From assembly GCA_023264735.1 (NCBI GenBank), contig JAHFVD010000035.1, positions 1-64,000 of the forward strand: a stretch of 64,000 bases of DNA, read 5' to 3'. The stretch is from Mycobacterium sp. (GTDB lineage Bacteria; Actinomycetota; Actinomycetes; Mycobacteriales; Mycobacteriaceae). Positions 1 through 64,000 of the stretch are shown piece after piece. Each line of letters begins with the position of its first letter. The stretch's first letter is position 1. The translations under genes and the position numbers were made by a program. The notes under the pieces are model-generated. The model saw only the letters and a list, made by a program, of their open reading frames with translations, did no database searches and was not told where the DNA came from.

Positions 1-2
1 GC

Positions 3-926
3 GGCGCCGGCGGCACCGGCGGCACCAACACCGGCAACAACGGCGGCAATGCCGCGGCCGGCGGCAACGGCGGCAACGCAGGCGCCGGCGGAGCAGCCGG
101 CGCGGGCGCTGACGGCGGCGCCAACGGTACTGGCGGCACGGGTGGCATCGGCGGCGTCGGCGGTAATGGCGGCAACGGCGACATCGGCACCAACAGCACC
201 ACGCCAGTTGTCGGCGGCAACGGCGGCAACGGCGGCACCGCCGGTCAAGGCGGCATCGGCGGCGCCGGTATCGCAGGCGTCGGCGGCGGAAACGGCGGCA
301 ACGGCGGTACCGCCGGCACCGGCGGGACGGGTGGTAGGGGCGGCAACGGAACTGGTGCGAACACCGCCGGCGCCAAGGGCGGCACTGGCGGTCAAGGCGG
401 GAAGGGTGGTGCAGGCGGAAACGGCACCGATGGTGGCTCAGGCGGTGCAGGTGGCAGCGCGAACACCGCAGGCAAGGGTGGCACCGGCGGCACCGGCAAT
501 GGCACTGGGGCCGGCGGTGGCGGCGGGACCGGCGGCACCGCCGGTGTCGGCGGCACCGGCGGCAATGCCGGCGGCGGCAATGGCACTGGCGGAACGGGCG
601 GAACGGGCGGAACCGGCGGTGGCGGCGGAACCGGCGGCGCCGGAACGGGTGCCACCGGCGCTGGTGGCACCGGCGGCAATGCTGCCGTCGGCGGAACCGG
701 TGGCACCGGCGGCACCGGCAGTGGCAGCGGATCCGGCGGCACAGGGGGGACCGGCGGCAATGGTGCCGCTGGCGGCACCGGCGGAACCGGCAAGGCTGGC
801 ACGAGTGCCGGCAAGAGCGGCACCGGCGTTGTGGGCAATGGCGGGCCCGGCGGCGATCCCAGCGGAGTCAACGGCGGTGCCGGCGGGACCGGCGGCACCG
901 CGGGCACCGGCGGCGCCGGAGGGTAA
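3..926 (+). CDS. PGRS-type glycine-rich protein, 3' end (partial)
   Basis: This is the C-terminal part of a gene that begins before the window. Read in frame 3 it is an unbroken run of Gly-Gly-X triplets (GGTGGT, GGNGGN and similar) for about 307 residues, ending in a TAA stop. The ORF track misses it because no start codon lies in this frame and shows only shadow frames. The repeat is typical of the PGRS domain of mycobacterial PE_PGRS surface or secreted proteins. The N-terminal PE domain, if there is one, is outside the window, so PE_PGRS membership is inferred. Function is unknown. The only neighbour visible is another PGRS-like gene 245 bp downstream in the same orientation. Confidence 0.75.
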   Translation, partial: GAGGTGGTNTGNNGGNAAAGGNGGNAGAGGAAGAGADGGANGTGGTGGIGGVGGNGGNGDIGTNSTTPVVGGNGGNGGTAGQGGIGGAGIAGVGGGNGGNGGTAGTGGTGGRGGNGTGANTAGAKGGTGGQGGKGGAGGNGTDGGSGGAGGSANTAGKGGTGGTGNGTGAGGGGGTGGTAGVGGTGGNAGGGNGTGGTGGTGGTGGGGGTGGAGTGATGAGGTGGNAAVGGTGGTGGTGSGSGSGGTGGTGGNGAAGGTGGTGKAGTSAGKSGTGVVGNGGPGGDPSGVNGGAGGTGGTAGTGGAGG

Positions 927-1170
927 TCCCGGTACCTCAGGCAGCTCCGACGGACAGGAAGGCTCGCCCTTCAGATACACCGGAACTCTTCAAGAACTGA
1001 CTGCGACGACCGATTCCCGGACCGAATTTCACCAATGCCGGGACGTCAGGAGGCATAACCGCCGACAGCCGAGCAGTCTGGAAATCCTGCGATCGAGAGT
1101 TTGCCATGGCCTCGCCGCGCCCATTGCTACCATGTGACGCCTAAGGCATTGGCGAACATGGGAGCAAACC

Positions 1171-2649
1171 ATGGCTGCAAGGCATCGTGCGACAAATCGG
1201 GCGAAGCCCCGCGCACGGCGCACAACGGCTGGCCACCGCGCTAAGCAGCCTCGCAGCAAAGTCGCGTTCTGGCTGGGTGGAGGTGCTCTTACCGTTGGGG
1301 TTTGCGCTTCGCTGGCTGGCGCGACCGGGATCGCTCATGCCGACTCATCCGGCGGCGACGCCTCATCGTCGAGCCATAGCAGCACGGGTCCCAAGGTGGG
1401 GACCACCGGCCGCTCCACATCGTCGAAGCACACCGCAGGCAGCCCCAAGCCGGGAACCACCAGCCGAACTGACTCGACAAAGTCGACCACCAGCACCAGG
1501 CATACGAGCACGCCCAGCGCCGCGTCTACGGCAGCACCGGCGGCGGCCGCCCAAGAGGATCAGGCCTCGATAGAGGCCACCACCACCACCGAGTCGGTTT
1601 CTACTGTCGCGCAAGCCGGTAGCGCGCGGTTGGCCAAGCCCTCGGCGGCGGCGTCCTTGACCCCGTCCGCGGCGGATTCACCAACGACTCCCCCGAATCT
1701 GTCGCTAACGGACGTAATCGGCGCGATCGTCGCGTACGCCCGCTCGGCCGGCGACGGCTCCAATGTCCTTATCAGCCTTCCCGAGATCATCACCGCGCTC
1801 GTCACCAACGAGTGGCAGGGCCGCCCGATCATCGGCAACGGGGCGGACGGGACAGCCACCAACCCGGACGGACAGGGTGGCGGCTGGCTGCTGGGCAGTG
1901 GCGGCAAAGGCTATACCTGGACCGAGGCGACCTGCACTGACAGCGCCGGCTGCGTCGGCGGTAACGGCGGAGCCGGTGGGCTGATCGGCAATGGCGGCAA
2001 CGCCGGCGACGGCGCGAACGGCGGTGCCGGTGGGAACGGCGGGTCTGCACTCCTGTTCGGCTCTGGCGGAAGCGGTGGAGCCGGCGGCACTAGCTCGGCC
2101 AACGGCGGGGCCGGCGGCAACGGCGGCACTGGCGGGCTGATCGGCGGGAACGGTGGCGATGGCGGCAAGGGCGGTGACGGCGCCACCGGCGGCAACGGCG
2201 GCGCGGGCGGCTCGGTGATCGGCTTTGGCTTCGGCTACTTCGCCGGCGCGTACCACGCGGGAAGCGTCACGGGCGGGGATGGTGGAGCGGGCGGCAACGG
2301 AACCAACGGTGGGGGCGGCAACGGTGGCGCGGGCGGCACTGCCGACCTCGGGAGCGACCCGTTATGGGACGACCTGTTGAGTATGGCAAGCGCGATCACC
2401 GGCTCCACTGGTCCTGGATCGGCGACCGGCGGCCAGGGCGGCGCCGGCGGTGACGGCACCACGAACGGTGGCGACGGCGGGCTCGGTGGTATCGCCTACA
2501 ACTACGGCTCCGGCGATTCCGTCGGCGGCGACGGCGGCAAGGGCGGTGATGGCGCTACCGCAGGCGGTCTCGGCGCCACCGGTGGAACCGCTTGGGCAGC
2601 AAGCGGTTCAGCGACCAACGGCACCGACGGCGGCAACGGAACGCCGTAG
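1171..2649 (+). CDS. Secreted PGRS-like protein with signal peptide and no PE domain
   Basis: A 492-aa protein. Residues 1-29 are strongly basic. Residues 30-57 form a hydrophobic Sec-type core ending in AHA|D, which looks like a signal-peptidase site. Residues about 60-165 are a low-complexity Ser/Thr/Pro/Ala linker. Residues about 170-205 are a short non-repetitive helical stretch. From about 210 the motif GRPIIGNGADG leads into Gly-Gly-X repeats to the C-terminus, as happens after the PE domain and linker in PE_PGRS proteins. ATG 1171 is preceded by GGGAG. The protein therefore looks like a PGRS module exported by a conventional signal peptide rather than as a PE protein through a type VII system. 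The tandem PGRS context suggests a cell-surface role, with no specific function inferable. Its stop lies one base from the convergent stop of fadD. Confidence 0.8.
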   Translation: MAARHRATNRAKPRARRTTAGHRAKQPRSKVAFWLGGGALTVGVCASLAGATGIAHADSSGGDASSSSHSSTGPKVGTTGRSTSSKHTAGSPKPGTTSRTDSTKSTTSTRHTSTPSAASTAAPAAAAQEDQASIEATTTTESVSTVAQAGSARLAKPSAAASLTPSAADSPTTPPNLSLTDVIGAIVAYARSAGDGSNVLISLPEIITALVTNEWQGRPIIGNGADGTATNPDGQGGGWLLGSGGKGYTWTEATCTDSAGCVGGNGGAGGLIGNGGNAGDGANGGAGGNGGSALLFGSGGSGGAGGTSSANGGAGGNGGTGGLIGGNGGDGGKGGDGATGGNGGAGGSVIGFGFGYFAGAYHAGSVTGGDGGAGGNGTNGGGGNGGAGGTADLGSDPLWDDLLSMASAITGSTGPGSATGGQGGAGGDGTTNGGDGGLGGIAYNYGSGDSVGGDGGKGGDGATAGGLGATGGTAWAASGSATNGTDGGNGTP

Positions 2650-2650
2650 C

Positions 2651-4417
2651 TCAACCGTCGAGGCGGGCGAACTGCTTGCGCTGGTAGAGGTCCACTGAGG
2701 ACTGCCGCCTGACCTTGCCACTGGTGGTGACCGGGATCGAACCCCCGCCTACCAGAACCAGATCCGAGACGGCGATGCCGTGCGTGTTGGAGATCGCCGA
2801 CGTGACATCGCGCTTAATGGCCTCGAGGTGCTGCTTGGCCTCCTCATCGGAGTCGCCACGCTTCCTGACCTCCATCACGATGACCAGCTTCTCCACGGCA
2901 TCGTCGGGAACGGCGATCGCCACGCACCGGCCCTTGGTGATGTCCGTGACCGTCGCCTCGATGTCGTCCGGGGAATGGTTGCGGCCGTAGATGATCAGGA
3001 GATCCTTGATACGACCCACCACGAACAGCTCGCCGTTGGAGATGAAGCCAACGTCACCGGTCTTCAGCCACGGGCCTTCGGGCGTGCCTGCTGACGGCGC
3101 GACGATCGTGCCACCGAATGTGCGTGCGGTCTCCTCCGGATTTTCCCAGTAGCCGATGCTGACGTTGTCGCCGTGGCACCAGATCTCACCGGTCTTCCCA
3201 TCTGGGACTTCGGTGCGAGTCTCGGGGTCGACGATCCGCAAGATCGGCGAGCGCGCGCTGATCGGGCCGTCGTAACTGACCAACGGCGTGCCATCGGTGC
3301 CGTCGACTCGCTTGGCTACGCCTGCCGTCAGGGCTTCGGTGTCGAAGTACACGACCTTGATCGGATCTTCCGGCCTGGGGGTCGACATGTAGAGAGTCGC
3401 TTCGGCCATGCCGTAGGACGGCTGAATCACCGCCTCATTGAGGTTGAAGCGGGCAAATCGGTCGGTGAAGCGTTTGATCGTCGCAGGCTGAACCCGCTCG
3501 GCGCCGCTTTGGATGGTGTGCACGCCGCCGAGGTCGAGCCCGGCCATGTCCTCATCGGACGTCTTTCGCGTCGCCAGATCGAACGCGAAGTTCGGCGCGG
3601 CGGTGAACGGGCACGGATTGGTCGCCAGCAACTGCATCCAGCGCGCTGGCCGCACCAGGAACGACGCCGGGCTTGTCAGCACCGCGCTGGTTCCCAACAC
3701 AATCGGCGAGCAAACCCCCAGGATCAAGCCCAAGTCATGGAAGAACGGCAGCCACGATACAAACGTCAGATCGGGTGGCGTGACCCCGGCATGCCTCGAG
3801 TAGTCGGTGGTGATCTGCTGAAGATTGGCGAAAAGATTTGTGTACGAGATCATTACGCCAGCCGGCGACCTGGTCGACCCCGAGGTGTACTGCAGATACG
3901 CGGTGGCGTGCGGATTGTCGTTCTCGTACATCGCCGGCGCGCCTGGCCGGGGCGGAGCATCCAGATCCAGCAAATCGACCTCGATGATAGCCGGTGGCGC
4001 CTGCCCGGGCTGCGGGACGATGCTCCGGCTCACCTCGGCCACGACAGCGGACGTCGTGAGGACGGCAACGGGCGACGCATCGCGCATCACCGAGTCGACC
4101 CGCTCGTCGGTGACACCACCCATGGGGACGGACAGCGGAACCGGGATGACTCCGGCATGCAGCGCACCTAGGAAGGCAACGATGTAATCCAGGCTTTGGG
4201 GCGCGATGATCATGGCGCGATCGCCCGGCGACGCCGTCAGGCTGAGCTCACGGGCGAAGTTGGCGACGCGACGATACAACTGCGGCCACGTCAGGCTCAC
4301 GGGCACGCCGGCCCAGTCCTGGTCGTAGTCCATGAAGGTGTACGCAATGTCGTCCGGTTGCAGGCTGGCGCGTTCGCGCAACAGAGCCGGAATCGAAGCC
4401 TCAATCGCCTGTGTCAC
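2651..4417 (-). CDS. fadD23: Fatty-acyl-AMP ligase (FAAL), FadD23-like
   Basis: This enzyme adenylates a long-chain fatty acid and passes it to an acyl carrier protein or PKS instead of to CoA. Visible motifs are [12 protein letters not shown] (P-loop, about residue 170), [10 protein letters not shown] (A5), [20 protein letters not shown] (A8) and TTSGKVRR near the C-terminus with the A10 lysine. The sequence is very like M. tuberculosis FadD23 as I remember it, and a fadD23 is part of GPL loci. The ORF opens at 4480, but homology begins at [13 protein letters not shown], so I chose GTG 4417 (588 aa). A GATACT -10-like box lies 9 nt upstream, which would fit a leaderless or nearly leaderless mRNA. 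It is divergent from the pks gene, its probable partner. Its substrate cannot be read from sequence. Confidence 0.9.
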
Positions 4418-4582
4418 GGCAAGCAAAGTATCAAAGGCCGTCGCCACCCCATCTTCGAACAGCCAAGTTAAGTGACGCATTCGTCAACCGGCGCGCGCCG
4501 CGGCAACCAGCCGGCGGAGGACGCTGCGGCAAACTCCCCAGCAGTCGCCATACCTGTGCACTTAGGTGCGAATCAAGCAAAC

Positions 4583-4612
4583 TTGACCCGCGACGCTGCG
4601 TCTGCGTCAATA
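4583..4612 (+). promoter_or_regulatory. Candidate pks promoter in the fadD-pks divergent region
   Basis: TTGACC (4583-4588) and TCAATA (4607-4612) are spaced 18 bp apart, like a SigA-type -35/-10 pair facing pks. The rest of the fadD-pks gap shows no striking dyad. Confidence 0.35.
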
Positions 4613-4683
4613 ATCGTCTTGCCTGGCTCGGGGGAACCAGAGGTGAGTCACGCAACGGACTGGATTGCGGCTTCGTTGCTGTT

Positions 4684-4689
4684 GAGGAG
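4684..4689 (+). promoter_or_regulatory. Ribosome binding site fixing the pks start
   Basis: GAGGAG lies 5 nt before ATG 4695. This supports that start over the internal Met at [11 protein letters not shown]. Confidence 0.6.
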
Positions 4690-4694
4690 ACGGG

Positions 4695-7600
4695 ATGGTT
4701 TCATTCGGTGCGATCGATGATCGGCCAAGCGGCTCAGGTTCGACGAATCCCCCGGCCCCAATGAGCATCAGATCGACGGTTCCGGTCGCCGTCATCGGTA
4801 TGGCGTGCCGCCTTCCTGGCGGTATCGAGTCCCCCGAACAGCTGTGGGAAGTGTTGCTCAGGGGCGATGACCTGGTCACCGAGATCCCGCCGGACCGCTG
4901 GGACAAAGACGAGTATTACGACCCCGAGTCAGGTGTGCCGGGTCGGACATCGTCGAAGTGGGGTGCCTTCCTCGACGACGTTGCCGGCTTCGACTCCGCG
5001 TTCTTCGAGATAAACGAGCGCGAGGCCGCCGCGCTCGATCCCCAACACCGGTTGCTGCTGGAAACCTCGTGGGAGGCCATGGAGCACGCCGGGCTGACCC
5101 CCGACGTCATGAAGGACTCGCTCACGGGCGTGTTCACCGGACTGTCGCACTCCGACTATCAACTGGTATCGGCTAGAACCGACGCCATGGAGGGCCCATA
5201 CGGCTTCTCGGGCAACACCTTCAGCATGGCGGCCGGGCGCATCGCCTACACACTGGGCCTTCACGGTCCCGCCATGGCCGTCGACACCGCATGTTCTTCC
5301 GGGCTGCTCGCGGTGCACCTCGGCTGCCGCAGTCTGAGCGAGGGTGAGAGTGACCTCGCGCTGGCCGGCGGCGCCTACGTGATGCTGGACCCGCGCAAGT
5401 TCATCGCGGGGACGGCGGCCGGTCATCTGTCCCCGACTGGACGCTGCCGCGCCTTCGACGTCTCGGCGGACGGCTACGTCGGCGGCGAGGCATGCGCCAT
5501 GGTGATGCTCAAACGGCTGCCGGATGCTCTGCGCGACGGCGACCGGATCCTCGCTGTCATCCGCGGCACGGCCGTCACCCACGACGGCCACACGGTGAAC
5601 ACCTCATCGCCGTCGGTCGCCGCTCAGACCGCGGTGTACCGGGCGGCCCTCGCGGCCGCAGGCGTCGACGCCGGCACCGTCGGGATGGTCGAGGCGCACG
5701 GCCCCGGCACCCCGGTGGGAGATTCCGTCGAATACAGCAGCCTGAGCGAGATCTACGGCCTCGATGGACCCTGCGCACTCGGATCGGTGAAAACCAACGT
5801 CGGCCACTCTCAGTCGGCCTCCGGTGTGATCGGCCTGATGAAAGCGATCCTGGCGCTGCAGCACGGTGCGGTGCCCCGGAATCTGCATTTCAGTCGCCTG
5901 CCCGATGACCTGGCCCGCATTCCCACGAAACTGTTCGTGCCAACTGAGAACACCGAGTGGCCGACCGGCCCGCATCCACGCCGCGCGGCGGTGTCGTCGT
6001 ACGGAGTGTCGGGCACCAATGTCCACGCCGTGCTGGAGCAGGGCCCGGAGCCCCAGGAAGCACAGGGCAGTACCGCCGACCGCAGCGACTCCCCCGCCGC
6101 GCCGCTGCTGTTTCCGATCTCGTCGACCTCGGCCGAGGAGCTGCGGCGTACCGCCGGCAGGCTCGCCCCTTGGGTACAAGCACATGACGACGTGGCACTG
6201 GCCGATCTCGGCTACACGCTGGCCCGCCGGCGCGACCATCGCCCAGTACGCACCGCCGTCCATGCGAGCAGCCGCTCGGAGTTGACGGCGGCGTTGCTCG
6301 AGATCGCCGCAGGTGAGGCCCCATATGAAGCTACCCTCGGAAGCGACGATCGTGGGCCGGTATGGGTGTTCTCCGGGCAGGGCTCGCAGTGGGCCCAGAT
6401 GGGTGCCCAGCTCCTAGCGACCGAACCGGCTTTTGCCGCGACGGTGGCCCAGATCGAACCACTGGTGGCGGGCGAGTCTGGATTCTCGGTCACCGAAGCG
6501 ATGACCGCGCCCGAGGTGGTGACGGGCGACGCCCGGCTGCAGCCGACCCTGTTCACCATTCAGGTTGCGCTGGCCGCTGCGATGAAGGCGTACGGCGCGC
6601 ACCCTGGCGCGGTCATCGGATATTCGATGGGCGAGGTCGCTGCGGCGGTGGTTTGCGGCGCATTGTCACTCGAAGACGGGGTGCGGGTGATCTGCCGTCG
6701 CTCGCGGCTGATGTCCGGCATGGCCGGTTCCGGGATTATGGCATCGGTGGAACTGCCTGCCAAGCAAGTGCTTTCGGAGTTGACGCTCGGCGGGATCAAG
6801 GACGTCGTCGTCGGGGTGGTCGCCTCGCCAGAGTCCACGGTGGTCAGCGGTGCGGAGCAGACCGTTCGCGAACTGATGGCGGGTTGGGAAGAGCGTGACC
6901 TGATGGTCCGCCAATCCCTCATCGACGTTGCAGCCCACTCTCCGCTAGTCGATCCGATCCTCGATGAACTCGCCCAGGCTCTCGCCGAGATCAAACCGCA
7001 GACACCACAGATTCCGTTCTACTCGGCAACGGGATTCGACCCGCGCGAGGAGCCCGTCTGCAACGGCAAGTATTGGGTCAAGAATCTGCGCAACACGGTG
7101 CGCTTCGCCGCGGCGGCACGAGCAGCCCTCGAGGACGGTCATCGGGTGTTCGCCGAACTGGCGCCACATCCGATGCTCACCCACGTCATCGAACGCAGCG
7201 CCGCGAATTTGGACGCGCCCCTTGCCACCTTTGCGAGCATGCGCAGGGAGCAGGAGCTACCTCACGGCTTGCGTGGCTTGGTAGCCGACCTGCACAGCGC
7301 GGGCGCCGAGATCGATTTCTCCGTTCTGTACCCCCACGGACAGCTGGTGGATGCACCGCTGCCGACCTGGACCCGACATCGGCTGTGGCTGGAGAGCGAC
7401 AGTCCCGAGTCCTCGGCGCATGGTGGTCACACGGTGTCGGTTCATCCGCTGCTCGGCCCGCACGTGCGGTTGCCCGAAGAGCCGGAGCGCCACGTGTGGC
7501 AGGCCGAGGTGGGCACCGCAGCCCACCCTTGGCTCGCTGATCACACGATCCGCAACGTGGCGGTGCTTCCCGGAGCGGCCTACTGCGAGATGGCGCTGGC

Positions 7601-10600
7601 CGCCGCGCACATCGTGCTGGGCGAGGCTGTCGAGGTCCGCGACATCCGGTTCGACCAGGCGCTGTTACTCGATGCGCAGACCACCCTCGGCACCTCGGCG
7701 TCGGTGTCGTCGACCGGTGACGTCGACTTCCTCGTGGGATCCGATGAGGGCGGCCGACAAATAACGCAGGCCAGCGCGGTCCTACACACCGCTGACGATG
7801 AGCAGCCCGCCGCGTACGACATGACCGCCCTTCTTGCAGCCCATCCGCACGGCACCGATGGCGCCGTCGTACGCAAGGAACTCCACCAGCGTGGTGTCCA
7901 GTACGGTCCGGCGTTCAGCGGTCTTGGCGCGGTTCACACCGGCGATGACGGCACCGGCACGGTCGTTGCCGAGGTTGTACTGCCAAGCCAAATCCGCACG
8001 CAACAAGGCTCTTACGATGTACACCCGGCACTGCTGGATGTGTGCTTCCAATCAGTTGCCGCCAGCCCACAGATCCAGGGCAGCGGCGGTGGCGTGCTGG
8101 GACTGCCGCTAGGGGTCCGGCGCGTCCGCTCCTACGCGTCTGCGCGCAACGCCCACTACTGCTATGCCCGGGTCACCGAGATCGACGCGACCGGGATCGA
8201 AGCCGACCTCGACCTGCTCGACCAGAACGGAGCGGTCCTGCTCAGGGTGCAGGGATTGCGCTGCGGGACCGGGGAATCCGAGGAGGCTCAACAGGATCGG
8301 GTGCTGAGCGAGCGGTTGCTGACCATCGAATGGCAGCAGCGACAGTTGCCGGAGCCGTCACACGTCGACGCCGGAAGCTGGCTGTTGATCAGCACCACCG
8401 CCACCGCGGACCTGGTCGGCGCGACCCTGACTGACACCTTGAAAAATCAAGGTGCACAATGCAGCACCATGTGCTGGCCGCCAAACGCGGACCACGCGTC
8501 CAACGCCGGACATCTGGCTGAGCAACTGGGTTCCGGAAAAATCACTGGTGCAGTGATTCTCACCGGACCAAAGACCGGCGACAGCGAGTCGCCACTGGCG
8601 GGCCTTGAGTATGTCCAGCATCTGACGCGCATCACCCGCGAGCTGGCCCAGACGTCAGGCCATATCCCCCAACTCTTTGTCGTGACCCGTGCGGCCCAAA
8701 CCGTCCTCGCCGGCGACGTGGCCAACCTGGAGCAGGGCGGACTGCGCGGCTTGGTGCGCGTGATCAGTGCCGAGTATCCCCATCTGCACGCCACCCAGAT
8801 CGACCTGGATCACCGCACCGATGCTGAACAGCTGGCGGCGCAGCTGCTGAGTGGATCCAAGGAAGACGAGACCGCCTGGCGCGACGGGGCGTGGTACACG
8901 GCCCGCATGCTGCCCAGCCCCCTGCGTCCCGACGAACGGCACGTCGTCTCCGCTGGCAACGACTCCGACGGAATGCGGCTGCACATCCGCACCCCCGGCG
9001 ATCTGGAGACACTGGAACTGGCTGCCTGCGAACGGGTTACGCCGGGGCCGGGGCAGATCGAGGTCGCCATCAGTGTGTCGAGCATCAACTTCGCCGACGT
9101 ACTTGTTGCGATGGGCCTGTTCCCGGCCATCGACGGCGGCTTACCCGAGCTGGGCATGGATTTCGCCGGGGTGATCACCGCGGTCGGGCCCGACGTCACC
9201 GATCATCGCGTAGGCGACCGGGTCGGCGGCTTCTCGGGGAACGGATGCTGGGGCACTTTCGTCACGTGCGACGCCCGATTGGCCGTCGCAATTCCGGCCA
9301 CGCTGACCGCTCACCAGGCAGTGGCGACCGCGACCGCGACCGCGACCGCGTGGTTTGGCCTGCACGACCAGGCCAGGATCTCGACCGGCGACCGGGTGCT
9401 GATTCACTCGGCAACCGGTGGCGTAGGTCAGGCCGCCATCGGCGTCGCACGCGCCGCGGGTGCCGAGATTTTCGCCACCGCAGGTAGCGAAGAGCGCCGA
9501 CAAATGCTGCGCGACATGGGGATCGAGCATGTCTACGACTCACGTAGCACCGAATTCGCTGACCAGATCCGCCGTGACACCGACGGTTACGGCGTGGACA
9601 TCGTGCTGAACTCCCTGACCGGCGCGGCCCAACGGGCCGGTTTCGAGCTGCTGGCCACCGGCGGGCGGTTCGTCGAGATCGGCAAGCGCGACGTCTACGG
9701 CAACACCCGGCTGGGAATGTTCCCGTTCCGGCGAAACCTCACGTTCTACTACGTGGACCTGGCGCTGATGTCGTTGAGCCACCCCAAGCGGGTCGGCGAA
9801 TTGCTGCGCACCGTATACCAATTAGTGGCAGACGGTGAATTGCCGTCCGCCGCGTACACCGAGTACCCGTTGGCCGATGCCGCCACCGCGATCCGGGCGA
9901 TGGGTGCGGCCCAGCACACCGGCAAGCTGTTGCTCGACATCCCTCACACCGGAAGCAGCCGCGTGGTGGTGCCGCCAGAGCAGGCCAAGGCCTTCCGCCG
10001 CGACGGCGCCTACCTGATCTCCGGAGGCTTGGGCGGCCTGGGATTGTTCCTCGCCGAGAAGATGGCCGTCGCAGGATGCGGACGCATCGTGCTGACGTCC
10101 CGGTCGCAGCCGACGCTCAAAGCACTGGAAACGATTGAACTGATCCGGGCGTTGGGTGCTGAGGTCGTGGTCTACTGCGGCGATATCGGCGATCCCAGCA
10201 CTGCGCAGCGCATGGTGGAGGCCGCCACTGCCACCGGACTGCCGGTGCGGGGCGTGCTGCACGCCGCAGCCGTGATCGAGGACGCCACGCTGGCGAATGT
10301 CACCGACGAGCTCATCGAGCGCGACTGGTCGCCCAAGGCCTACGGCGCCTGGAATCTGCACGGCGCCACCGCCGATCAACCGTTGGACTGGTTCTGCTCG
10401 TTTTCGTCCGCGGCCGCACTAGTGGGCTCGCCCGGGCAGGGAGCCTATGCCGCGGCCAACAGCTGGCTGGACGCCTTCACCCGCTGGCGGCGAGCCCATG
10501 GTCTCCCTGCCACCGCAATCGCCTGGGGCGCCTGGGGTCAGATCGGGCGCGGGACGGAGCTCGCCGAGAGCACCGGCGCGGCCATCGCTCCCGACGAAGG

Positions 10601-11039
10601 TGCTTACGCACTCGACTCGCTATTGCGTTATGACCGTGCCTACACTGGATACACGCCGACCGGCGGCGGCACCTGGTTGACGGAATTCGCCGAGCGGAGC
10701 CCCTTCGCCGAAGCATTCAGCGCGATCGGGGAAATCCAGACGGGCACAAGCAAACTCCGCGCAGAGCTCAGCGATCTACCGCGTGAAGAGTGGCCCACCC
10801 GGTTGCGACGCCTGATCTCCGACCAGGTGAGCCTGATCCTGCGTCGCAATATCGAGCCCGACCGGCCGCTTGCCGAGTACGGCGTAGATTCGCTTGGCGC
10901 CCTGGAGCTACGCACCCGCCTCGAAGCGGAAACGGGAGTGCGACTGACGTCCAGCGACCTTGCCGTCGGCACCATTCGGGGCCTCGCAGAACTGCTGTGC
11001 GAGAAGCTGGCGCCCGCGAGCAGCGACGCACCAGCTTGA
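4695..11039 (+). CDS. pks: Mas/Pks2-like highly reducing type I polyketide synthase
   Basis: A single 2114-aa iterative-type module in the order KS-AT-DH-ER-KR-ACP. The KS spans about 30-455, with DTACSSG Cys near 200 and the [10 protein letters not shown] His motif. The AT spans about 555-880, with [10 protein letters not shown] and GYSMGE near 642. The DH spans about 915-1190, with [11 protein letters not shown] near 946. The ER spans about 1430-1740, with [10 protein letters not shown] near 1572. The KR spans about 1760-1950, with SGGLGGLG near 1775. The ACP spans about 2030-2105, with GVDSLGAL near 2063. Every reductive domain looks intact, so the product should be a fully reduced, possibly methyl-branched chain as made by Mas or Pks2. 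The AT substrate is not certain. The paired FAAL probably supplies the starter. The acyl chain could be the N-acyl group of the lipopeptide or an ester on its sugars. The AT motif has Tyr where GHSxGE is usual. Confidence 0.93.
9324..9350 (+). repeat. Hexanucleotide tandem repeat within the PKS ER domain
   Basis: GCGACC is repeated four times plus a partial unit (GCG), encoding alternating Ala-Thr in the ER segment ahead of WFGL. A change of one unit would stay in frame. Confidence 0.7.
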
Positions 11040-11112
11040 GCGGCAGCCATGACGCCGACCGCCAACGAGGCATCATCGCCGTGCGCGACGGAACAGATAG
11101 GTCAGGAGAAGC

Positions 11113-11787
11113 GTGAACGCCGTACTTAGAGTGTCCGCGTTGGGCTTTAGCCAGCTGGTCGCGATCGGAGTGCTCCTGTTCGTACCGGCAGGCACGTTCA
11201 ACTACTGGCAGGCGTGGGCGTTCTTGACGGTGTTCGCTCTCACCGCCTGGCTGCCTAGCATCTATTTGCAGATCACGAATCCTGTTGTCCTGCAGCGACG
11301 GATGCGGAGCGGCCCGATCGCAGAAGGCCGACCGGTACAGAAGATCGTCATGATCGGCCTCTACGCATCGCTGGCGGCGATCTGCGTGGTCAGCGCGCTC
11401 GACCATCGCTTCGGCTGGTCGGCGGTACCGGTGGCGCTCTGCCTGCTCGGCAATATCATCGCCGGCGCCGGTCTGGTCGTGACGGTGTTGGTGGCGATCC
11501 AGAACACCTATGCGTCCACCACCGTCCAGGTGGAGACGGGCCAGAAGGTCGTCAGCACCGGCCTGTACGGGCTGGTACGGCACCCGATGTACACCGGCAA
11601 CGTCCTGGTCCTGGTGGGCCTGCCCCTCGCGCTGGGCTCATTTTGGGCGCTCGCCTTTGTCATGCCCGGCGTGGCCGTACTAGCCACCCGCATCCACGAC
11701 GAGGAGAAGCTGCTCGGCGACGAGCTGGACGGTTACCGCGAATACACCCAGAAGGTTCGCTCGCGTCTCATTCCGTATATGTGGTGA
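11113..11787 (+). CDS. ICMT/PEMT-family integral membrane methyltransferase
   Basis: A 224-aa protein with about five hydrophobic segments. The C-terminal signature is GLVRHPMYTGN followed by EEKLLGDELDGYREYTQKVR. This is the SAM-binding core of the isoprenylcysteine carboxyl methyltransferase / phospholipid methyltransferase superfamily. Enzymes of this fold methylate lipid-embedded substrates at carboxyl or amine groups at the membrane. The start is GTG 11113, preceded by AGGAGAA. It follows pks by 73 bp in the same direction and precedes the di-iron protein gene, suggesting one transcript. Inference from context: it may methyl-esterify a carboxylate of the lipopeptide product. A role unrelated to the NRPS remains possible. 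Confidence 0.75.
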   Translation: MNAVLRVSALGFSQLVAIGVLLFVPAGTFNYWQAWAFLTVFALTAWLPSIYLQITNPVVLQRRMRSGPIAEGRPVQKIVMIGLYASLAAICVVSALDHRFGWSAVPVALCLLGNIIAGAGLVVTVLVAIQNTYASTTVQVETGQKVVSTGLYGLVRHPMYTGNVLVLVGLPLALGSFWALAFVMPGVAVLATRIHDEEKLLGDELDGYREYTQKVRSRLIPYMW

Positions 11788-11834
11788 CAGCGCGGTGTTT
11801 CAGTGGCGGGGTCGAGAAGGCATGTTGAACTCAG

Positions 11835-12782
11835 GTGACTGATCTGCAAGTGCGGAAGCTGCGGTTCGGCTTCGCTGACCGTCGCGTGCCCTTCATCTGG
11901 AATGAGTCCGACCCGGCCTTCTCCTGTGCCGCCAACGTGCTGACATTCTTTTTCCTCGCCATCGAGAAAATGATCAGCGCGACTGTTCACGAGGCGCTGC
12001 CGACAATCACCGACCCCGAAGTCGCCGAGGAGGCCCTGGCATTCGTCCGGCAAGAAGGCCAGCACAGCATGGCCCACCGGCAGCACGCGAAGGAATTGAT
12101 CAAGGCCTATCCGGCGATGCAGGAGATTCTCGACGAAATGACGGCGGTCTACGACGAGCTGACCGCCACCACATCGGTGAAGTATCGGTTGGCCTATATC
12201 GCCGACCTCGAGGCAACGTTCGCACCGACTTTCACGATGATGCTCAATAATGCCGACAGTTTATTCGCACCCGGCGATGATCGGGTGGCCTCGCTGTTCC
12301 TCTGGCACTTCGTGGAGGAGATCGAACACCGCAGCTCCGCGCTGATCATCTACGACGCCGTGGTCGGTGAACCGTGGTACCGCATGCGCGTGGCCCCGTC
12401 GGTGTTCCAACATGCCGGAGGCGTACTAGCGACCGCCATCAACCGCTTGAACACACACATCTCACTCGAGGATCGGAAGGTCGACGCGACTTCGATATTC
12501 GGCCCAAATATCAAACTAGCTCTCGCGCAGCGATTTCCACTCTTGAAGCGATCCCGGCGGTTCAACGTGCCCGACTACGGGCCGATGCAGAAGTTCTACC
12601 CGCACATTCCGCTGCGGGTGCAGGCGGTCGCGGCACTTGGCGTCGTACGCGGCCAGCTGCCTCGCCACAATCCCGGGAAACAGAAACTCCCCCGCTTCGC
12701 CACTGAATGGCTCGCCCGCTACGAGGCCGGCTACGACGTCACCCGCTGGTACACGGCAGGTACGCAAGCGCCCCAGGGCTAG
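11835..12782 (+). CDS. Metal-dependent hydrolase family protein (PF10118/COG3687, putative di-iron)
   Basis: A 315-aa helical protein with ferritin-like metal-ligand motifs: a Glu in FLAIEKM (about 44), [10 protein letters not shown] (about 75), a Glu in the helix YIADLEATF (about 125) and [10 protein letters not shown] (about 160). The family is annotated as predicted metal-dependent hydrolase, but the ExxH pairs would equally suit a di-iron oxygenase. The start is GTG 11835. Its TAG stop overlaps the TAG stop of the convergent NRPS2 gene in the palindrome CTAG, leaving no room for a terminator. It sits in the pks transcript, so an oxidative tailoring role on the acyl chain is conceivable but unproven. 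Confidence 0.75.
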
Positions 12783-15700
12783 TTCGCCACCGACTGGCTC
12801 AAATCGCGCACCGTCGGTGTAGCGAACAAGGTGGGCAACGCAACCCGGACATTGAGGGCTGAGTTGATCGCCGCGACCGCCCGCATGGCCGACAGCGAAT
12901 CGCCACCCAGGTCGAAGAACGAGTCGTCCACTCCGACGCGGTCCACCCCCAGCATCTGGACGTAGATGCCGCACAGGAGCCGTTCGATATCGGTGGTCGG
13001 CGCACGGTATTCGCGGCGCTCAGGCGTTGACGTGACGGCCGGCAGTTGGTTGTCCCACCCGTCCATCGCGGCCAGCGGCTGGCCGGGATCGACAGCCATG
13101 GCCGTCAATGCCCGATCGAGTTGGTCGATCAGCTGGTGGATACTGTTGTCGTCGAACACATCCGTTCGGTATTGGATACGAAGGTCCAGTTCATTGCCCG
13201 GCACGGCTTGGATCGTGAGCGGGTAGTGGTAGTAGTCGCGGCTCGCGACGTCGGTGACCCTCAGCCCGTCCGCACCCGACAACAGTGAAGTGTCGGTGGG
13301 ATAGTTCTCGAAGACGAACACAGTATCGAACAGCTTTGACTGACCGGTGGCTTGGTGAATCTCGTTGAGCCCCAGGTACTCGTACTCGAAGGTGCGGCTC
13401 CGGCGGTCCTGCAGCTGATCGAGCAGGCCGGCGACCGTGGTGTCGGGCGAGACATTCACCCGCATCGGCACCGTGTTGATCAACAGGCCCACCATCGAAT
13501 CCGCGCCGGCCACATCGGCCGGCCGCCCTGCCACCACCACACCGAAGGCGACATCACGCTGACCGGTGATCGCCATCAGCAGCTGCGCCCACGCAGCCTG
13601 CAGGACGGTGCTGACCGTGGTGTGGTGGGTACGGGCGAGCTCGTTGAGCGCTAGCGTCGTGTCCTCTGAAACCCGCAGTGAGGTAACGTTTCGCGGTCCC
13701 ACCCCGAGGTCCGGTGGTCCGACCAAGGTGGGGGTGCCGAAGCCCGCCAGCACCTCGTGCCAGGCTGACCGGGCGGCGGCCACATCGCGATCGGCGAGCC
13801 AGCTGATGAACCGGCGATAGGGCACGGCCGCGGGCAGTCGCTGCCCGTAGTAGCCGGCGAACACTTCCTGCAACAGCACCGTCAACGACCAGCCGTCGAG
13901 CAGGATGTGGTGGTTGGTCAGCACCAGCCGGTGCTGATCGGGTGCGATGCGAATCAGCGTGGCCCGGAAAGCCTTCTGCCCGGCCAGATCACAGACCGCA
14001 ACCCGCTCGGCGAGGCACAGCCGCTCAATCTGCTCATCGCGGTCCTCCGCCCTTGTGAGGTCGAGATACTGCCATGGCACGACGGGATCCGCCGGGATGA
14101 CCTGGATGGGCTGCCCGCCGGCCGGCGCGCAGAACCGCGCCACCAGGTTCGGATGCCGCTCGATAGCTCTCTCGACAGACTCCTGCAGCCGGTACCGATC
14201 GAGCCGACCACTCAGCGTGACGCCCATCTGCACCGCGTACACATCGTCGCCAGAACTGTGAGCGACGTTGGCGTGGAATAGCAATCCCTCTTGCAGCGGA
14301 GTCAAAGGCAACACATCGGCGACGTCGTGTTCCTGGCACAGTTCGTCGATCTGCTGCTGCGTCAACCGGGCGGGCGCGATATCCGACGGCGTCAATCCGC
14401 CACCGCCGCCGTGCACGTGAGCGCAGATGCCGGCGAGCGCATCGAACCACAGCCCGGACAGCCGGGTGACCTGTGCGTGGTCCAGCGCCGAGAGCGCCCA
14501 GGTCCAGCCGGCGCGAAGGCGTGGACCGTCATTGGTCTCCACGGTGCCGGCGTTGAGTTCGACGGTGTGCATCAACGGCATTGGAACCGCCGCCGCGGCG
14601 CCGGTCACCTTGTAGCCGTCCTCACGGATCTCCCAGTAGTCACCGGACATCTGGCCGCCACCGCCACTCATGCGGCCCAGATAGTTGAAACCGATCGTCG
14701 GGTCGGCGCCCGCCAGATCGACATCGGTGTTCAGGTAACGCAGCAGACCGTAGGTCAGGCCGTCCGGAAGAGCGCGAAGCTGTTCCTTGGCATCCTTGAT
14801 GATCGGCCCCAAATCCGGGTCGCCGACCAGCACCTGGTCCCAGTCCAGCCCACCCACCGCCAGCGATACCGGGTACTTGGTGGTGAACCATCCGACCGTG
14901 CGCGACAAGTCGACATCGGCGACCTCTTCTTGGCGCCCGTGGCCTTCCGCATCGATGACGACCGGCGAGCCTGCCGTGCCCAGGAATTCGGTCAGCGCCA
15001 ACCCGAAGGCGATCAGCAGTATGTCGTTGATTCCGGCATGGAACGCGGCAGGCACTTCGCCGAGCAACATCCTGGTGGTCTCGGGGTCGAGTTCCACCGA
15101 TAGGCTGCCGGCGTTGGCGTACGTGTCGATCACCGGTTGGACCGCAGGCAGTGGCGCGGGCACCGCGACGATATCCCGCCAGCGCTGCGCCTGGTCCACC
15201 ACCTCCGGGTGATACGCGTGCTCGGCCAGGATCGACGCCCACCGGGCGAACGACGTCCGCGACGGCGGCAGGTCGACGTCCTGGCGACCGTGCAGCTGCG
15301 CCCAGGCAAGGTTGAAGTCCTCCAGCATGATTCGCCACGAGACGCCGTCGACGGCGAGATGGTGCGCGATCATCAAGAGCTGCCCGGCGGGAGCTGCCCA
15401 CAGTGCGCTCACCATCGCACCGGTCGCCGGGTTCAGCCGGGATCGGGCCTTGGCGACCGCTTCCTCCGACAGCACGTCGACCGTGTGCAGGCACGTGCGG
15501 GCGTCGACCGAACCGGGCTCGGGCACGGTCAACGACCAGCCACCGTCGCTGTCGTCCTCGACGCGCATCCGCAACATGCCGTGGCGGTCGAGCACAGCTT
15601 GGAGCACCACCAGCACGTCGTCCTCGGTGACGCCGACCGGCGCCTGGATCAATACGGTCTGGTTGAACTGGTCTACCGGGCCCTGGACATCGTGCAGCCA

Positions 15701-18700
15701 CCGGATGATCGGGGTCGACAGCAGCGGGCCGACGCCTTCGTCGATGACGTCGCTCTCGCCGTCGGAAAGCGTTGCGACCCTGGCGAGGCCGGCCACCGTC
15801 TGTTCGATGAAGATGTCGCGTGGCCGGCAGAGCACCCCGGCGGCGCGCGCGCGGGCGACCACCTGCATCGACAGGATGCTGTCGCCGCCGAGTTCGAAGA
15901 ACGACTCGTCGACGCCGACCCGCTCCAGCCCGAGGACCTGAGCGTAGATGCCGGCCAGGATCTCCTCCACTGCATCCGAGGGGGCGCGGTAGGAGTCAGC
16001 GTCCTGATAGTCCGGTGCCGGCAACGCCTTGGTGTCCAGTTTGCCGTTGACCGTCAGCGGCAGCGCGTCGATGGCCACCACAGCGGAGGGCACCATGTAC
16101 GACGGCAACCGATCACCCAGTGCGGCACGCGCGGCAGCCGGGTCCACGCCGCCGGTCACATACCCGACCAGGCGCTTGTCGCCGGGGCGGTCTTCACGGG
16201 CGATCACGACCGCCTGTTCGACACCGTCCAATTCGCTTAGCACAGCCTGGATTTCGCCGAGTTCGATCCGGTAGCCGCGGATCTTGACCTGCTCGTCGGA
16301 GCGCCCCATGTAGCGCAGCTCGCCGTCGGCGCCCCACGCCATCAGATCGCCGGTGCGGTACATCCTCGCCCCCGGCTGCCCGAACGGACACGCCACAAAC
16401 CGGGTCGATGACAGCCCAGCACGCCCGATGTACCCGTCGGCGACCCCGGCGCCGGCCACGTACAACTCACCGACAACGCCGGGCGGTACCGGCCGCAGGA
16501 GGGTATCGAGGACGAAGAAGCCGAGGTGCCCCAGCGGCACTCCGATCGGACTGACGGCACTGTCCGCATCACCAGCGACGATCTCCCGGAACGACGCGTG
16601 CACGGTGGTCTCCGTGATGCCGTACATGTTGATCAGCCGTGGCGTGCCAGGAGGATGATTCTCAAGCCAGGCCCGCATCCGTTGCGGTTCAAGCGCTTCG
16701 CCGCCGAACACCACGGCCTCGAGCTTCAGCTGTGCGCCGAGCTCGGGATGTGCGGCGTCGGCGGTCTGCAGCGCGTAGAACGCCGACGGGGTTTGGCTCA
16801 GAACACCGACCTGCTCGGAAACCAGCAGGGCGTGCAGATCTTCCGGCGAGCGGACCACCGCATCGGGCACCACGACCACCCGGCCGCCATAGAGCAGTGC
16901 GCCCCAGATCTCCCATACCGAGAAGTCGAACGCCAGGGAATGGCACTGCGACCAGGCCAGTCCCGTCATGTCCATGTCGTCGTCCAAGGTCTGCAGCAGA
17001 CGAATCACGTTGCGATGCGGAATCGCCACGCCCTTGGGGGTTCCGGTCGTTCCGGAGGTGTAGATGATGTAGGCGACGTCGTCGGGCTGCGGCTTCGGCA
17101 GCGCGGACCCGGTATCGACTGCGGGGTCGATCAAGTCGTTCGCATCGATGACCGAGAGGTCGTGTCCGTCAAGCAGTTCGGCCAACGCGGCGGTGGTGAC
17201 GGCCGCGACCGGCCTGGCGTCGCCGAGTACGAATTGGCGCCGCGCCTCGGGCACCGAGGGATCGATCGGCACGTAGGTGGCGCCGGTCTTGACCACCGCC
17301 ACCATGGCCACGATCGCCTCGGCGGAGCGCGGCAACAACAGGGCTACCCGTTGTCCGGGACCCGCTCCGCGACTAGCCAATACGTGCGCCGCACGAGTGG
17401 CTGCCTCGTCGAGTTCGCGGTAGGTCATCGACAAGCCCTCGAAGGTGACCGCCGATGCGTCTGGGGTGAGCTCCGCCTGCGCGGCGAACATCGACGCGAT
17501 CGTTTCCTGGGTGCTCACCGACTGGGTCAGTACCGCACGGTTACCGACCTGGTCGAGGCTTGCGTGCTCTGCGGCATCGAGAACGTCCAGTGCCGACATC
17601 GGCTGAGTCGGGTCGGCGGTCATCTCCGCCATCAACCGCTGCAATCGGTCGACCAGACTCTGGATGCTGGCGGCATCGAATACGTCAGTGCGGAATTCGA
17701 CGCCGCCACCGATCCCGACGGGATCACCCGCCTCGTTCCAGCGCTCGGCCAGGTTGAAGGTCAGATCCATGCGGGCCGTCTTGGTGTCGACCGCCATCGG
17801 CTCGACCTGCAGATCGCCCAGCGACAGCCCGGCGGCGTCGCCGGCCTGCCAGCCAAAGTTCTGCCAGGCCAACACAACCTGTACGAGCGGGTGATGAGCC
17901 ATGCTGCGGGCCGGCTTGAGCCGTTCCACCAGCACTTCGAACGGCACGTCCTGGTGTTCGTAGGCCGACAGGCTCCGTCTGCGCACCTGGGCGAGCAGAT
18001 CGGCGAAGGTGGGATTTCCGGTCAGGTCGACGCGCAACACCAACGTGTTGACGAAGAAGCCGACGAGCTCGTCGAGCGCGGTGTCACCACGGCCGGCGAT
18101 CGGGAAGCCCACCGCCACATCGTTGTTGGCGGAAAGGTTCGACAGCAGCACCGCGAGCGCGGTCTGAATCACCATGAAGCTCGTCGCATTGTGCTCGCGG
18201 GCCACCCGGGCAACCTGTTGCTGCAACTCGGCCGGCCACTGCACCTCGAGCCGGGCACCGCGGTAGTCGGCGGCCAACGGGTACGGCCGATCGGTGGGCA
18301 GCTGCAACTGCTCGGGCATCCCGGCCAGCGCGTCTTCCCAGTAGGCGAGCTCCGCGGAAATGCGGCTGTCGGCATCGGCGAGATCGCCCAGCCGCGAGCG
18401 CTGCCACAGCGTGTAGTCGACATACTGCACCGCCAGATCGGCCCACCCCGGCGCCTCGCCGGCCGAGCGGCTGGCGTAGGCGACGCCCAGATCGCGCACC
18501 AGCGGGGCGATGGACCAGCCGTCGGCGGCGATGTGGTGTACCACGGCCACCAGCACGTGCTCGTCGCCGGCGACCCGGAAAAGCTTGGCCTGCATCGGGA
18601 TTTCGGTCGCCAGGTCGAAGGTGTAGCGCGTCGCCGTATCGATGGCGTCCATCAACTCGGCGTCCGACCAGCTGGTGGCATCGATCACGGTCCAGCCGAA

Positions 18701-21700
18701 GTCCGCGACATCGGTGGACACGACGAGCTGCTGCGGCAGGCCTTCGACCGCCGGGAACCGGGTACGCAGGCTCTGCTGGTGATCCACCACGTCGGCCAGG
18801 GCGGCGCCCAGCGCGTCGGCGTCCAGCTGCCCGTGCAGCCGCAGCGCGACCGGCAGGTTGTAGATCGGCGACGGCCCTTGAAGCTGGTCGACGATCCACA
18901 GCCGGTTCTGGGCGAACGAGAGCGGTACCACGTCGGGGCGCGGACCGGCCACCAGTGGCTCGGAACGGGTTCCGTCCCCGGTGATCCGGGGTGCCAGCTG
19001 GGCAACGGTGGGTGTCTCGAACAGGGCTCGTACCGCCAGACCCGAACCCAGGCTGTTGTTGACCGCGGCGACCAGGCGCATCGCCGACAGTGAATCCCCA
19101 CCAAGGTCGAAGAACGAGTCGTCCGCGCCGACCCGCTCGGCGCCCAGCACCTGGGCGAAGATTCCGGCCAGGATCTCCTCGGTGGGAGTGCTTGGCGCAC
19201 GGTAGTTTTCCGCGTCCTGGTAGTCCGGCGCCGGCAACGCTCGCCGGTCCAGCTTGCCGCTGACCGTCAGCGGGAGCGCTGACAACTCCAGCACCGCGGC
19301 GGGAACCATGTAGGCGGGCAGCCGCTCGGCGAGCGCGACCCGGATCTTGACCGGATCCGCTGTGCCGGTGAAATAGCCGACGAGACGCGGGTCACCAGGA
19401 CGATCTTCGCGGGCAATCACCACCGCCTGCTCGACGCCATCGAGGCCGGCCAGCACGGCCTGGATCTCGCCGGGCTCGATGCGGTAGCCGCGAATCTTGA
19501 CCTGCTCATCGGCGCGCCCGAGATATTGCAGCTGCCCGTCGGCACGCCAGCGCACCAGGTCCCCGGTGCGATACATGCGCGCGCCGGGTTCGCCGAACGG
19601 GCAGGGGACGAATCGTGAAGCGGTCAAACCGGTCCGGCCGATGTATCCGACGCCCACGCCGCGGCCTGCCACATACAACTCGCCGACCACGCCCTCCGGT
19701 ACAGGGTGCAGTCGCTCGTCGAGGACGAACAACGCGACGGTCGGTGGCGGCGCGCCGATCGGCACCTCGGCGCCCACGACCAGCGGCGCGCTCATCGATG
19801 CGTACACCGTCACCTCGGTGGGGCCGTAGGCGTTGATGACAACCCGGCCGGGCGCCCACTGCTCCACCACCTCGGGCGGGCAGGCCTCGCCGCCGAGCAG
19901 CAGCGCCACCGACTCCAGCCCTTCGGGGCGCAGCGCGGCGACCGCCGATGGCGTTTGGGTGAGCACGTTGACGTGCTCACTGACCAGGAGGGCATGGAAG
20001 TCGTCCGGTGAGCGCACTACCGCGTCGGGCACCACCAGCAGTCGCCCACCCCCGAGTAGCGCGGCCCAGATCTCCCACACCGAGAAGTCGAACGCATACG
20101 AGTGGCATTGCGTCCACACCTGGTCGGCCGGCAGCGCCGGATGCGCCGAGGCCGCCAGGTGGGCGAGGTTACGGTGCGACAGCGCAACACCTTTGGGGGT
20201 GCCGGTCGTGCCCGAGGTGTAGATGAGGTACGCGATGTTGTCCGCCGACGGCGCAGGCAACCCGGTACTGGGCTCGGTCTCGATGGCGGGATCATCGAGG
20301 TCGATGACCGCCACATCGTGGCCATGCAGCCGCGACCGCAGACCCGGGGTGGTCACGACGGCGACCGGGGCGGCGTCGGCGAGCATGAACTCGACGCGGG
20401 CCTCCGGCAGTGCGGGATCGATCGCGAGGTACGCCGCCCCGACCTTGAGCGCGGCCAGCATGACGACGACCGCGTCGGCCGAGCGATCGAGCAGGAGCGC
20501 GACGCAATCGCCTGCTCCGACGCCGCGGCCGGAAAGCAAGTGCGCGTACCGGTTTGCCGCGTCTTCGAGCTCCTCGTAGGTCATCGACTTCTCGCCGGAG
20601 GTCAGCGCGATGGCTTGCGGGGCACGAATCACTTGCGCGGCGAACAATTCGGGCACCGAGATTGCCGCTGGGACAGACTCCGTCAGTACCGCACGGTTGC
20701 CCACCTTGTCGAGGCGTGCGTGCTCGGCAGAATCGAGCACGTCGATCGACGACACCCGCTGGGTGGGGTCAGTGGTCATCGCCACCAGCACCCGCTCGAG
20801 CCGCCCGACCATTGTCTCGATGCTCGCGGCGTCGAAGACGTCGGTGCGGAATTCGACCATGCCGAAGACCCCGGTGGGCTCGCCGGCGTGGGTCCAGCGT
20901 TCGGTCAGCGAGAATGCGAGATCCACTCGGGCGGTGTGCGTGTCGAGCGGGAGCTGGGTGACCTGCAGGTCACCCAACGCCAGCGCAATGTCTTCGCTGG
21001 TCTCGCCGGGTAGGTTCTGCCAGGCCAGCATCACCTGGACCAGCGGATGGTGGTTGAGCGATCGAGTGGGGTTGATCCGCTCCACGACGACTTCGAACGG
21101 CACGTCCTGGTGCTCGTACGCGGCCAGACTGCGCGTGCGCACCTGGGCCAGGAGGTCGGCAACAGTGGGGTCGCCGCCGACGTCCACACGCAGCACCAAG
21201 GTGTTGACGAAGAATCCCACCAGGGCGTCCAGTGCGGGGTCGCTGCGCCCGCCGATCGGGAATCCCACCGCCACATCGGAACTCGCGCTCATCTTGCCCA
21301 GCAGCAGGGAGAGCGCGGCCTGAACCAGCATGAAGCTGGTCGCATTGTGCTCGCGGGCCACCGCGGCGATCCGCTGTTGCAACTCGACGGGCCATTGCCA
21401 CCCGACGGTGGCACCGGACTGGTCCGCGACCGGCGGATACGGCCGGTCGGTCGGCAACTGCAGCCGTTCGGGCATCCCTGCCAACGCGTGTTGCCAGTAC
21501 TCCAACTGCGCCGCGATCAGGCTGTTGCCGTCGTTCAGGTCACCGAACTGCGCACGCTGCCACAACGTGTAATCGACGTACTGGACCGGCAAATCGGCCC
21601 AGACCGGGTCCAGCCCGGCGCTTCGGCAGACATATGCCACGCCCAGGTCGTTCACCATCGGGCCCATCGACAGTCCGTCGGCAGCGATGTGGTGCGCAAC

Positions 21701-24700
21701 GGCCACCACGACGTGGTCGTCGTCGCTGACCCGGAACAGCCGGGCCTGCATGGGAATCTCGGCAGCCAGATCGAACGAGTGCAGGGCAACCGCACTGACA
21801 GCCTCATCCAGCTGAGCTTCGGACCAGCCGCCCGCATCGATGACGTCCCAACCGAAGTCAGCCTCCTCGGCGGGCACCACCAGCTGTCGCGGTATCCCCT
21901 CGGGCGCGGCGAACATCGTGCGAAGGCTCTCGTGTCGCCCCACCACGTCGGCCAGTGCCGCGCCCAGCGCCTCGGTGTTGAGCGGCCCGGTCAGCCGTAG
22001 GCCCACCGCCATGTTGTAGGTCGGCGACGGCCCCTGCAACTGGTCGAGGAACCACAGTCGGTTCTGCGAGAACGACAATGGGATGACCGCGGGCCGCTCC
22101 ATGGGCCCCAACGGTTTCAGCCGATCGTCATCTCCGCCGATACGCGGCGCCAACTGTGCGACCGACGGCGCCTCAAACAACGTCCGTACCGAAAGATGGA
22201 CATTCAGACCGGTATTGACCGCGGCGATCAGGCGCATCGCCGATAGCGAATCCCCGCCCAAGTCGAAGAACGAGTCGTCCACACCGACCCGACTCAGGTC
22301 CAGGATCCTGGCGTAGATGCCGACCAGGATTTCCTCGACCGCGGTGGCCGGGGCACGGTAGGTGTCGGTGTCCGCGAATTCCGGCGCCGGCAGCGCCCGG
22401 CGATCGAGTTTTCCGTTGACCGTCAAGGGCAGTTTATCGATCACCAAGATCGCGGCCGGAACCATGTACTCCGGCAGGCGTTCTGCCACCGCCGCGCGCA
22501 CCGCGGCGGGATCGACCAACCCGGTGACGTAACCCACCAGGCGCTTGTCGCCGGGACGGTCCTCGCGGGCGATCACGACCGCCTGCCGGACTCCGTTCAC
22601 CTCGGCGAGCACGGCGCGAACCTCACCGAGTTCGATCCGGTATCCACGGATCTTGACCTGCTCGTCGGCGCGCCCCACATACCGCAGTTCACCATCGGCG
22701 CCCCACCACACCAGATCCCCGGTGCGGTACATGCGGGTCCCCGGCGCACCGAAGGGGCAGGCGAGGAAGCGCGACGACGACAACCCGGGTCGCCGCCAAT
22801 AGCCCAAGCCGGCCTGCGGCCCAGCCACATACAAGTCGCCGACCACACCGGCGGGCACCGGACGCAACCACTGGTCCAGCACAAAGAACGCCAGGTCCGC
22901 CAGCGGCCCACCGACCGGGCTGACGTCGGCGTCCGTATCCGTACCGACGATCTCGCGGAACGACGCGTGCACCGTGGTCTCGGTAGTGCCGTACAGGTTG
23001 AGCAGCCGCGGCGAACCCGGGTGGCTGTCCAGCCATGCCCGAAGACGTTGCGGCTCAAGCGCTTCCCCGGCGAATATCACCGCGTGCAAGTTCAGCTGAC
23101 GGCCGATCTCGGGCTGCAGCGCGTCCGCGGTTTGCAGCGCGTAGAACGCCGACGGCGTCTGGGACAGCACGGTGACCTGTTCGGCGGCCAGCAGTGCGTG
23201 GAATTCCTCTGGTGCGCGGGCCACCGATTCGGGCACGACCACCAACCGACCGCCGCACAACAGCGCGCCCCACATCTCGCACACCGACACGTCGAAGGCC
23301 AGGGAGTGCCAGAGCGACCACACCTGTTCCGCCATAGCGATATTGGCGTCCATGGCGGCCAGCAGCTGGGCCACGTTCTGGTGGGTGATGGCGACACCCT
23401 TGGGGACGCCGGTGGTGCCCGAGGTGTAGATCAGATACGCGATGTCGTCGGGTGCCGGCCCAGCCAACGCGGTAACGGGCTCGCCGGCGACACCCGGATC
23501 GTTCACATCGATGATCCGCAGGTTCGCACCCGTAAGCCGCCCGGCCAACTCCGCGTTGGTGATCGCAGCCACCGGCGCGGCATCATCGAGCACCAACTGC
23601 ATCCGCGCCGACGGCGCAGCCGGATCGATCGGCACATACGCCGCCCCGGTCTTGAGCACCGCCAGAATCGACACGATCGCATCCGCCGACCGCGGCAACA
23701 GCAGTGCCACCCGCTGCCCCGGACCAATCCCCTTGCCCGCCAAGAAATGCGCAAACCGATTGGTCGCCTCGTCCAACTCACGATAGGTCCAGGAGCGCTC
23801 ACCCCAGGTGAGTGCCAACGCGCCGGGAGCGCGTGCCACCTGGGTGGCGAACATCGCGGGAATCGACGCATGCGTGGACCCGGGTCCAGTCAGCGCGGCG
23901 CGATTGCTCCACTGATTCAGGTGGGCGAGCTCAGCGTCGTCGAGCATGTCGAACGAGGACAACGGACGGGCCGGATCGGCGATCATGGCGCTCAAGACCC
24001 GTTTGAATCGACCGATGATTGCGTCAACGTCTGCCGCGTCGAATATGTCGGTGTCGTACTCGACGCGCAGCGTCAGTTTGTCACCCGGAATCGCTTGCAT
24101 CGCGATTGGATAGTGGTTGTACTCGCGGTGGGCGAAGTCCGTGACGACCAATCCCTCGGTACCCGACAACTTGGCGGCGTCGATCGGATAGTTCTCATAG
24201 ACGAAGAACGTGTCGAACAGGTGATCCTGACCCGCCACCCGATGAATCTCGCTGAGCGCCAAGTGCTGATGATCAAGTGTCTGGGCGTGATCGTTCTGCA
24301 GCTGATCAAGCAGATCGGCAGTCGTGGTCGCAGTGGCAATCCTGACCCGTACCGGCACGGTGTTGATCAACAGACCCACCATCGAGTCCGAACCCAACAC
24401 TTCATCTGGACGCCCTGAGACCGTCGTGCCAAAAGCAACGTCACATTGACCGGTCTGCGACATCAACACCCGCGCGAAGGCACCCTGCAACACCGTGCTG
24501 ATCGTGGTGTGACACGACCGCGCCAACGCACCAAGGGCCTGTGTCGCCTGTTCGGACACAGCGGAGGAGGCGACGTCGCGCCGTCCCAGACTTGCCCGGC
24601 CTGCCGCACCTACCAACGTCGGAGTGTCGAAACCGGCCAGCACCCGCCGCCACGCCGCGCGAGCGGCATCAATATCGCGGCCCGTCAACCACGTAACGAA

Positions 24701-27700
24701 CCGCCGATACGGCGCCGCGGGAGGCAATCGCTGGCCGTAATAGCTCGCAAACACCTCGCCGACCAGGATCGGCAACGACCATCCATCCAGCACGATGTGA
24801 TGGTTGGTCAACACAAATCGGTGCTGATCAGCCCCCGTACGAATCAACGCCGCCCGCAACGCCGGCTCATTCGTCAACTCACACACCGCGATACGCTCGG
24901 CCGCGCACACCTGCGCGATCTGTCCTTCGATGTCGCCGCCGGCGTCCAGCTCGAAGTACTGCCACGGCACCGCCGGCTCCGCCGGAATGACTTGCACCGG
25001 TTCAGCAAACCGTTGGGAGAACCGCGCCGCCAAGTTGGGATGCCGGACCACCACCGCCTGCACCGCCGCGTGCAGTCTCGCCTGGTCCAGCGGACCACTC
25101 AAACTCACATACAGCTGAACGGCATACACATCGTCGCCGCCCAGCGCCGCACTGGCGTGAAACAACAACCCCTGCTGCAACGGCGTCAGCGGCAAGACGT
25201 CACCTATCCGCATGCTGCCGCTGGAACTTATCGAGCCGCTCTTCGCTACGACCGGCCGCGGGGCGGCAGGGAGCGGGGCGGCCACCAGTTCCGGTCGAGC
25301 TTCTTCTCCGGCGATCAACGTGGCCAGCTGGGCGACCGTAGGCGCATCGAAGAGCGCCCGCACCGAAAGCCGGCTGTTCAGGCCGGCATTGACCGCAGCG
25401 ATCAGGCGCATCGCCGACAACGAGTCGCCACCAAGGTTGAAGAATGAGTCGTCCACGCCGACGCGCTGCAGACCGAGCACCTTGACGTATATGTCGGCCA
25501 GCACCTCCTCGACGACGGTGGCCGGGGCGCGGTAATGACCGGTGTCGGAGAACTCCGGGGCTGGCAGTGCCCGCCGGTCGAGCTTGCCGTTGACCGTCAA
25601 CGGCACCGCGTCGATCACCACGATCGCGGCAGGAACCATGTACTCCGGCAGGCGTTCGGCCACCGCCGCACGCAATGCGGCCGGTTCGAGGGCAGCCGAA
25701 GCCCCGGTGACGTATCCGACGAGCCGCTTCTCGCCCGGGCGGTCCTCGCGGGCGATCACGACCGCCTGCTCAACTCCGTCCACCCCGGCCAGCACCGCTT
25801 GCACTTCGCCGAGTTCAATGCGATAGCCGCGGATCTTGACCTGCTCGTCGGCACGCCCCACGTACCGGAGCTGGCCGTCGGTACCCCACCACGCGAGGTC
25901 ACCGGTGCGGTACATCCGCACCCCGGAGCCGCCGAACGGGCATGCCACAAAGCGCGATCCGGTCAAACCCGCGCGGTCGAGATACCCGGCGCCGACACCG
26001 TGGCCGGCGACGTACAACTCACCGACCACGCCCGGCGGGACCGGCCGCAACCAACTATCGAGCACGAACAAGGCCGCCCCGGAGATGGGCGGCCCGATCG
26101 GCACTGCCCCGGATCCCGCTTCCAGCGGCGCACTGAGGGCCACGTCGACAGTCGTCTCGGTGGGACCGTAGGCGTTGATCATGACGCGCCCGGGCGCCCA
26201 CTGATCCATCAGCTCGGTCGGACAGGGCTCGGCGCCGATGATCAGCGCCACCGATCCCAGAACCTGGGGCGACAGCATCCCCACTTCGGATGGGGTGGTA
26301 CTGAACACGCTGACCTGTTCGGCGACCAGTGCAGCCTGGAGATCTTCCGGTGCACGGGCCACCGACTCGGGCACCACCACCAACCGGCCGCCACCAAGCA
26401 GCGCGCCGAAGATCTCTTGGACCGAGACGTCGAAGCCGTAGGACCGGCACTGTGCCCAAACCCGTTGCGGGGGAAGGGGTGCCGCAATCAGTGAGCCCAC
26501 CAGCTGGGCAACATTGCGGTGGGCGATGGCAACACCCTTGGGGACGCCGGTGGTACCCGAGGTGTAGATCAGGTACGCGATGTCATCGGGCGAAGGGCCG
26601 GCCAGTGCGGAACTGGGCTGGCTGGCGACCGTGGGATCGTTCACATCGATGACCAGCAGATCCGGCCCGGTCAGCCGCTGCGCCAACTCGGGATTGGTGA
26701 TCACGGCCACCGGCGCGGCATCGCCGAGCACCAGCTGCATGCGGGCCGACGGCGCGGCCGGGTCGATCGGCACATACGCCGCCCCGGTCTTGAGCACCGC
26801 CAGAATCGACACGATCGCCTCAGCAGAGCGCGGCAACAGCAACGCCACCCGCTGACCCGGACCAATCCCGTTGCCCGCCAACGCATGCGCGAACCGGTTG
26901 GTCGCCTCATCCAGCTCGCGATACGTCATCGAGCGGCTCTCGAAAGTCAGCGCCGTCGCTTCCGGGTCACGAGCGGCCTGGGCGGCGAACAACGCAGGAA
27001 TCGAGAATGCCACCGGTGCGGGTTGGTCCAGCACCGCCCGGTTGCTCCAGTCATCCAGCTGTGCGCGCTCGTCGTCATCCAGCAGGTCCATCGAGGCCAA
27101 CGGCAACGTGGGATCGGCGACCATCGCCGCCAAGACGCGCATAAGCCGGTCGATCAACGCGTCGATACCGGCCGCGTCGAACACATCGGTGCCATATTCG
27201 ACGCGCAGGGTCAGCTCGTCACCCGGGATGGCTTGAACTGAAAGCGGATAGTGGTTGTATTCGTGGTGGGCGAAGTGCGTGACAGCCAATCCATCGCTGC
27301 CCGACAACTTCGCGGCATCGATCGGATAGTTCTCATAGACGAAGAACGTGTCGAACAGGTGATCCAGACCCGTCACCCGGTGAATCTCGCTGAGCGCCAG
27401 ATGCTGATGCTCCAAAGTCTGGGCATGATCATTCTGCAGCTGATCGAGCAGATCCGCGGTCGTCGTCGTCGCCCCGATCCGCACCCGGACCGGCACCGTG
27501 TTGATCAACAGACCCACCATCGAGTCCGCACCCAGCACCTCATCGGGCCGCCCCGACACCGTCGTGCCGAACGCGACATCACGCTGACCCGTCAGCGACA
27601 TCAGCACTCGCGCATAGGCGCCCTGCAACACCGTGCTGACCGTGGTGTGGCACGACCGCGCCAACTCCCCCAGCGCCCGCGTGGTGTCCTCGGGCACCTG

Positions 27701-28336
27701 AAACGATGCGACGTCCCGCCCGCCCGGCACCCGGCCCGCCGGACCGACCAATGTCGGGGTATCGAACCCCGCCAGCACCTCACCCCACGCCGCACGCGCC
27801 GCATCGAGATCACGACCGGTCAACCAACTGACGAAGCGCCGATAAGGTGCGGCGGGAGGCAGTCGCTGCCCGTAATAGCTCGCGAACACCTCGCCCAGCA
27901 GGATCGGCAACGACCAGCCGTCCAACACGATGTGGTGATTGGTCAGCACGAACCGGTACTCGTCTACCCCGGTCCGAATCAGTGCCGCCCTAAACGCCGG
28001 CTCATCGGCCAACTCACACACCGCGACCCGCTCGGCCGCGCACACCCGCGCGATCTGTTCCTCGTCATCCAGCTCGACGTACCGCCAGGGCACCACCGGT
28101 TCGGCGAGGATGATCTGGACCGGCTCCGCGTACTGCTGGGAGAACCGGGCCGCCAGGTTGGGATGCCGGGCGACCACCGCCTGCACCGCCGCATGCAACC
28201 TGTCCTGATCCAACGGACCACTCAAACTCACATACAGCTGCACCGCGTACACGTCGTCGCCACCCAGCGCCGCGCTGGCGTGAAACAACAACCCCTGCTG
28301 CAGCGGAGTCAGCGGCAGAACATCAGCTATCCGCAT
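12779..28336 (-). CDS. Nonribosomal peptide synthetase, modules 2-5 plus terminal A-less C-T
   Basis: A 5185-aa protein. Module 2: C about 1-420, A 440-930, T near 970. Module 3: C from Met1042 to about 1465, A 1490-1985, T near 2028. Module 4: C 2080-2510, A 2530-3030, T near 3077. Module 5: C 3130-3560, A 3590-4095, T near 4150 (GGDSILSMQ), E about 4200-4640 ([10 protein letters not shown]). A second C (about 4660-5080, HHILLDGWS) and a T (GGDSLSAMR near 5143) end the protein. There is no A domain in the last unit and no TE or reductase. All C domains keep HHxxxDG. Specificity codes read by eye are M2 DVQSIGAVDK, M3 DVCSIALVHK, M4 DFWTLGAVYK and M5 DFWSVGMVHK. M5 is close to the Thr code, M2 has an acidic last pocket residue, and M3 and M4 are unassigned. 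The start overlaps the NRPS1 stop by 14 bp, so the two are probably translationally coupled. Confidence 0.95.
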
Positions 28337-31300
28337 ACTGCCGCTGAAGCTCGTCGATCTGCTCCTGGGTCAGACAGGCCGCGATATCCGACGGCGTCAA
28401 CCCGCCCCCACCGCTTTGTACGTGTGCGCAGATGCCGGCCAGCGCGTCAAACCACAACTGGCTCAACCGGTTCACCTGCGCCTGATTCAGCGCCGATGGC
28501 GCCCACATCCACGCCGCGGACAAGCACGGCCCGGCATCGGTGTCCACCGTGCCCGCATTGAGCTCCAAGGTGTGCATCAGCGGGATCGGCGGCTTCACGC
28601 TCGGGCTGATGTTCGCCAACCCGTCCCAGCAGATTTGCCATGCGTCACCGGATGTTTCGGCCGACGTCGCACCTTGACGCCCCAGATAGTTGAACCCGAT
28701 CACCGGATCGGGTCCGTCCAAGTCAACCTCACTGTTCAGGTAGCGCAACGCCCCGTAGTTGACGCCCTCGGGCAGGCTCCGAAGCTGCTCCTTCGCCGCT
28801 TTGATCACCGCGCCCAGCCTCGCGTCGCCGGCCACTACCTGGGCCCAGCTCAGTCCACCCACTTCCAGCGCCACCGGATACTTTGCGGTGAACCAGCCCA
28901 CCGTGCGCGACAGGTCGACTTGCTCGCCCGGGGAAGCAACCAGCTCCTCGTCGCGCCCGTGACCCTCGACGTCGATGGCGATCGGCGTACCGCCGGTACC
29001 CAAGAATTCCGTCGCGGCTAAGGCGAATGCGATCAGCAAAATCTCGTGCACACCGGCATGGAATGCCGCCGGCACCTCCCCGAGCAGTGTCTGGGTGGTC
29101 TCGATATCGAGAACTGCCGCGAGGTTCCCGGCCGTCACCAACGTGTCCGCGGTTGCGTCCACCTCAGGCAATGCCGCGGGCGTTGCCGCGATCTGCCGCC
29201 AAACGTCGACCTCCGCGACGACGTCGGCACGATGCGCATGCTCATCGAGCAACGATGCCCACCGGGCGAATGACGTCCCGGGCTCGGGCAGCACCGCCTG
29301 CTGGCCGGCACGGTGCTGGGCCCAGGCGAAATTGAGGTCCTCCAAGAGGATTCGCCACGACACCCCGTCGATCGCCAGATGGTGGATGATCGCTACCAGC
29401 CGACGGGTTGAGGTCACCCACACAGCGCTCAGCATGACGCCGGCGGCCGGGTTCAACTGCGTTCCAGCGTGCAGCACCGCGTCGTCGGTGAGCACGTCGA
29501 CGGTGTGCAGGCGCGAACGGGCATCCACCGCACCGGCTTCCGGTACTTCCAACGACCAGCCGCCGGCATCATCACGGCCGACCCGCAACCGCAGCATGGC
29601 GTGCCGATCCAGCAGGAGCTGCAACATCTCCAGCACATCGGCCTCGGTGGTCCCCACCGGCGCCTGCACCACGACTGTCTGGTTGAAGTGGGCAACCGGG
29701 CTGCCCGCGGCTTCCAGGCTCTCGAGCCAGCGGATGATCGGAGTGGCGATCACTGGCCCGACTCCGTCGGCGTCCAGATCGCTGTCGGCGTCGGCCACCT
29801 TCGCGACCTGAGCCAACCGGGCCACGGTCTGCTCGATGAAAACGTCGCGCGGACGGCACAATACGCCCGCGGCTCGCGCTCGAGCCACAACCTGCATCGA
29901 CAGGATGCTGTCGCCGCCCAGCTCGAAGAACGACTCGTCCACGCCGACTCGTTCCAGCCCGAGAACTTGGGCGTAGATCCCGGCCAGGATCTCCTCCACA
30001 GCATCGCCAGGTGCGCGATAGGAGTCGACGTCCTGATACTCCGGTGCCGGCAGGGCCTTGGTGTCGAGCTTGCCGTTGACGGTCAGCGGTAACGCGTCGA
30101 TTGCGACGACGGCGGTGGGAACCATGTATACGGGGAGGCTCTCGGCCACCGCCGCACGGGCTTTCACCGGATCCGCGGAGCCAGTGATGTAGGCCACCAA
30201 CCGCTTGTCACCGGCACGGTCCTCGCGGGCGATCACCACCGCCTGCTCGACACCGTCCAATTCGCCCAGCGCAGCTTGGATTTCACCCAGCTCGATGCGG
30301 TAGCCGCGGATCTTGACCTGCTCATCGGCGCGCCCCATGTACTCGAGCTGCCCGTCGGCGTTCCAGCGCACCAGATCGCCGGTGCGGTACATCCGCGCCC
30401 CCGGTGCCCCGAACGGGCATGCCACGAACCTTGTTCCGGACAATCCCGCCCGCCCCACATAGCCATAGGCCAAACCTGATCCGGCCACGTATAGTTCGCC
30501 GACCACACCGGCGGGGACCGGTTGCAACCAACCGTCGAGCACAAAGAAACCCAGATTGGCCAGTGGACGCCCAATCGGGCTGACGTTCGGAACCGCCACA
30601 GTATCTGTTTCAGCGATCTCCCGGAACGACGCATGCACGGTCGTCTCGGTGATGCCGTACATGTTGATCATCCGCGGCGAACCCGGATGGTTCTGCAGCC
30701 AGGTCCGAATGCGGTGCGGTTCAAGGGCTTCGCCGCCGAAGACCACCGCCTTGAGCGCGAGCTGCTGCGTCGGGTCGTCGGAGGGCACGTCGGCGCTTTG
30801 CAGCGCATAGAACGCAGTCGGGGTCTGGCTCAGAACAGCGACGCGTTCGGACACCAGCAGGGCGTAGAAGTCTTCCGGCGACCGGACCACCGCATCGGGA
30901 ACGACCACCACTCGTCCGCCGTAGAGCAGGGCGCCCCAGATTTCCCACACCGAGAAATCGAAAGCCAACGAATGGCACTGCGTCCACACCTGCTCCGCGA
31001 TTTCCATATCGGTGGCCAGCGCCTCCAACAGCCGGGTCACGTTGTGGTGCGGGATCGCCACACCCTTAGGTGTTCCCGTGGTCCCGGAGGTGTAGATGAT
31101 GTACGCGATGTCATCTGGCGCCGGCCCCGGCAATGCCGTGCTGGGTTGGCTGTCAACTGCCGAATCGGCGAAATCGATGACCAGCAGCTCCTGCCCGTCA
31201 AGGCGCGAGCGCAACTCCGCGGTGGTGATGGCGGCAACCGGCGCGGCATCGTCGAGCACGAACTGCATCCGCGCCTCCGGCACTGCCGGATCCACGGCCA

Positions 31301-32891
31301 CATACGTTGCGCCCGTTTTCAACACCGCCAGGATCGCCACGATCGCCTCGGCCGAGCGCGGCAACAACAACGCCACCCGCTGCCCCGGTCCCGCACCGTG
31401 AGTTGCGAGTAGGTGCGCCAACCGGTTCGACTTCTCGTCCAGCTGCTGGTAGGTCCACGACTGCTCGCCGCAGGTCAGCGCCATCGTGCCCGGGACGCGA
31501 GCCGCCTGCTCGGCAAACCGTGCGGGAATCGATACCGGAGCGCTCAGCGGCTCGGCCAGCACGGCCCGATTGCCCCACGCGCCAAGGCAATCCCGCTCCG
31601 TGGCGTCGAGCACGTCGATCGAGGACAGCCGCCGCGCCGGGTCGGCGGTCATCGCCACCAGTACCTCCAGCAGGCGCCTGGTCACCTCCGCGGCATCCCA
31701 ATCCGCGAACAGGTGACCTGTCCCCAGCGTGCTCAGGAAAAGCTCGTCGCCAAGCCCGGAGAACGTAAACCCAGTGCTGCCGGCAAGGCCGGAGTTGGTC
31801 ATGTTCGCCGATGCGGGGGCGCCGCCGAAGTCCAACGTGAATGCCGCCGGGAAGAAATTGATGACGATCCGGTCGGCGGTGTGTGCACCGCGTTCAAGCG
31901 CGTGCACCGGAAACCTCTGGTGTTGCACGGCTTCGGAGATTCGCGTGTCGACGTGCTTACAGAAATCGCGGACCGAGGATTCCGCCGGGGTGCGCAACAC
32001 CAGCGGCACCAAGCCGGCAGCCATCCCCGGCAGTGTTTTCAGCTCCGGACGGATTCGTCTGCTGACCGGGAAGTCGAACACCACGTCGGAGCCTTCGGCG
32101 CAGCGCCCGCGCACCAACAGTGCGCTCGCCGCGGCAATCACCGAGGTACGCGGGATGTCCCATTCGTGGGCCAGCTCGTCGACTCGCCGCAGGACTGCCG
32201 GATCCAGCGGGACCGGCACCGAACGCCAACCGGGATCAGATTCGTCGTCGCCTTCCGGCGACCGGGTGTCGGAACCGCTTTCGACAGGAAGGTTTGCGGC
32301 CCAGTAGGCCTCGTCTTCGCGATAATCGCTCGACCGCTCGTATTCCGATTCGCATTCGAGCAAGTCCCGCAATGAGCCAAAGAATGCCGGCGAAATGAGA
32401 TCCCCGGAAATGGTGGCCGAATAGATCGATGCGACGCGATTGACAAGCAACCAAATTCCGGCGCCGTCAATGACAATGTGGTGGAAACACCCGAATACAT
32501 AGAATTCGGCGGGCCCGGTCTCAAATACAGCGTATTTGAACAGCGGACCGGTAAACGGCATGGGCGTGCGCTGGATCGACAGCGCCGTCTCCTGCACGTC
32601 GCGCGCCGGATCGCTCGAGCCGCTGAAGTCATAGAAGTCCAGGTCGATTTCCGGGTAGTCGAGCACCCGCTGGAAGACCTGGCCTTCTTCCTCGAAGAAC
32701 GCAGCCCGGACCGGCTCGGCTTCGCGCGTCGCACGCTGCAACGCCCACTCGAAGGCATCGCGTTCCAGCACGCCCTCGACCTTCAGCAGCATGCCGAGCT
32801 GCCAGTCGGTAGCGGCTTGACCCGTCTCCTGTGCCAGCCAGATGTCCAGCTGCGCGCGCGTCAGCGGAAGCGCATCCTCGTTGAACTCCAT
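28323..32891 (-). CDS. Nonribosomal peptide synthetase, lipo-initiation module 1 (Cstarter-A-T-E)
   Basis: A 1522-aa synthetase. The starter-type C domain (about 1-410, HHIVIDG near 137) opens with [17 protein letters not shown], resembling the acylating N-terminus of mycobacterial Mps1. It is followed by A (about 430-940), T (GGDSILSMQ near 995) and E (about 1040-1480, [10 protein letters not shown] near 1167). The A-domain code by eye is DFWSVGMVHK, matching the Thr code DFWNIGMVHK at 8 of 10 positions, so an N-acylated D-Thr or D-allo-Thr is predicted. I chose ATG 32891, which has GGGAG 5 nt upstream, over the TTG at 32918 that abuts the mbtH stop. It lies between mbtH and NRPS2 in one operon. 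Confidence 0.93.
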
Positions 32892-32896
32892 CAAAA

Positions 32897-32901
32897 CTCC
32901 C
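32897..32901 (-). promoter_or_regulatory. Ribosome binding site selecting ATG 32891 of NRPS1
   Basis: GGGAG on the minus strand, 5 nt before ATG. It lies between the mbtH stop and the chosen start. Confidence 0.55.
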
Positions 32902-32918
32902 AGACCCAAACCGCTCAA

Positions 32919-33146
32919 CTAGTCGGACGCTCGGCTTCCTGCAAGCCGGTCGCGCAGACTCTTTGGTCGTATGTCGGGCCAGTTCGCTTCGATGTAGTCC
33001 AGACACGCCGCACGGTCAGCTTCGCCGTGTACGACCCGCCAACCGGCCGGGACATCAGCGAACGTCGGCCACAGGCTGTGTTGCTCCTCGTCGTTGACCA
33101 AGACGACAAAACTGCCCGCGTCGTCATCGAACGGATTGGTGCTCAC
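32919..33146 (-). CDS. mbtH: MbtH-like protein
   Basis: A small protein (75 aa) that binds and activates NRPS adenylation domains. It has the family signature [20 protein letters not shown], then LWP, PAGWRVV and a C-terminal NWPDIRP with the conserved tryptophans. The track ORF starts at 33221, but GTG 33146 (VSTNPFDDD) fits the usual family length of about 70 aa and has GGGAGA just upstream. It is the first gene of the NRPS operon, as mbtH is in GPL loci, and its stop lies 28 bp before the NRPS1 start. It probably serves all five A domains. Confidence 0.95.
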
Positions 33147-33150
33147 CGCG

Positions 33151-33156
33151 TCTCCC
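33151..33156 (-). promoter_or_regulatory. Ribosome binding site selecting GTG 33146 of mbtH
   Basis: GGGAGA on the minus strand, 4 nt before GTG. Confidence 0.5.
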
Positions 33157-33176
33157 GACACTCTCGTCAATATGGG

Positions 33177-33190
33177 TGGAACAAGTTCCA
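33177..33190. promoter_or_regulatory. Dyad TGGAAC-AA-GTTCCA at the predicted transcription start
   Basis: A perfect 6-bp inverted repeat around a 2-bp centre. It covers the predicted +1 of the NRPS operon, a classic repressor position. No cognate regulator is in the window. Confidence 0.45.
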
Positions 33191-33191
33191 A

Positions 33192-33221
33192 ACCATACTT
33201 TGTGGGTATGACCCATGTCAC
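33192..33221 (-). promoter_or_regulatory. Candidate SigA-type promoter of the mbtH-NRPS operon
   Basis: On the minus strand, -35 GTGACA (33221-33216) and -10 TATGGT (33197-33192) are separated by 18 bp. A start near 33185 would give a leader of about 40 nt to mbtH. Confidence 0.5.
33203..33215. promoter_or_regulatory. Dyad TGGGT-ATG-ACCCA inside the promoter spacer
   Basis: A perfect 5-bp inverted repeat lying wholly between the predicted -35 and -10 of the mbtH promoter, so a bound protein would block RNA polymerase. Confidence 0.45.
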
Positions 33222-33230
33222 GAAGTTGGG

Positions 33231-33246
33231 TGTGACTCACATCACG
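33231..33246. promoter_or_regulatory. CRP-like site TGTGA-N6-TCACG
   Basis: Matches the mycobacterial CRP consensus TGTGA-N6-TCACA with one mismatch. It is centred about 53 bp upstream of the predicted start of the NRPS operon. Confidence 0.45.
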
Positions 33247-33421
33247 AACAGCAACCATTTGTGCGGTCCCGCACCCTAGTGACAGGGGTGCCACCGGTTT
33301 CTCTCAGATGGCACGGTTAGGTTCGGCACCGAGGCATTTCGCTGCGGCACCGTCCCAGCGCCGCTGTCGAGGCCGATTCCGCCGACGACCCATAGTGGCG
33401 GGTGCCAGCAAGCGCCGGACC

Positions 33422-34690
33422 TCAGTGGTTCCGTCCCCGACGAGCGAAATCCTCCAACCGGTCGGCGGCGGCGGCGGCGCTTTTGGCAGGTTCGGTGATC
33501 CGGGTGGCGAGCTCGCGGGCCCGGGCGACATAGTCGGGGGCGAGGATGATCCGCAGGTCCGCGACCAACGAATCCTCGGTGACGGTGGAAAACCGCCGTG
33601 CGGTACCGACCTTCAGCCGTTTGACCGCCGTTCCATAGATCGCGTGCACGAGGTCCCAGAAGAGGATCAGCTGAGGGACTCCTGCGCGCATGCCGATGGG
33701 TGTGGTGCTCGACCCGCCGTGGTGGACGACCGCGCGACAGGCGGGAAAGACCGTCGCGTAGTTCATCAGGCCGACCACTTTGACGCGCTCAGAGTGCGGG
33801 GCATTGCTGAAATCAGTGCCGGCAGCGCCGACCAGCGCCCGCTCCCCTAGCCGCGCACACGCCGCATCGATCATCGCGATCGTGTCGGCCGGAGATTCAA
33901 CCGGAATGCTGCCGAAGCCGAAGAAAATCGGTGGAGTGCCCGCAGCGATCCACGAGATGACGTCGTCATCGTCCGCCGTCGGCAGCTCGAGCGTCAGCGT
34001 TCCGACAAACGGCCGCTGCCCATCCCACTGCGCCCATTCGGCCGCGAGCCCGGGGAAGCACGCCTCGTCATACGCCTGGACTTCCAACGATCCGCGTTCG
34101 GTGATCCGCCACGGCGCGGACCGCGTCGCCTTGGGCAAGCCCAGTTCGCGGCGCTGGGCGTCCTCGACCTTCTTCGTCCCACGCCACGACATCCACCAGA
34201 ACGCCCGGACGACCCCCCGGCCCAGCGGCGCAGGCAGAAAGGGCAGAACCCGGGCGTTGGGCCGCAGCGGAAAGTAATGCAACGTCGCCAACGGAATGCC
34301 GTAATGCTCGGCCACGTTGGAGGCGGCGTCCTCGAAATTGATGCCGCTGAATATCAGGTCGGCCCCGTCGGCCAGCGACATCAGCGTCGCGCTCATGTCC
34401 TGCCAACCCTGAAAGAGAGGCCCGGAGATTTCACCCCGCGCCCTGGCCATCTGCCGGATTTTCCATGGGCTGCTGAAAAAGCACGTCCAATAATCGCGGT
34501 GCGCGTCCAGAATCGACCGCGAGTTCGGCCCGAATCCGACCGTGACGGGCACCGCCGCCTTGCTGAATTCGATCAGGTCGGGCGGAACCGCCATCGACAC
34601 GTCGTGCCCGCGGCGCACCAACTCACGGCCGACTGCCGCGGTGGGCTCTATATCGCCGCGGCTACCCCAGGTTGCCAGCACGAACTTCAT
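33422..34690 (-). CDS. Glycosyltransferase 1, GPL-type (MGT/UGT-like GT1 family)
   Basis: A 422-aa two-Rossmann-domain transferase that moves a sugar from an NDP-sugar to a lipid or peptide hydroxyl in the cytosol. The N-terminal motif is MKFVLATWGSRGDIEP and the C-terminal donor region contains VVHHGG. It belongs to the same family as GPL Gtf and Rtf enzymes, and its length is normal. Odd: the donor-loop motif reads HHGGSSTT where the other three GTs here read HHGGAGT. Separated from mbtH by about 275 bp, it reads toward it. It probably glycosylates a hydroxyamino acid of the peptide or a prior sugar, and its donor is unknown. Confidence 0.88.
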   Translation of the reverse strand: MKFVLATWGSRGDIEPTAAVGRELVRRGHDVSMAVPPDLIEFSKAAVPVTVGFGPNSRSILDAHRDYWTCFFSSPWKIRQMARARGEISGPLFQGWQDMSATLMSLADGADLIFSGINFEDAASNVAEHYGIPLATLHYFPLRPNARVLPFLPAPLGRGVVRAFWWMSWRGTKKVEDAQRRELGLPKATRSAPWRITERGSLEVQAYDEACFPGLAAEWAQWDGQRPFVGTLTLELPTADDDDVISWIAAGTPPIFFGFGSIPVESPADTIAMIDAACARLGERALVGAAGTDFSNAPHSERVKVVGLMNYATVFPACRAVVHHGGSSTTPIGMRAGVPQLILFWDLVHAIYGTAVKRLKVGTARRFSTVTEDSLVADLRIILAPDYVARARELATRITEPAKSAAAAADRLEDFARRGRNH

Positions 34691-34910
34691 CGGCGGACGT
34701 TACGACCTTTCACTTCCCACAGGAGACTCGCCGGGATACCCGGGGGACCCTCAAATTTAGGCAGACCCACACGGTCCGCGCTACCGATCATCAACGACCC
34801 TGACTCGCAACCGGACTCACGCCCGCCGGACCGTTGCTGATATTCACGCGACGATCCTTACCACATCGGGCTTCCGCGGCATACAGGTTTCGGCCCACTG
34901 CCCGTTGCGG

Positions 34911-34926
34911 GTAAGAATGTTCGGCT
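34911..34926 (+). promoter_or_regulatory. GTAAGAATG element just ahead of the DUF2505 gene
   Basis: GTAAGAATGT sits immediately upstream of ATG 34927. The same string begins the leaders of two acyltransferase genes. If it acts as a -10 box the mRNA would be leaderless, and there is no clear SD. Confidence 0.35.
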
Positions 34927-35427
34927 ATGTCGCACTCATTCGAGATCGTCACCGAGTCCGTCGCCAGCATCGATCAGATTCACGCAGCGTTCGGCCGTGA
35001 GGACTATTGGCTCGACCGGCTGACCGGCGACGCTTCGACCACGTTGGATTCGCTGGTCGTCGCTGCCGACGGCGCGGTGGAGGTGCACATCACCCAGCAC
35101 CTGGGCCGACAGATCCTCCCCGCACTCGTGACGAGTTTCGTGCCTGCCGACCTGAAACTCATCTACCGCGAGACCTGGCGGCAGACCGAAGACGATCAGC
35201 TCCGCGGCACAAGCCACGTCTCGGCCTCCGGCGGCCTGGGATCGAGCCGCGCGGATAACTGGCTGACGCGGGTCGGCACGGCGTCTCAACTGCGCGCCAC
35301 CGGCCGGGTCGACGTCAAAATCCCGTTGGTGGGAGGCAAACTCGAGAAGACGATCGGTGCGAGTCTGACCAAGAGCATCCCAGCGACGCTGCACTACACC
35401 ACCACGTGGATCGCCGACCACACGTGA
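34927..35427 (+). CDS. DUF2505 family protein
   Basis: A 166-aa soluble protein of the actinobacterial DUF2505 family, recognised from its opening SHSFEIVTESVASIDQIHAAF, central YRETWRQ and closing PATLHYTTTWI. The alternating strand pattern with a long C-terminal helix suggests an SRPBCC/START-like lipid-binding fold. This is an inference, as the family has no established activity. It is divergent from GT1 and lies 119 bp ahead of the first OatA-like gene. A role in the lipopeptide pathway is unproven. Confidence 0.75.
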   Translation: MSHSFEIVTESVASIDQIHAAFGREDYWLDRLTGDASTTLDSLVVAADGAVEVHITQHLGRQILPALVTSFVPADLKLIYRETWRQTEDDQLRGTSHVSASGGLGSSRADNWLTRVGTASQLRATGRVDVKIPLVGGKLEKTIGASLTKSIPATLHYTTTWIADHT

Positions 35428-35488
35428 TTCACGGCAAAGAGGCGACGGATCGGCCCGATCGCGAAACCACCTCCGCGGCCGCGCCCGC

Positions 35489-35538
35489 AGTGTAAGAATG
35501 CCTCGATTTCAATTGACGTGTTCGCTGAATAAGCAGGT
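35489..35538 (+). repeat. Conserved leader repeat, copy 1
   Basis: AGTGTAAGAATGCCTCGA, then CAATTGACGTGTTCGCTGAATAAGCAGG-type sequence up to the start codon. It is nearly identical to the leader of the next acyltransferase gene and partly shared with the third. Confidence 0.6.
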
Positions 35539-35546
35539 TGGTGACA

Positions 35547-37736
35547 TTGCCCCACGCCGACAGCCTTAGCGCTGCCGAAGAACAGCAGAGTCGGCAGTCC
35601 GGGCAGAAGAACTTCCGCCCGGACATCGAGGGCCTACGCGCCGTCGCCGTGACGGCCGTCGTTTTGTTCCACGCCGCCATCCCCGGCATCGGTGGGGGCT
35701 ACGTCGGCGTGGACGTCTTCTTCGTCATCTCCGGGTTCCTCATCACCGGCCTGCTGTGGCGTGAGGTCAGCGGAACCGGCACCGTGCGGCTGCGCAGTTT
35801 CTATGGGGCCCGCGCCCGCCGACTGCTGCCGGCGTCGGCCATGGTCGGTGTGGTCACGATGATCGCCTCGATACTGCTGCTGCCGCCGTTGCGAGTCCCG
35901 ACCGTCCTCTACGACGGGATCGCCAGCGCGCTCTATGTCGGCAACTACTGGTTCTTCCTGGACAACGTCAACTATTTCTCCGACTCGCTGTCGCCGTCAC
36001 CGTTCCTGCACTACTGGTCGCTGGGCGTCGAAGAGCAGTTCTATCTGGTCTGGGCGCCACTGCTGCTCGGCACGGCATGGTTCATCCGGCGATTCCGGCG
36101 GAACAAGACCCGCGCCATCGGTTCCTCCCGGCGCCCCTACCTGGTGGTCCTCGGCCTGGTCGCCGCCGCGTCTTTCGCACTGTCGATGGTGATCACCTAC
36201 GTCGTACCCTCGCTAGCATTCTTTTCGCTGGCCACACGTGCCTGGCAACTGGCCATCGGTGGGTTGGTGGCACTGACGGCGATTCACTGGCAACGCCTGT
36301 CACCGCGAACGGCCGCGATCGCTGGCTGGACCGGCTTGGGCATGATCGTGCTCGCCTGCCTGTGGTTCACCGCGACCACGCCCTTCCCCGGTACCGGCGC
36401 GCTGCTGCCCACCCTCGGTGCGGTACTCGTGATCGGCGCCGGTTGCGCCACCCCGTCACAGGGCTGCGGACAATTCCTGAGCACGGCGCCGATGCGCGCG
36501 GTCGGGCGCATCTCCTACTCCTGGTATCTGTGGCACTGGCCGGTGCTCGTGCTCGCACCATCGCTGCTGGGCCACCCGCTGGGACTGGCCGAACGGATCA
36601 TCGCGGCCCTGCTGGCCGCCGGCCTCGCATGGTTGACCCTGCGCTATCTCGAAAACCCGCTGCGCTTCGCGCCGAAAATCCGCAACTCACCGTGGCGCAG
36701 CCTCGGCCTCGGCGCGGTGGCCACCGCGATCGCGGTCTTCGTCGGCCTCGGGCTGCTCAGGGTCGTGCCCACCCCGGTGGGGCACGGCGCGCCGGCAACC
36801 CCCGTGGCCTTCACCGCCACTCCAGCCTTAGCCGCAGGTTCGGATGTCGGCGCCTACGACGCTGCGGTACAACAAGCGTTCGCCCAGGTGCAGACCGCGC
36901 TCGCGGCATCCATCGGCCCCAAACCCGTCCCGTCAAACCTGACCCCGCCACTGGACAACCTGTCCGGCGAACAACGGAACTTCACCTATAACGGCTGCCT
37001 GCGCACGCCCTATGAAAGCGGACAGCCCGAGTGCGCGATGGGCGATGTCACGTCGCCAACCACGGTCGCCCTCATCGGCGACTCACACGCCGCGATGTGG
37101 ACACCGCCCTTCCAGCAGATTGCCGACCAACGGCACTGGCGGCTGGAGATGATGGCCAAAGAAGCCTGCCCCGTCATGGACGTAGAGGTCGGGGGCATCT
37201 TCCGTCGCATGATCGAAGATCTTCAGCACTGCGAACAATGGCGCGCCGAGGTCATGTCCCGGCTCAAGGCGGAACGGCCCCGACTCGTCGTGGTCAGCGT
37301 CTGGCGGGGATACGGTTTCGACGAAACGATGACCGGCTTCAAGGGGTACGGCTCGGCCTGGGTCGACAGCCTGGCGCGGCTCGTACGGCAGCTACGTGAC
37401 ATTGGCACGCAGGTACTGATACTCGGTCCGGCGCCCAGCCCGCACGCGAATGTACCGATCTGCCTGTCCGGCAATCTGGATAACGCGGCGGCGTGTTCAC
37501 TGGCGCGGTCGGCTGCTGTGAATCAGTCCGGAATCGCCGCCGAGACCGCTGCCACGACAGCCGGCGGCGGACAATACGCCGACGTCAGCGATCTTTTTTG
37601 CACTGCCGAACGCTGCCCGGTCGTCGTCGGCAACACGCTGGTCTACATGGACGTGAGCCACGTGTCCATCCCCTACTCACGGCAATTGGCTCCGGCCATC
37701 GGGGCGCTGACCGACCGCGCGCTCGCCCGTGGCTGA
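35547..37736 (+). CDS. OatA-like membrane O-acyltransferase with C-terminal SGNH domain, copy 1
   Basis: A 729-aa protein. Acyltransferase-3 domain with about ten membrane segments (about 25-400), opening with RPDIEGLRAVAV and LFHAA. An extracytoplasmic SGNH domain (about 490-725) has IGDSHAAMW as nucleophile block and MDVSHVS as the Asp-x-x-His block. Such fusions O-acylate sugars on the outer face of the membrane. I take TTG 35547 as start because it aligns with GTG 37835 of copy 2; the track start at 35538 is also possible. It probably acetylates or acylates the glycan of the lipopeptide. It is a tandem paralogue of copy 2. Confidence 0.9.
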   Translation: MPHADSLSAAEEQQSRQSGQKNFRPDIEGLRAVAVTAVVLFHAAIPGIGGGYVGVDVFFVISGFLITGLLWREVSGTGTVRLRSFYGARARRLLPASAMVGVVTMIASILLLPPLRVPTVLYDGIASALYVGNYWFFLDNVNYFSDSLSPSPFLHYWSLGVEEQFYLVWAPLLLGTAWFIRRFRRNKTRAIGSSRRPYLVVLGLVAAASFALSMVITYVVPSLAFFSLATRAWQLAIGGLVALTAIHWQRLSPRTAAIAGWTGLGMIVLACLWFTATTPFPGTGALLPTLGAVLVIGAGCATPSQGCGQFLSTAPMRAVGRISYSWYLWHWPVLVLAPSLLGHPLGLAERIIAALLAAGLAWLTLRYLENPLRFAPKIRNSPWRSLGLGAVATAIAVFVGLGLLRVVPTPVGHGAPATPVAFTATPALAAGSDVGAYDAAVQQAFAQVQTALAASIGPKPVPSNLTPPLDNLSGEQRNFTYNGCLRTPYESGQPECAMGDVTSPTTVALIGDSHAAMWTPPFQQIADQRHWRLEMMAKEACPVMDVEVGGIFRRMIEDLQHCEQWRAEVMSRLKAERPRLVVVSVWRGYGFDETMTGFKGYGSAWVDSLARLVRQLRDIGTQVLILGPAPSPHANVPICLSGNLDNAAACSLARSAAVNQSGIAAETAATTAGGGQYADVSDLFCTAERCPVVVGNTLVYMDVSHVSIPYSRQLAPAIGALTDRALARG

Positions 37737-37777
37737 GCGGGATCTGATCTCGAAAGCACCTTTCGCAAGTGCGCCCT

Positions 37778-37827
37778 AGTGTAAGAATGCCTCGACTCAA
37801 TTGACGTGTTCGCTGAATAAGCAGGTA
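37778..37827 (+). repeat. Conserved leader repeat, copy 2
   Basis: AGTGTAAGAATGCCTCGA, then ATTGACGTGTTCGCTGAATAAGCAGG-type sequence. It matches copy 1 almost base for base, so gene and leader were duplicated together. Confidence 0.6.
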
Positions 37828-37834
37828 GGTAACA

Positions 37835-40021
37835 GTGGCCCACGCCGACAGCCTGAGTGCTGCCGAAGAACAGCAGGGCCAGCGGTCCGGGCAGAAGAAC
37901 TTCCGGCCGGACATCGAGGGCTTGCGCGCAGTCGCCGTGCTGGGGGTGGTGCTGTTTCACGCGGGGATGCCCGGTGTCGGCGGTGGCTACGTCGGGGTGG
38001 ACGTCTTCTTCGTCATCTCCGGCTACTTGATCACCGGCCTGCTCTGGCGCGAAGCGAACAGCACCGGCACCGTACGGCTACGCAGCTTCTACGGCGCCCG
38101 CGCCCGCCGGCTCCTGCCCGCATCAGCGCTCGTCGGTGTCGTCACCGCGATCGGCGCTGCTGTGCTGTTGCCACCCCTTCAGGCGCGCACCGTTTTCGGT
38201 GACGGCATCGCCAGCGCGCTCTACGTGAGCAACTACCGGTTCATTTTGCAGGGCGTCGACTACTCCGCGCCCTGGCTACCGCCGTCGCCTTTCCTGCACT
38301 ATTGGTCGTTGGGCGTCGAAGAGCAGTTCTACCTGGTGTGGCCGCCACTGATCCTCGGCACGGCGTGGCTGATCCGTCGGATGCGCCGGCGCACGAGGTC
38401 CGAGGCCACTGTCTCGCAACGTCCATATCTCCTCGTTCTCTCGCTGGTCGCGGTGGTGTCGTTGGCGCTGTCTCTGGCCACGTCGTACTGGGCGCCGTTT
38501 CTGGCGTTCTTCTCGCTGCCCACCCGGGCCTGGCAGTTGGCCATCGGCGGGTTGATCGCGCTCACCGCCACCCAATGGCGCCGGCTGCCGCCGCAAGCGG
38601 CCGCGATCATCGGGTGCGCCGGGTTGTTGGTGATCCTGGTGACCTGCAACCAGTTGAGCGCCAACACGCTGTATCCAGGTACCGCCGCACTATTGCCCAC
38701 CCTGGGCGCGGCCATGGTCATCGGCGCAGGTTGCGCCGCACCGACTCGGGGATGCGGACGCTTCTTGGGGCTGGCGCCGATGCGCGCCATCGGCCGCATC
38801 TCCTACTCCTGGTACCTGTGGCACTGGCCGGTCCTGCTTTTCGCGCCGCTGGTGTTCGGCCACTCGTTGGGGTTGGCGGCCAGGCTGGCCGCGGCCGTGC
38901 TATCGGCCGGGTTAGCGGTACTCACGCTGTGGTTCATCGAAAACCCGCTGCGATTCGCGCCCAAGATCCGCAATTCGCCTGGGCGCAGCCTCGGGTTGGG
39001 CGCACTGGCCACCGCGGTCGCGGCCGGCGTAGGCGCAGCGCTGTTCGTTGTGGTGCCCGCTCCTGTCGGGCATGGCGCGCCGGCCGCGCCGCTGAACTTC
39101 ACCGCGCTGCCCCCGCCACTCGCCCGGTCGGACATCGCCGCCTACGACGCGGCCGTCAGACAGACGTTTGCCCGGGTGCAAGCTGCCGTTGCGGCATCAG
39201 TCGACATCAAGGCCGTTCCGTCGAACCTTCAGCCGCCGTTGGCCGGCGCGGCCGACGAACTCAACGACGTATACCTCAACGGGTGCATGCTCAGCGGTTG
39301 GCAGGTCGCGCCAGCCGACTGCGCCTCGGGCGACACCGCGTCGCCGACGACAGTGGCCGTTGTCGGCGACTCGAACGCCGCCATGTGGAATCAGGGCTTC
39401 CGCAAGGTTGCCGAGCAACGACAGTGGCGGCTCGAGATGATGGTCAAAGCAGGCTGCCCCTTGCTCGATCTGCCCATCACGAGTCCACAGCTTCATCGCG
39501 AGTACACCGAGTGCGAGCAATGGCGCGGTCAGGTCGTCGACCGGTTACGCGCCAAGCACCCCGCGCTGGTGGTGGTGACCATGTGGCGGCATTACGGCAC
39601 TGACTACGGCTATTCGGCAGACTTCACGTCGTACAGCCCGGCGTGGATCGGCAGCCTGACCCGCCTCGTGCGGCAATTGCGTGACGCCGGTTCCCAGGTG
39701 TTGGTGCTCGGACCGACTCCCGACCCGCAATCAGTTCCGCCGGTTTGTCTGTCTGGCAACCTCGACAACGCAACGGCATGCGCGTCATCGACATCGGCAT
39801 CCCTCAACAGCTCCGGCATCGCAGCGGAGGCGGCCGCCACCAAAGCCGCCGGCGGAGAATACGCGGATCTGACTGATCTCTTCTGCACCTCCCAGCGTTG
39901 CCCGGTCATCGTCGGCGACACGCTTGTCTACCTCGACAAGAATCACGTGACGATCGAATACGTACGGCAGTTGGCTCCTGCCGTCGGGGCGCTGACCGAC
40001 CGCGCACTCGCCCGCGCTTAG
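37835..40021 (+). CDS. OatA-like membrane O-acyltransferase with C-terminal SGNH domain, copy 2
   Basis: A 728-aa tandem paralogue of the preceding gene with the same layout: a multi-spanning acyltransferase-3 domain (about 25-400) and an SGNH domain (about 480-725). The first SGNH block reads VGDSNAAMW, with Asn where copies 1 and 3 have His. The Asp-x-x-His block (LDKNHVT) is kept. The start is GTG 37835, with AGGT about 7-9 nt upstream. It is followed after 19 bp by the epimerase gene, so acyltransferase and epimerase may be co-transcribed. Divergence from copy 1 suggests a different acceptor position or acyl group. Confidence 0.9.
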   Translation: MAHADSLSAAEEQQGQRSGQKNFRPDIEGLRAVAVLGVVLFHAGMPGVGGGYVGVDVFFVISGYLITGLLWREANSTGTVRLRSFYGARARRLLPASALVGVVTAIGAAVLLPPLQARTVFGDGIASALYVSNYRFILQGVDYSAPWLPPSPFLHYWSLGVEEQFYLVWPPLILGTAWLIRRMRRRTRSEATVSQRPYLLVLSLVAVVSLALSLATSYWAPFLAFFSLPTRAWQLAIGGLIALTATQWRRLPPQAAAIIGCAGLLVILVTCNQLSANTLYPGTAALLPTLGAAMVIGAGCAAPTRGCGRFLGLAPMRAIGRISYSWYLWHWPVLLFAPLVFGHSLGLAARLAAAVLSAGLAVLTLWFIENPLRFAPKIRNSPGRSLGLGALATAVAAGVGAALFVVVPAPVGHGAPAAPLNFTALPPPLARSDIAAYDAAVRQTFARVQAAVAASVDIKAVPSNLQPPLAGAADELNDVYLNGCMLSGWQVAPADCASGDTASPTTVAVVGDSNAAMWNQGFRKVAEQRQWRLEMMVKAGCPLLDLPITSPQLHREYTECEQWRGQVVDRLRAKHPALVVVTMWRHYGTDYGYSADFTSYSPAWIGSLTRLVRQLRDAGSQVLVLGPTPDPQSVPPVCLSGNLDNATACASSTSASLNSSGIAAEAAATKAAGGEYADLTDLFCTSQRCPVIVGDTLVYLDKNHVTIEYVRQLAPAVGALTDRALARA

Positions 40022-40040
40022 TAATCAGGAAGGCTTCACC

Positions 40041-41096
40041 TTGTCACGATCTGTCCTCATCACCGGCGGAGCCGGATTCATCGGGTCCGCGGTGTCGCGC
40101 CGTCTGGGCGAAGCGGGTCACGATGTTGCGGTGATGGACATCCTGCACCCGCAGGTCCACGCCGAACACGCAAAGATCGACCTGCCGCCATCGGTGCGGT
40201 TGTTCACCGGCGACGTCACTCACGGGCCGGACTGCGATGCCGTGCTGCGGCTGTTCAAGCCTTCGCAGATCGTCCATTTGGCGGCCGAAACCGGTACAGC
40301 GCAGTCACTTTCGGAGGCGACCCGGCACGGTTCGGTCAACGTCGTGGGGACCACGCAATTGCTCGACTCGTTGAGCCGCTGCGGGCATGTGCCCGAGCAG
40401 CTGGTGCTTGCGTCGTCGCGAGCCGTCTACGGCGAGGGCGCCTGGCAGTCCGGCGATGAGGTTTTCTATCCACAGCCGCGCAGCCACGCCCAGCTCGTCG
40501 CGGGTATCTGGGATCCGCAAGGGCCCACCGGCGAGCCCGCCGCCCCGCTCGCAAGCAGTGCAGTCCGCACCGAGCCCCGGCCAACCAACATCTACGCGGC
40601 GACCAAGCTCGCCCAAGAGCACATCCTGGCTGCCTGGACGGCCGCCCATGACACCAAGCTCAGCGTGCTGCGTCTGCAGAACGTCTACGGGCCCGGCCAG
40701 TCGCTGACCAACTCCTACACCGGGATCGTCGCGCTTTTCGCGCGACTGTCGCAGGAGAAGCAGGCGCTGGAGGTCTACGAAGACGGCCAGATCGTGCGCG
40801 ATTTCGTCTATATCGACGACGTTGTCGAAGCACTGTTCGCAGCGATCGAGGGCCCCGCGCAGGCGGCCCGCTACGTCGATATCGGGTCGGGTGTCCCGAC
40901 CACCATCTACGAGCTCGCGCAGCAACTCGCAACGATCTGCGGCGCTCCCCAACCGGTCGTCGTGGGCAAATTCCGCGATGGCGACGTCCGCGCCGCGAGG
41001 TGTGACATCGAGCCCGCGTCGAACGCGCTGGGTTGGCGGCCCAAGTGGTCTCTCGAGGAAGGTACGCGCGCGCTGCTCGACTGGATCGGCAAATAG
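40041..41096 (+). CDS. NAD-dependent NDP-sugar epimerase/dehydratase (extended SDR)
   Basis: A 351-aa extended short-chain dehydrogenase. It has a GGAGFIGSAV nucleotide-binding loop, SSRAVYG active serine region and catalytic YAATK. It interconverts or dehydrates NDP-sugars in the cytosol to supply a donor for the GTs. The internal WDPQGPTGEPAAP stretch (about 155-170) is a subfamily insertion. The start is TTG 40041 with AGGAAGG upstream. Whether it is a 4-epimerase, a reductase or acts on an unusual deoxysugar cannot be decided from motifs. It sits between OatA-like copy 2 and the exporter genes. Confidence 0.87.
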   Translation: MSRSVLITGGAGFIGSAVSRRLGEAGHDVAVMDILHPQVHAEHAKIDLPPSVRLFTGDVTHGPDCDAVLRLFKPSQIVHLAAETGTAQSLSEATRHGSVNVVGTTQLLDSLSRCGHVPEQLVLASSRAVYGEGAWQSGDEVFYPQPRSHAQLVAGIWDPQGPTGEPAAPLASSAVRTEPRPTNIYAATKLAQEHILAAWTAAHDTKLSVLRLQNVYGPGQSLTNSYTGIVALFARLSQEKQALEVYEDGQIVRDFVYIDDVVEALFAAIEGPAQAARYVDIGSGVPTTIYELAQQLATICGAPQPVVVGKFRDGDVRAARCDIEPASNALGWRPKWSLEEGTRALLDWIGK

Positions 41097-41209
41097 TCGG
41101 TCTCCGCTGAATCCGCTTCGCGCGGCTACGAAAGAGATAGGTCATCTTCTTGAGTTTCTCGGTTGCGGCGAAGACGTCGCTAGTTCGCCCGAACCAGCTC
41201 TTCTCACGC

Positions 41210-41223
41210 TATGGTCAATATTT
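41210..41223 (+). promoter_or_regulatory. Candidate -10 box for a leaderless drrA transcript
   Basis: TATGGT (41210-41215) lies 8 nt before GTG 41224 and there is no SD sequence. The spacing fits transcription starting at or next to the start codon. Confidence 0.4.
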
Positions 41224-42153
41224 GTGATCGAGCTTGACGGCGTAGCGAAGACGTTCGACGGGAACATTCTTGCCTTGCAGGATGTAAGTTTTTCCGTCGC
41301 CACGGGGTCGATCTGCGCTCTTCTCGGCCACAATGGCGCCGGAAAAACGACCACGATCAGCATCCTGTCCACGCTCCTGCGACCCACCTACGGCAAAGCC
41401 ATCGTGGCCGGGTATGACGTTGTCCGAGAGGCCAGCCGGGTACGCGCAAGCATTGGGATGACCGGGCAGCATGCGGCACTGGATTGGCAACTCTCGGGTC
41501 GGGAGAACCTGGTGATGTTCTCTCGGCTTCGTGGCATGCGCCGCAAAGATGCGCGCGCACGGGCCGACGCCTTGATCGAGCAATTTGACCTGGAGCATGC
41601 CGCCGACCGGCCGGTGGCCACCTATTCGGGCGGCATGCGGCGCCGCATCGATATAGCCGCCGCACTCGTGGTCCCGCCGAAGGTGCTCTTCCTCGACGAG
41701 CCGACAACTGGGTTGGATCCACGCAGCCGTCGCACGGTGTGGGACCTGGTGTCGTCACTGGCCGCAGACGGCGTCACGGTCCTTCTCACGACCCAGTATC
41801 TCGAGGAAGCCGACATGCTCAGCGATTCCATCGTTGTCATCGACCACGGTCGGGTGATCGCGGACGGGACCGCCGAGGATCTCAAGCGCCGCACCGGATT
41901 CAGCTACTGCACGGTCAGCCCGGTCGACCCCGCCGATCTGCCCAAGATCATCGCGGTGCTCGCCGATCTCGATGATCTCGAAGCGGATGAAGCCGCCAAT
42001 ACCGTGTCGGTATTGGCAACCAACGGTGTTTCCACGCTGAGTGAGGTGTTTCGTCGGGTCGACCATCTTGACATTGAGCTGGCGGATATTTCTCTGCGCA
42101 AGCCATCGCTGGACGAGGTATTTCTCCACCTCACAGGCAGCATCAAGGCGTGA
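41224..42153 (+). CDS. drrA: ABC transporter ATP-binding protein, DrrA-like
   Basis: A 309-aa ATPase of a type-2 (DrrAB) exporter. It has Walker A GHNGAGKTTT, Q-loop GMTGQHAALD, signature YSGGMRRR and Walker B VLFLDEPTTGLD, plus the C-terminal extension typical of the DrrA group. The track ORF runs in from 40822, but that part overlaps the epimerase in another frame; GTG 41224 starts VIELDGVAKTF, as the family does. It overlaps the next gene by GTGA. DrrABC-type transporters occur in the GPL and PDIM loci of mycobacteria and are thought to help move the lipid product. Confidence 0.93.
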   Translation: MIELDGVAKTFDGNILALQDVSFSVATGSICALLGHNGAGKTTTISILSTLLRPTYGKAIVAGYDVVREASRVRASIGMTGQHAALDWQLSGRENLVMFSRLRGMRRKDARARADALIEQFDLEHAADRPVATYSGGMRRRIDIAAALVVPPKVLFLDEPTTGLDPRSRRTVWDLVSSLAADGVTVLLTTQYLEEADMLSDSIVVIDHGRVIADGTAEDLKRRTGFSYCTVSPVDPADLPKIIAVLADLDDLEADEAANTVSVLATNGVSTLSEVFRRVDHLDIELADISLRKPSLDEVFLHLTGSIKA

Positions 42154-42905
42154 CCGCGGTCGCGGTCCTGACCGAACGAATCGTCCGCGACACACTGCGC
42201 GACGACCTGCCTTTCGCCGTGCTGGCACCCGCCGGCAACTTCGTCATCTTCAATCTCGCGCTGCGCAATGTGATCGACACCGGCGGGATCAGCTATTCGC
42301 AGTACCTCCTGCCTGTCATCGTCGTTCAGGTGACCTTGCTCGCCGCGCTGACAACAATCGACCGGGCCGCCCGCGAGCACGGGTCTGAGCTGGGGGTTCG
42401 GTTCCGCACAATGCCCATTCCCTCGGTGGCACCGCTGACGGCCCGAATGCTGTACTGCCTCCTCCGCGGCACCATCGCCCTGATTGCCACCATTGCCGTG
42501 GGGTCCGCCTTCGGCTTCCGAATGAACGGCGGTCCTGGCTGTCTGATCGCCTTCGCGGCGCTGGCCCTGACCTTCACACTGGCACTTTCGCTTGGTGCCG
42601 ACGCGGCCGGAGTGAGGATTTCGGGAGCCTCGGTCGCCAAGGTCGGAGGGGCCAGTCAGGTGCTGCTCATCCCTCAGATCATGCTCGTCATGCTGTCCAC
42701 CGGAATGGCGCCCGCGGACTCGTTCCCCGATTGGCTGCAGGGATTCGTGCGCTATCAGCCTGTCTCACAGATCACCGAGACCCTTCGTGGATTGGCTGGC
42801 GGTGACCTCGCGGTCGGCAACCTGGCGACCACCGTGGCGTGGTGCCTTGGGCTGCTGATGCTGTTCGGGGTGCTCGCAGTGCGGATGCAGCGGAGGACGC
42901 GATGA
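42150..42905 (+). CDS. drrB: ABC-2 type permease, DrrB-like
   Basis: A 251-aa integral membrane subunit with about six membrane segments and an ABC-2 loop ending FVRYQPVSQITETLRGLAGG. This PxxxxxxxLR-type segment is a mark of Drr/ABC-2 permeases. It is translationally coupled on both sides (GTGA with drrA, ATGA with drrC). It should form the transmembrane channel with drrC, and its substrate is presumed to be the lipopeptide or a precursor. Confidence 0.9.
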   Translation: MTAVAVLTERIVRDTLRDDLPFAVLAPAGNFVIFNLALRNVIDTGGISYSQYLLPVIVVQVTLLAALTTIDRAAREHGSELGVRFRTMPIPSVAPLTARMLYCLLRGTIALIATIAVGSAFGFRMNGGPGCLIAFAALALTFTLALSLGADAAGVRISGASVAKVGGASQVLLIPQIMLVMLSTGMAPADSFPDWLQGFVRYQPVSQITETLRGLAGGDLAVGNLATTVAWCLGLLMLFGVLAVRMQRRTR

Positions 42906-43702
42906 CCACCGACGTACCGCTGCGCCATTCACTGGTCTCGGAAAGCCTGGTATTTGCGGGGCAGCACCTCTCACACTGGCGCCGAGATGTGTTCGTGCCA
43001 CTGCAAGCGCTGTTGTTCCCGACGTTCTTGTTGATCACCTACTACCTGTTGATCGGCAAGTCGGTCATGAGGATCACGGGCACCGACAGCCTGTACGGTC
43101 TGGTGCCGACGTGTGCGATCGCCGGTGCGTTCGCCGGGGCACTTGCGACTGGGCTCTCGATCCCTGAAGAACGTGAATCGGGTCTGCTCAGCCAATTTTG
43201 GACCTTACCGGTGAACCGCGCTAGCGCCCTGATGGGTCGGCTCATCGCCGAGGCCCTGCGGACGGTGGTCAGTACCGCCTTCATCACGTCCGTGGGAATC
43301 GCACTGGGATTGCGATTTCACGGCGGTCCTCTCTCGCTGTTGCTGTTCCTCTTGGTCCCGGTGTTGGTAGTTCTCGTTTTTGCGATGGCGGTCATCGCAA
43401 TTGCGACGCGTTCCAAGCGCGGTGTCGTGCTGATCTGGCTCGGTCTGCCAGCCATCACCGCCGTGTTCGCCAGCTCTGGTTCTCCACCGATCGAATCATT
43501 GCCCTCGTGGATGTGGCCCCTGCTCCGGTTCCAACCGATGGAGCAGGTTGTCGAGTCCATGCGAACGCTCGCCCAGGGCGGCCTCCCGCTCTGGCCACTC
43601 TTGTCGACGCTGATCTGGACTACCGCAATGGGCGCATTGATCGGGCCGTTGGCGGTCCGCGGTTATCGTGCCGCTGCCGAATCCGGAGGCTCGCGCGGTT
43701 GA
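42902..43702 (+). CDS. drrC: ABC-2 type permease, DrrC-like
   Basis: A 266-aa membrane subunit with about six segments. It has IPEERESGLLSQFWTLPV, the amphipathic coupling motif of ABC-2 exporters, and FQPMEQVVESMRTLAQGG. The longer track ORF (42839) is trimmed to ATG 42902, which has GGAGG upstream and overlaps the drrB stop. It is the last gene of the three-gene drr operon. The convergent GT2 stop is 44 bp away with no clear terminator. Confidence 0.9.
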   Translation: MTTDVPLRHSLVSESLVFAGQHLSHWRRDVFVPLQALLFPTFLLITYYLLIGKSVMRITGTDSLYGLVPTCAIAGAFAGALATGLSIPEERESGLLSQFWTLPVNRASALMGRLIAEALRTVVSTAFITSVGIALGLRFHGGPLSLLLFLLVPVLVVLVFAMAVIAIATRSKRGVVLIWLGLPAITAVFASSGSPPIESLPSWMWPLLRFQPMEQVVESMRTLAQGGLPLWPLLSTLIWTTAMGALIGPLAVRGYRAAAESGGSRG

Positions 43703-43746
43703 TCCCGACTACCGGGTGTGCCTAGGCGTAGCCAACTGCTGAGGCG

Positions 43747-45021
43747 TCAGCCGCAATGTACGCGCGCGAATTTCTCCATCGAATCCGCCGCAGCCGCGGC
43801 ACTCTCGACGGGTTTCCTCATCTGGGTCGCGACAACACGAGCACGGTCGAGATATTGCGGGGTCAGGATCAGTTGTAGATCCGCGATCAGCATTTTTCTG
43901 GTGAGGCCCCCCGAAAAACGCCGGGAGGCACCGACTTTCAGTCGCGCGATGACCGCGCCGCGCATCCGTCGATCAGGCGCCGACCAGAGAACGAGGTGCG
44001 GAACGCCGGCTCGGAGAGCCGCTGCCATGGTCCCCGCCCCGCCGTGGTGAACAACTGCGCGGCAGCCCGGAAATATCGCCGCGAAGTTCATCGTTTCGAC
44101 GACCTTGACATGTTCGGCATGAGCAGCGGTGCCGAAATCTGTTGAGCCCCCACAGACCAACGCACGTTCACCCAACTGCGCGCACACCTCGGTGATGAGC
44201 GCGATCGTGTCGGCCGGAGACTTCAACGACATACTGCCGAAGGTGAAACAGATCGGCGGCGTGCCCGCGGCGACCCAGGATTCAACCTCGTCATCGGCGT
44301 CCGTCGCCTGCTCCAGAGTCAGCGTCCCGACGATGGGCCGCTGCTCCTTCCACCTCGCCCATTCACCTTCCAAACCGGGAAAGCACACTTCGTCATAAGC
44401 CTGGATTTCCAGCGATCCGCGCTCGGTGATGCGCCGTGTGGCGGCACGGCTGTCCTTGGGCAGGCCCAATTGACGGCGCTCTCGCTTCTCGGCGTTGCCG
44501 GCCACCCGCGAGGTGAGCCACCAGAAGGCGGTCATCGCCGCCCGGCTCAGGGGTGCCGGTAAGAACCACAGAAACAGGCCGTTCGGCCGCAGCGGGATGT
44601 AATGCAGTGTGGCAAGCGGGATGTCGTAATATTCCGCGACATTGTCGGCGAGATCCTCGAAAACCTGGCCGTGAAACAGTAGGTCCGCGCCCTCGGTCAG
44701 GGACAGCAGCACACCGCTGAGTTCCCGCCGGCATCGCTCGTTGAATTCCCAGTCTTCACGCCAGACCTGCACCGCGTGACCGATCTGCCAGGCGCGGTGG
44801 GTGGACTCCCCGTAGAGGTTCGCGCCCGAATTCATGGCCAGCGCCGTCTGCGAATCCGGGCCGTACGCGACCGCCGCGAAACCGGCCGATTCAGCGAAGC
44901 TGACCATGTCAGGCGGCACAGCTACCCGAACGTCATGGCCGCGGCGCACCAACTCGCATCCGACAGCCAGCGACGGCTCGACGTCTCCTCGGGTTCCATA
45001 CGCTGCCAACACGATTCTCAT
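43747..45021 (-). CDS. Glycosyltransferase 2, GPL-type
   Basis: A 424-aa GT1-family enzyme with MRIVLAAYGTRGDVEP at the N-terminus and VVHHGGAGTMAAALRAGVP in the donor loop, as in GPL and rhamnosyl transferases. It is the fourth gene of a tight minus-strand operon (dehydrogenase, epimerase, acyltransferase, GT). Its ATG overlaps the acyltransferase stop by 4 bp. Co-translation with a nucleotide-sugar dehydrogenase and epimerase suggests that it uses the sugar they make, perhaps a uronic acid or a derivative. Confidence 0.9.
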   Translation of the reverse strand: MRIVLAAYGTRGDVEPSLAVGCELVRRGHDVRVAVPPDMVSFAESAGFAAVAYGPDSQTALAMNSGANLYGESTHRAWQIGHAVQVWREDWEFNERCRRELSGVLLSLTEGADLLFHGQVFEDLADNVAEYYDIPLATLHYIPLRPNGLFLWFLPAPLSRAAMTAFWWLTSRVAGNAEKRERRQLGLPKDSRAATRRITERGSLEIQAYDEVCFPGLEGEWARWKEQRPIVGTLTLEQATDADDEVESWVAAGTPPICFTFGSMSLKSPADTIALITEVCAQLGERALVCGGSTDFGTAAHAEHVKVVETMNFAAIFPGCRAVVHHGGAGTMAAALRAGVPHLVLWSAPDRRMRGAVIARLKVGASRRFSGGLTRKMLIADLQLILTPQYLDRARVVATQMRKPVESAAAAADSMEKFARVHCG

Positions 45022-46217
45022 CGCGACGTCTCCGTCCCGTGCCGCGTATGAGGTTCCGGGGGCGTCGCCTGTCCAGCCGATGGCGCCGCGGACTTCTCCT
45101 CCGGCTCCGCTGCCGACGCACGACGCCTCTGCTCGAAACGAGACTTGAGCGAAATCGACGGCTTTTCGACGAGGAACCAGCTGACCGCGGCCAACGGTAC
45201 CGTGGCGGAGGCCGCGACCGCCGCGAATACGAAGGGGTTAACAACGCCGAGACCACAGATGACCAGTAGTTGTTGTACGGGCCAGGCGTAGACGTACACG
45301 CCGTAGGACAGATCGGTCCGTAACCGCAGCCGATTATCGTGGAGAAGAGCGCCGGTGACGATGACGCCATAGGCCAACGGAATTGCGCCGAGAATCCGAT
45401 AGTTGGGCAAGAAGCTCGCTGCGAGGACGACGACCACGCTCAGCCCGACAAGCCACCAACGGGCCGGCAGCACATTTCGGATCTGATAGATGAGTGCGCC
45501 GGCCAAGAACATGGTGGCGAAGCGCGCGACGATCGCCTGCACGAAAAGCGCAGCAGTGGCCGGGGCCATACTCTGCTGCGTTTCCGCCAGGTCCGCGAAG
45601 ACACTCCATGCCGGCAGTCGGGCCGACCACAACAGCGTCAGCGCCAGCAACGCGGGGATGAACCACCGACGCCGCAAGAGCCCGACCACACCGAAAATCG
45701 CAACCGCTATGTAGCACAACACTTCCCAGATGAGTGTCCAGAGCGAACCGTTCCACACTCCCGACACTGGAATCCCGCTGGGCGTACCACCGATGCCTTG
45801 CTGGGTCAGCATCACTGCGCTGTTGCCGAGAACGTACTCAAACGGCGCAGGCGACAGCAGCAACTTGGCGGGCGACCCGCCCTGGATGGCCAAGCCGATA
45901 GGAGCGATGACAAAGGCGGTGACAGCCAGGCAGAACCACAGTCCCGGCAGAATGCGCAGGCTGCGAGCAACCAAGTAATCGCGGACCCGCGGGTGCCGGA
46001 ACCAACTCCAGGTGATGAGAAACCCTGAGATGGCGAAGAACCCGTCGACCCAGACGTCCCGGAGAAGTTGGTGAGCTGGTGCAAGCGACAGGTGGCGGCC
46101 GGTGATGAGCCAGGAGTGGTAGAGGATGACGCCCGTCGCCATCACCAACCGGCACGCATTGAGCGCGTTGCTCCGGGGATCGAACTCCTCCCCGAGGTTC
46201 GTGCCGCCAGACCTCAC
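45018..46217 (-). CDS. Acyltransferase-3 family sugar O-acyltransferase (Atf-like)
   Basis: A 399-aa integral membrane protein with about ten hydrophobic segments, LNACRLVMATGVILYHSW at the start and DGFFAISGFLITWSW next, the pattern of acyltransferase-3 enzymes such as GPL Atf proteins. It lacks the SGNH domain of the three larger paralogues. I start it at GTG 46217, which forms a GTGA overlap with the epimerase stop, rather than ATG 46250. The C-terminal 45 residues are a charged Pro/Glu-rich tail. It is predicted to acylate (probably acetylate) the sugar added by this operon. Confidence 0.87.
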   Translation of the reverse strand: MRSGGTNLGEEFDPRSNALNACRLVMATGVILYHSWLITGRHLSLAPAHQLLRDVWVDGFFAISGFLITWSWFRHPRVRDYLVARSLRILPGLWFCLAVTAFVIAPIGLAIQGGSPAKLLLSPAPFEYVLGNSAVMLTQQGIGGTPSGIPVSGVWNGSLWTLIWEVLCYIAVAIFGVVGLLRRRWFIPALLALTLLWSARLPAWSVFADLAETQQSMAPATAALFVQAIVARFATMFLAGALIYQIRNVLPARWWLVGLSVVVVLAASFLPNYRILGAIPLAYGVIVTGALLHDNRLRLRTDLSYGVYVYAWPVQQLLVICGLGVVNPFVFAAVAASATVPLAAVSWFLVEKPSISLKSRFEQRRRASAAEPEEKSAAPSAGQATPPEPHTRHGTETSR

Positions 46218-47197
46218 GACTCGAGATACCAGGGGTTGGCCCGCGCCCATTCGATGGTGCGGCGAATACCCTCTTCGACGTCGACCTCCAGCCGCCAGCC
46301 CAGCTCCCGCTGCGCCTTGGTGGAATCCGGGATGCGACGGGGAATGTCCTCATAGCGCGCGCCGTAGCTGGCGGCGGTGTCGACGGCCTGCGGGCTGGAT
46401 ACCGACTCGACGTTGGCGATCTTGATCGCCAGATCGACCACCTCACCGATCGTCGTCTCGGTCATGCTGCCGATGTTGAAGGCCTGGCCGATCGCCGCGT
46501 CACTTTCGGCGGCCAGCAGGGTGCCCGCGATGGCGTCATCGATGTAGGTGAAGCAGCGTGACTGGGTCCCCGAGTCGTACAACAGCGGCTGCCGGCCGTT
46601 GAGGATCCGGTGGATGCTTTGCGACATCACGAAGATCGGATTCTGGCGCGGCCCATACACATTGAAGTAACGCACGACGGTCGCCCGCAGTCCGTAGGCA
46701 TCGTGCATGGCGAACACGAGATGCTCGGCCATGGCCTTGCTGGTGCTGTAGCTCCACCGCGCAGTCCGTGTCGACCCGACCACCCGATCGTCGTCTTCGG
46801 CGAACGGCGGGTTGGGATTCTTCCCGAACACCTCCGACGTGCTGGAGAACAGCACCCGGATACCGTTCTGCTGCGCCAGTTCGAGCACGTTGCGGGTGCC
46901 GATGACGTTGACGTCGAGAACCTGCAACGGATTACTCATGTAGTTCTTGACGCCGACGACAGCGGCCAGGTGAAACACGGTGTCGACGTCCGAGGTCAAC
47001 GCCCTCTTGAGCGCGTTGATATCGGTGACGTCGCCCTGGACGAACCGGAAATTCGGGTTGGCGTCGAAATCGGCGTCCCGGGCGATGGTGCCCTTCGCGA
47101 AATCGAACACCGTGACCGAATCCCCGCGATCCAGCAACGCCGACACCAGGTGCGATCCGATGAAGCCGCAACCACCTGTCACGACGACATTCGCCAT
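46214..47197 (-). CDS. NAD-dependent nucleotide-sugar epimerase/dehydratase
   Basis: A 327-aa extended SDR with the GGCGFIGSHL loop, FSSTSEVFG and catalytic YSTSK (about 175). The features resemble UDP-glucuronate 4-epimerase, UDP-xylose synthase and 4,6-dehydratase groups. Its ATG shares a base with the TAA of the upstream dehydrogenase (TAATG), so it very likely acts on the product of that enzyme. If so, it would make UDP-galacturonate or UDP-xylose; this is an inference from coupling. Confidence 0.88.
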   Translation of the reverse strand: MANVVVTGGCGFIGSHLVSALLDRGDSVTVFDFAKGTIARDADFDANPNFRFVQGDVTDINALKRALTSDVDTVFHLAAVVGVKNYMSNPLQVLDVNVIGTRNVLELAQQNGIRVLFSSTSEVFGKNPNPPFAEDDDRVVGSTRTARWSYSTSKAMAEHLVFAMHDAYGLRATVVRYFNVYGPRQNPIFVMSQSIHRILNGRQPLLYDSGTQSRCFTYIDDAIAGTLLAAESDAAIGQAFNIGSMTETTIGEVVDLAIKIANVESVSSPQAVDTAASYGARYEDIPRRIPDSTKAQRELGWRLEVDVEEGIRRTIEWARANPWYLES

Positions 47198-48579
47198 TAG
47201 CGGCCAATCCCCTTGTAGATGAAGCCCGCGGCACGCGCTGCCGCCGGGTCGAAGCTATTGCGGCCGTCAAGGAAGACGCACCCCTCGGCGGTCAGATCCG
47301 CCAGCCGGGCGAGCGGGATCTGGTGGAACTCGCGGTGTCCAGCCAGCACCACCAGTGCGTCCGCGTCCTTCACCGCCGACTCGATATCGGCGGTCAGCGG
47401 GATCTTCGTCACCGTGTGCGCTTCTTCGTCGGGCACCCATGGATCGTGCACCGACAGTTCACATCCGGACTCTTCGAGCAGCTCGACCACATATTTGGTG
47501 GGCGTGAGCCGGCAGTCTCCGGTGTTGTTCTTGAACGCGATACCGAGCACGGCGATCTTGCTGTCCTCGATCGTCTTGCCTTGATCCGCAAGCAGTTTCG
47601 TCAGTTGCCCGTAGGTATAGGCCGGCATCGTGTCGTTTACCGTGCGCGATGTCTTCGGGATGGCGAGATCCAGCCCGAGTGTCTGGCCGAGGTGGTTGAC
47701 GAACCACGGGTCTTTGGTCAGGCAGTAGCCGCCCACACCCATGCTCGGGCTGAGAATGTTGACGTTGTGGCTGCCCTTGGGCATGGAATTGGCCGCATTG
47801 ATGACTTGCAGCGCATCCATGCCGAGTCGGTCGCACACTTTGGCCATCTCGTTGGCCATCGCGACGTTGAGGTCGATCCAGAGGTTGCACGCGAGTTTGA
47901 CCATCTCAGCCGTGCGCGGGTCGTCGACGATGATCGATTCCACACCGAGCGCGTGACGCCACAGCGTGGCGCAGGCGCGGGCGCTGCGCTCATCGACGGC
48001 GCCGACGACAACGGGGATCGATGTCAGCTCGCGGATGGCCTGGCCTTCGGCCAGTCGTTCCGGGCAGAAGGCCAGCCCGAAGTCGACGCCGGCTTTCAGC
48101 CCGGAGGCCTCTTCCAGGACGGGTCTGACGAGGGTTTCGGTGGTGTCGGGCGGCACCGTGCTCTTGAGGATGACGAGGTGCCCGGGCCGCAGATGTTCGC
48201 CGACCGCGCGGGCGGCAGCGGTGATGTCGTCGACTATCGGCTCGTAATCCGGACCGAGCGGTGTCCCGACAGTCACGACGATGAAGTCGTTCTCGGCAAC
48301 CGCGGCGAAATCGGTGGTGGCCCGAAGCCGGCCGACGCCAACGTTGTTGGCCACCAGCTCACCGAGCCCGGGCTCCGGCACATGGCTTCGGCCGTGGTTG
48401 ATTTCGTCGACGACGGTCTGCCGTACGTCGATGCCGGTCACCGGCCAGCCGCGATCGGCCAGCACAGCACCGATCACTGTGCCGATGTAACCGAAGCCGA
48501 CTACCGCGATCCCAGACCGCATACCGCGCACCAGGAGGTCGATCTCGGCGTCGCTACGTCCGAACGCGCCTCTAATCAT
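47197..48579 (-). CDS. UDP-glucose/UDP-ManNAc-type nucleotide-sugar 6-dehydrogenase
   Basis: A 460-aa NAD-dependent enzyme that oxidises C6 of an NDP-hexose to a uronic acid in two steps. It has AVVGFGYIGTVIGAVLADRG (NAD site, residues about 25-45), FCPERLAEG, and the catalytic cysteine in GVGGYCLTKDPW (about 300). The C-terminal UDP-binding domain is complete. The NVNILSPSMGVGG context leans to the WecC/TviB side of the family, so UDP-glucose is not assured. ATG 48579 has AGGA upstream; the internal Met of GMRSGIAVVG is an alternative. It is the first gene of the four-gene operon and is preceded by a 16-bp dyad. Confidence 0.92.
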   Translation of the reverse strand: MIRGAFGRSDAEIDLLVRGMRSGIAVVGFGYIGTVIGAVLADRGWPVTGIDVRQTVVDEINHGRSHVPEPGLGELVANNVGVGRLRATTDFAAVAENDFIVVTVGTPLGPDYEPIVDDITAAARAVGEHLRPGHLVILKSTVPPDTTETLVRPVLEEASGLKAGVDFGLAFCPERLAEGQAIRELTSIPVVVGAVDERSARACATLWRHALGVESIIVDDPRTAEMVKLACNLWIDLNVAMANEMAKVCDRLGMDALQVINAANSMPKGSHNVNILSPSMGVGGYCLTKDPWFVNHLGQTLGLDLAIPKTSRTVNDTMPAYTYGQLTKLLADQGKTIEDSKIAVLGIAFKNNTGDCRLTPTKYVVELLEESGCELSVHDPWVPDEEAHTVTKIPLTADIESAVKDADALVVLAGHREFHQIPLARLADLTAEGCVFLDGRNSFDPAAARAAGFIYKGIGR

Positions 48580-48655
48580 GCAATTCCTAGCGTCTCAGTC
48601 TCCGGCACGTTCACGCGAACCGGAGCTCCATCCCTGGCTGACTGCGGCAGTTTAA

Positions 48656-48671
48656 CTAACGCCCGCGTTAG
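48656..48671. promoter_or_regulatory. Dyad CTAACGC-CC-GCGTTAG
   Basis: A perfect 7-bp inverted repeat around CC, 77 bp upstream of the dehydrogenase start and 205 bp upstream of the divergent acyltransferase. It is typical in size and form of a TetR-family operator. No regulator gene is present in the window. Confidence 0.5.
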
Positions 48672-48821
48672 CTACCTCAAATTCGCGGGGTTCCTGGCAA
48701 CCACCCAGACGCCGTCGACCGCCGGGCTCTGATCTTCGAGCGTCGTCGGCCCCGATCCCGAGCGGGCTCGGCCCCGCTGACGAAGCGTCCGATCCCGAAA
48801 CGACCCTTATTGACGCACCCG

Positions 48822-48870
48822 AATGTAACAATGCGTCGACTCAAGGATGCTTCCTAATTATTAAGCAGGT
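48822..48870 (+). repeat. Conserved leader repeat, copy 3 (diverged)
   Basis: AATGTAACAATGCGTCGACTCAA followed by TTATTAAGCAGGT. It shares the head and the AAGCAGGT end with copies 1 and 2, with the middle diverged. Confidence 0.5.
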
Positions 48871-48875
48871 GATTG

Positions 48876-51077
48876 TTGCGCCAGGCCGACAGCGTTAGCC
48901 CGGGGGAAGAGCTGCAGGATCGGCGCCCCGAACAGACGCGTTTCCGCCCGGATATCGAGGGCTTGCGTGCCGTCGCCGTCCTGGGCGTGGTCCTGTTTCA
49001 CGCCGGAATGCCCGGCCTCGGTGGTGGCTACGTCGGGGTGGACGTGTTCTTCGTCATCTCCGGTTTCTTGATCACGGGCCTGCTCTGGCGCGAAGCGAAC
49101 AGCACCGGCACGGTGCGGCTACGCAGCTTCTACGGCGCCCGGGCCCGCCGGCTCCTGCCCGCATCAGCGCTCGTCGGTGTCGTCACCATGGTCGGCTCGG
49201 CCACCCTGCTACCCCCATTGCAGGCCACGACCGCAATCGGGGACGGCATCACCAGTGCGCTGTATGTCGGCAACTATTGGTTCATTGTCCGAGGCGGAGA
49301 CTACTTCGGTGGCCACCTGCCCCAGTCGCCGTTCCTGCACTACTGGTCGTTGGGCGTCGAGGAACAGTTCTACCTGGTATGGGCTCCGCTTGTCTTGGTC
49401 ACGGCGTGGTTGATCCGGCGCACGCGCAAGTGCAGCCGAATCGAAGGCACCTCGTCACGACGCCCGTATCTGGTAGTGCTGGCACTGGTGGCGGTTATCT
49501 CCTTCGTGGTGTCGCTGGTGCTCACTTACGTGATGCCGGCGGCGGCGTTCTTCTCACTGCCCACCCGGGCGTGGCAGCTGGCCATCGGCGGGCTGGTGGC
49601 CCTGACCGCCACCCGATGGTCCCGGCTACCAGCCCGAGCCGCCGCGGTCGCGGGCTGGGTCGGGCTAGCCCTGATCCTGCTGGCCTGTATTTGGTTCGAT
49701 CCGACCACACCCTTCCCGGGGACCGCCGCGCTGCTACCCACCGTTGGTGCCGCGCTGGTCATCGGCGCCGGCTGCGCCACACCCGCTCAGGGCTGCGGGA
49801 TGCTGCTGGGGCTGTCCCCGATGCGTGCCATCGGCCGTATCTCCTACTCCTGGTACCTGTGGCACTGGCCGGTGCTGATACTCACCCCCGCGCTACTGGG
49901 CCACCCGCTCGGGTTGACCGGGAGATTGATGGCGGCGCTGGCATCGGCTGGACTCGCCTGGCTCACCCTGCGCTACCTGGAGAACCCGCTGCGGTTCGCC
50001 CCGAAAATCCGCAACTCAGCCTGGCGCAGCCTTGGACTCGGCGCGGTCGCCACCGCGGTCGCGGTCGCCTCCGGGATGGTCCTCGCACTCGCCGTGCCCG
50101 CTCCCATCGGTCGGGGCGGACCAGGCAAAACACCAACCATCACGGCAGCGGATGTGCCTACAGGTTCGGGCGCGGCCAACTACGACACCGTGCTGCAACA
50201 GACCTTCGCCCAGGTGCAGGCCGCGGTCGCGGCCTCCGCAGACCTCAGGGCCGTCCCGTCAAATCTGGACCCTCCCCTGGCCGACGCCGCAGCCGAACTG
50301 AGAGGCCTCCAGCTCGCTGGCTGCATGCGTTTGCCTTACCAAGGTGGACAGCCCGAGTGTGCGAGCGGCGATCCGGCCTCGGCCACGACCGTGGCCCTGA
50401 TCGGCGATTCGCACGCAGCAATGTGGAACGCTGGCTTCCAGCAGGTCGCCGAGCAGCGGCACTGGCGGCTGGAGACCCTGGCCAAGACGGCCTGCCCCGT
50501 CATGGCTTCGCCCGACGCCACCAACCCGCTGCAGCGGTTGGCACGAGACATCGATAAGTGCGACCAGTGGCGCTCCGAAATTCTTGCCCGGCTACAAGCC
50601 GAGCGCCCGAAGCTGGTCGTGGTCACCATGTGGCGCGGATACGGCAACAGCGGCGGCGGGTTCGAGGGACAGTCGGGTTTCCGCTCTTATGACACGTTGT
50701 GGTTGAACAACCTGACCCAGCTGGTACAGCAACTGCGAAGCACCGGCGCTCAGGTGCTGGTCCTGGGGCCGGTCCCGGATCCACATGAGGATGTGCCGAT
50801 CTGCCTGTCCGGTCACCTAGACGACGTTGCGGCCTGCACACAACGACGGTCAACCGCGGTCAACGAGTCCGGCATTGCGGCGGAGGCCGCGGCCACCAAG
50901 GCCGGCGGTGGACAATACGCCGACCTCACCGACCTGTTCTGCGCCGCCGACCGTTGCCCAGTCATAGTCGGCAATACCCTGGTCTACCCCGACTGGACCC
51001 ACATCACCGCGGAATACGCCCAGCTCTTGGCACCAGTGATAGGAGCATTGGCCGATCGTGTGCTCGCGCACAATTGA
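48876..51077 (+). CDS. OatA-like membrane O-acyltransferase with C-terminal SGNH domain, copy 3
   Basis: A 733-aa third paralogue. The acyltransferase-3 domain begins FRPDIEGLRAVAVLG and spans about ten helices. The SGNH domain carries IGDSHAAMW and PDWTHIT. The start at TTG 48876 is chosen by alignment with copies 1 and 2 (ADS follows), with AGCAGG upstream. It stands apart from the tandem pair, across the drr and dehydrogenase operons, so it was moved or the intervening genes were inserted. Expected role: O-acylation of exported glycans. Confidence 0.9.
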   Translation: MRQADSVSPGEELQDRRPEQTRFRPDIEGLRAVAVLGVVLFHAGMPGLGGGYVGVDVFFVISGFLITGLLWREANSTGTVRLRSFYGARARRLLPASALVGVVTMVGSATLLPPLQATTAIGDGITSALYVGNYWFIVRGGDYFGGHLPQSPFLHYWSLGVEEQFYLVWAPLVLVTAWLIRRTRKCSRIEGTSSRRPYLVVLALVAVISFVVSLVLTYVMPAAAFFSLPTRAWQLAIGGLVALTATRWSRLPARAAAVAGWVGLALILLACIWFDPTTPFPGTAALLPTVGAALVIGAGCATPAQGCGMLLGLSPMRAIGRISYSWYLWHWPVLILTPALLGHPLGLTGRLMAALASAGLAWLTLRYLENPLRFAPKIRNSAWRSLGLGAVATAVAVASGMVLALAVPAPIGRGGPGKTPTITAADVPTGSGAANYDTVLQQTFAQVQAAVAASADLRAVPSNLDPPLADAAAELRGLQLAGCMRLPYQGGQPECASGDPASATTVALIGDSHAAMWNAGFQQVAEQRHWRLETLAKTACPVMASPDATNPLQRLARDIDKCDQWRSEILARLQAERPKLVVVTMWRGYGNSGGGFEGQSGFRSYDTLWLNNLTQLVQQLRSTGAQVLVLGPVPDPHEDVPICLSGHLDDVAACTQRRSTAVNESGIAAEAAATKAGGGQYADLTDLFCAADRCPVIVGNTLVYPDWTHITAEYAQLLAPVIGALADRVLAHN

Positions 51078-51082
51078 CCAGA

Positions 51083-51110
51083 ATTCGGGGCAGCAAGATT
51101 CGGGGTAGCA
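51083..51110 (+). repeat. Short direct repeat ATTCGGGG(C/T)AGCA
   Basis: Two 13-bp copies with one mismatch, 2 bp apart, just downstream of OatA-like copy 3, in the 152-bp gap before the convergent methyltransferase. Confidence 0.5.
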
Positions 51111-51229
51111 GCCTCAACGGCGTCACGCTCCCCCGATCGGCATCAATCCCCGTCGCCTAGCGCGACGGTAAATGCTCGACAATCACCAACAACCGTGGAC
51201 CGCGCGGCCTTTCGTGCGAGTCGCCCGGA

Positions 51230-52342
51230 TCAGGCTGATGGCTGGCTCAGCTTGCCCAGGCCGGTGATTTCAAGACTGACCGACTTCCGCTCTCCAGCGG
51301 CGCCGAGCATGAAAGCGATATCGCCTACCGGTGCGCCCAGCCAAAATCGCCAAAACCGTCGGTCAAAGAATGCCCACGTGAAAAGACCCGTGGTCCCGCC
51401 GCAATACACGACAATCGACACCAAGTAGTAGAGCATGCGCTTCCAGCGCGAAACCACCATCTCGACATTCATCTCACCGACCTCGAGACCCCAAGCTCGA
51501 TATTGCCATTCCAACCCGTAGCGATTTTGGAACTCAAAAAATGCAAGCATTTCGCCATTGGTGACCAGATACTCGTCGAACACGAGGATCGAACCCTCCG
51601 TGAACCGGTCCTTGCACGTTTCCAGCCCGTGGAGGCAACTCTCGTAGGTGTCCAGATCCATGTGGAAGAGCCTGATCGGCGCACCCGGCCGTTCGGCCAG
51701 GAACGGCGCCAACGTGTCATAGGTGCTGCCCTTTATGTACTGCACCTTGCGACCAAGCACATCGGGCACGCCATCGTGCAACGTGACGCCGGTATCCCGG
51801 ATAAAGCGCTGCGCTACCGGATCTGACAGCGAAAAGGTCCCCTTTTTGAGGAGCATCTGGTCATCGATTTGCCAATCTTCGACGAGCCCCTCGAACGTAT
51901 CGAAGCCGTACACCGTGCGATTCGATGCGTCGGATACCAGCCTTGTCGACCAGCCGAGCCAGACGCCGAGGTCGAGGAGTAGTTCATCGGAATTCTCGGG
52001 CGACGGGTCCGGCAGTTGCGATGCCTCCCGCAACAATGTGTGCCCCGAAATCTTGCGGCGGCGCAGATCGGAAAGTGTGCGTTCGATAAACGCTTGATAT
52101 TCCTCGTCGTAAACTCTGATGTCCCGGGCGTAGAGGTGTGGAATATAGCGCCCGCGGCCGCGGTAAATGAGGCGCGCACAGATCAGCAACAACAACAATA
52201 TGCCCAGTGCGATAAGGAGTACCGGCGCGAAATAGCATGCCGTGGCCACACCCAGCGCGATGACGACGAGAATCGCTCTCCAGATACGGTGAACGGTCGT
52301 CCGATCGACTGCCCGCCTATCGACTCGTTCGATTACGCCCAC
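51230..52342 (-). CDS. Membrane-anchored TylF/MycF-type O-methyltransferase
   Basis: A 370-aa protein. Residues about 17-60 contain two hydrophobic helices (AILVVIALGVATA and LLIALGILLLLLICARLIY). The central 120-300 is a class I SAM methyltransferase of the macrocin O-methyltransferase group, with LLLDLGVWLGWSTRL, YGFDTFEGL, HMDLDTYESCLHGLE and FDEYLV. Another hydrophobic stretch (YYLVSIVVYCGGTTGLFTWAFF) follows. TylF enzymes O-methylate deoxysugars, so sugar methylation of the glycolipid is likely. The long track ORF (52723) is cut to GTG 52342, which has GGAGG 7 nt upstream. Membrane helices on both sides of a TylF domain are unusual. Confidence 0.85.
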   Translation of the reverse strand: MGVIERVDRRAVDRTTVHRIWRAILVVIALGVATACYFAPVLLIALGILLLLLICARLIYRGRGRYIPHLYARDIRVYDEEYQAFIERTLSDLRRRKISGHTLLREASQLPDPSPENSDELLLDLGVWLGWSTRLVSDASNRTVYGFDTFEGLVEDWQIDDQMLLKKGTFSLSDPVAQRFIRDTGVTLHDGVPDVLGRKVQYIKGSTYDTLAPFLAERPGAPIRLFHMDLDTYESCLHGLETCKDRFTEGSILVFDEYLVTNGEMLAFFEFQNRYGLEWQYRAWGLEVGEMNVEMVVSRWKRMLYYLVSIVVYCGGTTGLFTWAFFDRRFWRFWLGAPVGDIAFMLGAAGERKSVSLEITGLGKLSQPSA

Positions 52343-52658
52343 CTCGACACCTCCGAAATCTCGGCCATACCAGGCCCCAACTGAGGGGCATGGGTTGTGG
52401 ATCCGCCAGCAGCAACGCGTGTTCTTGCCCTCTTCGGACAGGACAACTTCAGGCCGCCTTCCGTCAGCTCCCTCACAGCCCGCGAGCCAGAGGCCGGAGC
52501 CGACGAGGATGACGTCGTTCGTTGGTGTCGGCAACATATCAGTCGTTCGGCGCGCCCAACCCAGAAATCGAGGCGCCGATCCGATGGTGACACCGACGGC
52601 CGAGGCCAGGCATAAGACCGCATCGACACGGCGAGCCGGGGCGGCTGTTGGACCACCT
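52343..52658. other. Intergenic stretch between GT3 and the methyltransferase
   Basis: 316 bp. Apart from the methyltransferase SD, I see no gene, dyad or repeat here. Open frames in it are not supported by homology. Confidence 0.5.
52350..52354 (-). promoter_or_regulatory. Ribosome binding site selecting GTG 52342
   Basis: A perfect GGAGG on the minus strand, 7 nt before GTG. It outweighs the 127-residue low-complexity extension of the longer ORF. Confidence 0.6.
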
Positions 52659-53933
52659 TCACCGACTACCGACACGGTTGGCGCGGGCAAAGTTTTCGAC
52701 GAGATCAGCGGCCGCGGCAGCACTTTCCGCAGGCTTGGACGTCAACGGCGCCACCTCGCGGGCACGGACCCGATATTCCGGAGCCAGAATGGTCCGCAGA
52801 TCCCGAACCAATGTCTTCTCGTTGATCGACCAGATACGCCTGGCCATACCCACCTTGAGGCGTTTGGCCACGGCTCCGGTGAACAGCTGATGATGCAGTG
52901 TCCACAGGATCAGCTGGGGTACACCGGCACGCAGGCCCGTCGCCACCGTGCCGGCGCCACCATGGTGGACGACCGCACGGCAGGTGGGGAAGATCGCCGC
53001 GTAATTCACCGCACTCACGACCTTGACGTGGTCGAATTGCGGAACGTCACTGAAATCGGTCCAGCCGGCGCACACCAGCGCTCGCTCCCCCAATTGGGCG
53101 CACGCCGACCCGATCATCGCGATCATGTCCGCCGGAGACTCGACTGGGACGCTGCCGAAGCCGAAGAATATCGGCGGTGTCCCCGCGGCAATCCACGACG
53201 CCACGTCGTCGTCGGCGTCGGTCGCCATCTCCAGCGTCAGTGTCCCGACAAACGGCCGCCGGTCGCCCCATTGCGCCCACTCGTCTGCCAGTTCCGGGAA
53301 GCAGACCTCGTCATAAGCCTGGATCTCCAACGAATCGCGGTCGGCGATCCGTTGCGGTGCGGGGACTGTCGCCGGCGGCAAGCCGAGGTCGCGACGCTGG
53401 GAATCTTCTGCCTTCCGGGTGCTCTGCCAAGCCAGCCGATCGTTGGTCCTCATGATCGCGCGAGTGAGGAACGGCGGCACGAACGAGACTAGCCGGCTGT
53501 GCACGCGCACTGGAAAGTAGTGGACGGTCGCCAATGGGATGCCGTAGAGCTCCGCAACGTTGGCAGCGGGATGTTCGAAGATCAGGCCGGTGACCAACAG
53601 GTCGGCCCCCTCCGCAAGCGATTTGAGGGTGTTGGTCATCTCGATCCAACACCGGGTGGCGAACTCCTCTGATTCGCGCGCCATCCTGTTCATCTCGCGG
53701 ATTCGCCAAGGTGTGCGAAAGCCACACCTGAAGTAGTTGAGCGCCGCATCCATGGTCGGCCGCGAATCCAGTCCGTATGCGACGGCGGTGAGCCCGGCCT
53801 CCTCGGCGAACCCGACCAGGTTGGGCGGGACAGCCATGCACACTTCGTGTCCCCGGCGTTGCAGCTCACGGCCGACGACGACGGACGGCTCCACGTCGCC
53901 ACGGGTGCCATAGGCCGCCAGCACAAATTTCAT
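52659..53933 (-). CDS. Glycosyltransferase 3, GPL-type
   Basis: A 424-aa GT1-family enzyme with MKFVLAAYGTRGDVEP and VVHHGGAGTVATGLRAGVP, complete in both domains. It is closely similar to GT1 and GT4 (shared WAQWG/DG.RPFVGTLTLE, GFGS.PVESP). It is upstream of the TylF-type methyltransferase on the same strand, which suggests that the sugar it adds may be the methylated one. It is divergent from the GMC oxidoreductase. Confidence 0.9.
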   Translation of the reverse strand: MKFVLAAYGTRGDVEPSVVVGRELQRRGHEVCMAVPPNLVGFAEEAGLTAVAYGLDSRPTMDAALNYFRCGFRTPWRIREMNRMARESEEFATRCWIEMTNTLKSLAEGADLLVTGLIFEHPAANVAELYGIPLATVHYFPVRVHSRLVSFVPPFLTRAIMRTNDRLAWQSTRKAEDSQRRDLGLPPATVPAPQRIADRDSLEIQAYDEVCFPELADEWAQWGDRRPFVGTLTLEMATDADDDVASWIAAGTPPIFFGFGSVPVESPADMIAMIGSACAQLGERALVCAGWTDFSDVPQFDHVKVVSAVNYAAIFPTCRAVVHHGGAGTVATGLRAGVPQLILWTLHHQLFTGAVAKRLKVGMARRIWSINEKTLVRDLRTILAPEYRVRAREVAPLTSKPAESAAAAADLVENFARANRVGSR

Positions 53934-54161
53934 CGCGGGTTCTGGCCTTTCAGTTCAGTCATCGTGCGCGAACGCAACGCGGAAGCACCGGTCATTATTA
54001 CCGGGTTTTTTGACGGGCGAGTCAGCATTCGGCCATTGCCTCCGACTCATCGTTGCTACGATCTCGAACCGCCCAGATCAGGCCGAATTTTGGGCCATCA
54101 CACCGAGGAGCTCAAGACTTTGGCCGAAGCCGGACTGGACGCCCGCGAGGCGGAGCGTGTG

Positions 54162-55760
54162 ATGTGGGACATCATCGTCGTGGGTACGGGCATGGGCGGC
54201 GGGACGGCCGGCTACTCGCTGGCGGGCTCCGGCCGCAAGGTGCTTTACGTCGAGAAGGGGCGATCAACCCTGCCCGGCGTGCCCGGAACGATCCGCTCGG
54301 CCATGCCCGAACTGGCAGAACCGCTGACGACCCGCTCCGCCGACCGCTATTTCGAGGCCTTGGCCCGTGGTGGGCGTTCGACCGACGAGGTCGAAGACAT
54401 CAGCGGACGCTTCGCCAAGCGGTTTGTGCCGTTCATCGGCAGTGGAACCGGCGGGTCCTCCGCGCTCTATGGCATGGTGTGCGAGCGATTTTTCGCTCAA
54501 GACTTCACACCCCGGCAGAATTTCGCCGACCCCGGCGATTCCACAGTGCCGGAGGCATGGCCCGTCACCTACGACGAGATGCGACCGTGGTATGCCCAGG
54601 CCGAGAAGCTGCTGGCGGTCCGTGGCCAGCCCGACCCCCTGCGGCCGGGGGCCGGCAATGCCAATCTGCCTGCCGCACCGCCATTCTCACGCGATAACCA
54701 GCCGCTGGTCGATTATTTGACCGGTCGAGGGTTGCATCCCTATCACTTACCGATGGCTTGTGATTACACCGACGACTGCGCCACCTGTCAGACGTACCTC
54801 TGCTCCAAGTCGTGCAAGAACGACTCCGCGCGCAATTGCGTCCAACCCGCGATCACCGAACGCGGCGCCCAATTGCTGGCGGAGTGCCGGGTCATCCGCC
54901 TGGGCGCGGACCGCACCGGCGTCCGCGAAGTCATCTGTGAGCACCCGGCCGGCCGGCTGGCCCTGAAGGCGAAAGTGGTGATTTTGGCGGCCGGGGCACT
55001 CGCCACCCCGATCCTGCTGCTCAATTCCCGATCCGGCGATTGGCCGCGCGGATTGGCCAACGGCTCAGACATGGTGGGCCGCAACCTGATGCGCCATCTA
55101 CTCGACCCGGTCATGATCTGGCCGCAACCCGACTCCTCGATATCGGCTGCCAACAAAGAGATCGGGCTCAATGATTTCTACTTCTATCAGGGCCAGAAGT
55201 ACGGGACCGTGCAGTCGTTCGGCGCGATACCGCCCATGGAGTGGCTGATCAACCGCCCCGGCCCGCAAGCCAAAGCTCTGCGCGTCATGCGGCCGGCGGT
55301 GCGCCGGGTCTACCAGAAGTTCTTCACCGGCGGGCTGATCCTCGCCGCCATGATGGAAGACCTGCCATACCGGGACAATCGCGTGCTGCTATCCGACCAC
55401 CCCGGCTCCGAAGGCCGCCAGCGCATGCGGATTCAATACCGATTGCACGCCAACGAAATCGAACGCCATGCAGCTTTTCTGCGGCTGTTCAAGGGGACCC
55501 TGGAACCATTTCGCACCCGCGCGCTGGGCAGTGGAAAACAGAACTCGAACGTCGGGCACGTGTGCGGCACCTGCCGATTCGGTACCGATCCCGCGACCAG
55601 CGTGCTGGATGCGCAGAACCGCGCACACGAAGTGGACAACCTCTACGTGGTGGACACCTCGTTCTTTCCGTCCAGCGCCGGGCTCAACCCAAGCCTGACG
55701 GTCGCGGCCAACGCGTTACGGGTGGCAGAACACGTCAACCAGGCCCATTTCGCCAGCTGA
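54162..55760 (+). CDS. GMC-family FAD-dependent oxidoreductase with Cys-rich insert
   Basis: A flavoprotein of 532 aa. It has the FAD motif IIVVGTGMGGGTAGYSL at the N-terminus, GSGTGGSSALYG (about 105), and the C-terminal HVCGTCRFG and GLNPSLTVAANALR segments that form the GMC active site. A short insert holds five cysteines (CDYTDDC, CATC, LCSKSC) with a sixth at the following NC; similar clusters occur in a subgroup of GMC enzymes. The start is set to ATG 54162 (GGAG upstream), although the ORF is open to 53847, overlapping GT3. Next to two Gfo/Idh/MocA genes, it probably oxidises a sugar hydroxyl to a keto group, but a lipid alcohol is possible. Confidence 0.82.
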   Translation: MWDIIVVGTGMGGGTAGYSLAGSGRKVLYVEKGRSTLPGVPGTIRSAMPELAEPLTTRSADRYFEALARGGRSTDEVEDISGRFAKRFVPFIGSGTGGSSALYGMVCERFFAQDFTPRQNFADPGDSTVPEAWPVTYDEMRPWYAQAEKLLAVRGQPDPLRPGAGNANLPAAPPFSRDNQPLVDYLTGRGLHPYHLPMACDYTDDCATCQTYLCSKSCKNDSARNCVQPAITERGAQLLAECRVIRLGADRTGVREVICEHPAGRLALKAKVVILAAGALATPILLLNSRSGDWPRGLANGSDMVGRNLMRHLLDPVMIWPQPDSSISAANKEIGLNDFYFYQGQKYGTVQSFGAIPPMEWLINRPGPQAKALRVMRPAVRRVYQKFFTGGLILAAMMEDLPYRDNRVLLSDHPGSEGRQRMRIQYRLHANEIERHAAFLRLFKGTLEPFRTRALGSGKQNSNVGHVCGTCRFGTDPATSVLDAQNRAHEVDNLYVVDTSFFPSSAGLNPSLTVAANALRVAEHVNQAHFAS

Positions 55761-55769
55761 TCATCGGCA

Positions 55770-55787
55770 CCGCCCAGAAGCGGGCGG
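55770..55787. terminator. Hairpin between convergent GMC and Gfo/Idh genes
   Basis: CCGCCC-AGAAGC-GGGCGG forms a perfect 6-bp GC stem in the 30-bp convergent gap. There is no T-run, as is common for mycobacterial terminators, and it could work in both directions. Confidence 0.45.
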
Positions 55788-55790
55788 CGA

Positions 55791-56789
55791 TCAGCTCGGT
55801 TCGCGGATCGGAAGGCCCGCGGCGCGATAGACCGCGTCGATGACACTCATGTTCTGCACCGCATCTTGCGGCGACGTCCGGACCGGCTCGCCACGCAGCA
55901 CCGAGCCGACGAACGCGTCCAGCTGGAAGGAGTAGGTGGGGCGGCGAGAGAAGTGCTCCACTCGCTTTCCGTTGGCTGACCGGATTGAGAGCCGCGGCAG
56001 GAGATTGGGCGCTGCAGGACTGAGCCAGCGCAGCTCGCCGTCATCGCCGACCACTTTGGCGCTCGCCCAGAACATCTTTCCCGACCACAACGCACACTGC
56101 AGCCGGCCGGTGTGGCCGGCCGCGTACCGCAGCTCGGCCGTCATGGCTCGATCCACTTGTGGTTTCTGCAGTTTGGCCTGTGCGGAAACAACTTCCGGGG
56201 TGGAGCCGCCGAAGGTCCGGGCCATGTTCGTCACATAGCTGCCGGCGTCCATCATCGCGCCGCCCGCCATCGCGTAGTTGTAGCAGTTGGCTTTGAATGT
56301 CGGCAGCAGCACGCACAATGTGACATCCACCCGCCGCAGGGTGCCGATCTCGCCCGACGCAATGATCTCTTCCACACGCCGCGTCAGCGGATGGTGGCGA
56401 AATTGGATCGCCTCCATCACCACTCGGTCCGACTTCGCATCCAAGTCGGCGATCTCCTGAGCCTCGGCGGCGTTGGCGGTGAACGGCTTCTCCACCAGCA
56501 CGTGCTTGCCGGCGGCTAGGGCCGCCTTCGTCCACTTGCCGTGCATGCTGGTCGGCACCAGGACATAGATGGCATCCAGGTGTGGATCGTCGATCAGCGC
56601 CTCATAGCTGCCGTAGGCCTTGGGGATGCCGTATTTGGCGGCGAATTCGTCGGCGCTTGGCTGATCACGCGAGGCCACCGCACTCAGCACGACATCGCGG
56701 TTTCCCTTAGCCGGGTTGATCATCGTCGTCGGCGCGAAGCTTGACGCTCCCAAGATGCCGATGCGTACCCGGCCCTCGCTGTCTGGCAT
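55791..56789 (-). CDS. Gfo/Idh/MocA oxidoreductase, copy B
   Basis: A 332-aa NAD(P)-dependent sugar oxidoreductase fold. The Rossmann part begins IGILGASSFAP, the EKP catalytic lysine motif is present (HVLVEKPF, about 97), and the C-terminal beta-domain is complete. Relative to its neighbour, the sugar-site motifs have changed: EAIQFRHHP for EAFHYRYHP, and MDAGSYVTN for MDAGCYAVH. The two proteins share the ends MPDxEG and AAGLPIREPS, a clear tandem duplication. The role is probably oxidation or reduction at a ring carbon of the sugar, with a substrate different from that of copy A. Confidence 0.88.
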   Translation of the reverse strand: MPDSEGRVRIGILGASSFAPTTMINPAKGNRDVVLSAVASRDQPSADEFAAKYGIPKAYGSYEALIDDPHLDAIYVLVPTSMHGKWTKAALAAGKHVLVEKPFTANAAEAQEIADLDAKSDRVVMEAIQFRHHPLTRRVEEIIASGEIGTLRRVDVTLCVLLPTFKANCYNYAMAGGAMMDAGSYVTNMARTFGGSTPEVVSAQAKLQKPQVDRAMTAELRYAAGHTGRLQCALWSGKMFWASAKVVGDDGELRWLSPAAPNLLPRLSIRSANGKRVEHFSRRPTYSFQLDAFVGSVLRGEPVRTSPQDAVQNMSVIDAVYRAAGLPIREPS

Positions 56790-56877
56790 AGCTTCTCTCT
56801 CCTGTTAGTGACCGGTCGCGATACTAGAAGACGTTCCAACTGGCGTGTCCGGAATTGCCATTACCTCGGCGACGCGC

Positions 56878-57876
56878 TCAACTCGGCTCGCGAATGGGAA
56901 GCCCCGCGGCACGGTAGATCGAATCGACGACGGTCATGGTCTCGATCGCATCCTGGGGTGTGGTCCGTACCGGCTCACCCCGCAGCACGGCCGCGGCGAA
57001 CGCGTCCAGCTGATAGGCGTAGGTGGCGCGGCGGGGAAACCGCTCGACCCGCTTGCCGGCCTCAGATCGCACCGAGAACCGATGAAAAATGTGTGGCAGC
57101 AAGGGATTGAGCACGTACAGCTCGCCCCGGTCACCGGTCACCCGCAGGGTGATCCTCAGCAGGTCTGCCGACCACATCGAACAGCGGAGCCTGCCGACGT
57201 ACCCGTCCGGAAACCGCAGCTGGGCCGTCATTGCTCGATCCACTTTACTGTCCCGCAACTTCGCTTGTGCGGCAACAACTTCCGGTGTCGCACCGCCGAA
57301 CGTCCGCAGCATGTGGACGGCGTAGCAGCCGGCATCCATGGCGGCGCCGCCGGCGAGCAAGTAGTTGTAGCGGATGTCGGAGAACTTCGGCAACGGAAAG
57401 CAGAAGGCGACATCAACCCGCTGCAGGTTGCCCAGCTCACCCGAAGCGATGATCTCCTCGGCGCGCAGCGCGAAGGGGTGATAGCGGTAGTGAAAAGCCT
57501 CCATCACCACGCGGTCTGACGTGGCAGCCAACTCAGCGATCTCGCGAGCCTCGGCAGCATTCGCGGTGAACGGCTTCTCACACAGCACGTGCTTGCCCGC
57601 CTCGAGCGCGGCACGAGTCCATTTGCCGTGCAACCCGTTTGGCAGCGGGATGTAGACCGCATCCACTTCGGGGTCGGCAATCAACGCCTCATAGCTGCCG
57701 TGCACTCGGGGAATGCCATGCTTGGCCGCAAAAACCTGGGCGCGTGATGAGTCCCGGGCCGCCACCGCCGCCACCACAACCTCGGCGTTGTCCTTCGCTG
57801 GATCGATCAGCGCCGCCGGCGCAATTTGGGCCGCCCCCAGGACGCCGATCCGGACCGTGCCCTCGCCGTCAGGCAT
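56878..57876 (-). CDS. Gfo/Idh/MocA oxidoreductase, copy A
   Basis: A 332-aa enzyme of the same family, with IGVLGAAQIAP, HVLCEKPF, EAFHYRYHP and AGGAAMDAGCYAVH, the more usual form of the active-site motifs. It could reduce or epimerise a keto-sugar made by the nearby GMC enzyme (inference). It lies 88 bp upstream of copy B on the same strand and 170 bp downstream of GT4, so the minus-strand order is sulfotransferase, GT4, copy A, copy B. Confidence 0.88.
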   Translation of the reverse strand: MPDGEGTVRIGVLGAAQIAPAALIDPAKDNAEVVVAAVAARDSSRAQVFAAKHGIPRVHGSYEALIADPEVDAVYIPLPNGLHGKWTRAALEAGKHVLCEKPFTANAAEAREIAELAATSDRVVMEAFHYRYHPFALRAEEIIASGELGNLQRVDVAFCFPLPKFSDIRYNYLLAGGAAMDAGCYAVHMLRTFGGATPEVVAAQAKLRDSKVDRAMTAQLRFPDGYVGRLRCSMWSADLLRITLRVTGDRGELYVLNPLLPHIFHRFSVRSEAGKRVERFPRRATYAYQLDAFAAAVLRGEPVRTTPQDAIETMTVVDSIYRAAGLPIREPS

Positions 57877-58046
57877 GCGGGCGATGCCACGGCGAGGCCG
57901 ACCGGGTCTTCACTTCTGGCACAACAGCGTCGAGGCCGTCGTCGGTGATGGTCACGTTGGCCCTATCTCGCATGCTGGCATGTCGGCGCCGAGTCTAAAC
58001 TTGCCTCGTCGTCAGTTTTCGACGTTTCCTTCGATCGCACCACTCA

Positions 58047-59315
58047 TCAGCCAACCCGCTTGCGACGGGCGAAATCTTCGATGAGGCCGGCGGCCCTCGT
58101 CACGCTGTCCGCGGGCTTGATCATCCGAGCCGCCAGCTCGCGGGCGCGGGTGCGGTACTCCGGTACGAGAATGGTGCGCAGGTCAGCGACCAGCGTCTTC
58201 TCGGTCGCGGCAGCAAAGCGCCGCGATGTGCCCACCTTCAGCCCCTTGACCGCAGCTCCCCAGATCACCTGCACATCGGCCATCCAGAGGACCAAGGTCG
58301 GGACGCCGGCGCGCAGGCCTGCCGCCGTGGTGCCGGCGCCGCCGTGGTGCACGACCGCCCGGCACAGCGGGAAGATCGTCGCGTAATTCACCGCACCCAC
58401 CACTTTGACGTGGTCGAACTGCGGGACATTGCTGAAGTCCGTCCAGCCCGCACATATCAACGCCCGCTCGCCCACCTGCGCGCAGGCACCCGCGATCATC
58501 GCGACCATGTCGGTCGGCGATTCCACCGGAATGCTGCCGAACCCGAAGCAGATCGGTGGTGCGCCCGCGGCAATCCACGACGTGACGTCGTCATCGGCTT
58601 CGGTGGCCAATTCCAGCGTCAGGGTGCCGACGAAGGGCCGTTGGCCATCCCACTGCGCCCACTCGTCGGCCAGCCCCGGGAACAGCGCGTCGTCATAGGC
58701 CTGGATCTCCAGCAGTCGACGTTCGGCGATCCGATCGGGTACCGGCCGCGTCGCCGGCGGCAAGCCCAACTCCCGCCGTTGCATGCCGACAACACTCTTG
58801 ACCCCGGCCCAGATCAGCCACTCGTACACCCGCATCGCCGACCGCAGCACCGGCGCAGGCAGATTCGGCAGAAGCTGGCCGTTGACCCGCATCGGAAACC
58901 AGAACACCGTGGCCAACGGAACCTCACGGTATTCGGCGACGTCGAAGACCAGCTCCTCGTAGCTCACCCCGCTGACCAGCAGATCCGCCCCATCGGCGAC
59001 CGATGCCAGGGCCTTCGTCATCTCCCCCCAGGCCCGAATGCCGGGCTCGCGGGATTCGCGGAAGTACTTCTGGACATCCCGGACTCGCCAGAAGTTGCGG
59101 AAGAAGTAGCCCCAGAAATCGCGGGTGTCCTCCAGCCACGCCTGGGTGTCGGGTCCGTAAGCGACCGCCTCGAGTCCGACCGCCTCGGCCGAAGCCATCA
59201 GATCAGGCGGCACGGCCATCAGCACATCGTGACCGCGGCGCATCAGCTCGCGGCCAATGGCGATACCGGGCTCGACGTCACCGCGAGTCCCATAGAAAGC
59301 CAGCACAAGTTTCAT
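58047..59315 (-). CDS. Glycosyltransferase 4, GPL-type
   Basis: A 422-aa GT1-family enzyme with MKLVLAFYGTRGDVEP and VVHHGGAGTTAAGLRAGVP. The ATG at 59315 matches the start of its three paralogues; the track start at 59375 adds 20 residues without support. It follows the sulfotransferase gene by 50 bp on the same strand. Likely role: adds a further sugar of the glycan, perhaps the one that is sulfated or ring-oxidised by its operon neighbours. Confidence 0.9.
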   Translation of the reverse strand: MKLVLAFYGTRGDVEPGIAIGRELMRRGHDVLMAVPPDLMASAEAVGLEAVAYGPDTQAWLEDTRDFWGYFFRNFWRVRDVQKYFRESREPGIRAWGEMTKALASVADGADLLVSGVSYEELVFDVAEYREVPLATVFWFPMRVNGQLLPNLPAPVLRSAMRVYEWLIWAGVKSVVGMQRRELGLPPATRPVPDRIAERRLLEIQAYDDALFPGLADEWAQWDGQRPFVGTLTLELATEADDDVTSWIAAGAPPICFGFGSIPVESPTDMVAMIAGACAQVGERALICAGWTDFSNVPQFDHVKVVGAVNYATIFPLCRAVVHHGGAGTTAAGLRAGVPTLVLWMADVQVIWGAAVKGLKVGTSRRFAAATEKTLVADLRTILVPEYRTRARELAARMIKPADSVTRAAGLIEDFARRKRVG

Positions 59316-59365
59316 CGGATGATCTCGATCCTCGTTATTCGGAATCACAGCGCTGGCGGGCGTGA

Positions 59366-60436
59366 CTACGCCCACGTGCCCTTGCGCCGGTGAACCAGTG
59401 CAAGGGCCTCCAGACCCAGCTTGACGACGAATGGTGGCAACAGCCGGTCCATGTTGAGGTAGCGACGCGAACCCTCGAATGCCTGCCGGAACCCGCGTTC
59501 GGTCGCCCCGTACTCCTCGAAGACACGATCCAGCGCGGCCTCGTCTTGGGGCTCGTCCCGTGCGGCCGCGGCGAGCGCTTCGTACACGGTGCTGACCCAG
59601 TCCGTGCCGAAGGGCTCTGTTACCGGGCCGCGGTTTTGATGGTGCCGCAGACCCGGGGTGAGGAATTCATCGACTTCGGCCTCATCCCGGGCATCGAGAT
59701 CGATTGCGAGCGCCGTGGAGATCCGCTTCAGTTCCCGGCGCCAATCCTCGAGAAGGTTGCTGTATTCGACGAACACCCGAGGCACGTCACGGGTGTCTCG
59801 TTCGGCCAGCAGGCTGTACTTCAGCCACCAGGCACACGTGAGCTCCGCCGAGGATCCGACGTAATTCTGCTGACTGGCGCGTTTTTCCAGCGATCCGATG
59901 ATTTCCGCGGGATGACGAACCGCGATCACGGTCGCGACGTCGAAGCCGGCCTGGCGGGCCGCTTCGAACCAGATGCGGGACACCGTCGTCGTCTTCGGTT
60001 CCTTGATGACCAGCAGTGGAGTGGCCGGCAAGCTGCCGAGATAGTCCCTGAGCTTGGCAACCCAGGCAGCGTTGCGATCGACGTCGAACGCACCCTCCTG
60101 GGAGGTGTCCAGTCCGATGTCGTAGCCGGAGCTGCCGTGATCGTGCAGGATCGCCTGGTTGAGGTGGATGACTGCGCGCGCCTCGAAGAAGCCGCGCGGA
60201 TTCTCCGATGTGGCACCTAGCAGACCGGGTGGAAGCGTGCCGCCGCACAAGGAGAGCACCCGTGCCAGCGCCGATGTCCCGGAGCGTCCATTGCCCAATA
60301 CGAAAAGAGCCACCGGGCGGCCCTGAGCCCCCGATCGACGTGTGATCACTGCGGCAGAATAGGGGTTCGCGCGAGCGCTTCGACAAGGAATTGCGGCGTT
60401 GCCCAGCGCAATCATCCAGGGCTCAACATTAGCCAT
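59366..60436 (-). CDS. Sulfotransferase family protein (PAPS-dependent)
   Basis: A 356-aa cytosolic-type sulfotransferase. The 5'-phosphosulfate loop is FVLGNGRSGTSALARVL (about 45-60), followed by ENPRGFFEAR. A 3'-phosphate-binding AVRHPAEIIGS lies near 165-175, and the acceptor half is all-helical. Such enzymes transfer sulfate from PAPS to hydroxyls of sugars or lipids; sulfated GPL-type lipids are known in some mycobacteria. The start is ATG 60436, without a clear SD. It is divergent from the condensation-like acyltransferase with only 32 bp between. The acceptor is unknown; the glycan of the lipopeptide is the obvious candidate. Confidence 0.8.
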   Translation of the reverse strand: MANVEPWMIALGNAAIPCRSARANPYSAAVITRRSGAQGRPVALFVLGNGRSGTSALARVLSLCGGTLPPGLLGATSENPRGFFEARAVIHLNQAILHDHGSSGYDIGLDTSQEGAFDVDRNAAWVAKLRDYLGSLPATPLLVIKEPKTTTVSRIWFEAARQAGFDVATVIAVRHPAEIIGSLEKRASQQNYVGSSAELTCAWWLKYSLLAERDTRDVPRVFVEYSNLLEDWRRELKRISTALAIDLDARDEAEVDEFLTPGLRHHQNRGPVTEPFGTDWVSTVYEALAAAARDEPQDEAALDRVFEEYGATERGFRQAFEGSRRYLNMDRLLPPFVVKLGLEALALVHRRKGTWA

Positions 60437-60455
60437 CGGAAAACAGCCGGTCGGC

Positions 60456-60461
60456 TACTCT
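60456..60461 (+). promoter_or_regulatory. Candidate -10 for a leaderless acyltransferase mRNA
   Basis: TACTCT ends 7 nt before GTG 60469 in the 32-bp divergent gap. There is no SD, so a leaderless transcript is likely. Confidence 0.35.
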
Positions 60462-60468
60462 GACGCTG

Positions 60469-61866
60469 GTGTCAATCCAAGACCGCCCTGCACGCGCATT
60501 CAACGATGATGCACGGCCGGACAATCGGCTCGATTTGATGGACCAAGCCTTCTACGCCGGGCATCGCGCCGCCGGTCAGAAGGAAGTGATGCAGGTCGGG
60601 TGGCTCTATCAGCACGACGTCGACCTCGAGCAGTTGGAGCGGTTTCGGCGCGAGCTCGCCAAAGGGATGATGGGCCGACTGATCGAGCGGTCGCCGTTGC
60701 CGTTCGGCCGCTGGCGCTGGGTGTCCGACCCGCGGCCGGCGCCGATCGAGGTCGCCGCGGCAGTCCGGCCGCGCGGTGAGCTTGGAGACTGGTTCGATGC
60801 GCGCACACAACAACCGATCGACCCGGAAACGGGTCCCGGCTGGCGGATCAGCGTGCAGCCCCTCGACGACGGCTCGACCGCGATCAGCCTGGTGCTGTCG
60901 CACTATGTCATTGATGGCATCGGCGCCGCCGTGGCAGTGACGGAAGCGCTCTGGGGTATTTCACGAGATCTCGGCTACCCGCCGCCGCGGTCCCGCTCTG
61001 TTCTGAACGCCCTGGTCCAAGACATCCGCGAAACCGCACAAGACGCACCGGCGGTCGGCCGGGCGTTTCTCGCGGCGGTGAAAGAGGCCCGCCGTCGCCA
61101 ACAGGATGTTGTCCACACGCAGGCACAGTCGTCGCTGCCGACCTCGGCACCGACCGGCAACGCCGGCGACCTCGTCATCGTGCCCAATATCTGGATCCGC
61201 ATCCGGTTGGACGAGTGGAACGCCCGCGCCGAGGCGCTCGGGGGCACTTCGAGCGCGCTGGCCGCGGCGTTCACCGCGCGACTCGACCGGCACATGGGAC
61301 GCCTGCACGGCGATGCCGAAGACGTGCGAATGCTGCTCACGGTCAACAACCGGACCATGGACGACGCCCGTGCGGTCGCAGTGTCCTTCGTCCGAGTCGG
61401 TATCGACCCGGACGGGGTGGCATCCGATCTGGGTCCGGCCCGCGCCGCCATCAAGCTCGCACTCAAAGCCGGCCAGGACACCCCCGACGAGTCAGCCGAG
61501 CTCGTCGCGCTGACCCCCTTCACCCCGAAACGGGCGTGGAAGCATCTGATGGACTACGCGGTCAGCGACCCTGAGCGGCCCGCCGTGTGCTCGAGTCTCG
61601 GCGATACCGGGCCGGCGGCAGTCCGTCCCGACGGCTCGCTGTCGGACTCGATGTTCGCGCGGGGGGCGAGCCAGAATCTGACGCGAGGGTGGCTGGAGCG
61701 AACCGGCAGTCAGTTGCAGGTTTTCGTCGGCACCTCGGTGGACATCAACCAGGTCGGCGTCTGCGCCCGCGGGTACCAGCCGGGCTCGGTGACGACGCGC
61801 TCCGCGTTGCGAGAGTTGGCCGAGCGCACTCTGGTGGAATTCGGCTTGCCCGCCGAGATCGATTAG
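60469..61866 (+). CDS. Condensation-domain-like acyltransferase (PapA/wax-synthase superfamily)
   Basis: A 465-aa protein of the CoA-dependent acyltransferase fold. LSHYVIDGIGA (about 145) supplies the HxxxDG catalytic motif, and the N-terminus RLDLMDQAFYAGHRAAG resembles the opening of PapA and DGAT-like enzymes. A clear DFGWG structural motif is not visible; VGTSVDINQVGV lies at the equivalent place. PapA enzymes esterify sugars or diols with PKS-made acyl chains, so this could attach a Pks product to the glycan. The start is GTG 60469. A looser relative of unknown substrate is also possible. Confidence 0.7.
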   Translation: MSIQDRPARAFNDDARPDNRLDLMDQAFYAGHRAAGQKEVMQVGWLYQHDVDLEQLERFRRELAKGMMGRLIERSPLPFGRWRWVSDPRPAPIEVAAAVRPRGELGDWFDARTQQPIDPETGPGWRISVQPLDDGSTAISLVLSHYVIDGIGAAVAVTEALWGISRDLGYPPPRSRSVLNALVQDIRETAQDAPAVGRAFLAAVKEARRRQQDVVHTQAQSSLPTSAPTGNAGDLVIVPNIWIRIRLDEWNARAEALGGTSSALAAAFTARLDRHMGRLHGDAEDVRMLLTVNNRTMDDARAVAVSFVRVGIDPDGVASDLGPARAAIKLALKAGQDTPDESAELVALTPFTPKRAWKHLMDYAVSDPERPAVCSSLGDTGPAAVRPDGSLSDSMFARGASQNLTRGWLERTGSQLQVFVGTSVDINQVGVCARGYQPGSVTTRSALRELAERTLVEFGLPAEID

Positions 61867-62008
61867 CAGGTTCGTCCCGATATTTCGTGAATCCCCGCCT
61901 CGCCGACACCTACATGACAGCCCGCGTCCGACGCTCCTACCGCTTGCGCACGCGTCAATCAGCCAGCCAGGGAAGCAACATGAGACTTAGCCGTTACCAC
62001 AGCTCCCC

Positions 62009-62028
62009 GCATGCGCGTACGCGTATGC
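62009..62028. promoter_or_regulatory. Near-perfect 20-bp dyad GCATGCGCGTACGCGTATGC
   Basis: Palindromic except for one mismatched pair. A TATGCT -10-like hexamer (62024-62029) overlaps its right arm, so it is a candidate operator for the leader ORF and mmpS-mmpL. Confidence 0.4.
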
Positions 62029-62070
62029 TCCGCTGTTGCGTTGCAAAGATCCCACACGGAGGCCCTCAGC

Positions 62071-62175
62071 ATGGTTGACTCTCGTCGAGATCGGTCGCGC
62101 TCTCAGCGGTGCTGCGCGTTTGCGGGACAGTTGGATGAGCGGCCTGTGACGCCCGCCACGTGGGCGGTAACCTGA
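62071..62175 (+). CDS. Short leader ORF (34 aa) upstream of mmpS, with Cys-Cys
   Basis: Too short for the ORF track. GGAGG (62058-62062) lies 8 nt before ATG 62071, a better SD than most genes here. The predicted peptide starts MVDSRRDRSRSQRCCAFAG and ends at TGA 62173-62175, 64 bp before the mmpS start. A basic peptide with adjacent cysteines recalls the cysteine-containing leader ORFs that attenuate some mycobacterial operons, but those are often leaderless, and this one is not known to me. It could also be a chance ORF. Confidence 0.35.
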   Translation: MVDSRRDRSRSQRCCAFAGQLDERPVTPATWAVT

Positions 62176-62224
62176 GATGCCAGGCCTCGATGTGTAGTTG
62201 CGTTTTCCATCCGATGGCTGGTGC

Positions 62225-62230
62225 AAGGAG
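62225..62230 (+). promoter_or_regulatory. Ribosome binding site selecting TTG 62240 of mmpS
   Basis: AAGGAG lies 9 nt before TTG. It also lies inside the longer track ORF (ATG 62198), which has no SD of its own. Confidence 0.55.
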
Positions 62231-62239
62231 TTAACACTC

Positions 62240-62851
62240 TTGGAAGACGGGAAAGGTCGGCGTGCGGTGATCGAAGGAAGTTTGCCCGAAGTCGAGCAAA
62301 CTCGGCCCGATGACACCACCGTGCCCCAGCAAGAAGCCCCACCGGAGTCTGCTGGCGCCGCCTCGCCCTCCGCTCACATCGAAGGCAAGCCGTCAAAGCG
62401 CCGTCGAAATCGCGGGCTCGTGCGCAAGTCGTTGGGACGGGTGTGGATTCCGCTGGTCGTCTTCGCCGTGCTCGCTGGCGGCGGCCTGACGGTGTCTCGT
62501 TTGCACGGCATCTTCGGCAACGACACGTCCCTCACCTATAGCGATACCAAGAACGACAAGGGCAAGCCCTTCAACCCCAAGATCCTGAAGTACGAGGTCT
62601 TCGGACCGCCCGGGTCGACCGCCCAGGTCAGTTATTTCGACGAGAACGGCAACCCCGTGCACCAAGACGTGACCCTGCCGTGGTCATTGCAATTCCCGAT
62701 TTCGGTGGCGGCGGGGATCGGAAGCCTTGCCGCGCAGGGGGACTCTGACACCATCGGGTGTCGCATCTTGGTGGACGATGTGGTCAAAGCGGATAACACC
62801 ACCACGCACGAAGTGAGCTCGTTTGTCTCGTGTCTGCTGAAGGCCGCATGA
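62240..62851 (+). CDS. mmpS: MmpS-family membrane protein
   Basis: The accessory partner of an MmpL lipid exporter. It has one transmembrane helix ([18 protein letters not shown], about residues 75-95) and an extracytoplasmic beta-rich domain with [26 protein letters not shown] and CRILVDD. At 203 aa it is longer than the usual 140 or so, because of an acidic, Pro/Ala-rich cytoplasmic N-terminus of about 65 residues. The start is TTG 62240. Its stop overlaps the mmpL ATG (ATGA). MmpS proteins with MmpL4-type partners export GPLs, so this pair is the likely carrier of the product. Confidence 0.9.
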
Positions 62852-64000
62852 GTACCCATCAGCTGCACGCCGGGGAATCACGCACCGGGGAACCGTTCAT
62901 AGCGCGCACGATCCGCCGATTTGCGGTGTTGGTCATTCTGGGCTGGCTGGCGATCGTCGTCGGCTTGGACTTCGGTGTCCCCACCCTCGAGCAGGTCGAA
63001 GCCGAACACGCGATCTCCCAGAACCCGTCTGACGCGCCGTCGTTCAGGGCGACGGAGCGCATGGCCCAGGTTTTCGACGAATCCGAAACCGGAATCGCCA
63101 CGGCGATGATCGTCCTAGAGGGTCAGCAACCCCTCGGCGACGAGGCTCATCGCTACTACGACGGTCTGATTCGCCAGCTGCAGAGCGACACCAAGCATGT
63201 GCAGCACATTCAAAACTTCTGGGGCGACCCGCTCACCAGCGGTGCCGCGGAAAGCGAAGACGGCAAGGCGGCATACGTCCAACTGTCTCTATCCGGCAAG
63301 CCGGGCGAGGCGCTGGCCAACGACTCGGTACGAGCCATCCAGCACATCGTTGAGCAGGCGCCGGCGCCGCCTGGGGTCAAAGCGTATGTCACCGGCCCTG
63401 CGGCAATGGCTTCCGATATGGGCGACAGCGGCAACAAGACGGTCGCCACGATCACGTTGGTGAGCATCGCCGTGATCTGCCTGACGCTGCTTCTCGTCTA
63501 CCGCTCGATCGTGACGGTATTCGCGTTGTTGCTGGTGGTCGGAATTCAGCTACAGGCCGCCCGCGGGTTCGTCGCATTATTGGGTCATCACGAGCTGGTC
63601 GGCCTGACCACCTTCGCAGTGAATCTGTTGGTTGCACTGGTGATCGCCGCCGGGACGGACTACGGGATCTTTTTCATCGGCCGCTACCACGAGGCGCGGC
63701 TGGCAGGCGAAGACCAGGAGGCCGCCTACTACACCACGTACCGTGGCGTCGCCAAAGTGGTCCTGGCCACCGGTCTAACGGTCGCCGGTGCGACCCTCTG
63801 CCTCAGTTTCACCAGACTGCCCTCATTCCAAGCCCTCGGGGTTCCGTGCGCGGTAGGCATCATGGTCGCGGTCGCGGTGGCCCTCACCCTTGTTCCGGCG
63901 GTGATCACCGTCGGCAGCCGTTTCCGGCTGTTCGAACCCAAACGGAATTCCCAGGCTCGGGGTTGGCGCCGGGTCGGAACGGCGATCGTTCGCTGGCCGG
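62848..64000 (+). CDS. mmpL: MmpL-family RND lipid transporter (5' part, truncated by window end)
   Basis: The first 384 codons of a large RND transporter that uses proton motive force to move lipids across the inner membrane. An N-terminal helix ([18 protein letters not shown]) is followed by a periplasmic domain ([25 protein letters not shown]). Helices 2-6 follow, including [17 protein letters not shown], the mycobacterial GxDYxxF/FxxRYxE signature with the proton-relay Asp-Tyr. It is translationally coupled to mmpS. The rest of the protein lies beyond position 64000. Confidence 0.93.

Follow-up and report, generated by a model that had tools for sequence, protein, structure and literature searches.

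The window considered here, the whole 64,000-nucleotide stretch of DNA that was analysed, comes from a 6.26 Mb Mycobacterium/Mycolicibacterium genome and contains an NRPS operon on the minus strand, in which mbtH is the first gene and is followed by two NRPS genes with one and four adenylation domains (Table 1). The GTG codon is taken as the mbtH start from the MbtH Pfam match, and an ATG at 33127 was rejected for this role. Around these genes lie a Pks2-like polyketide synthase, an AMP-binding ligase, glycosyltransferases and acyltransferases, and farther on the same contig there are MmpS/MmpL-like and rml-like sugar genes, as judged by eye from the translations; the product of the cluster is probably a glycosylated lipopeptide of about five residues. 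Close orthologs of the operon are present in M. pinniadriaticum, M. rhodesiae and M. sphagni. There is no regulator gene among the scanned window genes, and none is obvious, by eye from the translations, in the next 10.5 kb of the contig. Among the other genes of the window we note three large acyltransferases of about 730 aa (35538-37736, 37835-40021 and 48873-51077), all of which have the NCBIfam SucT model as their best match, far below its cut-off, and at least the first of which has a fused SGNH domain.

Table 1. Genes and promoter features of the mbtH-NRPS operon in the window. Distances are relative to the start point placed from the -10 hexamer.
Feature	Coordinates	Strand	Basis
Second NRPS gene, four adenylation domains	12779..28336	-	Pfam on its two halves
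First NRPS gene, C-A-PCP plus a second condensation-type domain	28323..32918	-	Pfam
mbtH, 75 aa, GTG start at 33146	32919..33146	-	Pfam MbtH, E = 2.7e-30
Predicted 5' leader, about 40 nt, GGAG ribosome-binding site	33147..33186	-	Start placed from the -10 only
Candidate start-point operator TGGAAC-TT-GTTCCA, KstR-like (TNNAAC-NN-GTTNNA)	33177..33190	-	Arm pairing, KstR matrix
-10 hexamer TATGGT (TANNNT)	33192..33197	-	Promoter scan; conserved position
Spacer palindrome TGGGT-ATG-ACCCA (minus strand TGGGT-CAT-ACCCA)	33203..33215		Judged a coincidence
Crp-like site 2, GTGACATGGGTCAT (GTGAC-N4-GTCAY), centre near -28.5, left half is the -35 hexamer	33208..33221	-	Conservation, fixed offset
-35 hexamer GTGACA	33216..33221	-	Promoter scan
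Crp-like site 1, GTGATGTGAGTCAC (GTGA-N6-TCAC), centre near -52.5	33232..33245	-	Conserved arms

The promoter scan identifies a single sigma-70-like match in 1.3 kb, where 0.3 would be expected, and this is the minus-strand pair GTGACA and TATGGT separated by 18 nt. This is exactly the pair that had been predicted from the letters of the region in an earlier sequence-only reading, all of whose quoted motifs are present, and it is supported by conservation: a TANNNT -10 is in place in 82 of 89 mbtH promoters. Transcription would start near 33186, a position derived only from the -10 hexamer ending at 33192. No RNA fold signal is seen in the 5' leader (z = 0.75), and an RNA hairpin at the start of the transcript was rejected, there being no such signal and a 2-nt loop being unable to close.

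Conservation was assessed in three sets of promoters. The close set contains 17 distinct aligned promoters, those of the window and of 16 related mycobacteria whose mbtH is at least 86% identical. A class of 30 promoters with tandem boxes was picked by pattern, such that arm conservation within it arises partly by construction; the offset between its boxes, and the 17 close promoters, are free of this effect. The broad set has 89 distinct mbtH-NRPS promoters of the genus, with three upstream architectures: tandem Crp-like boxes as in the window, a TTAGACAA -35, and a GGAACTTTGCCGAAAC element. Promoters of the third class (L020, L026, L083, L085, L098 and other relatives) share a conserved GGAACTTTGYCGAAAC element, which precedes the -10 by about 45 nt. 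Mean pairwise identity among the 17 close promoters is about 0.57 upstream of 33249, 0.96 in both the CRP-like box and the -10, 0.92 in the start-point dyad, 0.90 at 33221-33208 (Crp-like site 2) and 0.86 in the 5' leader.

The CRP-like TGTGA-N6-TCACG that the sequence-only reading had placed about 53 bp upstream is present, and its arms are retained in 16 of the 17 close promoters, making it essentially invariant and conserved beyond chance as judged from the alignment. The full box lies at 33246-33231 (plus strand TGTGA-CTCACA-TCACG), and as GTGATGTGAGTCACA it fits the TGTGA-N6-TCACA-type inverted repeat of sites for Crp, a member of the CRP/FNR family. Pattern searches, as opposed to a full motif scan, find 30 copies of GTGAYNNNNRTCAC in the genome and nine of a reversed control, and because of this enrichment the motif behaves like that of a real regulator. 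One strong Crp-type protein is encoded in the genome, with 224 aa and near identity to M. tuberculosis CRP.

The sequence-only reading missed a second Crp-like site of the same kind, as recognised from its sequence and conservation, which contains the -35 hexamer. In the window it reads GTGAC-ATGG-GTCAT with one outer mismatch (GTCAT), in one branch of the relatives it is ATGAC-ATGG-GTCAC, and in others it is GTGAC-N4-GTCAC; L021 has GGGAC-ACGC-GTCCC. The single outer mismatch is thus in the right arm in the branch of the window (GTGAC/GTCAT) and in the left arm in the other (ATGAC/GTCAC), and one arm is always perfect in the window and its relatives. The offset between the two sites is 24 bp in 26 of the 30 tandem-box promoters and 19 bp in the remaining four, which form one subgroup. 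The tandem GTGAY-N4-GTCAC pattern is rare, occurring in 13 of 119 mycobacterial genomes, and seven of the matches are mbtH-NRPS promoters.

The dyad reported over the start point as TGGAAC-AA-GTTCCA is also present, and is operator-like and the most deeply conserved element of the promoter. In roughly half of the 89 mbtH-NRPS promoters it follows a TANNNT -10 at a distance of 1 nt, and five or six of its six arm pairs are formed in 50 of the 82 TANNNT promoters, nearly all at the same offset, compared with 12% in shuffles; on these counts its conservation exceeds chance. The arms co-vary (TGGAAC/GTTCCA and TAGAAC/GTTCTA), and in promoters with the GGAACTTTGCCGAAAC element the spacer is a single nucleotide, TGGAAC-N-GTTCCA. 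What had been overlooked is that the dyad, with its 2-nt spacer, fits the KstR motif TNNAAC-NN-GTTNNA (PMC1995591). A KstR matrix built from 43 distinct published sites, for which leave-one-out scores range from 12.3 to 25.5 bits, gives the window dyad 18.0 bits, a score that none of two million random 14-mers reaches, and kstR is encoded in the source genome. The TT at the centre occurs in none of the 43 published sites, although TT-centred KstR-like sites precede dehydrogenase and other lipid-type genes in other mycobacteria (gene types assigned by eye from translations), and for this reason KstR is a possible rather than an established reader of this sequence. Two promoters, L121 and L131, keep the tandem Crp-like boxes and have lost the start-point dyad, and as natural variants they could show whether the two inputs can be separated.

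The third reported dyad, TGGGT-ATG-ACCCA in the spacer, had been offered as a further repressor site. The letters of all three dyads are present, as three separate repressor sites would require, but the alignment contradicts this explanation, which we regard as highly improbable. Just six of 30 promoters have an intact spacer dyad, compensatory changes are absent, and nine of the 17 close promoters have a spacer 1 nt shorter, reading ATGGGTCACACCACG. Its TGGGT arm is kept in close orthologs as part of another dyad, and the ACCCA arm shows no more conservation than the remaining spacer positions (mean pairwise identity 0.75 and 0.77, respectively, in the 17 close promoters). By hand arithmetic about three perfect 5-bp-arm dyads with spacers of up to 10 are expected in the 275-bp region. 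The spacer dyad was rejected as a repressor site and looks like a chance coincidence, and the conserved feature at this position is Crp-like site 2. The reported set of three nested dyads therefore becomes two real conserved elements, a coincidence and a fourth element that had been missed, in a tandem rather than a nested arrangement; of the expected conservation across relatives, that of the CRP-like box and the start-point dyad stands and that of the spacer dyad does not. It could also be supposed that conservation reflects just the core promoter and leader, all dyads being incidental, and the 5' leader is indeed well conserved in close relatives. We consider this unlikely, in that the upstream box is outside the core promoter and yet nearly invariant, the start-point dyad is kept, with arms that change together, whichever of the three upstream architectures is present, and the leader lacks an RNA fold signal. 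Little more probable is a reading of the GTGAC/GTCAC repeats in which they bind not Crp but the response regulator MtrA. In its favour, both boxes contain GTCACA, and a GTCACAgcg element has been reported for MtrA (PMC2945938), but MtrA recognises closely spaced 9-nt direct repeats (PMC6265350). The repeats here are inverted, retain both arms and lie 24 or 19 bp from each other, and in L121 and L131 the sequence CTCACA breaks GTCAC while retaining the Crp arm TCACA. An MtrA site was rejected on this geometry.

A stronger rival is that the start-point operator is read by a TetR protein other than KstR, encoded outside the cluster and regulating mycobacterial lipopeptide NRPS operons, and we give this somewhat less than an even chance. 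Nearly all promoters with a 2-nt spacer carry the TT centre, which published KstR sites lack, the third promoter class retains the arms with a 1-nt spacer, and the -10 and operator are combined almost exclusively at mbtH-NRPS operons and, within some clusters, ahead of the PKS gene. In the source genome TNGAACTTGTTCNA is found once in 6.26 Mb, at this promoter. However, the score of the 14-bp dyad falls inside the range of real KstR sites, relatives have TT-centred sites at lipid-type promoters, and the scanned window genes and the adjoining 10.5 kb yielded no gene for such a regulator.

Promoters of the TTAGACAA type in L187, L194, L201 and L203 are associated with a second copy of the -10 and operator about 13 kb from mbtH. 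This copy comes with a truncated mbtH frame, some 30 codons long, that immediately precedes a type I PKS gene; the ATG of the PKS gene overlaps the stop codon of this leader. The arrangement is a duplicated promoter with a possible coupling leader. The window itself has no such copy in front of its pks at 4695.

The reading that we favour, with a probability of about 0.62, is that this is a sigma-A-type mbtH-NRPS promoter with candidate tandem Crp boxes at -52.5 and -28.5, 24 bp apart, and an operator of the KstR kind of TetR over the start. A plausible scenario is that Crp-cAMP bound at the upstream box helps RNA polymerase, that Crp at site 2, which contains the -35, would block RNA polymerase by competing with it, and that a TetR repressor, KstR or a relative, would block initiation from the operator over +1 until released by a lipid ligand. 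The observations behind it are the conserved layout of the promoter, its fixed spacings, the overrepresentation of the Crp motif in the genome, and the crp and kstR genes encoded there. Counting against it are the TT centre missing from the 43 KstR sites, the outer mismatch of site 2 in the window, the loss of the start-point dyad in L121 and L131, and the 1-nt dyad spacer in another promoter class, which KstR should not accept. The earlier suggestion of strong repression plus cAMP-linked control thus retains a candidate Crp-type site and an operator-like dyad, both conserved, and loses the separate spacer repressor dyad, which is broken in most relatives; the control itself is inferred. More tentatively, and with less than an even chance, the start palindrome may mark a TetR regulon, shared among mycobacterial lipopeptide NRPS operons and so far undescribed, to which a tandem Crp module is added in the group of the window, tying synthesis to cAMP and to lipid metabolites via KstR or a relative. 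Surface lipopeptides such as glycopeptidolipids set mycobacterial colony type and host interaction, and the regulation of their synthesis is little known (PMC12455991). The conserved operator and tandem Crp boxes provide testable candidates, Crp and KstR, and a motif for searching other species.

Several known systems provide a context for this promoter. GplR1 (MAB_1638) of M. abscessus is a TetR-like regulator of glycopeptidolipid genes (PMC12455991), and like the TetR input proposed here it acts at lipopeptide NRPS loci, one of its sites being in the putative regulatory region of an mbtH homolog (PMC12455991). Its site, a 23-nt inverted repeat with outer TCTGG/CCAGA arms, is not at the window promoter (no match within two mismatches). 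A search of the available literature found no paper linking Crp with glycopeptidolipids and, among titles and abstracts, none on KstR control of glycopeptidolipid operons. Operators of the KstR regulon (Rv3574/MSMEG_6042, TetR family) have the same 14-bp palindrome overlapping a promoter, but the published list is without the TT centre of the window dyad, the published kstR site overlaps its -10 from upstream whereas the window dyad follows the -10, and the regulon serves lipid degradation rather than a lipopeptide NRPS operon. In M. tuberculosis, CRP sites are concentrated in two intervals, -60 to -40 and +1 to +20; binding upstream goes with activation and binding close to the start with repression (PMC4117774), and because of this relationship the layout in the window may support both. 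Tandem activating and inhibitory CRP sites are known at M. tuberculosis whiB1 (PMC4117774), and whiB1 and M. smegmatis cydAB both resemble the window promoter in having two GTGA-N6-TCAC boxes near one promoter, those of cydAB being at -65.5 and -93.5, 28 bp apart (PMC7739888), rather than 24 bp. The window promoter differs from both in that one box contains the -35 and a TetR-type operator is added, and its architecture is one of ordinary, known parts in a new combination.
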